NCBI GenBank assembly: GCA_037893245.1
Contig: JBAIAA010000433.1
Coordinates: 1,426,001-1,490,000 of the forward strand
DNA length: 64,000 nucleotides
Direction of reading: 5' to 3'
From: Crossaster papposus
Taxonomy: Eukaryota > Echinodermata > Asteroidea > Velatida > Solasteridae
The translations under genes and the position numbers were made by a program. How positions within the stretch are numbered: position 1 is the first letter of the stretch; every line of letters begins with the position of its first letter. Of the stretch, positions 1 to 64,000 are shown piece by piece. The notes beneath the pieces are model-generated. The model did not search any database and was not told where the DNA came from. It saw nothing but the letters and a program-made list of their open reading frames with translations.

Positions 1-600
1 CATTTTTGCACGATAAACGTTACATTCTGCACAGTAGCGATAAGTTTCGGAGTGTTTTTAGAGAGATAATGTTGCAATATTTAAGTATCGACAATGTGAA
101 GCAAAGAAATTTGCCACAAAAGCAACACGAAAGGAATAAATCGTTGTTTAACGTTCCGAACCCGTGATTGCAAAGTGGTCGACGCGCACGGAATTCGAAG
201 CCGAAAACGAAGCTGGTTCCAGGAAACTCCGCAACAACCAAGGGAGTATAAAGCGGGGCACCAGCTGAAATAACACTGGATGCGCCGCCCAATCGCGAAC
301 AACCAACTCGGCAACAACTCAGCCACAGCGCGAGCAAGGCGGATACATTGATCTCCATTATATAGACTGGATAGGACAACGCGTATGTGTTTGTGCACGA
401 ACGCGTAATCCGAAACAATGGCGGCGCTCTTTCTGCAGTAGGGTAATCGCGGCATGTGTATTCACTCTGGAAACTAGTCAAGTAGTTATCGAGATTATCG
501 GATTTATATTCGTATGGGGTTATTAGGAATTTAAGCGCTCTGCCAATAAAATCATTATAAAACATTAAATTAACTAACGAATAACAATAGGGAGTCATGC
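1..600. other. Low-copy, CpG-containing segment with no recognised gene
   Basis: No recognisable protein is encoded here. Bases ~14-175 are a diverged copy (roughly 70% by eye) of 58,495-58,670, which lies inside the large inverted-repeat element near the right end, so this may be part of a related repeat. Around 349-375 the motif ATCTCCATTATATAGACTGG recurs in reverse complement at 28,748-28,775. An ATGGCGGCGC motif near 417 resembles a YY1 site. A long open frame on the minus strand has no domain signature and is treated as chance. Confidence 0.4.
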
Positions 601-1300
601 AGTCCTAACACAGCCAGCCTTTTCACACTTTCTTGATAGGCCTACTATTTTTCCATACGTAATGTGGCCTACATTTTTGAATTAATATCATTTTCCTTAG
701 GCTCTTCCCTGGAAGTGGTTTCCAGTATATTGCTCTTTCATTTTATTACCCCTGTAGTAGGTCATTTAATAGTTCAGTTGGAGACAGACACAGTGAATTT
801 ATAGGGTCGTATTGAATTTCGGAACACTCGTACTCATAGGGCCTATAACCAAGGAGGAACTAAATTGAACCGCATGAGAAATTATATTTATATTTTAAAT
901 GCAAAACAAATTTATTACAAAAAGGACATAAAAACAAGCACTCTTTTTGTATTTTTGTTGCAACCCTTATCATACCAACTTTTATATCAATAGACAATAC
1001 ATGTACATGTAACACATTTGTATATATAAGAAATGTGAATAAGTATAACTTCCGATATACCTGAGTCAAACAGAAATTATTTCTGAAAATATTTTGGAAA
1101 GAAACATGAATTAAGTGCATCTATCGTTGTCCACATGATAAAAATGACACCATTTAAAAACCCAATTTCAAATTACTTTCAAACTGTGGACAGCTGCAAC
1201 AAAAAAGTAGGGTCACAAATGATGTAACTTTAGAACCAATTAGAATTTGAATTATTTTTGTCCAACTGGAATAACAATGTTTGTCATTTCATAATTATCT
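601..1300. other. AT-rich stretch with no feature seen
   Basis: This is AT-rich sequence with short open frames only. I see no splice-flanked coding segment, tandem repeat or terminal inverted repeat. Confidence 0.5.
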
Positions 1301-1707
1301 AGGGTGACGCGGGAGCGTCACACCCAACGGGTTCGCCCGGCTGGGAGTGGCAGCGCCGCGGCACCCTTACTTTGCCAGTGCACCGATTTTGCGTTAATTT
1401 TATTCTTCTTTCTTCTTTCTTCTTCAGTCCGACTGGAATAACTCGCGATCGCTCCACGGAATCGAAAAGAACCCAATAACGAAAATGATCAGGAGATCAA
1501 GGGCATGAGTTCTATTGGGACAGAATTTTGATTTTCGACTTCTCAGAGGGGGTTATCATACGAATCTGACCATCTGACAATGACAACAAAATGTGAATGA
1601 ATTTCCTCAGTTCGACGACAGAGGGGGTTGTCATACGAATCTGACCATCCTACCATGCCACTCCCAGCCGGGCGAACCCGTTGGGTGTGACGCTCCCGCG
1701 TCACCCT
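1301..1707. mobile_element. 407-bp foldback element with 52-bp perfect terminal inverted repeats
   Basis: Bases 1,301-1,352 and 1,656-1,707 are exact reverse complements. The arm starts AGGGTGACGCGGGAGCGTCA and ends in the CTGGGAGTGGCA block. The inside holds no coding potential. No target-site duplication is visible; the right end instead runs into a copy of sequence also found inside the left half, so the element has been rearranged by a local duplication. It is a MITE-like non-autonomous element of unassigned superfamily. Confidence 0.6.
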
Positions 1708-1937
1708 TACTTTGCCAGTGAACCGATTTTGCGTTAATTTTATTCTTCTTTCTTTCTTCTTCAGTCCGACTGGAATAACTCGCGATCGCTCCACGGAATC
1801 GAAAAGAACCCAATAACGAAAATGATCAGGAGATCAAGGGCATGAGTTCTATTGGGACAGAATTTTGATTTTCGACTTCTCAGAGGGGGTTGTCATACGA
1901 ATCTGACCATCTGACATGTGAATTTCCTCAGTTCGAC
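1362..1937 (+). repeat. Two-copy direct duplication (~230 bp) overlapping the foldback element
   Basis: The segment running from CACCCTTACTTTGCCAGTG through TTCCTCAGTTCGAC occurs at 1,362-1,617 and again at 1,702-1,937 with only a few small differences. Each copy contains a pyrimidine tract of TTCTTC repeats. The shared sequence starts at the outer edge of the inverted repeat, which suggests unequal exchange or a second insertion of the same family. Confidence 0.65.
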
Positions 1938-2840
1938 AAAAACGGCACTAAAAGCATCTGTGAATGAATGCATTCCTAAGTGAAACTCGGTGCAAGAATG
2001 TGTGATATTTCTTGCGTTTTTGTGAGTTTCGGGCGTTTTAGCATTTGCTAGTGTCAGTGCGCATGTACTGCGCAATTGTGCGGCGTTTTTTGCAAGTGTG
2101 CACTGCGCAAATGCCGCCAAAACGCTTGCGCACACAACCACAAATTTCAGCTCTGGTAATAATTTTCGCTGTCTGAATCGCTTCAAATTATCGGCAATTT
2201 CGGTCAATTCTGTGTTTCTGTCTAACTTTGTTGCTTCTGCCGCAATTTTGTTTCATTTCCTGCTGAAAATTGTCAAACTATTTCGCTATTTTGCAGCAGT
2301 CACAGTGTGCCCTTTGCCACACAACGGCAACTTGACGCTGGACAATATCATCACAATCGCAGACGTTCGCCGATGACAACGACGACGCCGACTCGCAGGA
2401 GGGGGGGGGAGGTTAAAAAAAGTAACAAAACACCCGAAATAACGAAGCTAAAACGTATTTTGGCTTCAAAAGTGACAAATTTAGACAATTAAGACAGAAA
2501 CAACGAAGTAGCAGCTGCTATTGACTAGTGCTATCTCCTCACAGGGTAGGAGCTAATGGGTATACGGAGAACAATGTAATGGTGTACAGTACTATATAGT
2601 ATATACATACTAGTAGCCCGTAGGTCTGTGGCAAGACGCAACACCGTAGGTCTGACGGCAAAGTAGGCTGATTGGTTTATTTAGAGTCGGGTAGGTTAGT
2701 AGATGGGCTCGACTAACTGTAACGGGTGGTTCTGTTCTGTGTGGGAACAACGTGTACCGAGGTGTCAACTTGCATCTATACTCAACAACCGTTTGCTGTT
2801 TGTTCGCACATCGGCAAACTTACATTGTGTTTTTTTGCAG
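1938..2840. other. No gene seen; short G-run
   Basis: No recognisable coding sequence. A run of ten G lies near 2,400-2,410. Open frames on both strands are short and have no domain signature. Confidence 0.4.
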
Positions 2841-2909
2841 GTTTCCTTCGCTCGGAATCTACGCATCGATTTCCGGGCACAACAAGCGATAGACGATTGC
2901 TTGTAAGAG
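2841..2909 (+). other. Candidate small exon bounded by splice signals
   Basis: A polypyrimidine tract and acceptor (GTGTTTTTTTGCAG) end at 2,840 and a strong donor (AG/GTAAGAG) follows 2,909. One of the three frames between them stays open. It sits just upstream of the GC3-rich coding frame at 2,973 and could be an upstream exon of the same gene. No protein homology is recognised and the signals could be coincidental. Confidence 0.2.
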
Positions 2910-2972
2910 GTAAGAGAAAAAAACGTAAAAAAACCTTCAAAACAAAAACAAAACACAAAACTAAAACAAATA

Positions 2973-3515
2973 ATGGCGCGCAGTGCGGCCGACAAGTGAC
3001 GGCCGCCCAAGGCGTCGCCGCGTCGCCGACTGCGTCGCAAACCCTACGGGGCGCGGGAGAGTGAGCTGCCACTCGTCGACAGCAGCCAGTCGCAGTACAC
3101 TAGCGACGCGCACGAGATACAAGCGCACATGCCCAAGTCGCCCTGCGGCGACAACACCGGGCCGCAGGCGGCGCATCGCGCGCGGGCGCACTCGTGCTCG
3201 CGCGATAGGGCGCATAAGATCAATCGGCGTCGGCGCAGTCACTCCGCGCAGCCACGCGACGACACGCGTCCGGCCCAGCACGTGCAGCTGCTCTACACGC
3301 AGTTCATGCACATATGGCTGGACGCGCGTCGCGACCGCATGGCGCGCATTCCGCGTCGAAAGCGACGCCCCAAGTTCCATGCGCCGGCGCCGCTCACCAT
3401 CACCAAGCGAGAGAGTGAGCTGACACTCTGCAACAACAGCCCGCCGCAGTACAAGGGTACCTCACTGCCGCACAAACAGAAGTGTGCCGGCAAGTGCAGC
3501 CAGCTGCCCTCCGAG
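2973..3515 (+). pseudogene. GC3-rich, arginine-rich coding frame of unknown function (first part, interrupted)
   Basis: A frame from ATG 2,973 has strongly coding-like codon use, with third positions mostly G or C. It encodes an Arg/Ser/Pro-rich basic protein with the repeated motif ESELPL / ESELTL. There is one in-frame TGA at 2,997-2,999 after eight codons; an internal ATG at 3,129 gives a 129-codon start free of it. The apparent stop right after 3,515 is made by the first bases of an inserted DNA transposon (3,516-4,787), and the frame resumes in phase at 4,797. The ATG follows an A-rich leader. I do not recognise the family: it could be a host gene, a retrocopy, or the nucleic-acid-binding protein of some element. 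Confidence 0.4.
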
Positions 3516-4787
3516 TAGACTTGATCCAAGTCGGGATTATGTGGTAACATTGCTCATGGTCATCCATAGTCTTGGTGCAAGACGTCCCTGCTATCACTCC
3601 ACCAACCGCTATCACCCACGAACCGCTATCACAGGAACGTCTTGGGAATCTTGTGGTGAAAGAGGGCGTGGTCTTACTGAACAAGAAATGCATAATTCAA
3701 CAAACGGCAATAAAATATTAGCGCACGCTCACTAACAGCAATAAGTGCATTGGTAACAAGCTGTACAGAATGGTACCGTTCCGCTGAAGTCTACGCATAC
3801 AACGTGAACTAAATCATGCAGACGTGCAGGTACTAGACTCATGACTTGAATGATTCGTCGCACGCGCTCATCGGTTATACAAGCTACGTCATAATGAATG
3901 CATACGCACACTGAATTCTGCTCGGAATTTCCCGAGCAGAATTCACAAGATTCCCAAGACGTTCCTGTGATAGCGGTTCGTGGGTTCATGGAAATACAAA
4001 ACAGGGACGTCTTGCACCAAGACTAGGTCATCCACACTGTGCGCCTCGCGTCACGTCCACGCTTATCAGTAGCGCGCCCTCATGCGCCACCCATACTCAT
4101 GTGTGGTTCAGAAATCCCGACTTGACGGATCTGCCGCACGTTTGTACACAACCTATGGGCTCATCTACCGAAAACGGTAGAGGCCAATCAAATTGCAGAA
4201 TTGTATAAATTAGCATATATCTGTAATAATATGAACTTTGACCCAGTTGTGTGACGGACATACGTGGACATTGTGATGTACAATGTACATACACATGTGC
4301 ATAGTGTACATTATGTGTAAATGTACAAACGGTTTAATAGTCTTGCTATCGTGTACATTGTCCGGCCGTTAAGTTTGCACTATACCATACTCTAACTAAA
4401 TAAACGAAGTATGGACGCAGTTATTCAATTTGAAAAAGGCATCTAGTGACAGTACTGCCTACCATTCCTCCATAGTCCGTTAGCGGTCTAGCGAGTCCGT
4501 ACCGATTGGCGGACTTATTTGGCATACATCGCGCATAACCATGTGATGCGTATGCAAATAATTTATGAATAACTACATATCACCGCGGGGGGTTTGGTTG
4601 GCCGATCCGTCAAGTCGGATTTACTGCACTGACATGATGACATCGCGTTGATGCCGATAGCGGAACGACAACCAGATGACGGCGCCTTTTTTCTAAGGCC
4701 AACAAAGCACATAACTATTCGGCCGGAGTTGACGAAAGCAAATTGGTAGTCTTAACTCCATGGTAAGTCCGACTTGGGTCAAGTCTA
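3516..4787. mobile_element. 1.27-kb non-autonomous DNA transposon, 9-bp target duplication
   Basis: The ends are TAGACTTGATCCAAGTCGG (left) and the reverse complement of TAGACTTGACCCAAGTCGG (right), 19 bp with one mismatch. The 9-bp CCCTCCGAG flanks it at 3,507-3,515 and 4,788-4,796. A 9-bp duplication is typical of Mutator-like (MULE/MuDR) elements, though other superfamilies can make 8-9 bp. Subterminal copies of the CCGACTTGACGGATC motif lie inverted at about 4,115 and 4,606. No transposase is seen. It interrupts a coding-looking frame and hosts a smaller element with similar properties. Confidence 0.85.
3567..4025. mobile_element. 459-bp MITE nested in the 1.27-kb transposon, 9-bp target duplication
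   Basis: Perfect 24-bp terminal inverted repeats begin TAGTCTTGGTGCAAGACGTC and are flanked by 9-bp GGTCATCCA at 3,558-3,566 and 4,026-4,034. A second inverted block (ACGTCTTGGGAATCTTGTG) lies inside, and a GAATTCTGCTCGG hairpin is centred near 3,929. The TAG start and 9-bp duplication match the host transposon, so both probably used the same kind of transposase. There is no coding capacity. Confidence 0.88.
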
Positions 4788-4796
4788 CCCTCCGAG

Positions 4797-5046
4797 TACA
4801 TTTGCGCGCGCCTCTACGCGGCATACGAGAAAATGCGCCGACTGCGCACGCCTCTTCAAAGAGGATGCGCAGTGGTGGGCGCACACGGGCGTCAAAGCGC
4901 TGCTGCCGCCGTTGGAGCGGAAGTAGTCTTGCCTGCGTATTTGCGTCGAGCACTCGCTTTGCACCGCCCTCATCCGCCTAGTCTCATTACATCCCTCACA
5001 TGTGGACAGCTCCGAGGCCTCCGCTCCACCCCCTTCTCCCGTCTCT
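4797..5046 (+). pseudogene. Continuation of the interrupted coding frame
   Basis: Immediately after the right-hand 9-bp duplication the frame of 2,973-3,515 continues in the same phase with the same codon bias for about 65 codons (basic and Ala/Leu-rich, including RLYAAYEKMRRLR). The bias fades near 4,990, before the 50-bp tandem repeats, so the true end or the next splice site is not clear. No domain is recognised. The phase match across a clean target duplication is the main evidence that the transposon split a real reading frame. Confidence 0.35.
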
Positions 5047-5246
5047 TAGTCATGGAGTGCGTGAGCTCTTCTCCGCTCCATCCCTAGCTAGTCACGTAGT
5101 CATGGAGTGCGTGAGCTCTACTCCGCTCCATCCCTAGCTAGTCACGTAGTCATAGAGTGCGTGAGCTCTACTCCGCTCCATCCCTAGCTAGTCACGTAGT
5201 CATGGAGTGCGTGAGCTCTTCTCCGCTCCATCCCTAGCTAGTCTCT
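5047..5246 (+). repeat. 50-bp tandem repeat, four copies
   Basis: Copies containing CATGGAGTGCGTGAGCTC begin at 5,051, 5,101, 5,151 and 5,201 with one or two differences each. Each carries a GAGCTC site and the motif CTCCATCCCTAGCTAGTCACG. Confidence 0.9.
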
Positions 5247-5604
5247 CATCCACGGACGCGTCGAGGCCTCCAACGCTCCACCCTTTCTGCGGCACCGCTG
5301 TTAGGGTTGCGTCAAAGTTCGAGTGCTCCGCAAAATCTCGCATGGCGAACGCTTCACACTGGACGACACCTGCACATTATTGCTCCTTTGTGCCGCGCAC
5401 CGCGCAACACGAGTGAACAAAAAACTCCACATCTGGGCAATCGGCCGGGGGAAGGCGCTCGCTCGACTATAAACAAAACCCCCCGGACGCCAGATGTGGA
5501 GTTAGTCGAGCGATTGGGTGAGGGACTGCATGCACCCGATGATCCCGAGCCAAAAGCGCATGCAAACTTCTTACTGTTCAAACACAAGCTACTAAATAAA
5601 AGGA
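5247..5604. other. Unassigned sequence with a 14-bp hairpin
   Basis: AACTCCACATCTGG near 5,424 pairs with CCAGATGTGGAGTT near 5,489. A plus-strand open frame ending at 5,609 has coding-like codons in its last 35 residues, but it runs straight into the foldback element that starts at 5,605. No function can be given. Confidence 0.35.
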
Positions 5605-7169
5605 AGTGAGACAAGTCAAAGGTAAAATGCTCTGAGAGCATAATAAAAGAGCCAACGGGTTTCCAGTTAAAGTAAAATGCTGTGCGAGCATTCCAGCTAA
5701 AGTAAAATGCTGTCTCAGCACTGCACTCGCGTCAAAAAGGAAGTGGACAAGAGAATGCCAACGGGTTTTACCTCTTACCCCCCCAACAAGCGCAAACCGA
5801 GCGAAAGGTCAGCAGGTGTGGGCCACTAGTTCGGTGTGGGCGGGTCGAAACCGTTGCCCTCCCACCGAGCAGTAGATGTTAACTGGTTAGCACCGTACCG
5901 TAATCACTGCATTTATTTGCATACACTAATGCTGGTGGGTCATCGTAAGATAGCCATTACGGCTTGGATGGAGTTCAATTTTGGTTTTGCGTTGCTATAA
6001 AGAGTACTATCACCAATGTTCGATATACGCTGCGCGCTCTCCTGCACTGACGACACTGTCTGAGAGGTCCTAGGTGCCGCTATGCACGCTCTTCTACTCT
6101 GGCGCATACTAGCTACGCCCATAATTCTAACCTACACCCTCCAGCTAGCCCAAGACACTTGACAGCCTTCGCTCCGCTTTGCATGCACATCTGCGCCGGC
6201 GTACTTTCAGCATCTGTCAGCTACACCTAATGCATGAGCGCCTGTGCGCGCCTGCATAGGGTTGCACTTCATACACTGCAACAGGTCATCACGTCAGTTG
6301 ACAATGACAATTCTACTTAGCACCGCCTTCTTTCTCCGCCTTTAGACCACCGTACGTAGCTGTGCCTTGCGCGCATTTGTCTCACAAACGCTCGCAAATA
6401 CACAGCGAACGCACGCTTTCTCTAATTCATCCGACACGTGTGCCGGATTCCAAAAAAACGATGTCACCTTGCTTCAATACTCAACAACTTTTGCACGGAA
6501 ACACGTGAGCGCCAATAGCAGCATACTTACTACTTGATACACAGCGCGCACAGAGCGGGTAAGAAGTGAACTTCACTGTGGGCCCACAGCGCGCGTCGAG
6601 ATTATCCGTTAATAATAAGCCCATTATAAGCTTATTTATAAGCTCGTGCTCATCCGCCCTATCGCGCGAGCACGAGTTATTGTTTACGCGCCGTCCATTT
6701 CGTGCCAGTTATTCAGCTACGTGACCACCGACCGCGTTACATAGCCGGTGATCGCCTTCCCACTCTCTTGCGTTGCGGCCTTCTCTCTCTCGCAGAGAGT
6801 GCAGCGCTTTCCCCTCCAATGCGTGTGTCTCTCTCTCATTGGCTCATTGAGTCGGTGCTTTAGACTACCCGATTGTGAGTCCATGCTGCTATGGGAGGAG
6901 GGGGCGAGGTGGGAGGGCAACGGTTTCGACCCGCCCACACCGAACTAGTGGCCCACACCTGCTGACCTTTCGCTCGGTCTGCGCTTGTTGGGGGGGTAAG
7001 AGGTAAAACCCGTTGGCATTCTCTTGTCCACTTCCTTTTTGACGCGAGTGCAGTGCTGAGACAGCATTTTACTTTAGCTGGAATGCTCGCACAGCATTTT
7101 ACTTTAACTGGAAACCCGTTGGCCCTTTTATTATGCTCTCAGAGCATTTTACCTTTGACTTGTCTCACT
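5605..7169. mobile_element. 1.57-kb foldback DNA element with ~262-bp inverted arms
   Basis: The left arm 5,605-5,868 and right arm 6,908-7,169 are close reverse complements. They start AGTGAGACAAGTCAAAGG and contain three subterminal ~36-bp repeats built around AAAATGCTNTNNGAGCA. The ~1.04-kb interior has no recognisable transposase. No clear target duplication flanks it. A 58-bp piece of the right arm also occurs at 27,991-28,048, so this is a dispersed family. Confidence 0.8.
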
Positions 7170-8432
7170 ATACGAGAGTGGTTTTCAAATTCAACTTCTG
7201 AGGTCGAAGGCCATCTGTGGTCAAGTTTTAAAATGGGCCGGAGTTTAAAACCCTTTTTCATTTGAAAACTTGGAGTCCCGATTTCAATCTAATGTGGCAT
7301 GTATATGTTGTAGCCTTGGCGATTGTGTCAAAGGTGAGGTGTTGAGGTCAAAGTAATTTAAGGTCAGTGGTAAAAAAATTTAAAAAAGGTTTAAATTGTA
7401 ACAATGTTCTTATTTGGGGTTTTATCACAGTCACCTGACTAATACTGTATATTGACAAAGACGGTTATGGAAGGAATACCAGGGGGAAAAAAGAGACAAA
7501 GCTGAAGACGGAGGGGCAATCTAAGTTCACAAAATGGCATGGCATTACAACAGACGGCTCGGGCTATAGCGAGATGAACATTTAGTGAATAGGCTTTTCT
7601 CCCGCTGTGGTTCGGAATAAAAAATAATGGGAGTTTGCATGTAAGGATGGTTGTAATAGTTCCAAGTATGGTTTTTCCTGACTTAATTGAAAAGCGATTT
7701 AGGTGCGTGGTCGGAGAACCCTTGGTAAGTGCTCCATATTTCCGGTCAGGCCTCCGGATTCTAAGCAAATAGTCTGAGTATGTCAACATGTCCAACATTA
7801 CCCTCACCAGCACAGGTTTAAACAAATGTAATTGTTTTGCACCCTTGAGATCCTTCCCCAGGAAAAGGTTTTTAACCTCGCAATATGTTAAGCGCGGAGG
7901 GTTTTGTTCTGTACCATCTGAAATTAACATTTTCGGTTTGGGGGCTGTAGTGAGTTACGGCTCGTAGATGTTGGTAGCGTTATTGGTTTTCAAAATATCA
8001 GTTGGTCGTTCGCGCCCTATTAGCTCGGCGTATCAGATTTAATCATGATTGTCCATAGTGAAGAGCTATAATGCATTCTTGTTGGCAGCATTCGTGTTTT
8101 AGGATGGGCCTAAACAAAGGGGGGCCTTGACATTCAAACAAAACGGGGAGTGGACCCTCAAATGAGTCGTAGCGCCTTGAGCGGCATGTGTACTACTTAG
8201 GCGAATGGCAGCCTCGCGGCACGTTTCTTAGTGCTAGCTGGCTTATGAGTGCAGTCTTTTGAACGCATTTACGCGTGGAAATGACGCGCATTGTTGTTTA
8301 GCATCAGGTTTATCAATCGCTGACCCTTTTTGATGGCGCGTATAATGCAAGAAGGTGTGACCGACTTCTGTCTGTGCAGTTGTACTAAAAATGCTAACTA
8401 AACTGCAAAATTTTACGCTAGACTAGCATGGG
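7170..8432. repeat. Head segment of a dispersed repeat family, copy 1
   Basis: This 1.26-kb segment, beginning TACGAGAGTGGTTTTCAA, is repeated at 42,816-44,054 over its full length. In both places it leads directly into the ~88-bp satellite, so head plus satellite tail is one repeat unit. A minus-strand open frame (7,439-7,930) is only partly conserved in the other copy and matches no protein family I know, so I treat it as non-coding. Its left neighbour is the foldback element ending at 7,169. Confidence 0.7.
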
Positions 8433-8988
8433 TACTTCTACTTCTACGTTGATAATGGACAGTGCGTCCAACTGGATATCTCGTCAATTTGCTTGTCGTG
8501 CACGGTGTGGACCAGTGTAGATAATACTCATTTACATAGTGTGGGTGTAGGTGCATATATTTAAAGTGAAATCTGGACTTTGTTTAGAAAGCCACATTGA
8601 GCAATCCAGTCCTGAATGCTCAAGACCGGGTGATGCATGTACTGTGACTGGGATGGAATTCCAAAGTGGAATTGTGCTGGGCATTAATGAATACCTGAAT
8701 GCATCTATCCGGGTTTGATAGGGTAAGCAACTGTATGCCGAGGATCTTCTAGAAGTTGTGTGGCTAGGGATTGGAAAATGTGTATGTGGAACTACTGTGC
8801 ACTGCAGTATGCAAGACGGGGTCGAACTAGTGACTGATGGGCAGTGGTGTTTACTGACTATGGTGTGTACTGCAGATTGCGACGCAGAAGACCTAGTATT
8901 CTGTTGGCCTTGGATGTTATGACGTCGTTGTGTTGATTCCATTTCATATTCTTGGTCATTGTTACCCCGAGATAAGGTGTTGACTCGG
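8433..8988 (-). mobile_element. 5'-truncated LINE fragment (CR1/L2-like reverse transcriptase C-terminus)
   Basis: On the minus strand the segment encodes TPYLGVTM...KANRILGLLRRNLQ, then LVRPRLAYC, then RIDAFRYSLMPSTIPLWNSIP. These are typical blocks of the thumb and C-terminal part of CR1/L2-type ORF2. The middle (WDP and KVQRR blocks) is missing and the pieces lie in different frames, so it is dead. The 3' end, at the left, carries a short GAAGTA repeat tail. The paralogous site near 44,055 lacks this segment, which fixes both ends of the insertion. Confidence 0.75.
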
Positions 8989-9071
8989 TCTGGTTAAGAT
9001 CAGAGGGCGGGCCTGTGCCTAGGAAAGATGGGTCCTGTGGGTTCAAATTGTAATCTAACATGGTTAAGATA

Positions 9072-9434
9072 GTAGGGTGCCGTGGCCTAGTCGATAAGAA
9101 CACCAAACCCAAGCTTTGGTGTTTCTGTATGGGTATGGGTATGGGTTCGAGTCCCAGTCGTGACACTTGTGTCCCTGAGCAAGACACTTAACTATAATTG
9201 CTTCTCTCCACCCAGGGGTAAAATGGTTACCTGTGAGGGCAGAGATGCTTATTGTGATTGATTTAGCCTAGTAGCGCATATATTGCAGCACAGGCTGTAT
9301 ACTCCCCAGGGAGTTGAGAGGGTTTAAGGATTGTAAATTGCCCAGTGATCGGGGGTAATAATGTTGGACGCGCTTTGAGTTGCCCTTCGGGTGTGAAAAG
9401 CGCTATATAAATCCAAGATATTAGTATTATTATT
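9072..9434 (+). mobile_element. tRNA-derived SINE
   Basis: A Pol III A box (TGGCCTAGTCG, 9,083-9,093) and B box (GTTCGAGTC, 9,145-9,153) sit at tRNA spacing. They are followed by TGTCCCTGAGCAAGACACTT, a block common in animal SINEs, and a 3' end with AAGCGCTATATAAATCCAAG plus an ATT-rich tail. The matching satellite unit near 44,145 reads GGTTAAGATAATAAG with no insertion, so the boundaries and a short ATA target duplication are supported by an internal empty site. It is full length, ~363 bp. Confidence 0.88.
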
Positions 9435-10252
9435 ATAATAAGTTAAGCAGCGGACGGGCCCTGCGTTTTGGATTTTAATCTAGTGTAGTTAAGTTCAGTG
9501 GATGAGAGATAGTTACAAGTTGCGCAGCAGACGCGCCTTGTGTGTTGAATTTGAATCTAACATTGTTAAGATCAGACGATAAGAGAGGATATAAGTTAGG
9601 CAGTGGACAGGCGCTGTGTGTTGAACTTAAGTCTAACAAGGTTAAGATAATAGGATAAGAGATAATATACATTTCGCAGTGCACAGGCCCTGCGTGTTGA
9701 ATTTAGATTTAACACTGTTAAGATCAATGGATAAGTGGAAATAGAAGTTAAGCAGTGGATGGGCCCCGTGTGTTAAATTTAATCCAGCAATGTTAAGATC
9801 AAAGGATATAAGAGAGAATATAAGTTACGCACCGGATGGGCCCTGAATTTAAATCTAACAATGTTAAGATCATAGGATAAGGTAGTATAAGTTCCGCAGT
9901 GCACGGGCCCGGTGTGTTGAATGTAAAATTAATCTAACAATGTTAAGATCATAGGATAAGAGAGAATATAAATTCCGCAGTGGACAGGCCCTGCGTGTTT
10001 GAATTTAAATATAGCTTTGTTAAGATCAGAGGTTAAGAGAGAATAACAGTTACGCAGGGGACGGGCCCTTGGTGATGAACGTTTATCTTACATAGATAGG
10101 CCTATCATCGGAGGATAAGAGAAAATAGGAGTTACGCAGTGGACAGGCCTTGTGTGTTGAATGTTTAATCTAACATATGTATTTTTAGATCAAAGGTGGG
10201 GCATCCGCGTGAGAGACAATAACAATTCCGCGTGGAAGGGCCCTGCGGGTTA

Positions 10253-10904
10253 AGGCCCAGTCCCATTGCCAATGACGCATAAATCACGCATAAATCGCGC
10301 ATAAAATTGGTTTGTGCGTGATTGTTCGTGGAGAAATTGGTCATTTTCTGGGGTTGTGCGTGGTCAGAATCACCGATGAATCGCGTATAAACTGCGCATG
10401 TATCACTTACAATCACTGACAAAGAACGAACATTCCACGCACAACAGCGCACAAGCCCAAACCCGATACAATTTCTGACGTTCAATCGACGCATGTATAG
10501 CGAATGTAACACGTATGGATCACGCATGAACAGCGCACGAGCACTGATGAATCACGTACGGTCCGCGCATGGAGCACGCATGTATCACTGATGAAGGGCG
10601 CACTGACAGAACACGCACATATCACGCACATATCACGCACCTTCCACGTCCAAACTACGTACATTGCGCATAAACTGCGCATAAACTGCGTATAATCGCG
10701 CACGTTGTGCGTGGAAAAAATTTTGAACCGTTCAAAACCGGCGATCGCGCACAAACCCGTCTCCGCGTACAATCACTTACAAAAACTGATGCTCCACGTG
10801 TGAATCACGTGGGATTTACGCACATCACTGACGAATCACGCACAAAGAAAATTTTATGCGCAATTCATGAGTAATTCGTGCGCAAGTGCAGTGGGACTGG
10901 GCCT
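10253..10904 (+). mobile_element. 652-bp PIF/Harbinger-like MITE, copy A, TTA target duplication
   Basis: Terminal inverted repeats start AGGCCCAGTCCCA and are flanked by TTA at 10,250-10,252 and 10,905-10,907. The interior is a dense field of CACGCA/TGCGTG motifs in both orientations, so the element folds extensively. A TWA target is characteristic of PIF/Harbinger. It is inserted in a satellite unit. A second copy lies in opposite orientation at 18,127-18,741 with its own TAA duplication. Confidence 0.85.
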
Positions 10905-11730
10905 TTATATTTGAATGTAACTGAATAAGGTCAGAGGTCGGGCCTCTGCGTTTGAGACAATTAGAAGTTCCGCAGTGGATTAGGCCCTGCGTGTTAAGGG
11001 TAGTATACACCATGGTTAAATGCTTAAATTATCATGAATGGGCGAATTTAGACGGTTGTATTTTATAGTAAATATAATTTAACTGGCCTGTTCGAAGTTT
11101 TACAGTCATAAATGCCGAGAAAAGCACGGAATACAGCGTTTGTTTTCAACCGGCGTTGGGCGGTTATTCTTATGTTATTTGTGTTGTTTCGCGATCGCCA
11201 TCCGGCGGTCGCATATTTTTCTTTATAGAATTTAATTTTTCAGAATAATTTCGGGATATCTAGCGCAATCATTTTGCTGGATGCCTAGAATCTTTATTTA
11301 CTTTCAGATGAGTGAGATATTTCTTAATATTTCGGAGTAAATGGTGTATCCTACCCTTAAGTTTCCATGTAGCTGGTTAAAATCAGAGGACGGGCCTCTG
11401 CATGAGAGACAAAAGTAGTTGCCGCAGTGGATAGGCCCTGCGTGTTAGATTCGAATGTATCTGATTAAGATCAGACTGGTGGGCCTTTGCATGACAGGCT
11501 AAAGAAGTTCCGCAGTGGATAGGCCCTGCGTGTTAAATTCGAATGTATCTGATTAAGATCAGAGGTCAGGTCTCTGCATGAGAGACAAAAGAAGTTCCGC
11601 AGTGGATAGGCCCTGCGTGTTAAATTCGAATGTACCTGATTAAGATCAGAGGGTGGGCCTTTGCATGAGAGACAACATAAGTTCTGCAGTAGATAGGCCC
11701 TGTGTTTTAAATTTGAATGTGACTGATTAA

Positions 11731-12957
11731 AATCAGAGGACGGGACCTTGCATGAGAGACAAGAGGTTTCGCAGTAGATAGGCCCTGTGTGTTAAATTTT
11801 GAATTTAACTGATTAAGATCAGAGGACGGGCCTCTGCATGAGAGACAAAGGAAGTTTCGCAGTGGATAGGCCCTGCGTGTTAAATTTTGAATTTAACTGA
11901 TTAAGATCAGAGGACGGGCCTCTGCATTTGAGACAAATGGAAGTTTCGCAGTAGATAGGCCCTGCGTTTTAAATTTGAATGTGACTGATTAAGATCAGAG
12001 GATGGGCCCTTGCATGAAAGACACAAGAAGTTTCGCAGTGGATAGGCCCTGCGTTTACAATTTTGAATTTAACTGATTAAGATCAGAGGTCGGGCCTCTT
12101 CATGAGAGACACAAGAAGTTTCGCAGTAGATAGGCCCTGCGTTTTAAATTTGAATGTGACTGATTAAGATCAGAGGATGGGCCCTTGCATGAGAGACAAA
12201 AGAAGTTTCGCAGTCGATAGGCCCGGCGTGTTAAATTTTGAATTTAACTGATTAAGATCAGAGAACGGGCCTCTGCATTTGAGACAAATGAAAGTTCCGC
12301 AGTGGATAGGCCCTGCGTGTTGCAATTGAATGTAACTGATTAAAATCAGAGGACGGGACCTTGCATGAGAGACAAGAGGTTTCGCAGTAGATAGGCCCTG
12401 TGTGTTAAATTTTGAATTTAACTGATTAAGATCAGAGGACGGGCCTCTGCATGAGAGACAAAGGAAGTTTCGCAGTGGATAGGCCCTGCGTGTTAAATTT
12501 TGAATTTAACTGATTAAGATCAGAGGACGGGCCTCTGCATTTGAGACAAATGGAAGTTTCGCAGTAGATAGGCCCTGCGTTTTAAATTTGAATGTGACTG
12601 ATTAAGATCAGAGGATGGGCCCTTGCATGAAAGACACAAGAAGTTTCGCAGTGGATAGGCCCTGCGTTTACAATTTTGAATTTAACTGATTAAGATCAGA
12701 GGTCGGGCCTCTTCATGAGAGACACAAGAAGTTTCGCAGTAGATAGGCCCTGCGTTTTAAATTTGAATGTGACTGATTAAGATCAGAGGATGGGCCCTTG
12801 CATGAGAGACAAAAGAAGTTTCGCAGTCGATAGGCCCGGCGTGTTAAATTTTGAATTTAACTGATTAAGATCAGAGAACGGGCCTCTGCATTTGAGACAA
12901 ATGAAAGTTCCGCAGTGGATAGGCCCTGCGTGTTGCAATTGAATGTAACTGATTAAG
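11731..12957 (+). repeat. Higher-order satellite duplication, two ~613-bp blocks of seven units
   Basis: The run beginning AATCAGAGGACGGGACCTTG at 11,731 recurs at 12,344 and stays nearly identical through the next seven satellite units, including their individual variants. This is a recent block duplication inside an older array. Confidence 0.85.
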
Positions 12958-13070
12958 TTCAGAGGGCGGACCTCTGCTTGAGTGACAATAGAAGTTCTGC
13001 AGTGGTCGGGCTACGCGTGTTAGATATGTAACTAACCGATTAAGATTAGAGGACGATCCTCTGCGAAAAG

Positions 13071-14187
13071 AAGGGGAGAAAGAAAAAAAAGAAGAAAAAA
13101 AAACACTATGGATTAAAGGATATTTCCTAAAATGTTTAAATGGTATTTTTGTGTACCAGCAGGGCGTCCTTAATAACATAAACAAGTTTCGGCCAATCCT
13201 TGTCTATTTTTTATTGTTGTGGTCATCTTTATTCCACTTCTTAGAAGTCTTATAATTGGGATCGGAACTTTTGCCTAAAGACCTCAAAAAAATTATAAGA
13301 AAAAGAGATAGCGGCACGTAAAGTAGTTGCCATAGCCAGTTTGGCCTAATTTATACACGATTTTTAACGGTGTTCTTTATTCTTGCTTTCTGTTTCCTAA
13401 ATGACGTTTAATGATTGATCGAAGTCACATTTGTTCTTCACAGATCCTAAGAACCGTTTCCATGGTGAAAAGCGATGTTGTTGTTTCCACGGTCGCCGCT
13501 AAACTAGGCGAAAATTGCGTGTCGAGGGGTCAGCAACTGTCCATCGGTGCAGCCGTTCTGCAAAACTGCCCGTTTCCAACGTATAGATGAATCCATTCAA
13601 ACATACATGAGCATTGTGGGCCAGTAGCCCTGTATCCCTATAGTAATTTAACGTCACATGGTCTTCCTGCATGAGAATGAAACAACCTTTTTTTCGTATT
13701 GTTAACTGTTGTGTTTGAAAAAGTGCCTGAGTCAAGTGGTAATGGCAATAATTACAATAAAATAGATATTAACTATACGCAGTTGCGGTAGGCATTGACC
13801 CACAGGGGGACATTTGAGGAAACGAGACGCTTTATGTATGCAATTCGGCGTGGAGAAAAGTCCCACACGCAGCATTTCTCTTTTTTGTTGTTCTGCGCAT
13901 ATTTGCGGACTTGTGAAGCTCATCTGCAATATTAGTTTATCAATTAGATAAACACCGTTAAAGGTATGGGGCGGTCTTGCAGGTTCATTCAGGACGCATT
14001 TCCCAGTTCCGCGCTATTTTTCTCCCCGTGCTCGTTTGGCGTCTGCAAGTCTATCGGGAAGTTCCCGAAAGCGAGGGCGGAGTTCTAAGCGAGGGGTGAC
14101 GACACGAGACCTCATAATAATATTTCCGTCATTGACGCTCCTTGGCACCGTGGAGCATGGCAAATGTACATATATGTTTAAGATATC
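13071..14187. other. No gene or repeat recognised
   Basis: A purine-rich tract (GAAAGAAAAAAAAGAAG) lies near 13,075-13,105. The rest is mixed-composition sequence with short open frames and no motif I can name. Confidence 0.45.
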
Positions 14188-14566
14188 TTGAAGGTCGCAA
14201 TTGCGCCGGATGGTTCGATCTGTCGCTCATTAGGTAGTGTTCCGCGCCCTAATAACTCTCGGCTGTTGATGCCTCGGTATGTAGGGCTATCCGCCCTTTG
14301 GCCACATACAGTGTCAAACTGCAACGCGCTACTCGCAAATGTCGGATATTCTAACTCGGGGGCTGGTCCTTCAGAACCTGCCTCCGCCGATCTGGTTAGC
14401 GTCGATAGTCTGAATGGCTACGCCGCCCCCGTAGACAAAGGGCGAATTTCAAATACAAGTTGGTTTTCATCGCACGCATTTCCACCGCGTCTGTCGAATA
14501 ATACGTCAGCGTTTGCGGCAAAACGCCATCAGATAGGCGGGGAGTTCTCCGCTTTACCGGATGGTT

Positions 14567-14795
14567 GGCGGCGTCGTGCGTGTGGCGTTGTGCGTGGGGC
14601 GTCGCGCAGGTGGCGTCCTGCGGGTGGCGTCGTGCGAGTGGCGTTGTGCGGACGGCGTCATGCGGGCGGCGTCGTGCGTGTGACGCGTTGCGTCGCGGTA
14701 CGGGCGACGCGGTACGGGCGTCGCGGTACGGGTGACGCGGTACGGGAGAGGTATGGGTGAGGTATGGGTGAGGTATGGGTGGTATTTGGGGCGAG
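14567..14795 (+). repeat. GC-rich 14-15-bp minisatellite
   Basis: Units of the type GGCGTCGTGCGTGT and then GACGCGGTACGGGC repeat about 13 times and grade into three GGTATGGGTGA units. It makes an open frame from 14,188 look longer than it is; the Arg/Val/Gly-rich tail of that frame is repeat-derived. Confidence 0.85.
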
Positions 14796-14841
14796 ATTTT
14801 GGGGGAATTGGTGAGGCTTCGTGGTCCTGGTTCGGAGCGAA

Positions 14842-14969
14842 GAATCTCCCCATATATAAAACTCTAGTATAGATTCTGGGGCCCGAACAAAGCAGCAGTG
14901 CAAATAGGGTACTATTTGCACTGCTGCTTTGTTCGGGCCCCAGAATCTATACTAGATATGGGGAGATTC
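14842..14969. repeat. 128-bp near-perfect palindrome
   Basis: The left arm 14,842-14,906 and right arm 14,913-14,969 pair around a 6-base loop (GGGTAC). The only difference is an 8-bp extra block in the left arm. It starts GAATCTCCCCATAT and includes AACAAAGCAGCAGTGCAAAT. It could be a very short foldback element or a recent inverted duplication; no target duplication is evident. Confidence 0.9.
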
Positions 14970-15159
14970 GAGAGAAGAAACCGGAGCCCGAACAAACCAA
15001 CATCGGGTGGTAAGGCGGTAGGGTGGTAAAATAAGGGGAGAAAAAAAAAAAAAGTGTAAGTAACAGGTGCTGTCCCCTCGAGACTGGGCCCGGATTTATT
15101 GAAGTACACATATTGTTTCACTTGTACCTACCGGCTACACCTTACCGTTCATCCTTGCC

Positions 15160-15215
15160 TCAACCAGACTTAACACTGACAGTATCTTATCTTGCGCCCT
15201 CACTCGCCGCAGTGC
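15160..15215 (+). repeat. Short dispersed repeat, inverted copy at 39,792-39,850
   Basis: The block containing GACAGTATCTTATCTTGCGC and CACTCGCCGCAGTGCAAAT is found in reverse complement at 39,792-39,850, next to a Helitron-like fragment. This shows a shared, unnamed repeat. Confidence 0.6.
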
Positions 15216-15223
15216 AAATAGGG

Positions 15224-15763
15224 TACTCATTGTAACCAACGTACAAATTGAAAGAAAGAGCGCCGCCTGGTGACGCTCGTGAGTAGAGTGGCCATATTTT
15301 TTGACTGCAAATCAAAGATTAGGACTCCTAGAACAATTTTCTTTTCAAATGTATGGGTGTTGACAGAATGAATTTGTTGTATACTCCCCTCCACACAGAG
15401 CTGGTGGCCCAGCTCTGGGCCCAGGTCTCAATGTAGCCCCAAGCCTCTATGCCAAATAGACCCATGAATTGGTCTTTTTTTTGTGAACGGAATTCCCCGA
15501 GTTGGAAGCCACGGGTCACCAATTCTTGATTTCCACAAATATTTCTACAATCAGTCCAATGTATAGGCCCCAGGCACCTCTTATTCAAAATTACCGGAGG
15601 GGTCACAAAAATATTAATGAGCTCGCGCGCAGTGATTTTCAGAGATTTAGTCACACGCACCCTATAGGTTCCACTACACTAAATACGGCGCTCATTGTAA
15701 CCAACATAAAAATTGAAAGAAAGAGCGCCGCCTGGTGACGCTCATGAGTAGAGTGGCCATATT
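15224..15763 (+). repeat. ~75-bp direct repeats bounding a ~390-bp segment
   Basis: The block beginning CTCATTGTAACCAAC and ending AGTAGAGTGGCCATATT occurs at 15,224-15,298 and 15,687-15,763 with about five differences. The layout resembles short terminal direct repeats or a local duplication. The enclosed DNA carries a 110-codon minus-strand frame. Confidence 0.65.
15328..15660 (-). CDS. Unrecognised 110-residue reading frame
   Basis: This minus-strand open frame has plausible codon use and no low-complexity sequence (for example LFGIEAWGYIETWAQSWAT). It lies wholly between the two ~75-bp direct repeats. I recognise no family, and no splice signals or promoter can be argued. It could be a relic of an element's gene or chance. 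Confidence 0.2.
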   Translation of the reverse strand: MRVTKSLKITARELINIFVTPPVILNKRCLGPIHWTDCRNICGNQELVTRGFQLGEFRSQKKDQFMGLFGIEAWGYIETWAQSWATSSVWRGVYNKFILSTPIHLKRKLF

Positions 15764-16300
15764 CATGGCCCTGCCTCTCTGATAATAATTTATCCAAACA
15801 GCTCAACAGTGTGATTCCTCTATAATTATCAGTGTCGTCCAGCGAACCATTTTTCTTATATAGCGGTCTGATCATACCAATACGCCAATCTGTTGGGATT
15901 AACCAGTTCGCGCCGGATGACGTATATAAACGCAAAAATTTTCCCAAATTCAAAACGGATGACGAATAAACACGCCAAGTTCAAGTTCGGAAATGTATGT
16001 CAGCAGCGCGCAAGGCCAGAAATGCGTGGGTGTGCTACCCAGGACTATCGGCCTGAACACGCTTCGGATCGAGTTTCGTTAAAAATAATCCCGCCCGTCG
16101 GCTCGGCGATGTTAAAATAATTCCCCGGCGCAAACTGGTTAAACCAGTATTTGATATCAAATTAAACAGAGATACAATAAGTGTGATCATTGGCTCTGGA
16201 CAATATTTGAGAAATTCATTAATAATTAAATCAACATCAGCCGCTTTATTATTTTTGGTTTCCTTATTTGAACCACAATTTTGTTTTTAGTAAAACACTA
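15764..16300 (-). mobile_element. LINE ORF2 fragment, copy 1 (start of reverse transcriptase)
   Basis: The minus strand encodes DWRIGMIRPLYKKNGSLDD and then NYRGITLLSCLDKLL, the classic opening of the LINE reverse-transcriptase domain. The coding match stops abruptly at the left edge (15,764) and the right edge joins a 53-bp satellite. The same piece occurs at 22,311-22,620 with the same left truncation, so both derive from one truncated unit. A TTAA MITE splits this copy. Confidence 0.75.
15903..16138. mobile_element. 236-bp MITE with TTAA target duplication, copy 1
   Basis: Ends CCAGTTCGCGCCGG and the reverse complement of CCAGTTTGCGCCGG are flanked by TTAA at 15,899-15,902 and 16,139-16,142. 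The paralogous LINE copy has a single TTAA at 22,440-22,443 and no insertion. TTAA targeting is shared by piggyBac and Kolobok superfamilies; there is no coding capacity to choose between them. A second copy is at 37,422-37,649. Confidence 0.9.
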
Positions 16301-16564
16301 ATCTCAATAATCAAGGCCCCACCTCTGTTTTCTGATATGCAAACAGGAATACAATCTCAATATACGAGGGCCCACCTCTGTTTTCTGATATGCAAACAGG
16401 GATAAAATCTAAATACTCAAGGCCCCACCTCTGTTTTCTGATGTGCAAACAGGAAAACAAACACAATAATCAAGGGCCCACCTCTGTTTTCTGATATGCA
16501 AACAGGAATACAATCTCAATATTCGAGGGCCCACCTCTGTTTTCTGATATGCAAACATGAATAC
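16301..16564 (+). repeat. 53-bp satellite array, left portion (about five units)
   Basis: The unit contains GGGCCCACCTCTGTTTTCTG and ATATGCAAACAGGAATACAA. The array breaks off at ATAC (16,561-16,564) where a 4.75-kb element is inserted, and resumes without loss at 21,318. Confidence 0.92.
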
Positions 16565-16565
16565 T

Positions 16566-18126
16566 GTGGCGGAACCGGCGGAGGACCTAGATGGGGACTG
16601 GTCTTATTATCCCAGGACTCCAACCAACTCTTATTATCCAACACATATATTTATTAACCTCGCGCAAGGATGAGCGGCTATCCAGACACAAGGGGGGACA
16701 ATTAAAGAACGGCGGACTTAACCTAGGGGCAGCTCGTTTGGTGGAAATATACCACCGTTTTATGACTGCATGATTAACTTGATATAATAGCAGAGCACTA
16801 AATAATTATAATAAACCTCACAGTGATCCAAATAATCCTCACAGCGACAAGAATTTCCAAGGACAGTTATGATTCTTATTATTCTTCGCTTGTCAATGAA
16901 TCAGCGTTAATTAACAATCAGTTAGTTTATAAAGAATAAAAGTGGTCAACTGCACCACCTAATAATCCTTACGAAGCTCAGTAAGCTTCACAAGGCTCGG
17001 TAAGCCTCACGTGGTCAACTGCACCACGTTAACTATAATTTATACAATATAACCTTATACAATATAACCTGTTCACAGTAAGCTCTTTCTATACGGCGTA
17101 AGCCTCACACAGCTTATACAATTATAATATCTTTACAACAAGTTATCTTTATACAGTGTAAGCCTCACACAGCTTATACTATTATAATTATTATATGTGT
17201 TATAGTAATAAAGAAACACAAGGTAAAGCAGGGTAATGAAACACTTAACAGGCAACCTCATTAAATATTCACAGAGTAAGCCTCACGAGGTACCACGCAC
17301 CTTGACCAGGTTCAGCTCACTGGCAGCGAGCACAGGTTAACCTCGCAGGTTCCACCATACACCTGAATAACTAACAGTGATCAACGAATAGCTCAAGGAA
17401 ATCTGACTAGACCACACGGGACACTTAAACCACTAACTCAGTAAACCTCTACGGGAACAACTAGCTCAACAACCAGGACTGCTCAGCCGACGCCACGCCA
17501 ACAGGCATGAAACATACACCCAGCGTGCAAGCCCTCCGATCCCTCTAAGCTTCGCTAAATCCCCAACCAAGCGGTCTACCTCCACGTTTAACCCAGGTCC
17601 CCGGTAATCTAACAACCAACTTTTACGCTGACTCACCGGTCAATCCTGTTCGCAGCAATCCGCTAACGGCAACACTCTTTCGTATTTCTTCGGGTACTTC
17701 AGTCAGTCCGCAGCGCGCTGAAAAGCCGTTTATTTTATGTGCGCTTTATGCATGGCACTTTGTGCGTGACCTCGTTTTTGAATACTTAATGAGCTGGCGA
17801 CGACGCCTGGAATTTGGTCCGAAACATCCGTTTTATTCACCGACTGTCAATATTATGTATATTTTCTTTTGGATAAGGAACCATTCTGATATATTATACA
17901 ATCATATTGGAAATTATATGACATTTAGAGGGTGAAATTTATAACGTAAAAAGAACTTTCGAAACCAACAAATTGACCTTTAAAAAATGACGAGATTTTG
18001 GTATTTTCTGGCGGTGGCCACAATCCAATTTCACACTGATGTTAAAGATAATTTCATATTCTATCAAAAAACTGTCGATTTGGGGTTGATTTTTACTTAG
18101 TCCAGTCAGGGCGCAGAAAATCCTAA
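16566..18126. other. Left interior of the 4.75-kb element, no gene seen
   Basis: This part holds short repeated phrases such as TAAGCCTCACACAGCTTATA (near 17,105 and 17,165) and GTGGTCAACTGCACCAC (near 16,947 and 17,010). The block CCAGTCAGGGCGCAGAAA near 18,103 recurs near 20,694. No protein domain is recognised. Confidence 0.45.
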
Positions 18127-18741
18127 AGGCCCAGTCCCACTGCACTTGCGCACGAATTACTCATGAATTGCGCATAAAATTTTCTTCGTGCGTGATTCGT
18201 CAGTGATGTGCGTAAATCCCACGTGTTTCACACGTGGAGCATCAGTTTTTGTAAGTGATTGTACGCGGAGACGGGTTTGTGCGCGATCGCCGGTTTTGAA
18301 CGGTTCAAAAATTTTTGATTATACGCAGTTTATGCGCAGTTTGTACGTAGTTTGGACGTGGAAGGTGCGTGATATGTCCGTGTTCTGTCAGTGTTCCGTC
18401 AGTGCTTGTGCGTCAGGAACTGGCTCCTAGCACGCACATCACTGACGAATCACTTACAGAACACGCACATATCACTTACAAAACACGCACAATCCACGTA
18501 TGTTCCACTTACAATCACTTACCAAAACGTCAGAAATTGTATCGGGTTTGGGCTTGTGCGTGGAATGTTCTTTGTCAGTGATTGTAAGTGATACATGCGC
18601 AGTTTATACGCGATTCATCGGTGATTCTGACCACGCACAACCCCAGAAAATGACCAATTTCTCCACGAACAATCACGCACAAACCAATTTTATGCGTGAT
18701 TTATGCGTGATTTATGCGTCATTGGCAATGGGACTGGGCCT
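18127..18741 (-). mobile_element. 615-bp PIF/Harbinger-like MITE, copy B, TAA target duplication
   Basis: This is the reverse-complement copy of 10,253-10,904, with AGGCCCAGTCCCA inverted ends and TAA at 18,124-18,126 and 18,742-18,744. The independent TWA duplications of the two copies support PIF/Harbinger mobilisation. It is nested in the 4.75-kb element, so it is younger than that insertion. Confidence 0.85.
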
Positions 18742-18744
18742 TAA

Positions 18745-19869
18745 CGTTCACAAGAAAGTAACGAACAGAACACCCCGCCATGACAGTCCATAGTTTTCCT
18801 GCGCCCTCATGGGTCGAACATGACGTCATCGAAAAAGGCTTCGTGATAACGTGCAGTTCATGCACATTACAATTCGCAGTTGTTTTCCTTGTACTTTTTT
18901 CAGTGGACTGATTAAAAAATAATAATATTGCCTGCGTAATACAATGTATACAGCCAAATATACAAAAAACCATCAACAATTGAAGTCGTTGTTTAAAATT
19001 TATTGATAACAATAACATTGATAAATAAACACTTTTACAATAATTTATATCTGTATTGTGAGGTTGGTTTATAAAAGAAACTGCACTTTTTATTTGAAAC
19101 TTGCATGTTATTGCTTACATTAATATACCCTGTTGAAGTTATGACTTGAATACAATTGTTAAATTAAACCCTGAAATTGTAAAAACTTATTTTAATTACA
19201 TCAGCTATTACATGTACATGTACATAAATACAGATTGAAGAAATGACCAAAATTAGGGTTGATAATGAGATAATAAATGTTTAGCAATTAGGCAAAACAT
19301 TAACAAAAATATGGCCAACATTCAAATTAAAATAATGACAACATAGTGAAGATGAGAATTACCATCATCTTTGGCATAATGTTCAATGTGCAAACCATTG
19401 AGATTTAATATAAAAGTAAATAAAGTTTGTTTTATCTTTGCTTGATGTTTTTGGCATAGTTTCTTTGGCATTAAATTATTGTAAATATTAAATTAAAATG
19501 TATACCCGCTTCTAACATTGCAAAAACAAATGATTTTAAATAAGACATAAATTTTGCTAATATAAATGTTAATGCCCATATAATCACTGAATAGAAATAA
19601 TACAAACTGCATTCATAAAGTAATATGCTGTTTGTGTCAAATTTACATTGTAGCTCAAAACTTTGTTGGCATAGTTTTGGGCATTAAGTCCTAGATGATT
19701 TGACAAACTGACCCGACTCGACCAGACTCAGTTTCGATCTGTTTCAGCTGCACTGTGTTTGCACAACACTGACACAAAGTCATGTACATGTATATTATTT
19801 AAAACACTAACATACAAAAACATTTAAATCTACATGTACAAAGCACGTGCTGCATATATCCACCAGTAC
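18745..19869. other. AT-rich interior with no gene seen
   Basis: Very AT-rich sequence inside the 4.75-kb element. It has many TTTAAAT and TACATGTACATG motifs and no recognisable coding or structured repeat. Confidence 0.45.
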
Positions 19870-20230
19870 ATTTAAATCTTCAACTATTTTCAACACTTCT
19901 TTGGAAACCCAACTCTAGATCATTTGTCCCAACATGAATCATTACAAATACAATATATCAGGCACAGTTGTGAGGTTAATGTCATGCTGATGAAGCAGAT
20001 ACTGTCTAAGGCCAGAAATTGTAGTACCGCGACGAGTCACTACCTGCAAATCAACCAACTTTAGTAGTGATGTTCTCTTTGAGATACTTTGTGAGAGAAC
20101 ATCCAAGGACAAGAGCTTTGCCTTTGGCCTTCTGTAGAGGCTCCCGACATGCTGGCAATGGCTGCGGTGGGCATGACGATGGGCATGGCCATGGTGGTGG
20201 AGGGCATGAATACTACCTAGAAACATATTG
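19870..20230 (-). pseudogene. SGNH/GDSL-hydrolase-like relic
   Basis: The minus strand encodes a stretch resembling SGNH hydrolases: a VVTRRGTTISGLRQYL block, and close by MIHVGTNDLELGF, which matches the family's block with the conserved Gly-x-Asn-Asp. The segment is broken. A His-rich run (HHHGHAHRHAH) precedes it. SGNH domains occur as accessory hydrolases in several mobile elements, and this copy sits inside the 4.75-kb element. A second SGNH relic lies at 32,996-33,536. Confidence 0.5.
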
Positions 20231-21316
20231 GAAGACAGAAATATGAACTATGAAGTTTATCACAATAATAGCAGTAACTATTATTATTAAACAATTTGTT
20301 ATAAATTTGAACAAAAACATAGGCCTAAGTCGTTTTTATACATGAAAGAAAAATCAATTTTGTATGCATGACATGAAGGCAGAAACCTAACTTTATCATA
20401 TAAATATAAACCACGCATAACAAAACAATTGTTTCTGTTGGCTACTGTACAATCACCATTCAGTGCATATCCAGCAGCACATGTACACATAAGTGCTTAG
20501 GTGCATAATGAAACACGCTCTGCGTATGTACAAGCCGAAAGACATGGCCGAAAAAGTTGAAATCGCGCGCACGAAAATCGTCGCAAAATACATGAAAAAA
20601 ATTTCGCCACAGGCTAAATTGTATATCAAACGAAAGATCATTGCTTCCTTTATCGATGTGTAGTGATCATTTTTGGCAATATTTGTTAGTCCAGTCAGGG
20701 CGCAGAAACTAAACACACGACAACAAATTTCCTTAAAATCATACCCTAACTTCGAGTGAACAAAATTCTGCCAAAAACATACTGAATCTCGTCATATTTT
20801 ATATCACTCGATTCAGAAAATCGTTCGCTTTCCACTTATCACGCCATCTTGGAGAATTACTGCTTTGTTTGCAACGTGTAGCTCGTGAAAACAAAGCGGT
20901 CGAACTTTCGCAATTACTCGCGTAAATCTCGTGGCCGATTTGCGACGCCGGCCCTGCAAATAAAGTTTGGGATATGACCTTATTAACGCGTGCGCTGCGG
21001 ACTGACTTACTTCAGGTACTTGTTCTAGCATTGACGCCTTCTATGGAACTGACTGGAAACCGCGCGAAAGGCCCCAGAAGTCGCGACAATGCTTCGTCGA
21101 TTGGTCACCACGCGCTAATTATATGTGCATTGCCATTACCCGGGCAGAAGCTACGCGCGCCGGTAATTGGTTGCCTAACCCTGATCATGCAGCCGCGCGT
21201 TGATGATTGGCCACTGCGCCAAGTATCACGCAGCATGAGCGCGTGATCCTGCATGAACAATATATTTTAGATTAACTAGACTCGAATACGAGTCGGCATA
21301 TACCCTGTTCCGTTAC
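20231..21316. other. Right interior of the 4.75-kb element
   Basis: No coding domain is recognised. 20,960-21,260 is GC-richer with three ATTGG boxes, which on the minus strand are CCAAT boxes pointing toward the SGNH relic, so a promoter for that gene could have lain here. Confidence 0.35.
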
Positions 21317-21317
21317 A

Positions 21318-22310
21318 ATACAATCTCAATGTTCAAGAGCCCACCTCTGTTTTCTGATATGCAAACAGGAATACAATCTTAATATTCGAGGGCCCACCTC
21401 TGTTTACTGATATGCAAACAGGAATACAATCTCAATATATGAGGGCCCACCTATGTTTTCTGATATGCAAACAGGAATACAATCTCAATAATCAAGGCCC
21501 CATCTCTGTTTTCTGATATGCAAACAGAATACAATTTCTATAATCAAGGTCCCACCTCTGTTTTCTGATAATGCAAACAGGAATACAATCTCAATATACG
21601 AGGGCCCACCTCTGTTTTCTGATATGCAAACAGGAATACAATCTCAATATTCGAGGGCCCACCTCTGTTTTTCTGATATGCAAACATGAATACAATCTCA
21701 ATGTTCAAGAGCCCACCTCTGTTTTCTGATATGCAAACAGGAATACAATCTCAATATTCGAGGGCCCACCTCTGTTTACTGATATGCAAACCGGAATACA
21801 AAATCAATATTCAAGGTCCCATCTCTGTTTTCTGATATGCAAACAGGAATACAAACTCAATATTCAAGGCCCCATCTCTGTTATCTGATATGCAAACAGA
21901 AATACAATCACAATAATCAAGGCCCCACCGCTGTTTTATGATATGCAAACAGGAATACAATCTAAATAATCAAGGCCCCACCTCTGTTATCTGATATGCA
22001 AAACAGGAATACAATCACAATAATCAAGGCCCACCTCTGATTTCAAGCAAGCAAACAGGAATACAATCACAACATTCAAGGTCCGGCCACCTCTGTTTTC
22101 TGATATGCAAACATGAACACAAACTCAATATTCAAGGCCCCGTCTCTGTTTAATGATATGCAAACACGAAAACAATCACAATAATCAAGGCAAACTCAAT
22201 ACTCCGGGCCTGGTCTTTTTTTTTCAGGCAAGCAAACAGACATTTTAATCACAATATTCATGGCCCTGCCTCTGTTTTTAGGCACGCAAACAGAAATTAA
22301 TCTCAATATT
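21318..22310 (+). repeat. 53-bp satellite array, right portion (about 19 units)
   Basis: Same unit as 16,301-16,564. The phase continues exactly across the 4.75-kb insertion. Units near 22,000-22,300 are the most diverged, and the array ends against a LINE fragment. Confidence 0.92.
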
Positions 22311-23530
22311 CATGGCTCTGAATTCTGATAATAACTTACACAAACAGCTCAACAGTGTGATTCCTCTATAATTATCAGTGTCGTCAAGCGAACCATTTTA
22401 TATAGCGGTTTGATCATACAATACACCTTCCTGATTGTATTAAACCAGTAGTTAATATCAAATTAAACAGAGATACAATAAGTGTGATCAATTGGTTCAG
22501 GACAATGTTAACAAAATTCATTAATAATTAAATCAACATCAGCAGCTTTATTATTTCTTGGTTTCTTATTTGGACCAAAATTTTATTTTTAGTGAAACAC
22601 TTGTTTATTTCCTCATTTACCGAGTGATCGATTTTCCTGGGATCAATGTCATTGGATTTGATATTTTTCGGTTGGACCTAACTTAAGTTTTTTAAATACT
22701 CAAAGAATGCTTCTAATGCAATATTTCCCAGTTTATCTTTACCCTGATTGCTTGCATCATTAATAATTGTCCAATAGTCCTTGGGGTTAGTGCTTTAAGT
22801 GTCCTTATTTTATTATTAAGTTTGTAATAAAGTCATGTTTAGTTTATTGATGAGCTTTTATATTTTTTAATAACATTATTTAAGTTTGACTTGATGCGAA
22901 TTGATTTTCTTAAGCTCATATTAGTTTTTAAATACTCAGATCTGGCTTTTTTGCAGTCACTGTTAAACCACGATTTATATTACACTGTTTACTTATTCCA
23001 GTTTGAAAAGCAGAATTCAAAAATTTAGCACTCAAGTCACTTGTGATGTCATCCATATCAAAATGTGCCATTTGCAGAGATTTATATTTCACCACTTTTG
23101 CTTGCAATTTCATAATTTCGTCTTCATTAAATGCATTTTTACATTAAACAGAAAAAGTCGGATCCCAATTAGTGGTTTGTGTATCTACTATTGGCACCTG
23201 CTCCCTACATGTATCTATCTGCTGATGACACATGTTTAACTTTAATAGTAACTGAATTGGGTTATGTTTGTCCGACAAGAACCCATCAAAATTACCAACA
23301 GCATAATTTGTAATTGGAGGAAACAGCTCAGTGGAAACGATAACATAGTCAATCGTGCTTGAGCTACTGCAGGTAACCCTGCCTATGTTGTTATCGCCAC
23401 CTGCATGTTCGTACATTGACAATATGCAAATCAAGATTTTTACAGAGGTTGATGAGATTATAACCGTTATTATTTAGGCAAGAATCAGAGTTACACCTAG
23501 TCGTTGATATACCAAGTGTGATATTTAGTT
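22311..23530 (-). mobile_element. LINE ORF2 fragment, copy 2 (AP endonuclease to start of reverse transcriptase)
   Basis: On the minus strand, reading from 23,530 leftward, the order is: NGYNLINLCKNLDLHIVN, then SSTIDYVIVSTELF and LSDKHNPIQLLL (C-terminal half of an AP-type endonuclease, with the Ser-Asp-His region altered), a linker, and NYRGITLLSC (start of the reverse transcriptase). It is in several frames, so it is dead. The 3' side stops at the same point as copy 1 and abuts the 53-bp array. It carries the empty TTAA site that documents the MITE in copy 1. Confidence 0.75.
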
Positions 23531-23604
23531 TAAAGGGGCCAAGTAGCGGCAACTCACTCCGACTCAAGAAACTCCGGTGACTCCGGGAAGTCACGCTAAG
23601 TATT

Positions 23605-23790
23605 AGACGCAGTTGGACCTGGCGGAGTACCTAGAGGGTACTGACAGCTACCAGAAGTGAGCTGACGGAGTAAAAGAGGCAGTTGAACCTGGTGGAGTAC
23701 CTAAAGGGTATTGGCAGTTACCAGAAAGGAGCTGACGGAGTAAAAACGGGCAGTTGAACCTGGCGGAGTACCAAGGGAGGAAACTGACGT
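23605..23790 (+). repeat. ~70-bp tandem repeat, about 2.5 copies
   Basis: Units starting GCAGTTGNACCTGGNGGAGT at about 23,608, 23,678 and 23,749 precede the 55-bp array. They share the GGAGTA phrase with it, so the two arrays are probably related. Confidence 0.8.
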
Positions 23791-24335
23791 TACAGAGAAA
23801 CCTACCGGAGTAATTGCAGCAGGGCTGATTACCGACGTAGCAGTAGCGGTTTTAATCTACCGGAGTAATTGTAGCAGGGCTGATTACCGACGTAGCAGTA
23901 ACGGTTTTAATCTACCGGAGTAATTGCAGCAGGGCTGATTACCGACGTAGCAGTAGCGGTTTTAATCTACCGGAGTAATTGCAGCAGGGCTGATTACCGA
24001 CGTAGCAGTAGCGGTTTTAATCTACTGGAGTAATTGCAGCAGGGCTGATTACCGACGTAGCAGTAGCGGTTTTAATCTACCGGAGTAATTGCAGCAGGGC
24101 TGATTACCGACGTAGCAGTAGCGATTTTAATATACCGGAGTAATTGCAGCAGGGCTGATTACCGACGTAGCAGTAGCGGTTTTAATCTACCGGAGTAATT
24201 GCAGCAGGGCTGATTACTGATGTAGCAGTAGCGGTTTAAATCTACCGGAGTGATTGCAGCAAGGCTGAATTACCGACGTAGCATTAGCGGTTTTAATTTA
24301 CCGGAGTAATTTCAGCAGGGTTAATGCGAATTTAA
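23785..24335 (+). repeat. 55-bp tandem array, about ten units
   Basis: The unit contains ACCGGAGTAATTGCAGCAGG and GATTACCGACGTAGCAGTAG, with an exact 55-bp period (23,821, 23,876, 23,931 and on). It lies directly upstream of the Ty3/gypsy fossil and may be part of its 5' terminal repeat, but no second terminal repeat is present to test this. Confidence 0.9.
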
Positions 24336-25355
24336 GTTAAGGTTAACGACCGCGGAGTAATTCCCAAGGTTCTGCGGTGTGGCAGTTTATTGATTTATAT
24401 CAGACGAATTAGTTAAATAGTTAAATAAAGAACTTAGAAGTTGTTCGTTATATTTTGGCTGTTTAATTCGTCTCATCACCTCCACTGTCCTGACTCGGTA
24501 TTTAAGTATAACTAAGAGGTTGTATATTTCAACCAAACGAATCTCGGGATTCAGAAAAATGTATTGTCGCAACCCGCCCACGGTGACATACAAAAGAGCG
24601 CCCTCTGCCAAGACCGAGGGAGAGGAAACACCGGCGGCCGCTCGCGCGACAATTGGCGTCGTAGACAGGATTGATTCGTAGTTAGACTTCCGACTTGAGC
24701 AGCGAGCATGGAAGGCGATTTGGCGAGGCAGTCCAAAACGGTGAGAGGGAAGAATATTACGGTTGAAGCTTCCATTAGAGACAATTCAGCAGAGGGACAT
24801 GCTGTTGAGTTTGAAGATAGCAGTGGCGACAAGAACCAAGGAAATCCACGCCTTACCGGAGGAAACTGAGTCGAGTTTTCACAGAAGACGTGATACCGGA
24901 GGAAATGTGCGTGAGCCACAAGGAGAACCAGAGCAGCGACAGTTGGCAGGGCAGAGTCTTCTCCATCATACTGGTACAATGAGTCCGATCCAGAAATTCA
25001 ATTCAGACGGAATCTGAGAGAGGGAATCGGGAACCAGCGGTATGCAGATACTGGAGAGTTTCCTAGATACGAGAGGCAAGGAGATTTTCACGGGGGACGG
25101 CGTTCACTTTACCAGGCGTATCATCAAGAACAAGATTGGCGTGAGGCAGTTCCAAGACGCCATTTTAATATGCAGACCAATAGATCCGGTGGGAGGAGAG
25201 AAGTTATTCCGGATAAATTTGATGGCGGAATCTCGTGAAAGGATTATCGCAAACATTTCGAAGCATGCAGAATAGTAAATAAATGGTCAGTAGAGGAAGC
25301 CTCCTACCAACTAGCTACTAAACTTCAGGGACCAGCGCTGAAAGTACTTGGAAAC

Positions 25356-26057
25356 TTGTCCATGCAGGAGTACCCATCGTATGCACAACTGTGTACACAA
25401 CTTGAGAAGCGATTCGGCCCAGGAGAGCAAGCGGAGAATTTCCTTCTAGAACTGAGGTTGCGGAAAAGAGGCCAACGTGAAAGTTTACAAGAGCTAGGCC
25501 AAGCCATTCGAGATTTGTCGGCCATGGCGTACCCAGAATTACCAGGTGGTGTTCGTGAACGACTGGCAAAGGGACATTTTGCTGATGCGATTGATGACCC
25601 GGAAATAAGAGGGGGTATTTTCCGAGCTCGCCCAGGAACGCTAGAGGAAGCAATTAGAGCAGCCTTGGACACTGAGTCTTTCGTTAAAGTTGAAAAATGT
25701 AGAGAACGGGGAAGACCAAACAAATTCTTTCGATCACTGACTGATAAAGAGCAGAGTTACAAGTCGCCAAGTGAGTTCGCGGAGTTGAAAACCACACTGG
25801 TAAGTGTTGTGGAAGCAGTGGACCAAATCAGAAACGAGTTAAGAAGTAACCAACATCACCGACAAGATTCCGGATACCGAACTGTGCCAAGAAGAGATAC
25901 CGGTAGCGCAGGAAGATGCTACAACTGTGGAGAACTGGGACATTTTGCTCGAGATTGTCAGGTACAACTGAGAAGGGAGCAGGGAAACTTTCCAGGACGA
26001 ACCCAGCGGGCCGGGGGAACGTCGTCCAGGAGAGACGGTCCGAGAAGCGAACAGTAG
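25356..26057 (+). pseudogene. Gag part of the Ty3/gypsy fossil
   Basis: The helical capsid-like region (LEKRFGPGEQAENFLLELRL and onward) is followed by a single CCHC zinc knuckle, CYNCGELGHFARDC, that would bind the element's RNA. The arrangement of one knuckle near the Gag C-terminus is typical of many animal Ty3/gypsy lineages. The part upstream (from about 24,708) is not in one open frame. Confidence 0.8.
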
Positions 26058-27990
26058 AACAAACAGAGAGACATCACAAGTTGGATGTTGATGCAACAAA
26101 GACAAATTCAGCCAAAGAACGGGCACATACGGGTATTTATCTGACGGGGATAATTAATGGCCTGAAAGTGAAATTTCTTCTAGACACTGGGTCAACGCAG
26201 ACTGTCTTATCTACAACTTCATTTCAGAAGCTACCCGATGATAGAAAGCCGATTTTAGAAACAATGGGGAGTAGCTTAAAGCAAGCCCACGGAACTCCGG
26301 TTGAGGCATGGGGACACAATGTTATGAATCTTCAAGTTGGAAAGAAGAGTCAGTCACTGGATATAACGGTTGCCGAGATTAGTGGTGAAGGAATCCTGGG
26401 AATGGAGTTTCTGCTAGCTTCTGGGGGAACTTTGAATTTCGACCAGCTTCAACTTAAAATAGAGGGCGAACAGATTGCATGCAGAGATGATAGCGACTTG
26501 CCACTGTGTGCGAGAGTAGTGGTAAGCAAGACAATTACTATACCGGCACGCCATGAGGCGGTAATGAAAGTGGAAACCTCGAGCCCTACAATGTTCAAAG
26601 GGTGTGGCATAATTGAACCAACGGGACGAGAAGAACTAATGAGGAGGGGACGAGAAGAACTAATGAGGAGAGCACTAATGCTGGCAAGAACACTAGTGTG
26701 TATGAAACCAAGTATGTTACCTGCCAGAATAATTAATATTACTGATGAGGAGCAAGTAGTGAGAGCGGGGACTGTCGTGGGCACAATTTCTCCTGCGCAA
26801 ACACATGATCAGACAATTCCAGTGAGCAATATAAGAGAACTACAGCCTGACGATAAGAAAAACGAAGCTGGAGTTCCCGAGTATTTGAACGACTTGTGCA
26901 CAAGAAGTTGCAAGGAGCTAGATGTAGAGCACCAATCACAAGTGAAGAAGATGCTGATTGACTTCCAAGATGTATTTTCAAGAGAAGACCACGACATAGG
27001 CCGCACCAATGCAGTCAAGCACAACATAAAAACTGGTAACGCAGCACCACTGCGTCAACCACCTAGAAGAGCTCCAATGGGGCAACAAGAGGAGATAAAC
27101 CGACAAGTAGGAGATTTGCTAGAGAGAAGACTTACCGAACCTTCCGACAGTCCATGGGCATCCTCAGTAGTCTTGGTGACAAAGAAGGATGGGTCAAAAC
27201 GGTTCTGTATCGACTATAGGAAACTTAATGCCGTGACCATCAAAGATGCGTATCCAATCCCTAGGATCGAAGAATCGTTGGACGCACTGTCGGGTTCAGA
27301 ATGTTTTAGTACTCTTGATCTGGCATCTGGCTACTGGCAGGTTGAGCTAGACGAGGAGGCAAGGGGAAAATCGGCTTTTACCGTGAGGGGAGGACTATAT
27401 GCGTGGAATGTAATGCCATTCGGGCTGTCCAACGCACCATCGACCTTTGAGAGACTAATGGAACGCATCATGGCTGGTCTACACTGGGACATTCTTTTAA
27501 TATACCTTGATGACATCATAGTGTATGGCAAGACGGAGACTGAGATGGCAGAACGGCTAAGAATAGTTTTTCAACGTCTGAGAAAGGCCGGACTCAAGCT
27601 GAAACCGAAAAAATGCCACTTATATCAACGAGAGGTATTGTACCTTGGTTATGTTGTTTCTGAGAAGGGTATTCATACAGACCCAGAGAAAATAAAGACG
27701 GTCAAGGAATGGCCGCGGCCGAAAGACGTAAGCGAAGTCCGGAGTTTTCTAGGCTTGGCTTCATACTACAGGAGATTCATAAAGAGTTTTGCAGACGTAG
27801 CACGGCCTCTTCATAAGTTGACAGAGAAGCATAGGGCATTCGAGTGGTCGGAGGAGTGCGAGGAAGGATTTTTGGAGTTGAAGAGTAGACTTATCTCATC
27901 ACCTATACTGGCGTATCCTGATCCAAGACTAGACTTCATTCTAGACACGGATGCTAGTAATTTTCCGACAGGAGCAGTACTTTCTCAGAT
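25916..27990 (+). pseudogene. Pol part of the Ty3/gypsy fossil (protease, reverse transcriptase, partial RNase H)
   Basis: An aspartic protease shows FLLDTGSTQTVLS. The reverse transcriptase shows KKDGSKRFCIDYRKLN, FSTLDLASGYWQ, MPFGLSNAPSTFERLM and the active-site LIYLDDIIVYG, followed by FLGLASYYRRFI. The RNase H start (FILDTDASN) is present. The family's integrase is absent. These motifs place it firmly in Ty3/gypsy. The open frame runs on past 27,990 into unrelated repeat DNA, and that tail is not pol. Confidence 0.9.
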
Positions 27991-28048
27991 AACTGGAAAC
28001 CCGTTGGCCCTTTTATTATGCTCTCAGAGCATTTTACCTTTGACTTGT
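27991..28048 (+). repeat. 58-bp fragment of the foldback-element arm
   Basis: Bases 27,991-28,048 match 7,106-7,163, the last 58 bp of the right arm of the 5,605-7,169 element, with essentially no differences. It abuts the end of the gypsy fossil on one side and a TTTATTTA simple repeat on the other. Confidence 0.85.
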
Positions 28049-29185
28049 TTATTATTTATTTATTTATTTATTAATAAACAATTCTTAAACTGGATAAAAA
28101 GATCAGCACAAGCTGTTTTACATCAATGTCTTGTGTACAGTTACACGCACAAGTCACTGCTTTCTAGCCGGTTTTTTTCTGAGGAAATTAGGGAAAATAA
28201 CTCAAAAATAATCAAACAATATAGGCATATTGGTTATTTACTTATTAAGTAGGCCTATCGTTAGGCCTAAATAACATGCTAGTTTTACAAGCGTGCAACT
28301 CGAATGTATTAAACAAAATGTTATTCAACGGACTCTGCAATTCGAACAACTTAAACCTCGATTTGTCGCCTTACTTTGAAGCTACAGGAAATAATAAAGC
28401 GTCCGTCCGCGAATGTGTATACACTAGACCATCAATTTACGTAACATCATATACATACGCCTAGCAGTAGCATCAAGAACGACTTACTTGTAAAATAACA
28501 TTCCATTTTCCCGACTCAATTGGACATCCTTCTCCGGGCACTTCACTGCTGCGCAGACCATAACCATTGCTCTTATCTATTTTAAACCATTCGGGTGCAA
28601 AATCCTCCAAAAATGACGAATTTTAGAAAACAAGTCTTCCACTTTAAAGGAAAAACTCCATAGGTCGTGCACAAACGCGGTCGCGTCACGTTTGTCCTTT
28701 ACCCTTAAAAAAAACCACGCGCGCGTACACCATTTAGACGCGACGGCCTATCCAGTCTATATAATGGAGATCAATGGGCGGATACAATTAATTTGCGAAG
28801 GCTTCGTGTAACGCAATAGCTGCCGTCCTTTCGCGAACAGCCAACAATTCGGCAACCGAGCAACGGGGTACGATTTCGGGAAGGCTTCGGCCCGAACTCC
28901 GGCAAGGATAATGCAAAAATCAACACACACATCAACAGGCAATCGAAAAGCGACTACACGTTTATCAATAACGTCTGTTTCTCCAAAATCTCACCACGGA
29001 CGATCTGGCGAACGTCGCGAACGATCTGGCACCCGCCGCACCGACGCCGGCGGCACACACGCACGGCGTCGAGTCGCCCGACCAAAAGCGCCGCGTCTTT
29101 TCAACATGGCGCCAACCATGCGCCGAGATGGCGCGGCCCTGTGTTTCAAGATTGTGGCGCCCAGGGACAAGATGGCGCATTTTTC
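28049..29185. other. Simple repeat, AT-rich, then GC-rich unassigned sequence
   Basis: TTATTTATTTATTTATTAATAAA lies at the left. From about 28,660 the sequence is CpG-richer and carries ATGGCGCC/GAGATGGCGC (YY1-like) motifs near 29,105-29,175 and the TATATAATGGAGATCAATG motif shared, inverted, with 349-375. It could be a promoter-like fragment, but no gene follows from it; the Ngaro-type fossil starts at ~29,186. Confidence 0.35.
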
Positions 29186-29621
29186 ATTCTTTATAGTATA
29201 GATGGCATGCGAGGTGAAGTGCGTATCCCCGCAGACAAAATACAGGCTACTGCTGAGCGCATTCGAGCAGTTTTAGCCAAGCGCAAGATCTCCCTGCGTG
29301 GGGTTCAGGCATTGGTTGGTTCACTCAATTTCCTTTGCAGGGCAATTCCCTCTGGCCGAGCATTTTTGCGGTGTCTGATTGCGCTTTCTCATGGGTTAAC
29401 GCAGGCCTCATTATACTGTCCGCATTTCAAGATGTGCTAGGCGTGATTTACTTAATGTGGTTGGAATGTTTGACTCGCTACAATGGGTTTTCTGTGTTTG
29501 CTAAGAGGGAATGGCAATCCAATGAGGCGCTTGAGCTTTTTACTGATGCTGCAGGTAGCATTGGTTTTGGGGGCTTATTTTCAGGGCAAGTGGATTCAAG
29601 GACGATGGCCCGACAACATAT

Positions 29622-30501
29622 CGTCAGCGTTTTCACGAAGAGACGAATTTGGCCAAAATCATAATTTTTTCAAAATTCGTTTTTTGGCCGAAATCGATTA
29701 AGTGGATAGCAACGAACATTCTGGCGAGGTTAATATTGTCGAAATCAGTCTGAATCATTAAGATTACGAAAATCAGACAGGAGGAAATTTCAGCCAAATC
29801 GTATTTTCAGTTTTCACGAACAGCCAAATTGTATTTTGTCCCTGCGTAGATAGAAATATAACGTTGCTCCGAGTGCAAAAACAACGCGCGTACAATATAT
29901 ATACATTGTATATACATTGTATATACATTCACGAAGAGACAGATATCGGCAAAACAAGTTTTTAAGTTTTCACGAAGAGACGAATTCGTGCGCTATGGGC
30001 AAACAAGCCATTTGGAATTTTCACGAACAGACGAAATATAATTTGTGAATTTTCACGAACAGCCAAATTGTATGTTGTCCCTGCGTAGATAGAAATAGCG
30101 TTGCTCCGAGTGCAAAAACAACGCGCGCACAATATATATACATTGTATATACATTCACGAAGAGACAAGTTTGGGCAAAACTAGTTTTTAAGTTTTCACG
30201 AAGAGACGAATTTGTGCGCTATGGGCAAAAAAGCCACCACCGTAGATTTGGAATTTTCACGAACAGACAAATTCATATCTACATTAATTACTCGTCAATT
30301 AAGTTAGTTAGTGTTATTTAATAGGTATATTGTTATAGTGTTAGATCTTGCCTCTCTGTACGTACCAAATATAAGTTAATATGTGCTTTACAAATAGGCG
30401 AAATCTCTTTTTCAAAAAGTGACCAACTTAAAACCTGATTTTCTCAAAACCAATGTGCAACTCCCCGTAGGCAAATTCGTCTCTTCGTGAAAACGCTGAC
30501 G
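29622..30501. mobile_element. 880-bp foldback element inserted in the Ngaro-like fossil
   Basis: Terminal inverted repeats of at least 30 bp start CGTCAGCGTTTTCACGAAGA and are flanked on both sides by ATAT (29,618-29,621 and 30,502-30,505). Because ATAT is its own reverse complement, the exact boundary is ambiguous by up to four bases. The interior repeats TTTTCACGAANAGACGAA and AACAACGCGCGNACAATATA several times. RNase H sequence is found on both sides. No coding capacity. Confidence 0.85.
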
Positions 30502-30799
30502 ATATTGCGCAACCCCCCTCCATTGCATTCTTGGATTTTTTCCAATTCTAGTTGCTGTGCAGTGTTGGTTCCCACAGTGCGTTTTCACACTGATAATGTT
30601 GCGGTTATGCACATTATCAACAAGAAGTCCTCATCTTGTCCGAAAATCACGCAGCTTGTGCGGCCGTTAGTCTTGCAGTGTCTCCACTTCAATAATTCAC
30701 TTAAGGCAGTGCATGTACCAGGCCACTTGAATGAAATTGCAGATGCTTTATCCCGATTTCAGATGACCTGTTTTCGCAGAGTAGCGATCCGTGTGCATA

Positions 30800-31844
30800 T
30801 ATCGCTATGACCCCATTGCCAGTCCTTCCTCAAGTGCACTAGAGTCCGAGGCGTCTCGTCTTCTAGCGGCGGCCATTGCTTCAAACTCGCACAAGACTTA
30901 TGAAGCAGGCTGGAGGTCGTTTTGCCGCTTTCGGCAACAACCCCTGTCTGGCGCCCCCCCCCCCCCCCCCCCCCCTCACCCCCACCCCCGACTTCGGTGA
31001 CTAAAGTTTGTCACTTTATTGCATGGTTGTCCTTGCGTAAATTAGCTCCAGCTACCATAGCTATTATGTTGCAGGCATTGGCTATCTTCATAAACTTGGG
31101 GGTCACTTGGACCCAACTAGGGATTTTCTGATAACAAAAATTGATTGAGGGCGCTCGCCGGGGAACCCTTTCCCAGGATCGCCGTATCTCAATTTCATTG
31201 CCAATTCTGGAGCAATTAACCACGGCTTTGGGAGCAATTTGTGCATCCAAATTTGAGACCACCATGTTTAAAGCAGTCTTCTTAAGTGCCTTTTTTGGTT
31301 TCATGCGCGTCGGCGAGTTTGCTGCTTATTCCCAACGGCATGTTCAAAGGTAGGTTTTATATGACGATGATGTTACATTCTGAAAATCATGCTCGCTACT
31401 TACATCTGTGGTCATTGTGTTCCGACACTCTAAAACAACCAACGTGGCCCTCCTTAATCCATTCGCCTGGTGCCGTCCGCTAATCCCGCTCTTTGCCCAG
31501 TGCGTGCACTGTGGGATTTTGCTGCATTGCGCCCACAATGGGCCACCCCCTACTTCTGTCACTATGATGGTTCCCCACTGACACAGTACCAATTTAATGC
31601 GGTTTTGCAAAAGGCAGTTGGTTTTGCTGGGCTTTCAAACCAGGGCATTCAAGCCCACTCTTTTCATATCCGGGCAGCGTCATCATCCTCTCAGCTAGAG
31701 ATACCCGAGGTTGACATTCGTGACATGGGGCGTTGGCGTTCGGATGCATTCAAATCTTATATTCGTCCCATTCCAGTTTGCCAGTTGACAGCAGCTTCAA
31801 ATGATGCTTTACGACCGGTAATAATCAATCACTGTGTGAACTAA
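30800..31844 (+). pseudogene. Tyrosine recombinase of the Ngaro-like fossil
   Basis: The catalytic C-terminal half is recognisable: AHSFHIRAA (the His-x-x-Arg box in altered surroundings) followed by DMGRWRSDAFKSYIRP, containing the box with the nucleophilic Tyr. In this class the recombinase integrates a circular DNA intermediate. The N-terminal half holds the FRPFRQQ-like region and a C-run of ~23 at 30,953-30,976. It is broken. Confidence 0.75.
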
Positions 31845-31984
31845 AAACAAAGGGACCACTGTGGCAATACACAAACCAGTCATTGCGTCGCCAACATCAG
31901 AGCCAGGGTTTGAAACTCCCGCTTTTAGGGAATGTCTAACCCAATTGGCCTGCAGACGTTTGATGTATTTGCCCGTCCACGAAC

Positions 31985-32585
31985 TCCAACCACGGACTGT
32001 CATCTAGCAGAGATAATGTGGCTAAAACTGACCCCCAGATGCGTGTCTTACACAAAAAAGAAAAAAGAGTTAAGAATTACGCTCTGGAGAGACCAGTCAA
32101 ACAGCCACTTTCTAGCATACCCACTAGTTAACGTACAATTACAGATTTATCTCAGCAGATCAGTCACAAATACAATTCATATGATACTTGTCAGCAGAAC
32201 CTTTTCCGCGTCTCAAAAAAATAACGAAAAGCACGGAGGGGTTCTTTTGAAACTTGTACACGAAACACCCCCCCCCCCCCCTATTCCTACAGACTGCAAT
32301 CTCGCAGAAAAAAATGTGGCCTGAACTGACCTCCCATGAAGCGTATCACTAGAAAAAAACCTTAAATTAAGAATTACGCTCTGGGCGGGATAGTTACGCA
32401 ACCACACTGCTGGCATACCAGCACATCATACATTATACAGATTTATCTCTGCAGACCAAGCCACCACCTAAAATCTAATGATACTTCACGCAGCAGAACT
32501 GCTTCAGCATCTCCAAAAAAATTACGAAAACGATGAGAAAAAGTTCTGACTTGTGACAACTCCCATAAACACCCTCCCCTTCCCA
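31985..32585 (+). repeat. Diverged two-copy ~310-bp direct repeat
   Basis: The block with TTAAGAATTACGCTCTGG, ACAGATTTATCTC and a GCAGAAC...AAAAAATNACGAAAA tail occurs at about 31,985-32,230 and 32,285-32,530. A run of 14 C sits between them. It lies between the recombinase and the SGNH domain of the Ngaro-like fossil. Confidence 0.7.
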
Positions 32586-32995
32586 CATAGAATGAGTTCT
32601 GATTCACTGCAGCTAACTCTAGAATTGATCCAAAAAAAGACAAAAAAATTAACTGATCATTCTTTGAAGTATGCCTGCATAAACCGGTTTCTCTGTGCTA
32701 TACCTTCTTGCAAAAGCACTCCATTAGAATTATAATAGCCTCACAGAAAAAGAAAGAAAATTCCACAAAACCCAGTATTACACGTCCTTCACGTTAATGT
32801 CCTTCCCAGGTGACCGAGAATCGTTCTAAAAATTAAAAAACCGTGACTGACATGTATGATTACGCTGCTTCCCAATAAACACAAAAACAAAACACTGTTG
32901 AATACAGGGTTATACAACCGGTCTTGTGGGGTTAGAATGTTACTAATAACTCGCCATGGGACTTAGGCTTACATTCATTCACATGTACATATGCC

Positions 32996-33536
32996 GTGTG
33001 GATAATCGGGGATTCCCTCATCCGCCGGGCAGAATGCCACCTTGGTCTCACAGTTAAAGTCACGTGGAGAGTAAAAGGCGGTGCAGGGATTCCCGATATG
33101 CTTTCGCTTCTGGAAGAGCTACGTCTTACACAGCCCCCGCCGGCGTTATTGATCATACATTTGGGCACTAATAATTTAGTTTCTATAGACGAGTATGGCC
33201 TCCGGCAAACAATCTCGGTTCTATTACGAGATTATGCTGCCATGTTTTATCACACTTGGTTTGTCTGGTCTGACATTTTGCCGCGGCTTTTTTTACTTTG
33301 GAGCCCGTTCCCAGCCTGCTGTGGAGCGAAAGCGCCGCACAATAAATCGATGGGCCAAATCACAATGCACGGCCTTGCCATTTGCGTCTTGTCTGCACCA
33401 TCCACAATTTATGTGGTCAGATTTGTCATTGTTTCGTTATGATGGCGTGCATTTGTCGCCTGTTGGGACAAGGCTTTTGGTAGATAACCTGCGTCAATGC
33501 ATTTTGTCCCTTATCAGTCATTATATGGTCCAATAG
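32996..33536 (+). pseudogene. SGNH hydrolase domain of the Ngaro-like fossil
   Basis: MWIIGDSLIRRAECHLG carries the catalytic Ser block (GDS), and ALLIIHLGTNNLVS the Gly/Asn block. Further along FRYDGVHLSPVGTRLL supplies the Asp-x-x-His block. These three blocks are the SGNH/GDSL signature. In Ngaro elements this domain is an accessory hydrolase of unknown substrate. It is broken. Confidence 0.8.
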
Positions 33537-33588
33537 TGTAAGGATGACGTTTGGGGTTGTCCTGTCTGTCTTATTTTGGGCGCGCTGT

Positions 33589-35283
33589 GCGCGGGTGGCA
33601 TTTTATCCAGGCAGACAGCCAGTAAATCCCGTGTTTCGCCATTAAAGCATTGTAAAATTTAATAGTGTTTCGAATTTTGATGAATTTGAATTGTATATAT
33701 AGTTGCATTGACCGTGGCAAATATTCAATCTACATGCAAAATGCAGTAGTCATTGCGCTTACACGTTTCAAAAGGCTATATGCTCCTGACCGAATGTTCA
33801 TTATTGGTGGGAACACATCTGCACGGACGTTTAAACATTGTATGCTTGTAAACATTGTCTATTATATAACTCAGCTCGGGGTCCGGTGTACCCACTTGAT
33901 TTTGGGTCTCTTGTACCTTGTGTGATTTGGGGTCTGGTGTACCCATTTTATTTGGGGTATGATGTACCCAATTTATTTTGGGTCTGGTGTACCCATTTTA
34001 TTTGGGGTCTGGAGTACCCACTTTATTCTTGAGGTCTGGAGTACCCATTTGATTTTGGGGTATGGTGTACCCATTTGAATTTGGGTTCGGTGTACCTGCT
34101 GGGGTCTGGTGTACCCACTTAATTGAATTGAGTGTCCGGCTTTGCCAACAATTGCGCGGGTGGCATTTTATCCAGGCAGACAGCCAGTAAATCCCGTGTT
34201 TCGCCATTAAAGCATTGTAAAATTTAATAGTGTTTCGAATTTTGATGAATTTGAATTGTATATATAGTTGCATTGACCGTGGCAAATATTCAATCTACAT
34301 GCAAAATGCAGTAGTCATTGCGCTTACACGTTTCAAAAGGCTATATGCTCCTGACCGAATGTTCATTATTGGTGGGAACACATCTGCACGGACGTTTAAA
34401 CATTGTATGCTTGTAAACATTGTCTATTATATAACTCAGCTCGGGGTCCGGTGTACCCACTTGATTTTGGGTCTCTTGTACCTTGTGTGATTTGGGGTCT
34501 GGTGTACCCATTTTATTTGGGGTATGATGTACCCAATTTATTTTGGGTCTGGTGTACCCATTTTATTTGGGGTCTGGAGTACCCACTTTATTCTTGAGGT
34601 CTGGAGTACCCATTTGATTTTGGGGTATGGTGTACCCATTTGAATTTGGGTTCGGTGTACCTGCTGGGGTCTGGTGTACCCACTTAATTGAATTGAGTGT
34701 CCGGCTTTGCCAACAATTGCGCGGGTGGCATTTTATCCAGGCAGACAGCCAGTAAATCCCGTGTTTCGCCATTAAAGCATTGTAAAATTTAATAGTGTTT
34801 CGAATTTTGATGAATTTGAATTGTATATATAGTTGCATTGACCGTGGCAAATATTCAATCTACATGCAAAATGCAGTAGTCATTGCGCTTACACGTTTCA
34901 AAAGGCTATATGCTCCTGACCGAATGTTCATTATTGGTGGGAACACATCTGCACGGACGTTTAAACATTGTATGCTTGTAAACATTGTCTATTATATAAC
35001 TCAGCTCGGGGTCCGGTGTACCCACTTGATTTTGGGTCTCTTGTACCTTGTGTGATTTGGGGTCTGGTGTACCCATTTTATTTGGGGTATGATGTACCCA
35101 ATTTATTTTGGGTCTGGTGTACCCATTTTATTTGGGGTCTGGAGTACCCACTTTATTCTTGAGGTCTGGAGTACCCATTTGATTTTGGGGTATGGTGTAC
35201 CCATTTGAATTTGGGTTCGGTGTACCTGCTGGGGTCTGGTGTACCCACTTAATTGAATTGAGTGTCCGGCTTTGCCAACAATT
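33589..35283 (+). repeat. Three near-identical 565-bp tandem repeats
   Basis: The copies are 33,589-34,153, 34,154-34,718 and 34,719-35,283, with an exact 565-bp period. Reading frames inside all three translate identically, so amplification is very recent or partly an assembly effect. Each unit has a ~300-bp unique part and ~10 short repeats around GGTCTGGTGTACCCATTTTA. It directly follows the SGNH domain, where Ngaro elements carry their 3' split direct repeats, so it may have grown from such repeats. Confidence 0.95.
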
Positions 35284-36168
35284 CGGTATCCGGCACAATG
35301 GATGCAATTAAATGTTTACTGTGGCAATACACATACACATACAAATTCAGTTGTCATGTTTCTAATTTTTCTTGTGAGTCTGAGTATAAAACTACATGTA
35401 AACAGTCCACTTCATTTGTTAACCGAAATAAGTGGTTTATTAATATTGCCAACATTTGTTCGATGCTAAAGTATGATGCAAGAACAACAGAGTTAAAACA
35501 ATACAAATGTTTTCTTGCCCCTTTGATGGATTAATAACATGTTTAGCTCATGAAAATACTCTGTTCTGTGTAATGAAGCCTTACCTCTTCGGGTCAGATG
35601 GTATGTTAACACTTATGTAACCTCCGAAACATTCGGCAGTTGTTAACAGTAACCTCCGAAACACTGAATTAGAAAATTTCAAACTCTTGGACAGATCATG
35701 GGATTTTCATGTTACCTTCACAGGTATGTTGGCCCAATTGAACACTGTTTGTACAGGGAACAAGACATGGCCACTGTCCTAGGAAAGTGTTTTAAATTAA
35801 AAAATTGTCTGACAAATAGTGATGTTTAACACTAAAAAGGGATTAAATATTATTTCTCGAAAAGAAATGTACTTCAGTTTGGGGATTTCTGGTTTTTCGT
35901 TTAGAGCTTTTACCAATACTTTATAGTGTGAGGCCGCTTGTTCAAATAATCCTCAAGATCCAATTTACGTCAAATACAACAAGTGCTCAAAAGATTTAGT
36001 AGCCGGAAAAATAAACAGCCTCACGTTTTCGCTAAAAAACAGCCTTGGTGAGTTAATCGATAATAGAGGTAAAGAGATTATTTTAAACGTAGACATTTTT
36101 TAGTTTTGTTTAATAAAATGACGACGAGTATATATTCAAATTTAAACATCGAAGGGAGTAGCTTTTGA
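35284..36168. other. No gene seen
   Basis: AT-rich sequence. The phrase ACTGTGGCAATACACA near 35,319 also occurs near 31,858, on the other side of the SGNH and triplicated region, which may reflect a repeated part of the Ngaro-like element. A direct repeat TAACCTCCGAAACA lies near 35,618 and 35,650. Confidence 0.4.
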
Positions 36169-36606
36169 AATGAAGGTATTTGGATTGCAAAAAAAATCGA
36201 AGAGGTTCAAAAGATATCGATTCAACGAGAACAGCGAAGCGCGTTGTATAAAAAATACGGTAAATTAATTACAACATTGTCTACCACAGAAACTCTAGCC
36301 GAGATGGGTGGCGCAATTTGCGGTGGTTTGGGAATCGCCGCTATTACTAGTGGCGTCATCCTAGTGCCCGTGGGTTTAGCGTTGGAGGAAGTAGCTTTGA
36401 GTTTAGGTTGCGCCACGCTCGTTTTTAAATATTTTACCAAACGATTTAGACATAAAACTAAAAAAACTCTCCATCTAACTGAAGATCAGCGTCCTCGTGG
36501 CCTGTTTACTGAACGTCGTCTCAACTCCTTCGTTCCATTATTGGCATCTCCTGGCGTGCACCGAAACTACCGATATGTTTTTCATGCTGAGACAGCGCTT
36601 GGGTAG
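36169..36606 (+). CDS. Small protein with two predicted hydrophobic segments
   Basis: The frame open from about 36,169 gives a charged amphipathic N-terminal helix (KKIEEVQKISIQREQRSALY). Two hydrophobic segments follow (AICGGLGIAAITSGVILVPV and ALEEVALSLGCATLVF) and then a basic KYFTKRFRHKTKK stretch. I have the impression of similar small membrane proteins in repeat-rich regions of cnidarian and echinoderm genomes, some of them in large DNA elements, but cannot name a family. The first in-frame ATG is at 36,244. After residue ~75 the character changes, which suggests a junction. Confidence 0.35.
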   Translation, partial: NEGIWIAKKIEEVQKISIQREQRSALYKKYGKLITTLSTTETLAEMGGAICGGLGIAAITSGVILVPVGLALEEVALSLGCATLVFKYFTKRFRHKTKKTLHLTEDQRPRGLFTERRLNSFVPLLASPGVHRNYRYVFHAETALG

Positions 36607-37417
36607 ATGGCTGAACTGTACTGCAATACAAAGACGTCTTGAAACGCGAAATTGCCTTTTGGGAGTCAACTGACAGCAACTGTCACCATTGGCGCTCTGC
36701 TGTCTATAACGGTTTATCCCCTCAAGACAACTGTACATTGATGATTGTGAGAGACGTCATTTGCGACGGTGTGGACCATGATGACGATAGGTGTATCCGT
36801 CTATAATTTTTTTTGACTATTATATTATCTGATTATGATAATTTCTAGACGTGTACACCACCACCAATTTTGTACTATTATATTATCTGTTTTTTTACTA
36901 TTATATTATCTGTATTTTTTTAAATATTATTATCTGATTATGGAGGTGCACCTCCATAATTATGCCAAGCGTCTTCATATAGGTTTTAGGCATTTACGGT
37001 TTAGGGGCTGCCTTGCATCCTCCCATATATTATCTGATCATATATTCTTTTAAAGGGATACCCAAAAAGGGCCGAAATGAACTTAAAAGTTTTTTCAGAG
37101 TCTCTAGCTTGTATAGTTTTATCTCTGTTTTTTATTCCTCAGTCCGCATTCTTGTATGGAGGGTCCCTTCATAATAGGTTCAAGGCATTTACGGTTTAGG
37201 GGCCACCTTGTTTCCTCCTTTTTACATCTTTTTAAATCGCAAATTCTTGTAATTCTTGTTTAAATAGATTCGCAGAGGTTTGTCTTACTCTTTTTTTAAA
37301 TTTGTGTGTGAGACTGTTTTCAAAAGAAAAAGAAAAAAGAAATAAGAGGACACAAAATTAATCCATTTATGTCTTTGGTGGCATCATCAATAATACTGCA
37401 CTTTACATGCATGGTCT
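36607..37417. other. AT-rich interval with short repeats and a 24-bp perfect palindrome
   Basis: ACTATTATATTATCTG repeats at 36,816-36,930. A perfect palindrome centred on GTGCAC spans 36,937-36,960. The phrase GGCATTTACGGTTTAGGGGC occurs at about 36,988 and 37,188, indicating a ~200-bp direct repeat. No gene seen. Confidence 0.5.
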
Positions 37418-37421
37418 TTAA

Positions 37422-37649
37422 CCAGTTTGTGCCGGAGGACGTATATACACGCAAAGTTTTCACCAGATTTAAAACGGATGACGCATAAACATGTCACGAG
37501 AAAGTCTGGAAATGTCTGTCAGCAGCGAGCAAAGCCGGAAATTTGTGGGTGTGCTTCCTGGTACCATCGGCCTGAATCGCCTCGGATCGAGTTTTGTTAA
37601 AAATAATCCTGTGCCTCGGCTCGGTGATGATAATCCCGGTGCGAATTGG
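37422..37649. mobile_element. 228-bp MITE with TTAA target duplication, copy 2
   Basis: Second copy of the 15,903-16,138 element, with ends CCAGTTTGTGCCGG and the reverse complement of CCAATTCGCACCGG. TTAA lies at 37,418-37,421 and 37,650-37,653. The interior shares AAAACGGATGACG, GTCAGCAGCG and CTCGGATCGAGTTT with copy 1. The copies differ at many positions, so the family is not very recent. Confidence 0.88.
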
Positions 37650-37653
37650 TTAA

Positions 37654-38349
37654 AGGGGATAAATATGTGCTGGCTGGTTGTAAGAAATATACCTGAGATG
37701 TAATGACGTCATTGCTTTTCTATGCACCAGACGACAGAGGGAAAGACTCGCTCGTGGGAAAGCAAACATTTAAACAAAGCGCGATTCATATTATTTAGAC
37801 GAAAGTCTGACAAGTCTTATGCATGGTTTATTGAGGGTAATTATCTGCAGCTACCTTTCAAAATTACACATTTCCAACGATCAATTTTGTTTACCATTTT
37901 TTGTTATGAAACAGCGCTTGTTCGATATATTTTTGGTTTGTGCCTACCTCGCGCGATCAGCTTTTCGTGTAAAAGACTCCTGCATACTGCATGATGTTAA
38001 GAACGTACCGGTGCCAGTGTAATTTTTGAAATATAGGAATTTCACACTTTACAGTCGGCACTTTAGGAATTTTACATAAGTACGAACTAATTAGTATATG
38101 CCATGCGAGGGTTAACAAGAAATACAAATAAAAACAAAAGGGGTCAGACTTCATAGGAGTTTAATTTTTATTTGACACCATATTGTTAAAAACTAGTTGG
38201 GATTTTTATCGGCCATTAAAAACCATCCACATGACAGGCTCTCGACCAATAAGAATTGCATGGTTAACTGTCTTGAGGATACATGTATTATGAATGCAGG
38301 TTTAAATAATGTTATTATAGTGCTTACCTCAAAATTGTCCTGCTTAGTA
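37654..38349. other. No gene seen
   Basis: Mixed-composition sequence with short open frames only. It ends at the 3' tail of the LINE that follows on the minus strand. Confidence 0.45.
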
Positions 38350-39357
38350 GAGTATACATCTACATCTACATCTACATCTATCCAGCTACTTGTCAAAGCC
38401 TATTCAGCATCTAGACAAGGGTGCGGCTGCCGACGGTGGACGGTTTGTGTACTCAGTGGGTGCCAAAATATGTACACAAATAGAGATGTGTGCAATTAAA
38501 AACATGACTCTTAATGCCTACTCGCATCTGATGGCCTCCTTGAACTGCTCCAAGTGGGCAGCTCGATGATGTCTTGAGGAAGCTCATCCCAGTCTTTTAT
38601 GGTGCGAGGAAAGAAGCTGTATTTGTATGGGTCTGATGATGTTCTTAGTCTTGTAAATTCTAGGCGATGTTGACTTCTGGTTGCTCTGGCTTTATGTTTG
38701 ATGTAGTCTGGGAGAGGAATGGCTATCTGATGGTTGAGGATATTGTACATCGTGACTAGACGTGAATGCAATCGTCGTTTTTGAAGTGTTGGGAGACCGA
38801 TGTCCAATCTCATAGCTGTGACGCTGTCTTCTCTGTTGTAGTTCCCAGTGATAAAGCGTATCCCCCTCCTCTGAACTTTCTCAAGGCTGCCAATTTGATT
38901 TTGCCGGTATGGATCCCATATTGCTGCCCCGTATTCCAGTTGTGACCTGACAAGTGTTGTGTATGCCTGTTTCTTGATGGAGGGAGATAGGCTGAGATTT
39001 CGTCTAATGAATGCAATGGTTCTGTTGGCTTTGGTTGCGACTGCTTTGATGTGGGATTTCCAGCTGAGTTGTTCATGGATCTCCAACCCAAGGTAGGACT
39101 GGCTTGAGACCGTGGTAAGTGCCTCATCTCCCATGGTGTAGTTGTGGATGATGGGCTTCTGTTTGCGATGGATTCTCATGGTGTAGCACTTAAATACCAT
39201 CTGCCAGGTCTCGGTCCAGTTGTGCAGCTTTTTGAGGTCTTCTTGCAGAACCTTGGTATCCTTTATTGTGTTGATTTCACGGAACAGGAGGCAATCATCT
39301 GCAAAAAGCTTGATGGTTGAGCTGATGTTCTCGCCAATGTCATTGATGTAGAGTAGA
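38350..39357 (-). mobile_element. 5'-truncated LINE (CR1/L2-like) with reverse transcriptase C-terminal half
   Basis: Minus strand: FLLYINDIGENISSTIKLFADDCLLFR contains the active-site FADD. It is followed by SYLGLEIHEQLSWKSHI, RRNLSLSP, LVRSQLEYGAAIWDP, SLEKVQRRGIRFI and YKYSFFPRTIKDWDELP, the usual blocks to the end of ORF2. The frame is open for 286 residues. Near 38,553 a single-base loss changes the last ~14 residues; the expected C-terminus ...LEQFKEAIRCE and stop at 38,518-38,520 lie in the neighbouring frame. The 3' tail is ATGTAG hexamers (38,353-38,381), as in CR1/L2 LINEs. Truncation in the palm domain is a standard failed-reverse-transcription product. It is the youngest LINE in the window. 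Confidence 0.9.
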
Positions 39358-39506
39358 AAGTCTTCCAACATCTTTACAATACTGCTCTAGTTCTGTTTCA
39401 ATGAAGCATCTGACACATCCGGCCGCCTTAAAGAGAAACTCCACCCATAGTTTATAATGGTGTAATGTTAAAGAGTGTCAATTACCATTGTGACTTTATT
39501 TTTATT

Positions 39507-39795
39507 AGCTGTTTCGGCATTTCGGCCGAAACAGCTATTGTAATCGTTAATTATTTATTTTTTTTCCACTTTCAGACTTTTTTTCATAGGATTTGTACAC
39601 GTTTCGTTCAGCCAATACACTTTGACACTTTGGTAAATCCGATCGACTTGAAACTTGGCATACAATAAGAACACCACCCACAGATGGTCCTAGAAGAAAT
39701 TCGTCGCGATTACGCCATTCATGGTCACGTCACGTCAAGTTAAAGGTGCAACTTTTCCCCATAGGTTTTGTACACGTTTTCATCCAGACTATTTG
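39507..39795 (+). mobile_element. 5' fragment of the Helitron-like, CRE-minisatellite family
   Basis: It opens with the AGCTGTTTCGG...CCGAAACAGCT hairpin (39,507-39,534). Next come a T-rich tract, TTTGTACACG, TGACACTTTGGTAAATCCGA, and the start of a second unit. It stops at about 39,795, where a short dispersed repeat (shared with 15,160-15,215) begins. It is the same family as 44,784-56,185 but lacks the 3' terminus. Confidence 0.75.
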
Positions 39796-39850
39796 CACTG
39801 CGGCGAGTGAGGGCGCAAGATAAGATACTGTCAGTGTTAAGTCTGGTTTC
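39792..39850 (-). repeat. Short dispersed repeat, inverted copy of 15,160-15,215
   Basis: TGCACTGCGGCGAGTGAGGG and onward is the reverse complement of the block at 15,160-15,215. It begins exactly where the Helitron-like fragment ends. Confidence 0.6.
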
Positions 39851-42815
39851 GTCATGGCCGGACGTTTCCGTCTTCGCGGCCGGTCCGATAGCCAGCCTCG
39901 GGCCGTGTTTTATACTGCGGCATGGCAGCAACCCAGGATTCAAGAGAGGTCATTTCTGGGAAGGTTTATTTTGCCATCTCAGTAAAAGTCAATCGCGCTT
40001 GTGTTTGCGAGATTGGACATTTGTGCTAGTTTGAAGACCCTTTCTTGAATTGTATGGAGAAATGAGGTAGGATCAAACCACTTATTAATTTATTTGTTGG
40101 CGCAGCTCAAACTGAAGTAACCCTCCTTGAAAAGGGGCGTGTCGATTTGGTTTATGGAGCCGTGCTCTGAGACAATTGTATTCTTATAAAAGTGGAAATA
40201 TTCTTGTTTTACCTTACGTTTTGCGTTTGCTTCGGCAGAGTTTAGAAAATGTCTCCAGGGTGCGCCAGCATATAGGTTTGAAGCTTGCCATGCTTGGCAT
40301 GGAGCCTTCGTGCTAAAGATAACAATTTGTGCGGTAGGGAGTGGCAGCACTGATGCGTGGCAATGGAATGTGAGAGCACCACAATGGTCTATGCAAAATG
40401 GCTGGTCTACTTGTGTAATTAATTAGGGCCAGGAATGTAGGCTTTAATATGTCCAAATGAAGTTATGTTATTTATGCTACTAAATGTTTGCATACGTTTT
40501 CAGCAATGAATTTTTAAAAAAATAATAAAAATGATCACCCAGTAAGAGGTACGTCTCCTATCGCATTTAAAAATTCACATGTGTATTGAATTCATATAAT
40601 GCATATTTACGTAGAAATCGATATGCGATTGAATCAGGTGTATAGTATATTGCAGTTAGTTACATAACAGGCATATGCCGGTGTGTGGGCAACCCAATAG
40701 CACGCATGTGCATGCAGCCGTCTTTCTTTTCTATGTCCCTCTGGACGGCCGTCGGCTTTTGTTCCCAAAATGAGTGTTCCCGATCAATTCGCTTATTTAG
40801 TTTCTGGTTGGTTGAACGGGTCTGTTTGCTCCGTATTCAAATATCGTATAGTGCTCTTAGTGTAATCGGTGATCTTCGTTGATTGCTCTATTTCGGAGGG
40901 TGTTTTTCTACAGATCTGAGACCTATCGAGGGTAGCAATCTAATCGAGCCCCTCCAGGTATAAGTGGGTATGGTACTCGTTTATTTGCTAGGGCGGCAAG
41001 CATTCCCTTTATAAACCTTTACCCAGATAATTATAGGTTGTGTTTTATTTGGAACTCTGTGTTGAAATAATATATTTCCGCTACATATCTGTAGGAAAGC
41101 CCGTATAATCTAAATGTTGGGACTTTGGTGCTAATTCATAGTATGGGAATAAAATATCATAGTGCCTGGTGTGTGCTCTCGCATTGTATAATTATAGCCA
41201 GTCAGATTACAGCGTAGTCATTAATGAGGTACGCAGCGAAGTCTTGAGCGGGTTGGCGGCTTCGCAGCCGCAAAAATTCACGAGGTTTTGTGTGCACGGA
41301 GGAGTGCCCCGTATAATAGTAATGTTCTTTTTGGCAGTAGTTTTGGGCCAACACAGCGACTCTGACTGTTTCGGGATATTTTGAAGAAAAAACAGCCCAA
41401 AAAAACCACGTAAATTATAATGCATACACGTACCTGTTGTTGCATAACTTTGCTTTATGCTCACGTTTTGCATGTGATGTTTGTTTTCGATAGTCAGAGT
41501 GCCACATGTTCTGGTCGGGCGCCTTTGCTCTGGTATGGGGCAGGGGTTTTGACATGCAAATTGCCTTTGAGTTTACTATAGCAACGCATGTTTGGTCGGG
41601 GGTTAGATCGTTTTTGCTTTTGAGGTCATTACACTTGTAATGAGGCATTTATGTGCTTTTTGCGTGGCATTATTTTTATGAGCCTGCTTTCGGAATAGAA
41701 GACATTTTGAGTGTTCCTAATTGTTTTAGGTAACTAAAAAAGAACCACATATTTTGAAGATAGGTACTAAATCACATATCTTGTCACCAAACCGGCACAG
41801 TATTCTGCACAACTTTGTTTAGTAAGAAAAAAGGGTATTTCTTACCGACCATAAAATCAGACACAACAGTCATAGTTCTGTCCCTGTTTAAAAAAAAATA
41901 ATAATAATAATAATTGTTGATGAAAACTTGAAAAGTCTCTCTAAACAATAAGACGATACTAGTATGTTTAGCCCGTTTGTTGCAAACAATCGTCGTTAAA
42001 AAAAAACACCCCAAAACCAACCGTATTGAAATTGAAGCTTTTGGTATTGTTAGAGTCCAAGATCACTGCCGGTTATGTCAGCATGCGTTCACTTGCTAAG
42101 TGCCTCCTTCGACAGATGCATTTCAATCATAAATGTAAAATTGAACCCATGTGTTAAATATGATTGTGTATAATAATGCGATGCAACGGTTTTCAAATTT
42201 TTGGGAGGAAGCCATTTTATGCGCTATTTAAGCAGAAACTTATTCAAATTTCAAGCCTTGCTTATAGGGGTTTTACCCGGGAGAAACAGCCAAGGGGCAT
42301 GGTTTGTTTCAGGTCATTCCGCACAATATTATTGTGTCCTAAGACACGGACAAGCCGGCATGCGTAACCGCCATGGTCCGTCCCAGGACAGTGCCAATTT
42401 TGCATAGTAAGAAGGATCAGGTCCGCTCTAGGCAAGCCTTACACGTTCCAATTACAAAAAAGTTTACAAAGAAGTAAATTGTACGTTTTAAAAGGGGTCT
42501 CGATCGTCCCAGGGTACCCGGATCAGTATAGGAAATGAACCGTGTAGCTTGTGAGCAGCCTATAACAATATTTAGTCTCAGTACAGGAATTGTTAGCCTT
42601 GTTATAGATCTTCGATAGAAGATAACAATTATTGTGGGCAATTAACTTCTTTGTGGACCAAGGCTAATTTGATTATTTGATCGATTGAGAGTTTGGCCAT
42701 TGCTGTTTGGTCAACGCTGTTATATATAATATAACCCCGATAATTGATGGATGTCATTACCTTGCTTTTCATTTCCAATCTCGTTTCGGTCGGAGATGAT
42801 ATACCGTTATCTCAC
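39851..42815. other. ~3 kb without recognised genes or repeats
   Basis: I see no domain-bearing frame, no tandem array and no inverted ends. There is a short ATAATAATAATAATA run near 41,887. This is the longest apparently low-copy segment in the window and could be intronic or intergenic. Confidence 0.45.
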
Positions 42816-44054
42816 GGTACGAGAGTGGTTTTCAAGTTCAACTTCTGAGGTCTAAGGCCATTTGTGGTAAAGTTTTAAAATAGGCCGGTTAAGTTTAAAA
42901 CCTTTTTTCATTTGAAAACTTGGAGTCCAGTTTTTAATCAAATGTGGCATGTGTGATCGTGTCAAGGTGAGGTGTTGAGGTCAAAGTAATTTAAGGTCAG
43001 TGGTAAAAAGGTTTAAATTGTAACAATGGTCTTATTTGGGTTTTATCGCTTTGGGTAATACTGTATATAAATATGGGTGGCTAAGGGTGACAACGACGGT
43101 TTATGGAAGAAATACCAGAACAAAAAAAGACAAAGCAGAAAACGGAGGGGCAAACTAAAACACAAAATGGCATTGCATGGCAACAGACGACTCGGGCTAG
43201 AGAGAGATGAACAATTAGTGAAGTTGCTTTTCTCCCGCTGTGGAGAAAATAGAAATAATGGGAGTTTGCATGCGAGGGTGGTTTTAATAGTTGTAAGTAC
43301 GGTTCATTTGGCTTAATTGAAAAGGGATCCAAGTGCGTTGTCGGCGAACCCCTTGGCAAGTGCTCCATATCTCCGGTCAGACCTCGGGACTCTAAGCAAA
43401 TAGTCTGAGTATGTCAACAAGTCCAGCAACACTCTGTAAGTGTTTTGCACCCTTAAGATCCTTCCCCAGGAAAAGGTTTTTTACCTCGCAATATGTTAAG
43501 CGCGGAGGGTTTTGTTTTGTACCATCTGAAATTCTCCTCTTCGGTTTGGGACCTAAAGAGTGAGTTACGGCTCGTAGATGTTGGTAGCGTTATTGGTTTT
43601 TAAAATATCAGTTTGTCGATAGCGCCCTATTAGCGCGGCGTATCAGATTTAATCATGATTGTCCATAGTGAAGAGCTATAATGCATTCTTGTTGGCAGCA
43701 TTCGTGTTTTAGGATGGGCCTCAACAAAAAAAGGGGCCTTGAAATTCAAACAAAACGGGGAGTGGACCCTCAAATGAGTTTTAGCGCCTTGAGCAGCGTG
43801 TGCCTGTAACTTAGGCGGATGGCAGCCTCGCGGCACGTTTATTAGTGCTGGCAGTCTTATGAGTACAGTCATTTGAACGCATTTACGCGCGGAAATGATG
43901 CGCATTGCTGTTTAGTATCAGGTTCATCAGTCGGAGGACAGCTACTCCCAGTTACACGTTCGTGGCCCTTTTTGGTGGCGCGTATAATGCAGAAAGGCGT
44001 GACCGGCTTCTGTTTGTCGAGTTGTACTACAATGCACAATTTTACTCTAGACTA
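42816..44054. repeat. Head segment of the dispersed repeat family, copy 2
   Basis: It is collinear with 7,170-8,432 (TACGAGAGTGGTTTTCAA through TACTCTAGACTAGC), differing by small indels and scattered substitutions. It leads into the satellite without the LINE fragment present in copy 1. Confidence 0.75.
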
Positions 44055-44783
44055 GCGTGGTTAAGATCAGAGGACGGGCCTCTGCATAAGAGAGAACAGT
44101 GGATGGGTCCTGTGTGTTCAATTGTAATCTAACATGGTTAAGATAATAAGTTTTGCAGTGGACGGGCCCTGCGTTTTGGTTTTTAATCTATAGTGTAGTT
44201 AAGATCAGAGGATGAGAGATAATTATAAGTTACGCAGCGGACGCGCCCTGTGTGCTGAATTTAAATATAACACTGTTAAGATCAGACGATAAGAGAGAAT
44301 GTAAGTTACGCAGTGGACAGGCTCTGTGTGTGTTGAATTTAAATCTAGCAATGGTTAAGATCAAAGGATAAGAGAGAATAAAAGTAACGCAGTGAATGGG
44401 CCATGCGTGTTGAATTTAAATCTAACATTGTTAAGATTATAGAATAACAGAAATTAGAAGTTGCGAAGTGGATGGGCCCTGCATGTTAAATTTAAATCTA
44501 ACATTGTTAAGATTATAGAATAAGAGGAATTAGAAGTTGCGCAGTGGATGGGCCCTGCGTGTTGAATTTAAATCTAACATTGTTAAGATTATAGAATAAG
44601 AGGAATTAGAAGTTGCGCGGTGGATGGGCCCTGCGTGTTGAATTTAAATCTAACATTGGTAAGATTATAGAATAAGAGGAATTAGAAGTTCCGCAGTGGA
44701 TGGGCCCTGCGTGTTAAATTTAAATCTAACATTGTTAAGATTATAGAATAAGCGGAATTAGAAGTTGCGCAGTGGATGGGCCC
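44055..44783 (+). repeat. ~85-88-bp satellite array, copy 2 (about nine units)
   Basis: Same unit as 8,989-13,070. The unit at about 44,140 keeps the uninterrupted site corresponding to the SINE insertion in copy 1. The last five units are almost identical to each other. The array ends abruptly in GGATGGGCCC, where the Helitron-like modules begin. Confidence 0.9.
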
Positions 44784-45327
44784 GGGATGTGTTATAGACA
44801 AAAATTAAGATGACATCACGATGACGTCATCGGGTGTCATGTGACGTCACATTAAAGGCGCAGTTTTCCCTATAGGTTTTGTATACGTTTTTCGTCAGAC
44901 TATTGAATTTGACACTTTGGTAAATCCAATGGACTCGAGACTTAGTACACACCTCGACCACCATCTCTAGGAGGGCCACAAGGATAATCGTCATGATGAC
45001 GTCATCGTGGGTCATGTGACGTCACTTTAAAGGTGTAGTTTTTAAGACCCTCTATCTCTGGAAGTAAAGGTCTGATTGGGGTCAAACTTGGTATGCAAGT
45101 ATTCCAGGATGTGTTATAGACGAAAATTAAGATGACGTCATGACGACGTCATCGTGGGCCATGTGACGTCACATTAAAGGTGCAGCTTTCCCAATAGGAT
45201 TTGTACACGTATTTTTCAACCAATTAACTTGGGTAAATCAGATCGATTTCAGACTTGGCACACACATAATAAAGGTCATCTTAGACACCCGAAACAGCTC
45301 TGTGTTTGTCCACAAACACATTTCTAG
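44784..45327 (+). mobile_element. Helitron-like module 1 (5' end missing)
   Basis: It starts inside a unit (GGATGTGTTATAGAC) directly after the satellite and contains three minisatellite units with ATGACGTCAT and ATGTGACGTCACATTAAAGG. It ends with CGAAACAGCT, the TGTGTTTGT/ACAAACACA hairpin and CTAG at 45,324-45,327, the layout of a Helitron/Helentron 3' terminus. Confidence 0.7.
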
Positions 45328-45377
45328 TTTTTTTAGCTGTTTCGGTTTTTCACCGAAACAGCTTTTGTTTTCGTTAA

Positions 45378-45409
<32 letters not shown>

Positions 45410-45871
45410 CCACTTTTAGACTTTTTCCCATAGGATTTGTACACGTTTTTTCAGCCAATACACTTTGACACTTTGGTAAATCCGATCGACTTGAGACTTG
45501 GCATACATTTAGACAACCACCCAAAGACGGTCCTAGAAGAAATTCGTCGCGATTACGTCATTCAAGGTCATTCTTCAGAAATCAATATAAAATCAACTGT
45601 AAGAGATCCGATTTAGATTTTTACAGTAATTGATAGAATAATCTATGGTCTTCATATTTCGTATACCATGCAAAATAATTTGACCCTTCCTTCCGGTCTA
45701 AACCGGAAGTGCCTGAAAATTAACCGTGAGAGGTATGATCAATTACTTTCTTTTTCAATTTTTATTTTGTATACAATGAAAATTAAATGAACAGAATCAT
45801 AAATGTAATGAACAATGAACAAAAAATGCGAAAAAGCCATATGCTCTGTTCATAGAACAGACATATTTCTA
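45328..45871 (+). mobile_element. Helitron-like module 2
   Basis: A 5' AGCTGTTTCGG hairpin starts at 45,335, followed by GTTTTCGTTAAAG, a 34-base T-rich tract and one minisatellite unit. About 290 bp of other sequence follows. It ends with a different hairpin (TCTGTTC/GAACAGA, 45,845-45,861) and CATATTTCTA, a variant 3' terminus. Confidence 0.6.
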
Positions 45872-46896
45872 TTTTTTTTTTTTTTTTTTTCCCCCTCTGT
45901 TTCAGACTCTTCTGTATAGGGTTTGTACACGTGTTTCTTCTGCCAATACACTTTGACACTTTAATAAATCCGATCTATTTGAAACTTGGCATACACTTAG
46001 ACTACCACCCACAGATGGTCCTAGAAGAAATTCGTAACGATTACGTCATTCATGGTCACGTGACGTCACGTTAAAGGTGCAATTTTTTCCCATAGGTTTT
46101 GTACACGTTTTCCTTCAGACTATTGACTTTGACACTTCGGTACATCCGATTGACTTTAGACTTAGTACACAACTCAACCACTATCCTCAGGAGGGCCAAG
46201 AGAAAAATCGTCATGATGACGTCATCGGGGGTCATGTGACGTCACATTAAAGGTGCAGTTTGTAGGACCCTCTATCTCTGGAAGTACAAGTCCGATTGGG
46301 GTCAAACTTGGTATTCATGTATTCCAGGATGACTTATAGACGAAAATTAAAATGACATCATGATGACGTCATTGGGTGTCATTTGACGTCAAATTAAAGG
46401 TCAAATTCTTTCCATACGATTTGTACACGGTTTTTTTTAACCAATATATCTTTGGCACTTTAGTTTATTCGATCGACTTTAGACTTGGAACACACTTAGA
46501 CCACCCCAATATTGAAAGGAGGGTCAAGAGGAAAATCGCCATGATGACATCATCGGGGGTCATGTGACGTCACATTAAAGGTCCAGTTTTTAAGACCCTC
46601 TATCTCTGGAAGTACAGGTCCGATTGGGGTCAAACTTGGTATTCATGTATTCCAGGATGACTTATAGACGAAAATTAAAATGACATGATGACGTCATCGG
46701 GTGTCATGTGACGTCACATTAAAGGTCAAATTCTTCCCATATGATTTGTACACGTTGTTTTTTCAACCAATATATCTTTGGCACTTTGGTTTATTCGATC
46801 GACTTTAGACTTGGAACACACTGAGACCACCCCAATATTGAAAGTCATTTTAGACATGCGAAACAGCTCTGTGTTTGTCCACAAACACATTTCTAG
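45872..46896 (+). mobile_element. Helitron-like module 3
   Basis: It begins with a T tract and no 5' hairpin. It carries six or so minisatellite units of both types (CTTGGCATACACTTAGA type and CCTCTATCTCTGGAAGTACA type), each closed by a GTGACGTCACNTTAAAGGT block. It ends with the standard 3' hairpin and CTAG at 46,893-46,896. Confidence 0.7.
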
Positions 46897-46952
46897 TTTC
46901 TTTTTAGCTGTTTCGGTTTTTCACCGAAACAGCTTTTGTTTTCGTTAAAGTT

Positions 46953-46999
<47 letters not shown>

Positions 47000-47707
47000 C
47001 CACTTTCAGACTTTTTCCCATAGGATTTGTACACGTTTTTTCAGCCAATACACTTTGACACTTTGGTAAATCCGATGGACTTGAGACTTGGCATATACTT
47101 AGACAACCACCCAAAGACGGTCCTAGAAGAAATTCGTCGCGATTACGCCATTCAAGGTCACGTGACTTTGCGTTAAAGGTTAAATTTTTCCCATAGGTTT
47201 TGTACACGTTTTTCTTCACACTATTGACTTTGACACTTTGGTACATCCGACCGACTTGAAACTTGGCATACACTTAGAACATCACCCACAGATGGTCTTG
47301 GAAGTAATTCGGCACGATTGCGTCATTCAAGGTCACGTAACGTCAAGTTAAAGTTTCAATTTTTTCCCCCATAGGTTTTGTACACGTTTTTCTTTAGACT
47401 ATGACTTCGACACTTTCGTAAATTTGATCGACTTGAGACTTGGCACACACTTAGAACATCACTCATATATGGTTCTGGAAGAAATTCGGCACGATTGCGT
47501 CATTCAAGGTCACGTGACGTCACGTTAAAGGTTCAATTTGTCCCCCATAGGTTTTGTACACGTTTTTCTTTAGACTATTGACTTTGACACTTTCGTAAAT
47601 TTGATCGACTTGAGACTTGGCACACACATAGACCACCACACACACATATTGAAAATAATGTAAGACACTCGAAACAGCTCTGTGTTTGTCCACAAACACA
47701 TGTCTAG
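46897..47707 (+). mobile_element. Helitron-like module 4
   Basis: It has both ends: the AGCTGTTTCGG hairpin from 46,906 and a terminal hairpin with CTAG at 47,704-47,707. The 5' T-rich tract is ~48 bases. The units are all of the AGACTTGGCATACACTTAGA type. At ~810 bp it is one of the more complete modules. Confidence 0.75.
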
Positions 47708-49035
47708 TTCTTTTTTGTCATCTCCCCCATAGGATTTGTACACGTTTTTTTCAGCCAATACACTTTGACACTTTGGTAAATCCGATCGACTTGAAACTTG
47801 GCATATACTTAGACAACCACCCAAGGACAGTCCTAGAACAAATTCGTCGCGATTCCATCATTCAAGGTCACGTGACGTCATGTTAAAGGTACAATTTTCC
47901 CCATAGGTTTTGTACACGTTTTTCTTCAAGCTATTGACTTTGACACTTTGATGAATCCGTTCGACTTAAGACTTAGCATACACTTAGAACACCACCCACA
48001 GATGGTCCTGGACGAAATTCGGCACGATTTGCGTTATTCAAGGTCACGTGACGTGACGTTAAAGGTGTACATTTTGTTCCCATAGGGTTTGTACACGTTT
48101 GTCTTCAGACTATTGACTTTGACACTTTCGTACATTTGATCGATTCGAGACTTAGCACACATCTCGACCACCATCCCCAGGAGGGCCAAGGGGAAAATCG
48201 TCATAATGACGTCATCGTGGGTCATGTGACGTAACATTAAAGGTGCAGTTTTTAGGACCCTCTATCTCTGGAAGTACAGGTCCGATTGGGGTCAAACTTG
48301 GTATTCATGTATTCCAGGATGAGTTATAGACAAAAATTAGATGACATTATGATGACGTCATCGGGTGTCATGTGACGTCACATTAAAGGTGCAGTTTTTA
48401 GGACCCTCTATCTCTGGAAGTACAGGTCCGATTGGGGTCAAACTTGGTATTCATGTATTCCACGATGAGTTATAGACAAAAATTAGATGACATTATGATG
48501 ACGTCATCGGGTGTCATGTGACGTCACATTAAAGGTGCAGTTTATAGGACCCTCTATCTCTGGAAGTACAGGTCCGATTGGGGTCAAACTTGGTATTCAT
48601 GTATTCCACGATGAGTTATAGACAAAAATTAAGATGACATTATGATGACGTCATCGGGTGTCATGTGACGTCACATTAAAGGTGTAGTTTTTAAGACTCT
48701 ATATCTCTGGAAGTACAAGTACAATTAGGGTCAAACTTGGTATTCAGGTATTCCGGGATGTGTTATAGACGACAATTGAGTTGACGTCATGATGACGTCA
48801 TCAGGTGTCATGTGATGACGTCATGATGACGTCATCAGGTGTCATGTGATGTCACATTAAAGGTGTAGTTTTCCCCATAGGATTTGTACACGTTTTTTGC
48901 AACCAAGATATATTTGGCACTTTGGTAAATCCGATCGACTTCAGATTTGGTACACACATAGACCACCACTCACATATTCAAAGTCATTTTAGACATGCGA
49001 AACAGCTCTGTGTTTGTCCACAAACACATTTCTAG
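47708..49035 (+). mobile_element. Helitron-like module 5
   Basis: It lacks the 5' hairpin. 48,250-48,690 holds three nearly identical ~146-bp units (CCTCTATCTCTGGAAGTACA ... GTGACGTCACATTAAAGG), a fresh expansion. Near 48,782-48,850 two ATGACGTCATGATGACGTCA blocks stand in tandem. It ends with CTAG at 49,032-49,035. Confidence 0.72.
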
Positions 49036-49085
49036 TTAGCTGTTTCGGCAATTCAGCCGAAACAGCTATTGTTTTTGTTAAAGTT

Positions 49086-49117
<32 letters not shown>

Positions 49118-50459
49118 TTTCCACTTTCAGACTTTTTCTCATAGGATTTGTACACGTTTTTTCAGCCAATACACTTTGACACTTTGGTAAATCCGATCGA
49201 CTTGAGACTTGGCATACATTTAGACAACCACCCAAAGACGGTCCTAGAAGAAATTCGTCGCGATTACGCCATTCAAGGTCACGTGACTTCGCGTTAAAGG
49301 TGAAATTTTTCCCATAGGTTTTGTACACGTTTTTCTTCAGACTATTGACTTTGATACTTTAGTAAATCCGACTGACTTGAAACTTGGCATACCATTAGAA
49401 CACCAACCCTTAGATGTTCCTGAAAGACATTCGACACGATTGCGCCATTCAAGGTCACGTGACGGCACGTTAAAGGTTTAATTTTTCCTCCATAGGTTTT
49501 GTACACGTTTTTCTTTAGACTATTGACTTTGACACCTTGGTAAATCCGATGGACTTGAGACTTGGCATACACTTAGACAACCACCCAAGGACGGTCATAT
49601 AAGAAAATCGTCGCGATTACGTCATTCAAGGTCACGTGACTTCGCGTTAAAGGTGAAATTTTCCCCATAGGTTTTGTACACGTTTTTCTTCAGACTATTG
49701 ACTTTGACACTTTGTTAAATCCGATTGACACAAAACTTAGTACACACCCCAACCACCTTCCTCAGTAGGGCCAAGAGGAAAATTGTCATGATGACGTCAT
49801 CGGGGGTCATGTGACGTCACATTAAAGGTTCAGTTTTTAAGACCCTCTACCTCTGGAAGTACATGTCCGATTGGGGTCAAACTTAGTATTCAGGTATTCC
49901 AGGATGAGTTATAGACGAAAATTAAAATGTCATCATGATGACGTCATCGGGTGTCATGTGACGTCACATTAAAGGTGTAGTTTTTAGGACCCTCTATCTC
50001 TGGAAGTACATGTCCGATTAGGGTCAAACTTGGTATTCAGGTATTCCGGGATGTGTTATAGACAAACATTAAGATGATATCACGATGACGTCATCGGGTG
50101 TCACATGACGTCACATCAAAGGTGTAGTTTTTAGGACCCTCTATCTCTGGAAGTACATGTCCGATTGGGGTCATACTTGGTATGCAAGTAATCGGGGATG
50201 TGTTATAGACGAAAATTAAGATGACGTAATTATGACATCATCGTGGGTCATGTTACGTCACATTAAAGGTGTAGTTTTCCCCAAAGGATTTGTCCACGTT
50301 TTTTTTCAACCAATATATCTTTGGCACTTGGGTAAATCAGATTGACTTCAGATTTGCGACACACTTAGACCACCACCCACTTCTTACAAAACAAATTAAT
50401 AAATAAATAAAAATTAGACACCCGAAACAGCTCTGTGTTTGTCCACAAACACATTTCTA
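49036..50459 (+). mobile_element. Helitron-like module 6
   Basis: It begins two bases (TT) after the previous CTAG with AGCTGTTTCGG (49,038), so the join reads CTAG-TT-AGCTG with nothing else between. It contains a ~40-base T-rich tract and seven or more CRE-bearing units, and ends with the usual hairpin and a CTAT variant of the terminus. Confidence 0.75.
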
Positions 50460-51476
50460 TTTTTTTTTTTTTTTTCTTTTTCAGCATTTTCTCCATAGGA
50501 TTTGCACACGTTTGTTCAGACAATACACTTTGACACTTTGGTAAATCCGATAGACTTGAGACTTGGCATACACTTAGACAACCAACCAAGGACGGTCCTA
50601 GAAGAAATTCGTCGCGATTACGTCATTCAAGGTCACGTGACGTCATGTTAAAGGTAAAATTTTCCCCATAGGTTTTGTACACGTTTTTCTTCAGACTCTT
50701 GACTTTGACACTTTGGTATATCCGACCGACTTGAAACGTGGTATATACTTAGAACACCACCCACAGATGGCTCTTGAAGAAATTCGGTACGATTGCATCA
50801 TTCAAGGTCACGTGACGTGACGTTAAAGGTGCAATTTTTTTCCCCATAGGGTTTGTACACGTTTTTCTTCAGACTATTGACTTTGACACTTTCGTAGACT
50901 TGATCGACTTGAGACTTAGCACACACCTCGACCACCATCTCCAGGAGGGCCAAGGGTAAAATCTTCATGATGACGTCATCGGGGGGTCACGGCACGTCAC
51001 ATTAAAGGTTCAGTTTTTAGGACCCGCTATCTCTGGAAGTACAGGTCTGATTGGGGTCAAACTTGGTATGCAAGTATTCCAGGGTGTGTTATAGACGAAA
51101 AATAAAATGACATCATGATGACGTCATCGTGGGTCATGTGACGTCACATTAAAAGTCCAGTTTTTAGGACCCTCTATCTCTAGAAGTACATGTCCGATTG
51201 GGGTCAAACTTGGTATGCAAGTATTCCAGGATGTGTTACAGACGAAAATTAAGATGACATCATGATGACATCATCGGGTATCATGTGACGTCACATTAAA
51301 GGTTCAAATTTCCCCATAGGATTTGTACACGTTTTTTTAACTAATATATATTTGGCACTTGTGTAAATCCAATCGACTTCAGACTTGGCACACACATAGA
51401 CCACCACACACACATATATTGAAAGTAACGTTAGACAATCGAAACAGCTCTGTGTTTGTCCACAAACATATGTCTA
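50460..51476 (+). mobile_element. Helitron-like module 7
   Basis: A T tract takes the place of the 5' hairpin. It holds mixed-type minisatellite units and ends CGAAACAGCT, hairpin, GTCTA (51,474-51,476). Confidence 0.68.
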
Positions 51477-52359
51477 TTTTTTTTTTTTTTTTTTTTTTTT
51501 TTTTCCACTTTCAGTGTTTTTACCCATAGGATTTACACACGTTTGTTCTGCCAATACACTTTGGCACTTTGCTAAATCCAATCGACTTGAGACTTGGTAT
51601 ACACTTAGACCTCCACCCACAGATGGTCCTAGAAGAAATTTGGCTCGATTGCGTCATTCAAGGTCACGTGACGTCACGTTAAAGGTTTAATTTTCCCCAT
51701 AGGTTTTGTACACGTTTTTCTTCAGACTATTGACTTTGGCACTTCGGTAAATCCGACCGACTTGAAACTTGGCATACACTTAGAATACCACCCCCAAATG
51801 TTTCTGAAATAAATATGGCACGATTGCGTCATTCAAGGTCACGTGACGTGAAATTAAAGGTGCATTTTTTTTCCCCATAGGGTTTGTACACGTTTTTCTT
51901 TAGACTATTGACTTTGACACTTTCGTGAATTTTATCGACTTTAGACTTAGCACATAACTCGACCACCCTCACCAGGAGGGCCAAGGGAAAAATCGTAATA
52001 ATGACGTCATCGTGGGTCATGTGACGTCACATTAAAGGTTTAGTTTTAAGGACCCTCTATCTCTAGAAGTACATGTCCGATTGGGGTCAAACTTGGTATG
52101 CAAGTATTCCAGGATGTGTTACAGACGAAAATTAAGATGACATCATGATGACATCATCGGGTATCATGTGACGTCACATTAAAGGTTCAATTTTTCTCCA
52201 TAGGATTTGTACATGTTTTTTTCAACTATTTTATCTTTTGCACTTGTGTAAATCCAATCGACTTCAGACTTGGCACACACATAGACCTATAGCACACATA
52301 TTGAAAGTAACGTTAGACAGTCGAAACAGCTCTGTGTTTGTCCACAAACACATGTCTAG
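51477..52359 (+). mobile_element. Helitron-like module 8 (has an inverted twin)
   Basis: A T tract and then units beginning CATAGGATTTACACACG. It ends with CTAG at 52,356-52,359. Almost the whole module is repeated in reverse complement at 55,128-55,985 with few differences. Confidence 0.75.
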
Positions 52360-53381
52360 TTTTTTTTTTTTTTCCTTCTGTTTCAGACTATTTTCCATAG
52401 GATTTGTACACGTATTTTTTTCAGCCAGTACACTTTGGCACTTTGGTAGATCCGATCGACTTGAGACTTTGCATACTCTAAGACCACCACCCACAGATAG
52501 TCCTAGAAGAAATTCGTAACGATTACGTCATTCATGGTCACGTGACGTCACGTTAAAGGTGCAATTTTTTCCCATAGGTTTTGTACACGTTTTTCTTCAG
52601 ACTATTGACTTTGACACTTTGGTAAATCCGATTGACTTTAGACTTAATATAAACCTCAACCACCATCCTCAGGAGGGCCAAGAAGAAAATCGTCATGATT
52701 ACGTCATCGGGGGTCATGTGACGTCACGTTAAAGGTGCAGTTTTTAGGCCCCTTTATCTCTGGAAGTACAGGTCCGATTGGGGTCAAACTTGGTATTCAT
52801 GTATTCCAGGATGAGTTATAGACAAAAATTAGATGACATTATGATGACGTCATCGGGTGTCATGTGACGTCACATTAAAGGTGCAGTTTATAGGACCCTC
52901 TATCTCTGGAAGTACAGCTCCGATTGGGGTCAAACTTGGTATTCATGTATTCCAGGATGAGTTATAGACAAAAATTAAGATGACATTATGATGACGTCAT
53001 CGGGTGTCATGTGACGTCACATTAAAGGTGCAGTTTATAGGACCCTCTATCTCTGAAAGTACATGTCCGATTCGGGTCAAACTTCTTATACAGGTATTCC
53101 GGGATGTGTTATAGACGACAATTTGGATGACGTCATGATGACGTCATCAGGTGTTATGTGATGACGTCATGATGACGTCATCAGGTGTCATGTGATGTCA
53201 CATTAAAGGTGTAGTTTTCCCCATAGGATTTGTACACGTTTTTTGCAACCAAGATATATTTGGCACTTTGGTAAATCCGATCGACTTCAAATTTGGTACA
53301 CACATAGACCACCACTCACATATTCAAAGTCATTTTAGACATGCGAAACAGCTCTGTGTTTGTCCACAAACACATTTCTAG
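52360..53381 (+). mobile_element. Helitron-like module 9
   Basis: T tract start. 52,740-53,100 repeats the expanded ~146-bp unit seen in module 5, and the doubled CRE block and 3' part also match module 5 (48,700-49,035). The two modules therefore share a recent ancestor. CTAG is at 53,378-53,381. Confidence 0.72.
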
Positions 53382-54193
53382 TTAAATTTTGTTTTTGTTT
53401 TTTTCTTTTACCTCTGTTTCAGACTTTTCTTCAGCCAATACACTTTGACACTTTGGTAAATCCGATCGACTTGAGAGTTGTCATACACTTAGACCACCAC
53501 CCAAAGATGGTCCTAGAAGAAATTCGTAACGATTACGTCATTCATGGTCACGTGACGTCACGTTAAAGGTCCAAATTTCCCCCATAGGTTTTGTACACGT
53601 TTTTCTTCAGACTATTGACTTTGACACTTTAGTAAATCCGACCGACTTGAAACTTGGTATACACTTAGAACACCATCCCCAGATGTTCCTGAAAGAAATT
53701 CGGCACAATTGCGTCATTCAAGGTCACGTGACGTCACGTTAAAGGTTCAATTTTTCCCCCATAGGTTTTGTACACGTTTTTCTTTAGACTATCGACTTTG
53801 ACACTTTCGTAAATTTGATCGACTTGAGACTTAGCACACATCTCGACCATCATCCCCAGGAGGGCCAAGAAAAACAATTGTCATAATGACGTTATCGTGG
53901 GTCATGTGACGTCACATTAAAGGTGCAGTTTTAAGGACCCCCCTATCACTGGAAGTACAGGCCCGATTGAGGTCAAGCTTGGTATGCAAGTATTTCAGGA
54001 TGTGTTAGACGAACAAATTAAGATGACATCATGATGACATTATCGGGTGTCATATGAAGTCACATTAAAGGTGCAATTTTTCCCATAGGATTTGTACACG
54101 TTTTTTTCAACTAATATATCTTTGGCACTTGTGTGAATCCAATCGACTTTAGACTTGGCACACACATAGACATGTACACAAACATATTAAAAA
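53382..54193 (+). mobile_element. Helitron-like module 10 (3' end missing)
   Basis: Plus-oriented units run to about 54,190, but the terminal CGAAACAGCT/hairpin/CTAG is absent. Instead the next 3' terminus appears in reverse complement, so this is the point where orientation flips. Confidence 0.68.
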
Positions 54194-55127
54194 CTAGACA
54201 TGTGTTTGTGGACAAACACAGAGCTGTTTCGGATGTCTAAGATAACTTTCATTATGTGTGTGCCAAGTCTGAAATCGATTGGATTTGTCAATTTTCCCAA
54301 GATATATAAGTTGAAAAATACGTGTACAAATCCTATGGGAAAAACTGCACCTTTAAAGTGACGTCACATGACACCCGATGATGTCATCATGATGTCATCT
54401 TAATTTTCGTCTATTACACATTCTGGAATACTTGCATACCAAGTTTGGCCCCAATCAGACATGTACTTCCAGAGATAGAGGGTCCTAAAATCTGCCCCTT
54501 TAATGTGACGTCACATGACACCCGATGATGTCATAATTACGTCATCCTATTTTTTGTCTATAACACATCCTCGAATACTTGCAAACCAAGTTTGACCCCA
54601 ACCGGACTTGTACTTTCAGAGTTAGACGGTCTTAAAAACTACACCTTTAATGTGACGTCACATGACACCCGATGATGTCATAATTACGTCATCTTAATTT
54701 TCGTCTATAACACATCCTCGAATACTTGCAAACCAAATTTGACCCCAATCGGACGTGTACTTCCAGAGATAGAGGGTCTTAAAAACTGCACCTTTTGTGT
54801 AACGTCACATGACCCACGATGACGTCATCATGACGATTTTTCCCCTGGACCTCCTGGGGATGGTGGTCGAGGTGTGTGCTAAGTTTCAAGTCAATCGGAT
54901 TCACCAAACTGTCAAATTAAATACGGGGGAAAATTGCACCTTTAACGTGACGTCACGTGACCAAGAATTATGTAATCGCGACGAATTTGTTCTAGGACCG
55001 TCCTTGGGTGGTTGTCTAAATGTATGCCAAGTCTCAAGTCGATCGGATTTACCAAAGTGTCAAAGTGTATTGGCAGAAAAAACGTGTACAAATCCTATGG
55101 GAAAAAGTGACCAAAAAAATAAATAAA
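54194..55127 (-). mobile_element. Helitron-like module 11, inverted
   Basis: It starts (in window coordinates) with CTAG at 54,194-54,197 and the hairpin ACAAACACA block in reverse, followed by AGCTGTTTCGG. Units run on the minus strand (AATGTGACGTCACATGACAC). It ends against the CTAG of module 12 at 55,128. Confidence 0.7.
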
Positions 55128-56057
55128 CTAGACATGTGTTTGTGGACAAACACAGAGCTGTTTCGACTGTCTAACGTTACTTTCAATATGTGTGCTATAG
55201 GTCTATGTGTGTGCCAAGTCTGAAGTCGATTGGATTTACACAAGTGCAAAAGATAAATTAGTTGAAAAAAAACATGTACAAATCCTATGGAGAAAAATTG
55301 AACCTTTAATGTGACGTCACATGATACCCGATGATGTCATCATGATGTCATCTTAATTTTCGTCTGTAACACATCCTGGAATACTTGCATACCAAGTTTG
55401 ACCCCAATCGGACATGTACTTCTAGAGATAGAGGGTCCTTAAAACTAAACCTTTAATGTGACGTCACATGACCCACGATGACGTCATTATTACGATTTTT
55501 CCCTTGGCCCTCCTGGTGATGGTGGTCGAGTTATGTGCTAAGTCTGAAGTCGATAAAATTCACGAAAGTGTCAAAGTCAATAGTCTAAAGAAAAACGTGT
55601 ACAAACCCTATGGGGAAAAAGATTGCACCTTTAACTTCACGTCACGTGACCTTGAATGACGCAATCGTGCCATATTTATTTCAGAAACATCTGGGGGTGG
55701 TATTCTAAGTGTATGCCAAGTTTCAAGTCGGTCGGATTTACCGAAGTGCCAAAGCCAATAGTCTGAAGAAAAACGTGTACAAAACCTATGGGGAAAATTA
55801 AACCTTTAACGTGACGTCACGTGACCTTGAATGACGCAATCGAGCCAAATTTCTTCTAGGACCATCTGTGGGTGGAGGTCTAAGTGTATACCAAGTCTCA
55901 AGTCGATTGGATTTAGCAAAGTGCCAAAGTGTATTGGCAGAACAAACGTGTGTAAATCCTATGGGTAAAAACACTAAAAGTGGAAAAAAAAAACAAAAAA
56001 AAAAAAAAAACTTTAACGAAAACAAAAGCTGTTTCGGTGAAAAACCGAAACAGCTAA

Positions 56058-56089
<32 letters not shown>

Positions 56090-56131
56090 AACGAAAACAA
56101 AAGCTGTTTCGGCTGAAAGGCCGAAACAGCT
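55128..56131 (-). mobile_element. Helitron-like module 12, inverted, with a duplicated 5' end
   Basis: CTAG is at 55,128-55,131 and the body is the inverted twin of module 8. Its 5' end is doubled: hairpins at 56,027-56,055 and 56,102-56,131, each followed (minus strand) by GTTTTCGTTAAA and a poly-T tract. Unlike module 8 it retains the 5' hairpin, so it shows what the full 5' end of this subfamily looks like. Confidence 0.75.
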
Positions 56132-56185
56132 AATAATGTTAGACACTCGAAACAGCTCTGTGTTTGTCCACAAACACATGCCTAG
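56132..56185 (+). mobile_element. Isolated plus-strand 3' terminus of the Helitron-like family
   Basis: TTAGACACTCGAAACAGCTC, the TGTGTTTGT/ACAAACACA hairpin and CTAG (56,182-56,185) close the whole array. With the inverted modules before it, this gives the block plus-oriented ends on the outside. Confidence 0.75.
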
Positions 56186-56658
56186 TTTCATTTGTATTGG
56201 TTTTGGTAATCATATAAAACATAAATTTTCTCGCACTGCGCTTACTGTCATGCGAGCCGCCATTTTGTTCTGGTTTATCGGTACACATGAGATAATGAGA
56301 TAGTGTCTGTACAATCAGTACGCGAAGCCCGACCGATAGCGGACCTGCACGCGCAAGGAATGCAAGTGAACCCTTGTGTGTACGGCATAGTGCATACAAA
56401 ATGTGAACTAAAGTAGGCTCAAAATCATACGGCGAAGTACCTGATGCCATATTTACTAGCTCACAGAAAACACAACAATAAACGATAGTTTGTGGCGCGT
56501 CAAGTCGATATTCTGCACAGAAATGCAATACATGTACTCGCAATAGTCGGGCGCGGTACAACATACGTATGCACAATGTAGTTGGCCGCGTCAAGGTAGG
56601 ATACCAGTGCGAACAACACGCAATAAAGCGATGTGCATTGAGGTGCAGACACTACGTC
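56186..56658. other. No gene seen
   Basis: Mixed sequence between the Helitron-like array and the large inverted-repeat element. A minus-strand open frame of ~150 codons (56,139-56,594) starts in repeat DNA and has no domain signature. Confidence 0.4.
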
Positions 56659-57327
56659 ATAATAGTTGGGTCCAAAACATAAGTTCCGTGACCATTCTCT
56701 GGCTAGGATGGTTTAACGATGGATTTGACTTCTATGGACCATTTATAAAGAAATTAGCCCCCCGGTCCCTCCCAAAAATACCGGCATTTTTCGCTAGAGG
56801 GCCAAATCCAAGATGGCCGCCGGCGCCAACTTGGAAAATTAAGGTTTGAACCAGAGCACCTAGAATTATGTCTGAAAACACTTTTTCGGGTAAGTGGATC
56901 CCGAGGATTCCGATTCCGACATCGGTTTGACAATATGACATCAATTTGACCCAGAAATCCAAGATGGCCGCCATCTGATAGAGGAAAAACATATTTTTTT
57001 GAAAGGGAACACCTAGAAACATGAATGAACACATTGGGCTGTAACTACGAAAGCTGTTTATCTTTATGCGAGTGTAGTATATAGACGTGGATAAATCCAA
57101 GTTACACGCGTCTTCCTAAACACCTGAATTAAACAACTCTTACTAAATATCTTAAATGGTTGTTTAGTTATCCTCGTGTAACTTGATAGTCTAAACTTAT
57201 TGACCGTGGTCCCTATTGTTAAATACATTGCAATATAGAGGATTGCGCAACAGTATAAACATACGATATGCCTCAGTAGATAAATCTCCAGCAGGTCTTT
57301 ACTTAGATACTCTACAGCCTGAGCCAT

Positions 57328-57559
57328 ATGGCTGATACCAAAAGGCAACGCAGTGACAATTTCACTGCTGACGAAAGGATTGCTCTCGTTGAGACCATGA
57401 GGAACTTTAATTCCATTATTGGTGACAAACGATGTGACACTAAAGCCAACCAGAAACAAAGCTGATGCCTGGAAAGCTATCACTTCAGAAATGTCCATCT
57501 CGTTTCCTGACCGTAAAAGCCGATCTGCTATAAAGACAACAAATAATTGGGTGTTCTAA
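57328..57559 (+). pseudogene. Myb/SANT-like DNA-binding domain of a Harbinger element
   Basis: ATG 57,328 starts MADTKRQRSDNFTADERIAL, and the domain follows: VETMRNFNSIIGDKRC, then AWKAITSEMSISFP and RKSRSAIKTTNNW. These are the spaced Trp and Arg/Lys positions of the Myb/SANT-like domain found in the second protein of PIF/Harbinger elements and in NAIF1/MSANTD-type host proteins. In Harbinger it binds the transposon ends and helps import the transposase into the nucleus. A frameshift near 57,458 separates the halves: the first frame stops at 57,463 and the second at 57,557. The coding sequence ends tail to tail with the transposase remnant. Confidence 0.75.
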
Positions 57560-57843
57560 ATACAATCCGAGAAGTCCAAGTAAATCGTCAACGTGTCTTC
57601 GCTAACTCTGAAACGTCTGATGAAATGTTCCTCGTCATACTCTTCTAGGGGATTCAACTTGTCCCTATAAACTCTTGGTGCACGTAGGTGTTGGCGACCA
57701 TGGCGCTTTTCTTGTTAGTTGTCCTCCTCTTGAGCAATTAAGAAGATTTGAAGCGCATCCATCCTGTCCACCTTTCTACCTTTCTGTGTACATATCTGGC
57801 TTCTAAATGGCTCAGAATACTCACTAAACAACCCCCGTACCAT
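57556..57843 (-). pseudogene. N-terminal remnant of a PIF/Harbinger (HARBI1-like) transposase
   Basis: Minus strand from ATG 57,762 (or 57,843): MDALQIFLIAQEEDN, one in-frame TAA at 57,715-57,717, then RHGRQHLRAPRVYRDKLNPL and EEYDEEHFIRRFRVSEDTLT. The PR-x-(F/Y)-R-D-(x)2-NPL and FRRRFR(V/L)S pattern is characteristic of the start of HARBI1/PIF transposases. A normal transposase is ~350-400 residues; here about 65 recognisable residues remain before a stop at 57,556, and the DDE domain is absent. The stop overlaps the convergent Myb/SANT-like frame. Confidence 0.75.
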
Positions 57844-58374
57844 GTTTAAGAATTGCTATTGTTTGTTATGAACACACGTTTAAACTCCAATGGTCATTTA
57901 AACGCGGCTAACCTAAAACAAGCTTTGTAGTACTTGTTTGAAGTAAGACACCAGGTTGAAACAGTGACTACTAATTTATACGCATCAAATGGCTTAAACA
58001 GCTTTCGTAGTTACAGCCCATTTTGTTCGGTTAAATCATTGCGCTGATGCAATTAAGGTCCTCGGTCAGCCGGATATGATGAATAATGGTTCTAGGAGTG
58101 AGCTCATAATGGTATAAGGGCCATATCGGCTGGAATTGTATGTGGGTACAAGTATTTAGCACACTGATCGGTCTGATTTATTTTAACAATGCACACTTTC
58201 TTTTCAGTTTGTGTCTTAATTCGCTGAATACACCAATTACCGTCACTACATAATCGTAGTGTTGGCACCAGATTAGTTTATCTTTGTACAGTTTTGTATC
58301 ACAAACATGGTACTTATTTCTGTTATTGTTCCACTGATACTGTGGTTTCAGTAGTTGTGTTGTGAATTGAGAAA

Positions 58375-59015
58375 TATCAGTTACATTCTCCCTGGTAATA
58401 TTGGGTAAATGGGGTAATATCGGGTGACCTCAATTTACATGCTGACCCTAAGTGGGCGTGATAAACCTTGGTAACACAATTTTGTCACTTGTTCTACATG
58501 AACGTTATGTTTTGCGTAATAGCGATACGTTTAGGGTGTTTTCGTTGAGATAATTGTGTAATATTTATTTACTCAAAGTCTCAAAGAAACGAATTTGCCA
58601 AAAGGCCAACACACAAATAAATAAATAACAAAAAAAGATCGGCAAACTGTGATTACAGACGGCGGTGATATTGGGCACATATATAGCGTTTACCACACGC
58701 TTAGATTGTAGGAGTGGCAGAAGAATCATTGATGTTTATATGTGTATACATTGTAGTATTGTTCCGGTAGTATCGTAATATTAGTATTAACTAATATAAT
58801 TAACCAATTAACCAATATTGGGTAAATGGGATAATATCGGGTGGTAATAACGTGCAATGCCAGAAATATCGGTAACATTCTCCCTGGTAATATTATATAA
58901 TATTAGGTAATATCGGGTGGTAATAACAATGCAATGTCGGAAATAACGGTTACATTCTCCCTGGTAATATGGGGTAATATCGTTACAACCCTGGTAATAT
59001 CGGGTAAAATACCCA
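58375..59015 (+). repeat. Diverged copies of a CCCTGGTAATAT repeat
   Basis: The phrase TCTCCCTGGTAATATTGGGT with GGGGTAATATCGGGTG follows at about 58,386, 58,815, 58,877 and 58,955. It lies in the right interior of the 3.2-kb element. The stretch 58,495-58,670 within it resembles the start of the window. Confidence 0.6.
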
Positions 59016-59065
59016 GTGGGTAGTGCGCCCCCAGTGAATTACCACCCCTCACCTGGTGGGAGCTG

Positions 59066-59269
59066 GTGGGTGGCCGCTGTCGCCCTGTCTGCCACACGCG
59101 ACCTGCTCTCCCGACGCATCTACCTGCATCGGGGCCAGCTAACGAGAGCGAAGAAGATGAGCACGATTGGGATGATGACGAGGAGGAGGGAGATGATGAT
59201 GTACAGAGGAGGGAGGATTCATCTGAATCTGATGTCCAGAATCTAGTGAGCCAGAATTCTCTGATTTAG
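59066..59269 (+). CDS. Acidic C-terminal reading frame inside the 3.2-kb element
   Basis: The frame ends ...NESEEDEHDWDDDEEEGDDD, then SSESDVQNLVSQNSLI and a stop at 59,267. The Asp/Glu/Ser-rich tail looks like the end of a nuclear protein, such as a transposase or DNA-binding protein. The upstream part (RCRPVCHTRPALPTHLP) is less convincing, and an acceptor-like CCCCCAG precedes it at 59,033. No catalytic motif is visible, so the family is unknown. It could be the last exon of the gene of the 3.2-kb element. Confidence 0.3.
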   Translation: MGGRCRPVCHTRPALPTHLPASGPANESEEDEHDWDDDEEEGDDDVQRREDSSESDVQNLVSQNSLI

Positions 59270-59867
59270 ACTGATCACATCTCTCAATGTCATATTGATT
59301 AACCTGTTACGATGTTGAAACAATGTGTAGCATAAGACAAAAGCATAATTGGTGACTAATCCTAAATGGGTTTCAATTGCGTTGCACTGTGGTGTCATTT
59401 GTCTTCTCTTAAAAAACAACAAAAAAAACCAAATGATTTTGTATTGACATGCTTTTTGTGGTTTCATTTGATAACTACATGTATTTCAGTTACAGCTATA
59501 ACAAGGAGCTTATTTTAAAGAATAATTATAGTTCTATTGTCATTCATTTGGCTGCAACAGATTTTATATAAGATGGCGCCGGCGGCCATCTTAGATTTCT
59601 AGGTCAAGTTGATGTCATATTGTCAAACCGATGTCGGAATCGGAATCATCGAGGTTCACTTACCCGAAAAAAGTGTTTTCAGACATGATTCTAGGTGCTC
59701 TGGTTCAAAAGTTAATTTTCCAAGATGGCGCCGGTGGCAATCTTGGATTTTTGGGAGGGACCGGGGGGCTAATTTCTTTATAAATGGTCCATAGAAGTCA
59801 AATCCATCGTCAAACCTTCCTAGCCAGAGAATGGTCACGGAACTTATGTTTTGGACCCAACTATAAT

Positions 59868-60364
59868 GCCCCTAATAAGGCGGAAAATTTGAACAAAATG
59901 AACACGTCCTTGTACTCCTGAATGGCAAGAATTCGTGAATATAATAGGCGCGTAAGTCGTTCTCGATAACAAATCAAACCCAATTTTCTGCAGAGTCAGT
60001 ATTTACCATATATTCTTTTAGAATAGGTAAAATATTATTGAGCCTGGAATATTCCCTTTAAGAATTCCTTCTTTATCTAAATTGATACAAAAAAGCAAAT
60101 TGTTAAACGAACCTAAACACAAACAATTCTTTACACAGAAACCGAACTGATGGTGGTTTTGGGAAAATACACGTGCAGGCCATGCTAGATTAAATACAAC
60201 AACATCATGCAACTGAAGATCTAGAGTGCAATATTCTTTCTAGTATAGTCCTGCAGATTAATAATGTTTTTCACCACAATATTGTATTTGATGATACAAG
60301 CACCAAAATTGGCATAACTTACTCGTTTGGGGTCACTGTACACACAAACCCCGTTAGCCAAATT
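59868..60364. other. No gene seen
   Basis: AT-rich sequence with short open frames only, following the right target duplication of the 3.2-kb element. Confidence 0.45.
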
Positions 60365-60730
60365 AAAATCCAATATGGCGGCAATTTTTTTCAAGATGGC
60401 CGCCACTAAATGGTAACACTTAATGTTACATTGGATTAATTGGTCATACAAGCACCAACAATTGCTTCTATCCACCAAATGTGCCCCTTATCAATTCAAA
60501 AATAGAAAACAACTTGAACATTCAAGATGGCGGTCATTTTTTTCAAGATGGCGGCCATGTTTTCTAAGATTGCTTTCATTGAATGACATACATGGTTATT
60601 TTACAAAAGAAACCAAATGGTCATACAATAAAGCTGCAATTTACCTCTCGTTAGTCATTTATAATTAACAAATCAGAAATCACTGGAAATCAAAGATGGC
60701 CGTCATTTTTCAAAATGGCTGCCAACACGT
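60365..60730. promoter_or_regulatory. Cluster of YY1-like AAGATGGCGGCC motifs
   Basis: Six to seven copies of (C)AAGATGGC(G/C)G(C/T)C or close variants occur at about 60,372, 60,394, 60,524, 60,546, 60,692 and 60,713, usually followed or preceded by a T run. AANATGGCGGC is the core binding motif of vertebrate YY1. The same motif occurs in both arms of the adjacent 3.2-kb element, so the cluster is probably a decayed relative of those arms rather than a host promoter. Confidence 0.5.
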
Positions 60731-60959
60731 AAGTACAATACAATTTATAACAATAGCGGGTGTCAATAAAGAAGAAAATGGTTACAAGAATTGCGACCTG
60801 ACTTGAGATTCTTACCATTACTGTTGTAATTACTTTCCAAGATTAACTCTTTATTTTGTATTTGCATTACTGAACATTTGAAGACATACTTAGCGTGCCT
60901 TTGATGCTTACAGTCTGTGTTTTAACATCCCATGCATAGAACAAATCAATCTCATCAGT

Positions 60960-61175
60960 CCTGGTTGAGCTTGTAACTAAGGTATTAACCAATCTATTGG
61001 TTATTCATAACCAATATATTAGTTATCCTTTAACCAGTCATATTGGTTGAGATTGTAACCAAGGTATTAACCAATCTATTGGTTATTCATAACCAATATG
61101 TTGGTTGTCCTTCAACCAGTCATATTGGTTGAGCTTGTAACCAAGGTATCAACCAATCTATCGGTTATCCATAAT
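60960..61175. repeat. ~107-bp minisatellite rich in CCAAT dyads
   Basis: About two copies of a ~107-bp unit containing AACCAGTCATATTGGTTGAG, TTGTAACCAAGGTAT and ACCAATCTATTGGTTAT. Each unit has several CCAAT/ATTGG inverted pairs that can form small hairpins. Confidence 0.8.
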
Positions 61176-61631
61176 GTAGGAAATGTACCTACAGCAACTG
61201 ACCCATCAGAAGTGAGAAAATTAGTTTTGACAATAGTCGATGTTAAATTGTGGTATTTAGTCCAAAATGCATTTTTTTTAACCATAATATGTAATTATTC
61301 AAACGATTCCATGATTGAATTTACATGTTTGTGCAAACATAGTGAAAAATTGACATACAATTTCATCCGTATTCAACTTTTTACATTATTCATAAAAAAC
61401 TAGCTGTGACTTCGTCGTGGACAAAAAAGCGAACTATAAAACTAACAACGGCAATAGCTAAGTGTGTAATAAGTGTTCAGTAGCTAATATCTAATATTAA
61501 ACTACTCTTGTGACGTCACTCTATTCAGAAAAGTGTCGATTATTTTAAATAATGTACAGTTAACTGTACATTCTTTTAAGAATTAACAGAAAAAGAACGA
61601 CTCAATGAACACAGAAATTGCTATTGTTATA
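61176..61631. other. No gene seen
   Basis: AT-rich sequence between the minisatellite and the poly(A) signal of the minus-strand candidate exon. If that gene is real this is its downstream flank. Confidence 0.4.
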
Positions 61632-61637
61632 TTTATT
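61632..61637 (-). promoter_or_regulatory. Poly(A) signal AATAAA
   Basis: AATAAA on the minus strand begins five bases after the stop codon at 61,643-61,645. This placement supports the exon call next to it. Confidence 0.45.
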
Positions 61638-61642
61638 ACAAC

Positions 61643-61833
61643 TTAGTAAGAGCTATGTTGACAGTTTTTTCTAGAGCTTTCAACAGTTAATTGTCTTGGA
61701 GGTCTCTTTGCCGTGTCGACGCGCTTATGCGGTTTCTGGCCACCGAAGCCCTTGTTGTAGAGACGAGATGCTGCCATGCTCGATCGTATGGAGTGGTTCG
61801 TCCAAAAGCCTTGTTGCACAGATTTGCCACAAC
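61643..61833 (-). CDS. Candidate terminal exon of a host gene
   Basis: Minus strand: a pyrimidine-rich tract and acceptor (TTGTTGATATCCCAG) end at 61,834, followed by an open frame of about 63 codons (CGKSVQQGFWTNHSIRS, MAASRLYNKGFGGQKPHK, then PPRQLTVESSRKNC) to a TAA at 61,643. A poly(A) signal follows at once. A second frame (VVANLCNKAFGRTTPYDRAW) is open to 61,687, so the phase is uncertain. No domain is recognised. The combination of acceptor, open frame, stop and poly(A) signal in 200 bp is the best host-exon candidate in the right half. Confidence 0.4.
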
Positions 61834-61839
61834 CTGGGA

Positions 61840-62735
61840 TATCAACAATAACAAAAATAAAATAAAATGGATGCGCCAAACCGCATGTAACAAATTGCAT
61901 CAAGGTTTGTCTAAAACATTCGAAAATGAAAATGGCCCAAGAACTTATTACGACTAAGAAAACAAATGGAGGATAAACCTTTTTATTAGCAAGGTCGAAG
62001 CGATGGTTTGCAATTTAAAATATGTACATTTCTTGTAAATGGGAATAATTTTCGACGGAGATAGCTCATAGTTATGTCATACGTTCGAAGGTCCTAAAAA
62101 GTACTACTAATGCACAACTTTAAAAGGGCTGGTATACGTATAACACGTACATGTACTTTACATTCGCTAACTCGCCCATGTTGTCCTGTCCTGTCGTATA
62201 CCCGTGTAGCAAAAACGGCAGAAAAACCAACAGAAATTTGTTTTGTTCCGAGTCTGGTTTGACGTGTGATAATGAAACCGTTCAGGGTTTAACAAAAGGC
62301 TGGTATACTTTCGACACGGAATAATGACTACTGACGCTATTGTTACACCATAAGAAGGGCTAAAATTTGTAAAAATAATAAGCTAAAATGAGCTGCTGAT
62401 GAGAGCCGTGCCAAATGTTGGGAATAACAAGTTCTTGTTTCCTTTTCTTGCTTATTTTCCATCATTACCTGATCCGTTAGGGGTCCAAATCAGCCACGAG
62501 TAGTAGGAAGTTTCTTCACCTCTGAATCTGCCGCTTTAGTATAAATCCTCATTGGAGTATAAATCCTCATCGAATATGTCCCAAAATACTGGTGTAAATC
62601 ACCATCAAAATAAATTGGCGAGTCAGTTCTTGAGGTGACACAACATATCTCCCTAGGGCTAGGCCTATCTATATCAACATGAACATTCAGTGACATTTGC
62701 GATTTTAAAGAATGTTTTTCTATAATAGCTAAGTT
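61840..62735. other. No gene seen (possible intron of the minus-strand gene)
   Basis: AT-rich with no domain-bearing frame. If 61,643-61,833 is a terminal exon, this is intronic. Confidence 0.35.
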
Positions 62736-62740
62736 AACGT

Positions 62741-62819
62741 ATAGGTACAAACATTTCCCATGTACTGATATAGGCATTTAAAAGGCCTACATCAGTACAT
62801 GGGAAATGTTTGTACCTAT
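62741..62819. repeat. 79-bp hairpin
   Basis: GGTACAAACATTTCCCATGT at 62,744 is inverted at about 62,796-62,817 with a short AT loop between, so ~35-bp arms can pair. No target duplication is visible. Confidence 0.8.
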
Positions 62820-62849
62820 ATTTGATGTGTTTCGGGTCATTTATGGTAT

Positions 62850-64000
62850 TGTAACGTAGATTTGTCCTGGGGTCGACACAACACACAAGAAAGAATCCTG
62901 ACACAAGTGTTCCGTGATTTCCGGTGAATATCTGCCGTTTATTGTGTACTCTCGCCTCAAAACACTGACATGAAACTCACACAATCACGCGGTCTCTAGA
63001 ACTGGTCAGAACTGGTTCGGCGTATGCGCGATCCGGGGACGGGTTTTTGGAGCGCACCAGCAGGAGCCACCAGGGCGATCCCACCACCGTGGAATCACCC
63101 CAGCGCCCCCTACCGGCCAACCGGCACGGACGCTACACAGCCCCCCACGAAGACCTTGTTTGCCCTCAAACAAAACGGTGGGCGCTGTTGCCGCACACCC
63201 GGTTATAACCGCCCCGGAAAGCGCATAACGCTAACAATTACAACACAACAAAAACTGGTTAAAGTTCCCGTCTAGGAGGTGGGAGGTGGCCGCCGGGTGA
63301 CACCGTCCCTGTCCAAACGCATCCAGGTCCCGTCCGGTAGCTCCACTTGACACCCTGCCGGCAAGACTCAGGGCTGCCCACGCCATTGGAGCGTCGACAT
63401 CGGAGGGGGCGTCGGGGGCTGTGTCTGCGTCCCTCCTTCCGCCTGAGCTGGCGGGGAGGGTCTGGCGGTGCTGCTTCCTTCTGGGTGGCGAGAGCGGTGT
63501 CCGTGTCCCCGTTGTCCTGACCAACGGCCCGAGGGCGCCGAGGTAGCCTCTCCTGGTCCTGGCTTGGCTGGCTGGCCGACTCGTCCCGTTCCGTGCGAGG
63601 AGGCCAGGAGGGCCGCTCTGAGTGGAGGTGGTTCCCCGGCTCCCCCCGCTGGAACTGGGCCCCGTCGTCTCTTGGCCGGGAGCGGTGACGCGGGACTGGC
63701 AGCGGCTGGGTGATCCCGCCTGCCGTGGGAAAGGTCGGGGCTCTCCTGTCGGGAGAGGCGAGGCGGAGAACGTCCACGGCCGGCGGGATTGATGAGCTCT
63801 ATCTCGTCGTCGCTAGGATGAATCATTAGGGCGTCCATCTCCGCCATCACCCCGGCCACCAGCCCCTGCCGGCAGTACCGATGGTGACGTCCCCGGATGT
63901 CGTCTCGGTAGAACGCGTATGGGCGTTCCGCGTGGAGCTTCTCGCACGCAGTGCGGATGTGCCTGCGGCGGTTGTTGCTGCGGGTGAAAGCCTTCCCACA
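62850..64000 (-). mobile_element. 3' part of an LTR-type element, running out of the window
   Basis: On the minus strand a purine tract (GTGGGGGGC) precedes a terminal-repeat-like block from about 63,137 to 62,850. The block starts TGTAGCGTCCG, ends CTACGTTACA, and carries AATAAA near 62,940. Upstream lies a zinc-finger reading frame. Only the 3' portion lies in the window, so wholeness cannot be judged; no frame damage is obvious in the visible part. The family is probably LTR-type but not assigned. Confidence 0.5.
63368..64000 (-). CDS. C2H2-finger reading frame at the window edge (partial)
   Basis: The minus-strand frame is open from the edge: CGKAFTRSNNRRRHIRTAC fits a C-x(n)-F-x-R-x(n)-H-x(n)-C zinc-finger-like module. 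Then come YAFYRDDIRGRHHRYCRQG, an acidic spot (SDDEIELINP) and a long Pro/Arg/Ser-rich, probably disordered tail to a stop at 63,368. Composition is very GC-rich, unlike the neighbouring DNA. Its position just before a terminal-repeat-like block suggests it belongs to the element, perhaps as a nucleic-acid-binding protein. The start is outside the window. Confidence 0.45.
   Translation of the reverse strand, partial: CGKAFTRSNNRRRHIRTACEKLHAERPYAFYRDDIRGRHHRYCRQGLVAGVMAEMDALMIHPSDDEIELINPAGRGRSPPRLSRQESPDLSHGRRDHPAAASPASPLPAKRRRGPVPAGGAGEPPPLRAALLASSHGTGRVGQPAKPGPGEATSAPSGRWSGQRGHGHRSRHPEGSSTARPSPPAQAEGGTQTQPPTPPPMSTLQWRGQP

What the first reader, a model, noticed from the sequence alone, without database searches (positions are those of the whole stretch)
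44784..56185. 11.4-kb block of CRE-palindrome minisatellites carried between Helitron-like ends
Every ~145-175-bp unit ends in a GTGACGTCAC or GATGACGTCATC palindrome, so the block holds dozens of consensus cAMP-response-element/ATF sites. The units are bounded by ends that look like Helitron/Helentron termini: a 5' AGCTGTTTCGG hairpin and a 3' CGAAACAGCT, 9-bp-stem hairpin and CTAG. A mobile element that spreads arrays of perfect transcription-factor sites could act as a portable enhancer, a protein sponge or a fragile cruciform. I do not know of a named family with this design.
Basis: partly seen in the sequence, partly recalled or inferred. Interest (0 to 1): 0.85.

Follow-up and report, generated by a model that had tools for sequence, protein, structure and literature searches.

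The report
Self-nesting Helentrons carrying CRE-site arrays
The block is a pile of small rolling-circle transposons that insert into each other; their repeats carry most copies of one perfect 10-letter cAMP-response (CRE) palindrome in this 1-Gb genome, but nobody has yet shown that any protein binds them.

Summary
The palindrome-rich array and its two kinds of ends are real. The 11.4-kb block is not one element but a stack of copies of a non-autonomous Helentron (HINE), with 9 plus-strand and 2 minus-strand 3' termini. Single copies elsewhere have the same ends (TT|AGCTGTTTCGG-hairpin ... 3' hairpin-CTAG|T). Empty sites were read for three other loci, and a collinear 98-99%-identical contig (C381) lacks the minus-strand nest; all five insertions so tested added the element plus two Ts at a T run. 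The assembly holds about 10,700 3' termini. Each copy has a T tract just inside its 5' end, and about 2,000 places show another 5' end in such a tract, so copies nest in the same direction. The central repeats are two related units (about 173 and 146 bp) sharing one CRE box; 24,761 of 34,768 GTGACGTCAC in the genome (71%) lie in that box. The CRE is the most intact 8-mer of the short unit but only above average in the long one. Architecture and mobility are those of known HINE/pearl elements; the CRE load and the T-tract self-nesting are the unusual parts. Binding, enhancer action and the autonomous partner remain unshown.

The parts
39507..39800 (+). Separate copy outside the block: 5' hairpin, T-rich stretch and about 1.3 long (A) units, no CRE; none of the 3'-end words searched occurs in 39537-44100
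44784..45327 (+). Copy e1, 5' part missing; starts inside a B unit at the border with a 76-bp satellite; 3' end CTAG at 45327
45333..46896 (+). Copy e2, complete (TT + 5' hairpin at 45335, T tract, A and B units, 3' hairpin, CTAG); holds about 300 bp that match no unit near 45575-45870
46904..47707 (+). Copy e3, complete
47708..49035 (+). Copy e4: T-rich start, A and B units and 3' end; no 5' hairpin next to it (as expected for an outer copy of a nest)
49036..50460 (+). Copy e5, complete, joined to e4 by TT; 3' end reads CTAT
50461..51477 (+). Copy e6: T tract, body, 3' end (CTAT), no adjacent 5' hairpin
51478..52359 (+). Copy e7: T tract, body, 3' end, no adjacent 5' hairpin
52360..53381 (+). 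Copy e8: T tract, body, 3' end, no adjacent 5' hairpin
53382..54193 (+). Copy e9, left piece; the right piece with its 3' end is 56132-56185
   Evidence: uninterrupted in contig C381
54194..55127 (-). Outer minus-strand copy, body and 3' end (CTAG at 54194)
55128..56055 (-). Inner minus-strand copy, complete, inserted in the T tract of the outer one
56056..56131 (-). Outer minus-strand copy, 5' hairpin and first part of its T tract
   Evidence: the whole 54194-56131 nest is absent from C381
56132..56185 (+). Right piece of e9 with its 3' subTIR, hairpin and CTAG
48391..48536 (+). Example of the short (B) unit with both palindromes
47361..47532 (+). Example of the long (A) unit with a GTGACGTCAC

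Best explanation
A high-copy family of non-autonomous Helentrons (HINE type), moved in trans by a Helentron Rep/helicase. SHOWN: reproducible ends; insertion at T runs adding the element plus TT (five insertions); about 10,700 copies of the 3' terminus; two consecutive central arrays (A then B units) closed by a half A unit; same-direction nesting into the T tract just inside the 5' end, which builds multi-copy blocks like this one; the central CRE box accounts for 71% of the genome's GTGACGTCAC. INFERRED: (a) rolling-circle transposition by a partner protein, from kinship of the ends (about 0.9); (b) loss of most 5' hairpins in big stacks by recombination between the T tracts (about 0.5); (c) the CRE box is kept because a bZIP factor (CREB/ATF/CREM type) binds it and helps the element, for example by keeping it open or transcribed in germ cells (about 0.3). 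The confidence given is for the element identity and the nesting mode, not for (c).
For: Isolated copies with the same ends (L042, L045, L046, L054; the loop of the 5' hairpin varies). Empty sites: 9 places for L046, 30 for L045 and one for the C3:1524k pair (40 of 928 candidates scored); nine of these 40 read and aligned, consistent with element plus TT per insertion. The window's minus nest is absent from C381, 98.4% identical to its left and 99% to its right, and collinear to window 63200 apart from a 129-bp length difference. Counts: 3' terminus 10,702 against 0 reversed; exact 5' signature 4,683 against 0; 5' end inside another's T tract 2,000 against 0. Of 17 strand-runs of ends in the 15 merged stretches, 9 are balanced like brackets: (), (). 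GTGACGTCAC 34,768 against 1,179 reversed; 24,761 in the box GTGACGTCACRTTAAAGG; 90.8% of 27,258 GTGNNNNCACRTTAAAGG carry ACGT. A and B consensus agree at 21 of 23 bases in the CRE box against 94 of 135 aligned columns overall. Helentron machinery is present: 150 scored Rep-domain matches, one 3,142-aa open frame whose pieces match OTU, Rep, PIF1 and endonuclease domains.
Against: No Rep/helicase element with these ends was found: the C215 region (18 kb), 2.5-kb 3' flanks of 12 other copies and 10 kb beside a C17 copy show none, though the true ends of those elements were not located and may lie beyond. The two extra Ts fit a 2-bp duplication or Ts of the element. 8 of 17 strand-runs are not balanced: three are cut by the fetched edge, two are single-ended (L001, L061), two involve duplicated 3' ends, and this block's plus strand has 4 5' ends (one outside the block) for 9 3' ends. 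So the 2,000 nestings are not 2,000 independent events, and the assembly may hold both haplotypes in places, which inflates counts. On CRE function: in A units the CRE ranks only 21st of 166 8-mers (32nd without the window), and TTGTACAC is better kept.
Confidence: 0.88

Rival explanations
1. The CRE palindromes are passengers: the element is a HINE as above, the unit happened to contain GTGACGTCAC when it was captured, and copy number did the rest. No factor binds them to any effect.
For: Only 38 of 65 units in the block keep one of the two palindromes of 10 or 12 bp. In A units other 8-mers are kept better, and the ACGT core given intact flanks ranks 30th of 97. The monomers of most oyster HINE clusters are unrelated to each other in sequence (PMC7492417, Results).
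Against: In B units TGACGTCA is the most intact of 139 8-mers (0.85 against a median of 0.56; 0.88 against 0.52 in the 33 units outside the window). It lies in the best-matching stretch shared by the two diverged units. Units within an array are not independent, and the search profile was seeded with window units cut at TTAAAGGT, so this is suggestive only.
Confidence: 0.55
2. Blocks grow as rolling-circle concatemers (the end signal is read through, giving head-to-tail copies) or by plain tandem duplication rather than by nested insertion.
For: Head-to-tail joins with 2-9 nt T-rich spacers (45327/45335, 46896/46906, 49035/49038); 3' ends exactly 3,452 bp apart in L070; PMC7492417 mentions tandem whole elements (introduction passage); 8 of 17 strand-runs are not balanced.
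Against: A run of five 5' ends 52-65 bp apart, 3' ends joined straight to another copy's T tract and body, and balanced nests are what nesting predicts; 2,000 places with a 5' end in another's T tract.
Confidence: 0.2
3. An ordinary satellite array with chance similarity to Helitron ends.
For: The block is dense, and copies cluster on some contigs (for example C3, C17, C18).
Against: Single copies in unrelated flanks, empty sites, zero matches to the reversed termini.
Confidence: 0.02
4. Fragile cruciform or structure-forming array: the palindromes act through DNA structure.
For: Units contain 10-12-bp palindromes; [quoted passage not shown]
Against: Two B units fold little better than shuffles (z -0.92 and -1.09); 10-12-bp palindromes are short for extrusion (general knowledge).
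Confidence: 0.05

Closest known systems
HINE (non-autonomous Helentrons), Thomas et al. 2014, PMC4067079 (passages and one section seen)
   Same: Subterminal inverted repeats, inverted repeat next to the 5' one (DINE-1 type), 3' hairpin, T-rich target with at least two Ts on each side, empty sites without clear duplication, tandem repeats in some copies.
   Different: Here the central repeats are two consecutive arrays with a CRE box, there are about 10,700 3' ends, and a T tract inside the 5' end is a frequent landing site for further copies. No partner sharing the ends was found.
Cg_HINE_10_13 and Cg_HINE_11_12 of the Pacific oyster, PMC7492417 (Results in full, other passages)
   Same: Two arrays of satellite-like monomers in consecutive order between HINE ends; TT target; partner also not identified there.
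   Different: The words 'nested' and 'transcription factor' do not occur in that paper's main text.
pearl / DTC84 elements of bivalves (Gaffney 2003 not seen; as described in passages of PMC5139131 and PMC7492417)
   Same: About 160-bp central repeats between conserved ends; in DTC84 a conserved palindrome near the repeat junction.
   Different: Arrays of up to six units described; letters of the DTC84 palindrome not seen; host of this window unknown.
ISX of Drosophila miranda (PMC4384637, search listing and passages)
   Same: A Helitron-type element that spreads a binding motif across a genome.
   Different: ISX supplies 77 sites with shown binding on one chromosome; here there are about 24,800 sites genome-wide and no binding data.

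Membership tests
HINE (non-autonomous Helentron) | Identical subterminal inverted repeats of about 11 bp | tested here: met
   AGCTGTTTCGG / (C)CGAAACAGCT, 10-11 bp depending on the copy; genome-wide 22,648 AGCTGTTTCGG against 137 reversed
HINE (non-autonomous Helentron) | Inverted repeat beside the 5' subTIR (5' hairpin) | tested here: met
   12-bp stem, -13.2 kcal/mol, z -10.65
HINE (non-autonomous Helentron) | Hairpin near the 3' end | tested here: met
   GTGTTTGT..ACAAACAC, z -2.94, 4 of 200 shuffles as good; 10,702 copies of the terminus
HINE (non-autonomous Helentron) | Insertion at TT / T runs, no clear target duplication | tested here: met
   Five insertions at four loci against empty sites, each with two extra Ts (one base substitution at the window site); PMC4067079 reports at least two Ts on each side and cannot assign them
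HINE (non-autonomous Helentron) | No transposase of its own; central tandem repeats | tested here: met
   No match of seven Rep-bearing proteins in the window or the end-bearing loci; 65 repeat units in the block
HINE (non-autonomous Helentron) | Autonomous Helentron sharing the ends | tested here: inconclusive
   Rep/PIF1/endonuclease Helentrons exist; longer stretches beside 14 of 150 scored copies (13 of one score group, 1 of another) lack the end words, but their own ends were not located
Canonical Helitron | 5' TC, 3' CTRR, insertion between A and T | tested here: not met
   3' CTAG fits, but the 5' end is (TT)AGCTG and the target is a T run
Ordinary satellite DNA | Only long local arrays without transposon ends | tested here: not met
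   Isolated copies and empty sites
Regulatory element spread by a transposon (ISX-like) | Protein binding and effect on genes | not testable with these tools
   Needs ChIP, CUT&RUN or ATAC data

The most novel reading that the evidence does not exclude
A self-nesting Helentron family has installed about 24,800 consensus CREs, 71% of all GTGACGTCAC in the genome, and bZIP factors do occupy them: the family is a distributed CREB/ATF binding system that the element uses for its own germ-line activity and that the host either exploits as enhancers or must titrate against.
Probability: 0.15. Interest if true: 0.85.

Novelty: new variant of a known kind. Interest (0 to 1): 0.55.

Why it matters
It gives a clean case in which one transposon family supplies most copies of one perfect transcription-factor palindrome in a genome of 1 Gb, so the question whether transposon-borne sites act as enhancers, sinks or nothing becomes testable with one CUT&RUN experiment. 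It also shows a simple way for dispersed elements to turn into satellite-like blocks: a T-tract landing pad inside each copy that accepts the next copy in the same direction.

Tried and rejected
Autonomous partner: Rep-domain search of the genome (273 candidates, 150 scored), then the end words sought in the C215 region, in 2.5-kb 3' flanks of 12 other copies of the same score group, and in 10 kb beside a C17 match: none found. Tandem repeats run to or near the edge of several of those flanks, so the elements' own 3' ends may not have been reached.

Same 3' terminus in other collections: 0 in viral contigs and 0 in prokaryote genome contigs. Rfam over 44001-57000: 0 matches at gathering threshold. 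The host species was not determined.

Are all CRE palindromes HINE-borne? No. On contig C1 9 of the 32 listed GTGACGTCAC sites are in the box. The 71% is genome-wide and uneven between contigs.

A probe from the window's left side (40001-40900) is an interspersed repeat and did not place C381.

Papers: PMC7492417 abstract and Results in full plus passages; PMC4067079 passages and one section; PMC5139131, PMC11136912 and PMC4384637 passages only. Searches for a printed link of CRE/CREB sites with satellite or Helitron repeats (3 of 3 papers listed; 20 of 83; 12 of 837) and for Helitron nesting in T tracts (6 of 6): no listed title or abstract start describes this; the lists are capped, the papers listed there were mostly not opened, and subscription journals are mostly not held.
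Full report
WHAT IS IN THE WINDOW. The block 44784-56185 (11,402 bp) holds 64 TGACGTCA, of which 32 lie in GTGACGTCAC; GATGACGTCATC occurs 19 times. The other 52.6 kb of the window hold 3, 1 and 0, and a Markov control of the block averages 0.4 TGACGTCA. A profile built from the block's own units finds 65 units or part units: 31 with GTGACGTCAC, 18 with GATGACGTCATC, 38 with either, 42 with TGACGTCA. So the motif is a regular part of the units but not present in each one.

Two related unit types occur. The long A unit (consensus 173 bp from 141 near-full units) ends in TCAAGGTCACGTGACGTCACGTTAAAGGT, the short B unit (146 bp, 54 units) in GTGTCATGTGACGTCACATTAAAGGT. Within a copy the usual order is 5' hairpin, T tract, A units, B units, a half A unit, 3' end. 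The two consensus sequences agree at 94 of 135 aligned columns, and best over the last 23 bases before the final T with 21 of 23.

THE BLOCK IS A STACK OF COPIES. Plus-strand 3' ends lie at 45327, 46896, 47707, 49035, 50460, 51477, 52359, 53381 and 56185 (50460 and 51477 end in CTAT); plus-strand 5' hairpins at 45335, 46906 and 49038. A minus-strand nest runs from 56131 to 54194, with an inner complete copy (56055-55128) inside the T tract of the outer one. The left edge is a break inside a B unit next to a 76-bp satellite.

ENDS AND MOBILITY. In the whole genome (1.02 Gb, 1,841 contigs) the 3' terminus occurs 10,702 times with at most one mismatch, against 0 for the reversed pattern. Four copies stand alone in unrelated flanks with the same ends (L042, L045, L046, L054). 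Joined flanks of five sites (L042, L046, L045, L054 and the C3:1524k pair) were searched: 40 of 928 candidates were scored, giving 30 empty places for L045, 9 for L046 and 1 for the C3 pair; L042 and L054 gave none among those scored. Nine of the 40 were read and aligned: four for L046, four for L045, one for the pair. The minus-strand nest of the window is absent from contig C381, which matches window 53745-54193 at 98.4% and then runs straight on into the same 3' end and right flank. C381 stays collinear at 99% to window 63200, with a 129-bp length difference on the way, so it is the other haplotype or a recent duplicate. In all five insertions so tested (the C3 place holds two) the filled site equals the empty site plus element plus two Ts, with one base substitution at the window site. 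This is what the HINE paper describes: at least two Ts on each side that cannot be assigned to element or target (PMC4067079, section 6).

HOW BLOCKS GROW. Just inside the 5' hairpin copies carry TTTTGTTTTCGTTAAAG or a variant and then a T tract, 30-50 bases in the three plus-strand copies of the block that have a 5' hairpin. The exact 27-base 5' signature occurs 4,683 times, and a new 5' end lies at most 17 bases into such a tract 2,000 times, against 0 for each reversed pattern. I sorted the ends in the 15 merged stretches (14 fetched and the window part) into 17 runs by strand; the hairpin matches itself on both strands, and its direction was judged by eye from the following bases. Nine runs are balanced like brackets: four single copies, one adjacent pair, three double nests (one of them the window's minus strand) and one (). 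Eight are not. C3:1758k plus, C3:1785k and C5:3667k are cut by the fetched edge. L001 has a 5' end without a 3' end, and L061 a 3' end without a 5' end, within 1.5 kb. C3:1905k and L070 contain duplicated 3' ends. The window plus strand has 4 5' ends (one at 39507, outside the block) for 9 3' ends. I infer that T tracts recombine and drop 5' hairpins; this step is not shown. Because a T tract offers TT on one strand only, nested copies point the same way, which yields satellite-like blocks. Tandem duplication adds to this, so the number of independent nestings is below 2,000.

THE CRE LOAD. GTGACGTCAC occurs at 34,768 places, its reversed word (which has no CpG, so it is a loose control) at 1,179. 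24,761 of the 34,768 (71%) are followed by RTTAAAGG, the box these units carry, with 0 in the control. That each of these lies in a HINE copy was not checked one by one. Of 27,258 places that match GTGNNNNCACRTTAAAGG (control 32), 24,761 (90.8%) have the ACGT core. The distribution is uneven: on C1 only 9 of 32 listed sites are in this context, and ten other C1 loci read have no unit similarity (0 of 10). Some of those look like inverted-repeat elements with a CRE at each end (L087-L089).

IS THE CRE KEPT BY SELECTION? In 54 near-full B units TGACGTCA is intact in 85%, first of 139 8-mers (median 56%); without the window 88% of 33 units, still first (median 52%); weighted by locus 94% against 62%. 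In 141 A units it is intact in 55% (median 38%), 21st of 166, and 32nd of 166 in the 112 units outside the window. With 3 and 11 flanking bases intact, the ACGT core is intact in 32 of 32 B units (first of 56 positions) but in 83% of 36 A units (30th of 97). TTGTACAC, at 86% of A units, is kept best there. Units of one array are related, and the profile was seeded from window units cut at TTAAAGGT, so these ranks are descriptive. The picture fits modest constraint on B units, or a young master copy, and does not prove binding. A units also carry TCAAGGTCA and GTCACGTGAC, recalled as nuclear-receptor-type and E-box-type words; not tested.

MACHINERY. The genome has 150 scored Rep-domain matches of 273 candidates; 136 of the 150 score 123.7-131.3 bits and many of these have open frames of 3,000 aa or more. 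One copy read has a 3,142-aa open frame; its pieces match PHD, OTU, Rep, PIF1 helicase and an endonuclease/exonuclease domain, the Helentron set. The end words of the present family were not found in its 18-kb region or in 2.5-kb 3' flanks of 12 other copies, but the ends of those elements were not located. The partner is therefore not identified, as also in the oyster study (PMC7492417, passage).

VERDICT. A HINE by the structural tests that could be made, with the partner missing. Carrying a satellite is not new. I found no account, in the capped listings, of the amount of a perfect transcription-factor palindrome spread by such an element or of T-tract self-nesting that builds blocks. Whether any protein reads the sites is open.

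Noticed in passing
L087, L088, L089 (contig C1, 878198-1019069): Other repeats carry GTGACGTCAC near both ends of what looks by eye like an inverted repeat (sites 104, 168 and 180 bp apart), unrelated to the HINE units; several transposon families in this genome may own this palindrome.
   Followed up: partly
L071/L072 (C215:467500-485499) and one search list: 136 of 150 scored Rep matches fall in one score group, many with open frames of 3,000-3,470 aa (one read: PHD, OTU, Rep, PIF1, endonuclease). C215 and C388 are identical over 2.5 kb of 3' flank, so a young family or haplotype copies.
   Followed up: partly
several of L073-L084 (3' flanks of those Helentrons): Self-matches show tandem repeats with periods of roughly 65-100 bp after the open frame, so arrays belong to several Helentron lineages here.
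   Followed up: no
window 44148-44783, 9438-10180, 11367-13064: A 76-88-bp satellite without TGACGTCA; one array abuts the block at 44783/44784 at a break inside a B unit.
   Followed up: no
L070 (C18:1826500-1836499): Three HINE 3' ends exactly 3,452 bp apart; the first interval holds about 1.8 kb of other sequence with a 121-aa open frame.
   Followed up: partly
L105 (C381:723637-724936): An A-unit fragment followed abruptly by other sequence with a 154-aa frame that looks THAP-like by eye (no domain search made).
   Followed up: no
C198 and C636: Rep matches lie in mirrored order at nearly the same spacings on the two contigs, so the assembly seems to hold both haplotypes in places; genome-wide copy counts may be inflated.
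   Followed up: no
window 25356-28252: Gypsy-like retrotransposon remnant: zinc knuckle, aspartic protease, reverse transcriptase.
   Followed up: partly
window 45575-45870: Stretch of about 300 bp inside copy e2 that matches no unit, followed by a second T tract and body start without a 5' hairpin.
   Followed up: no
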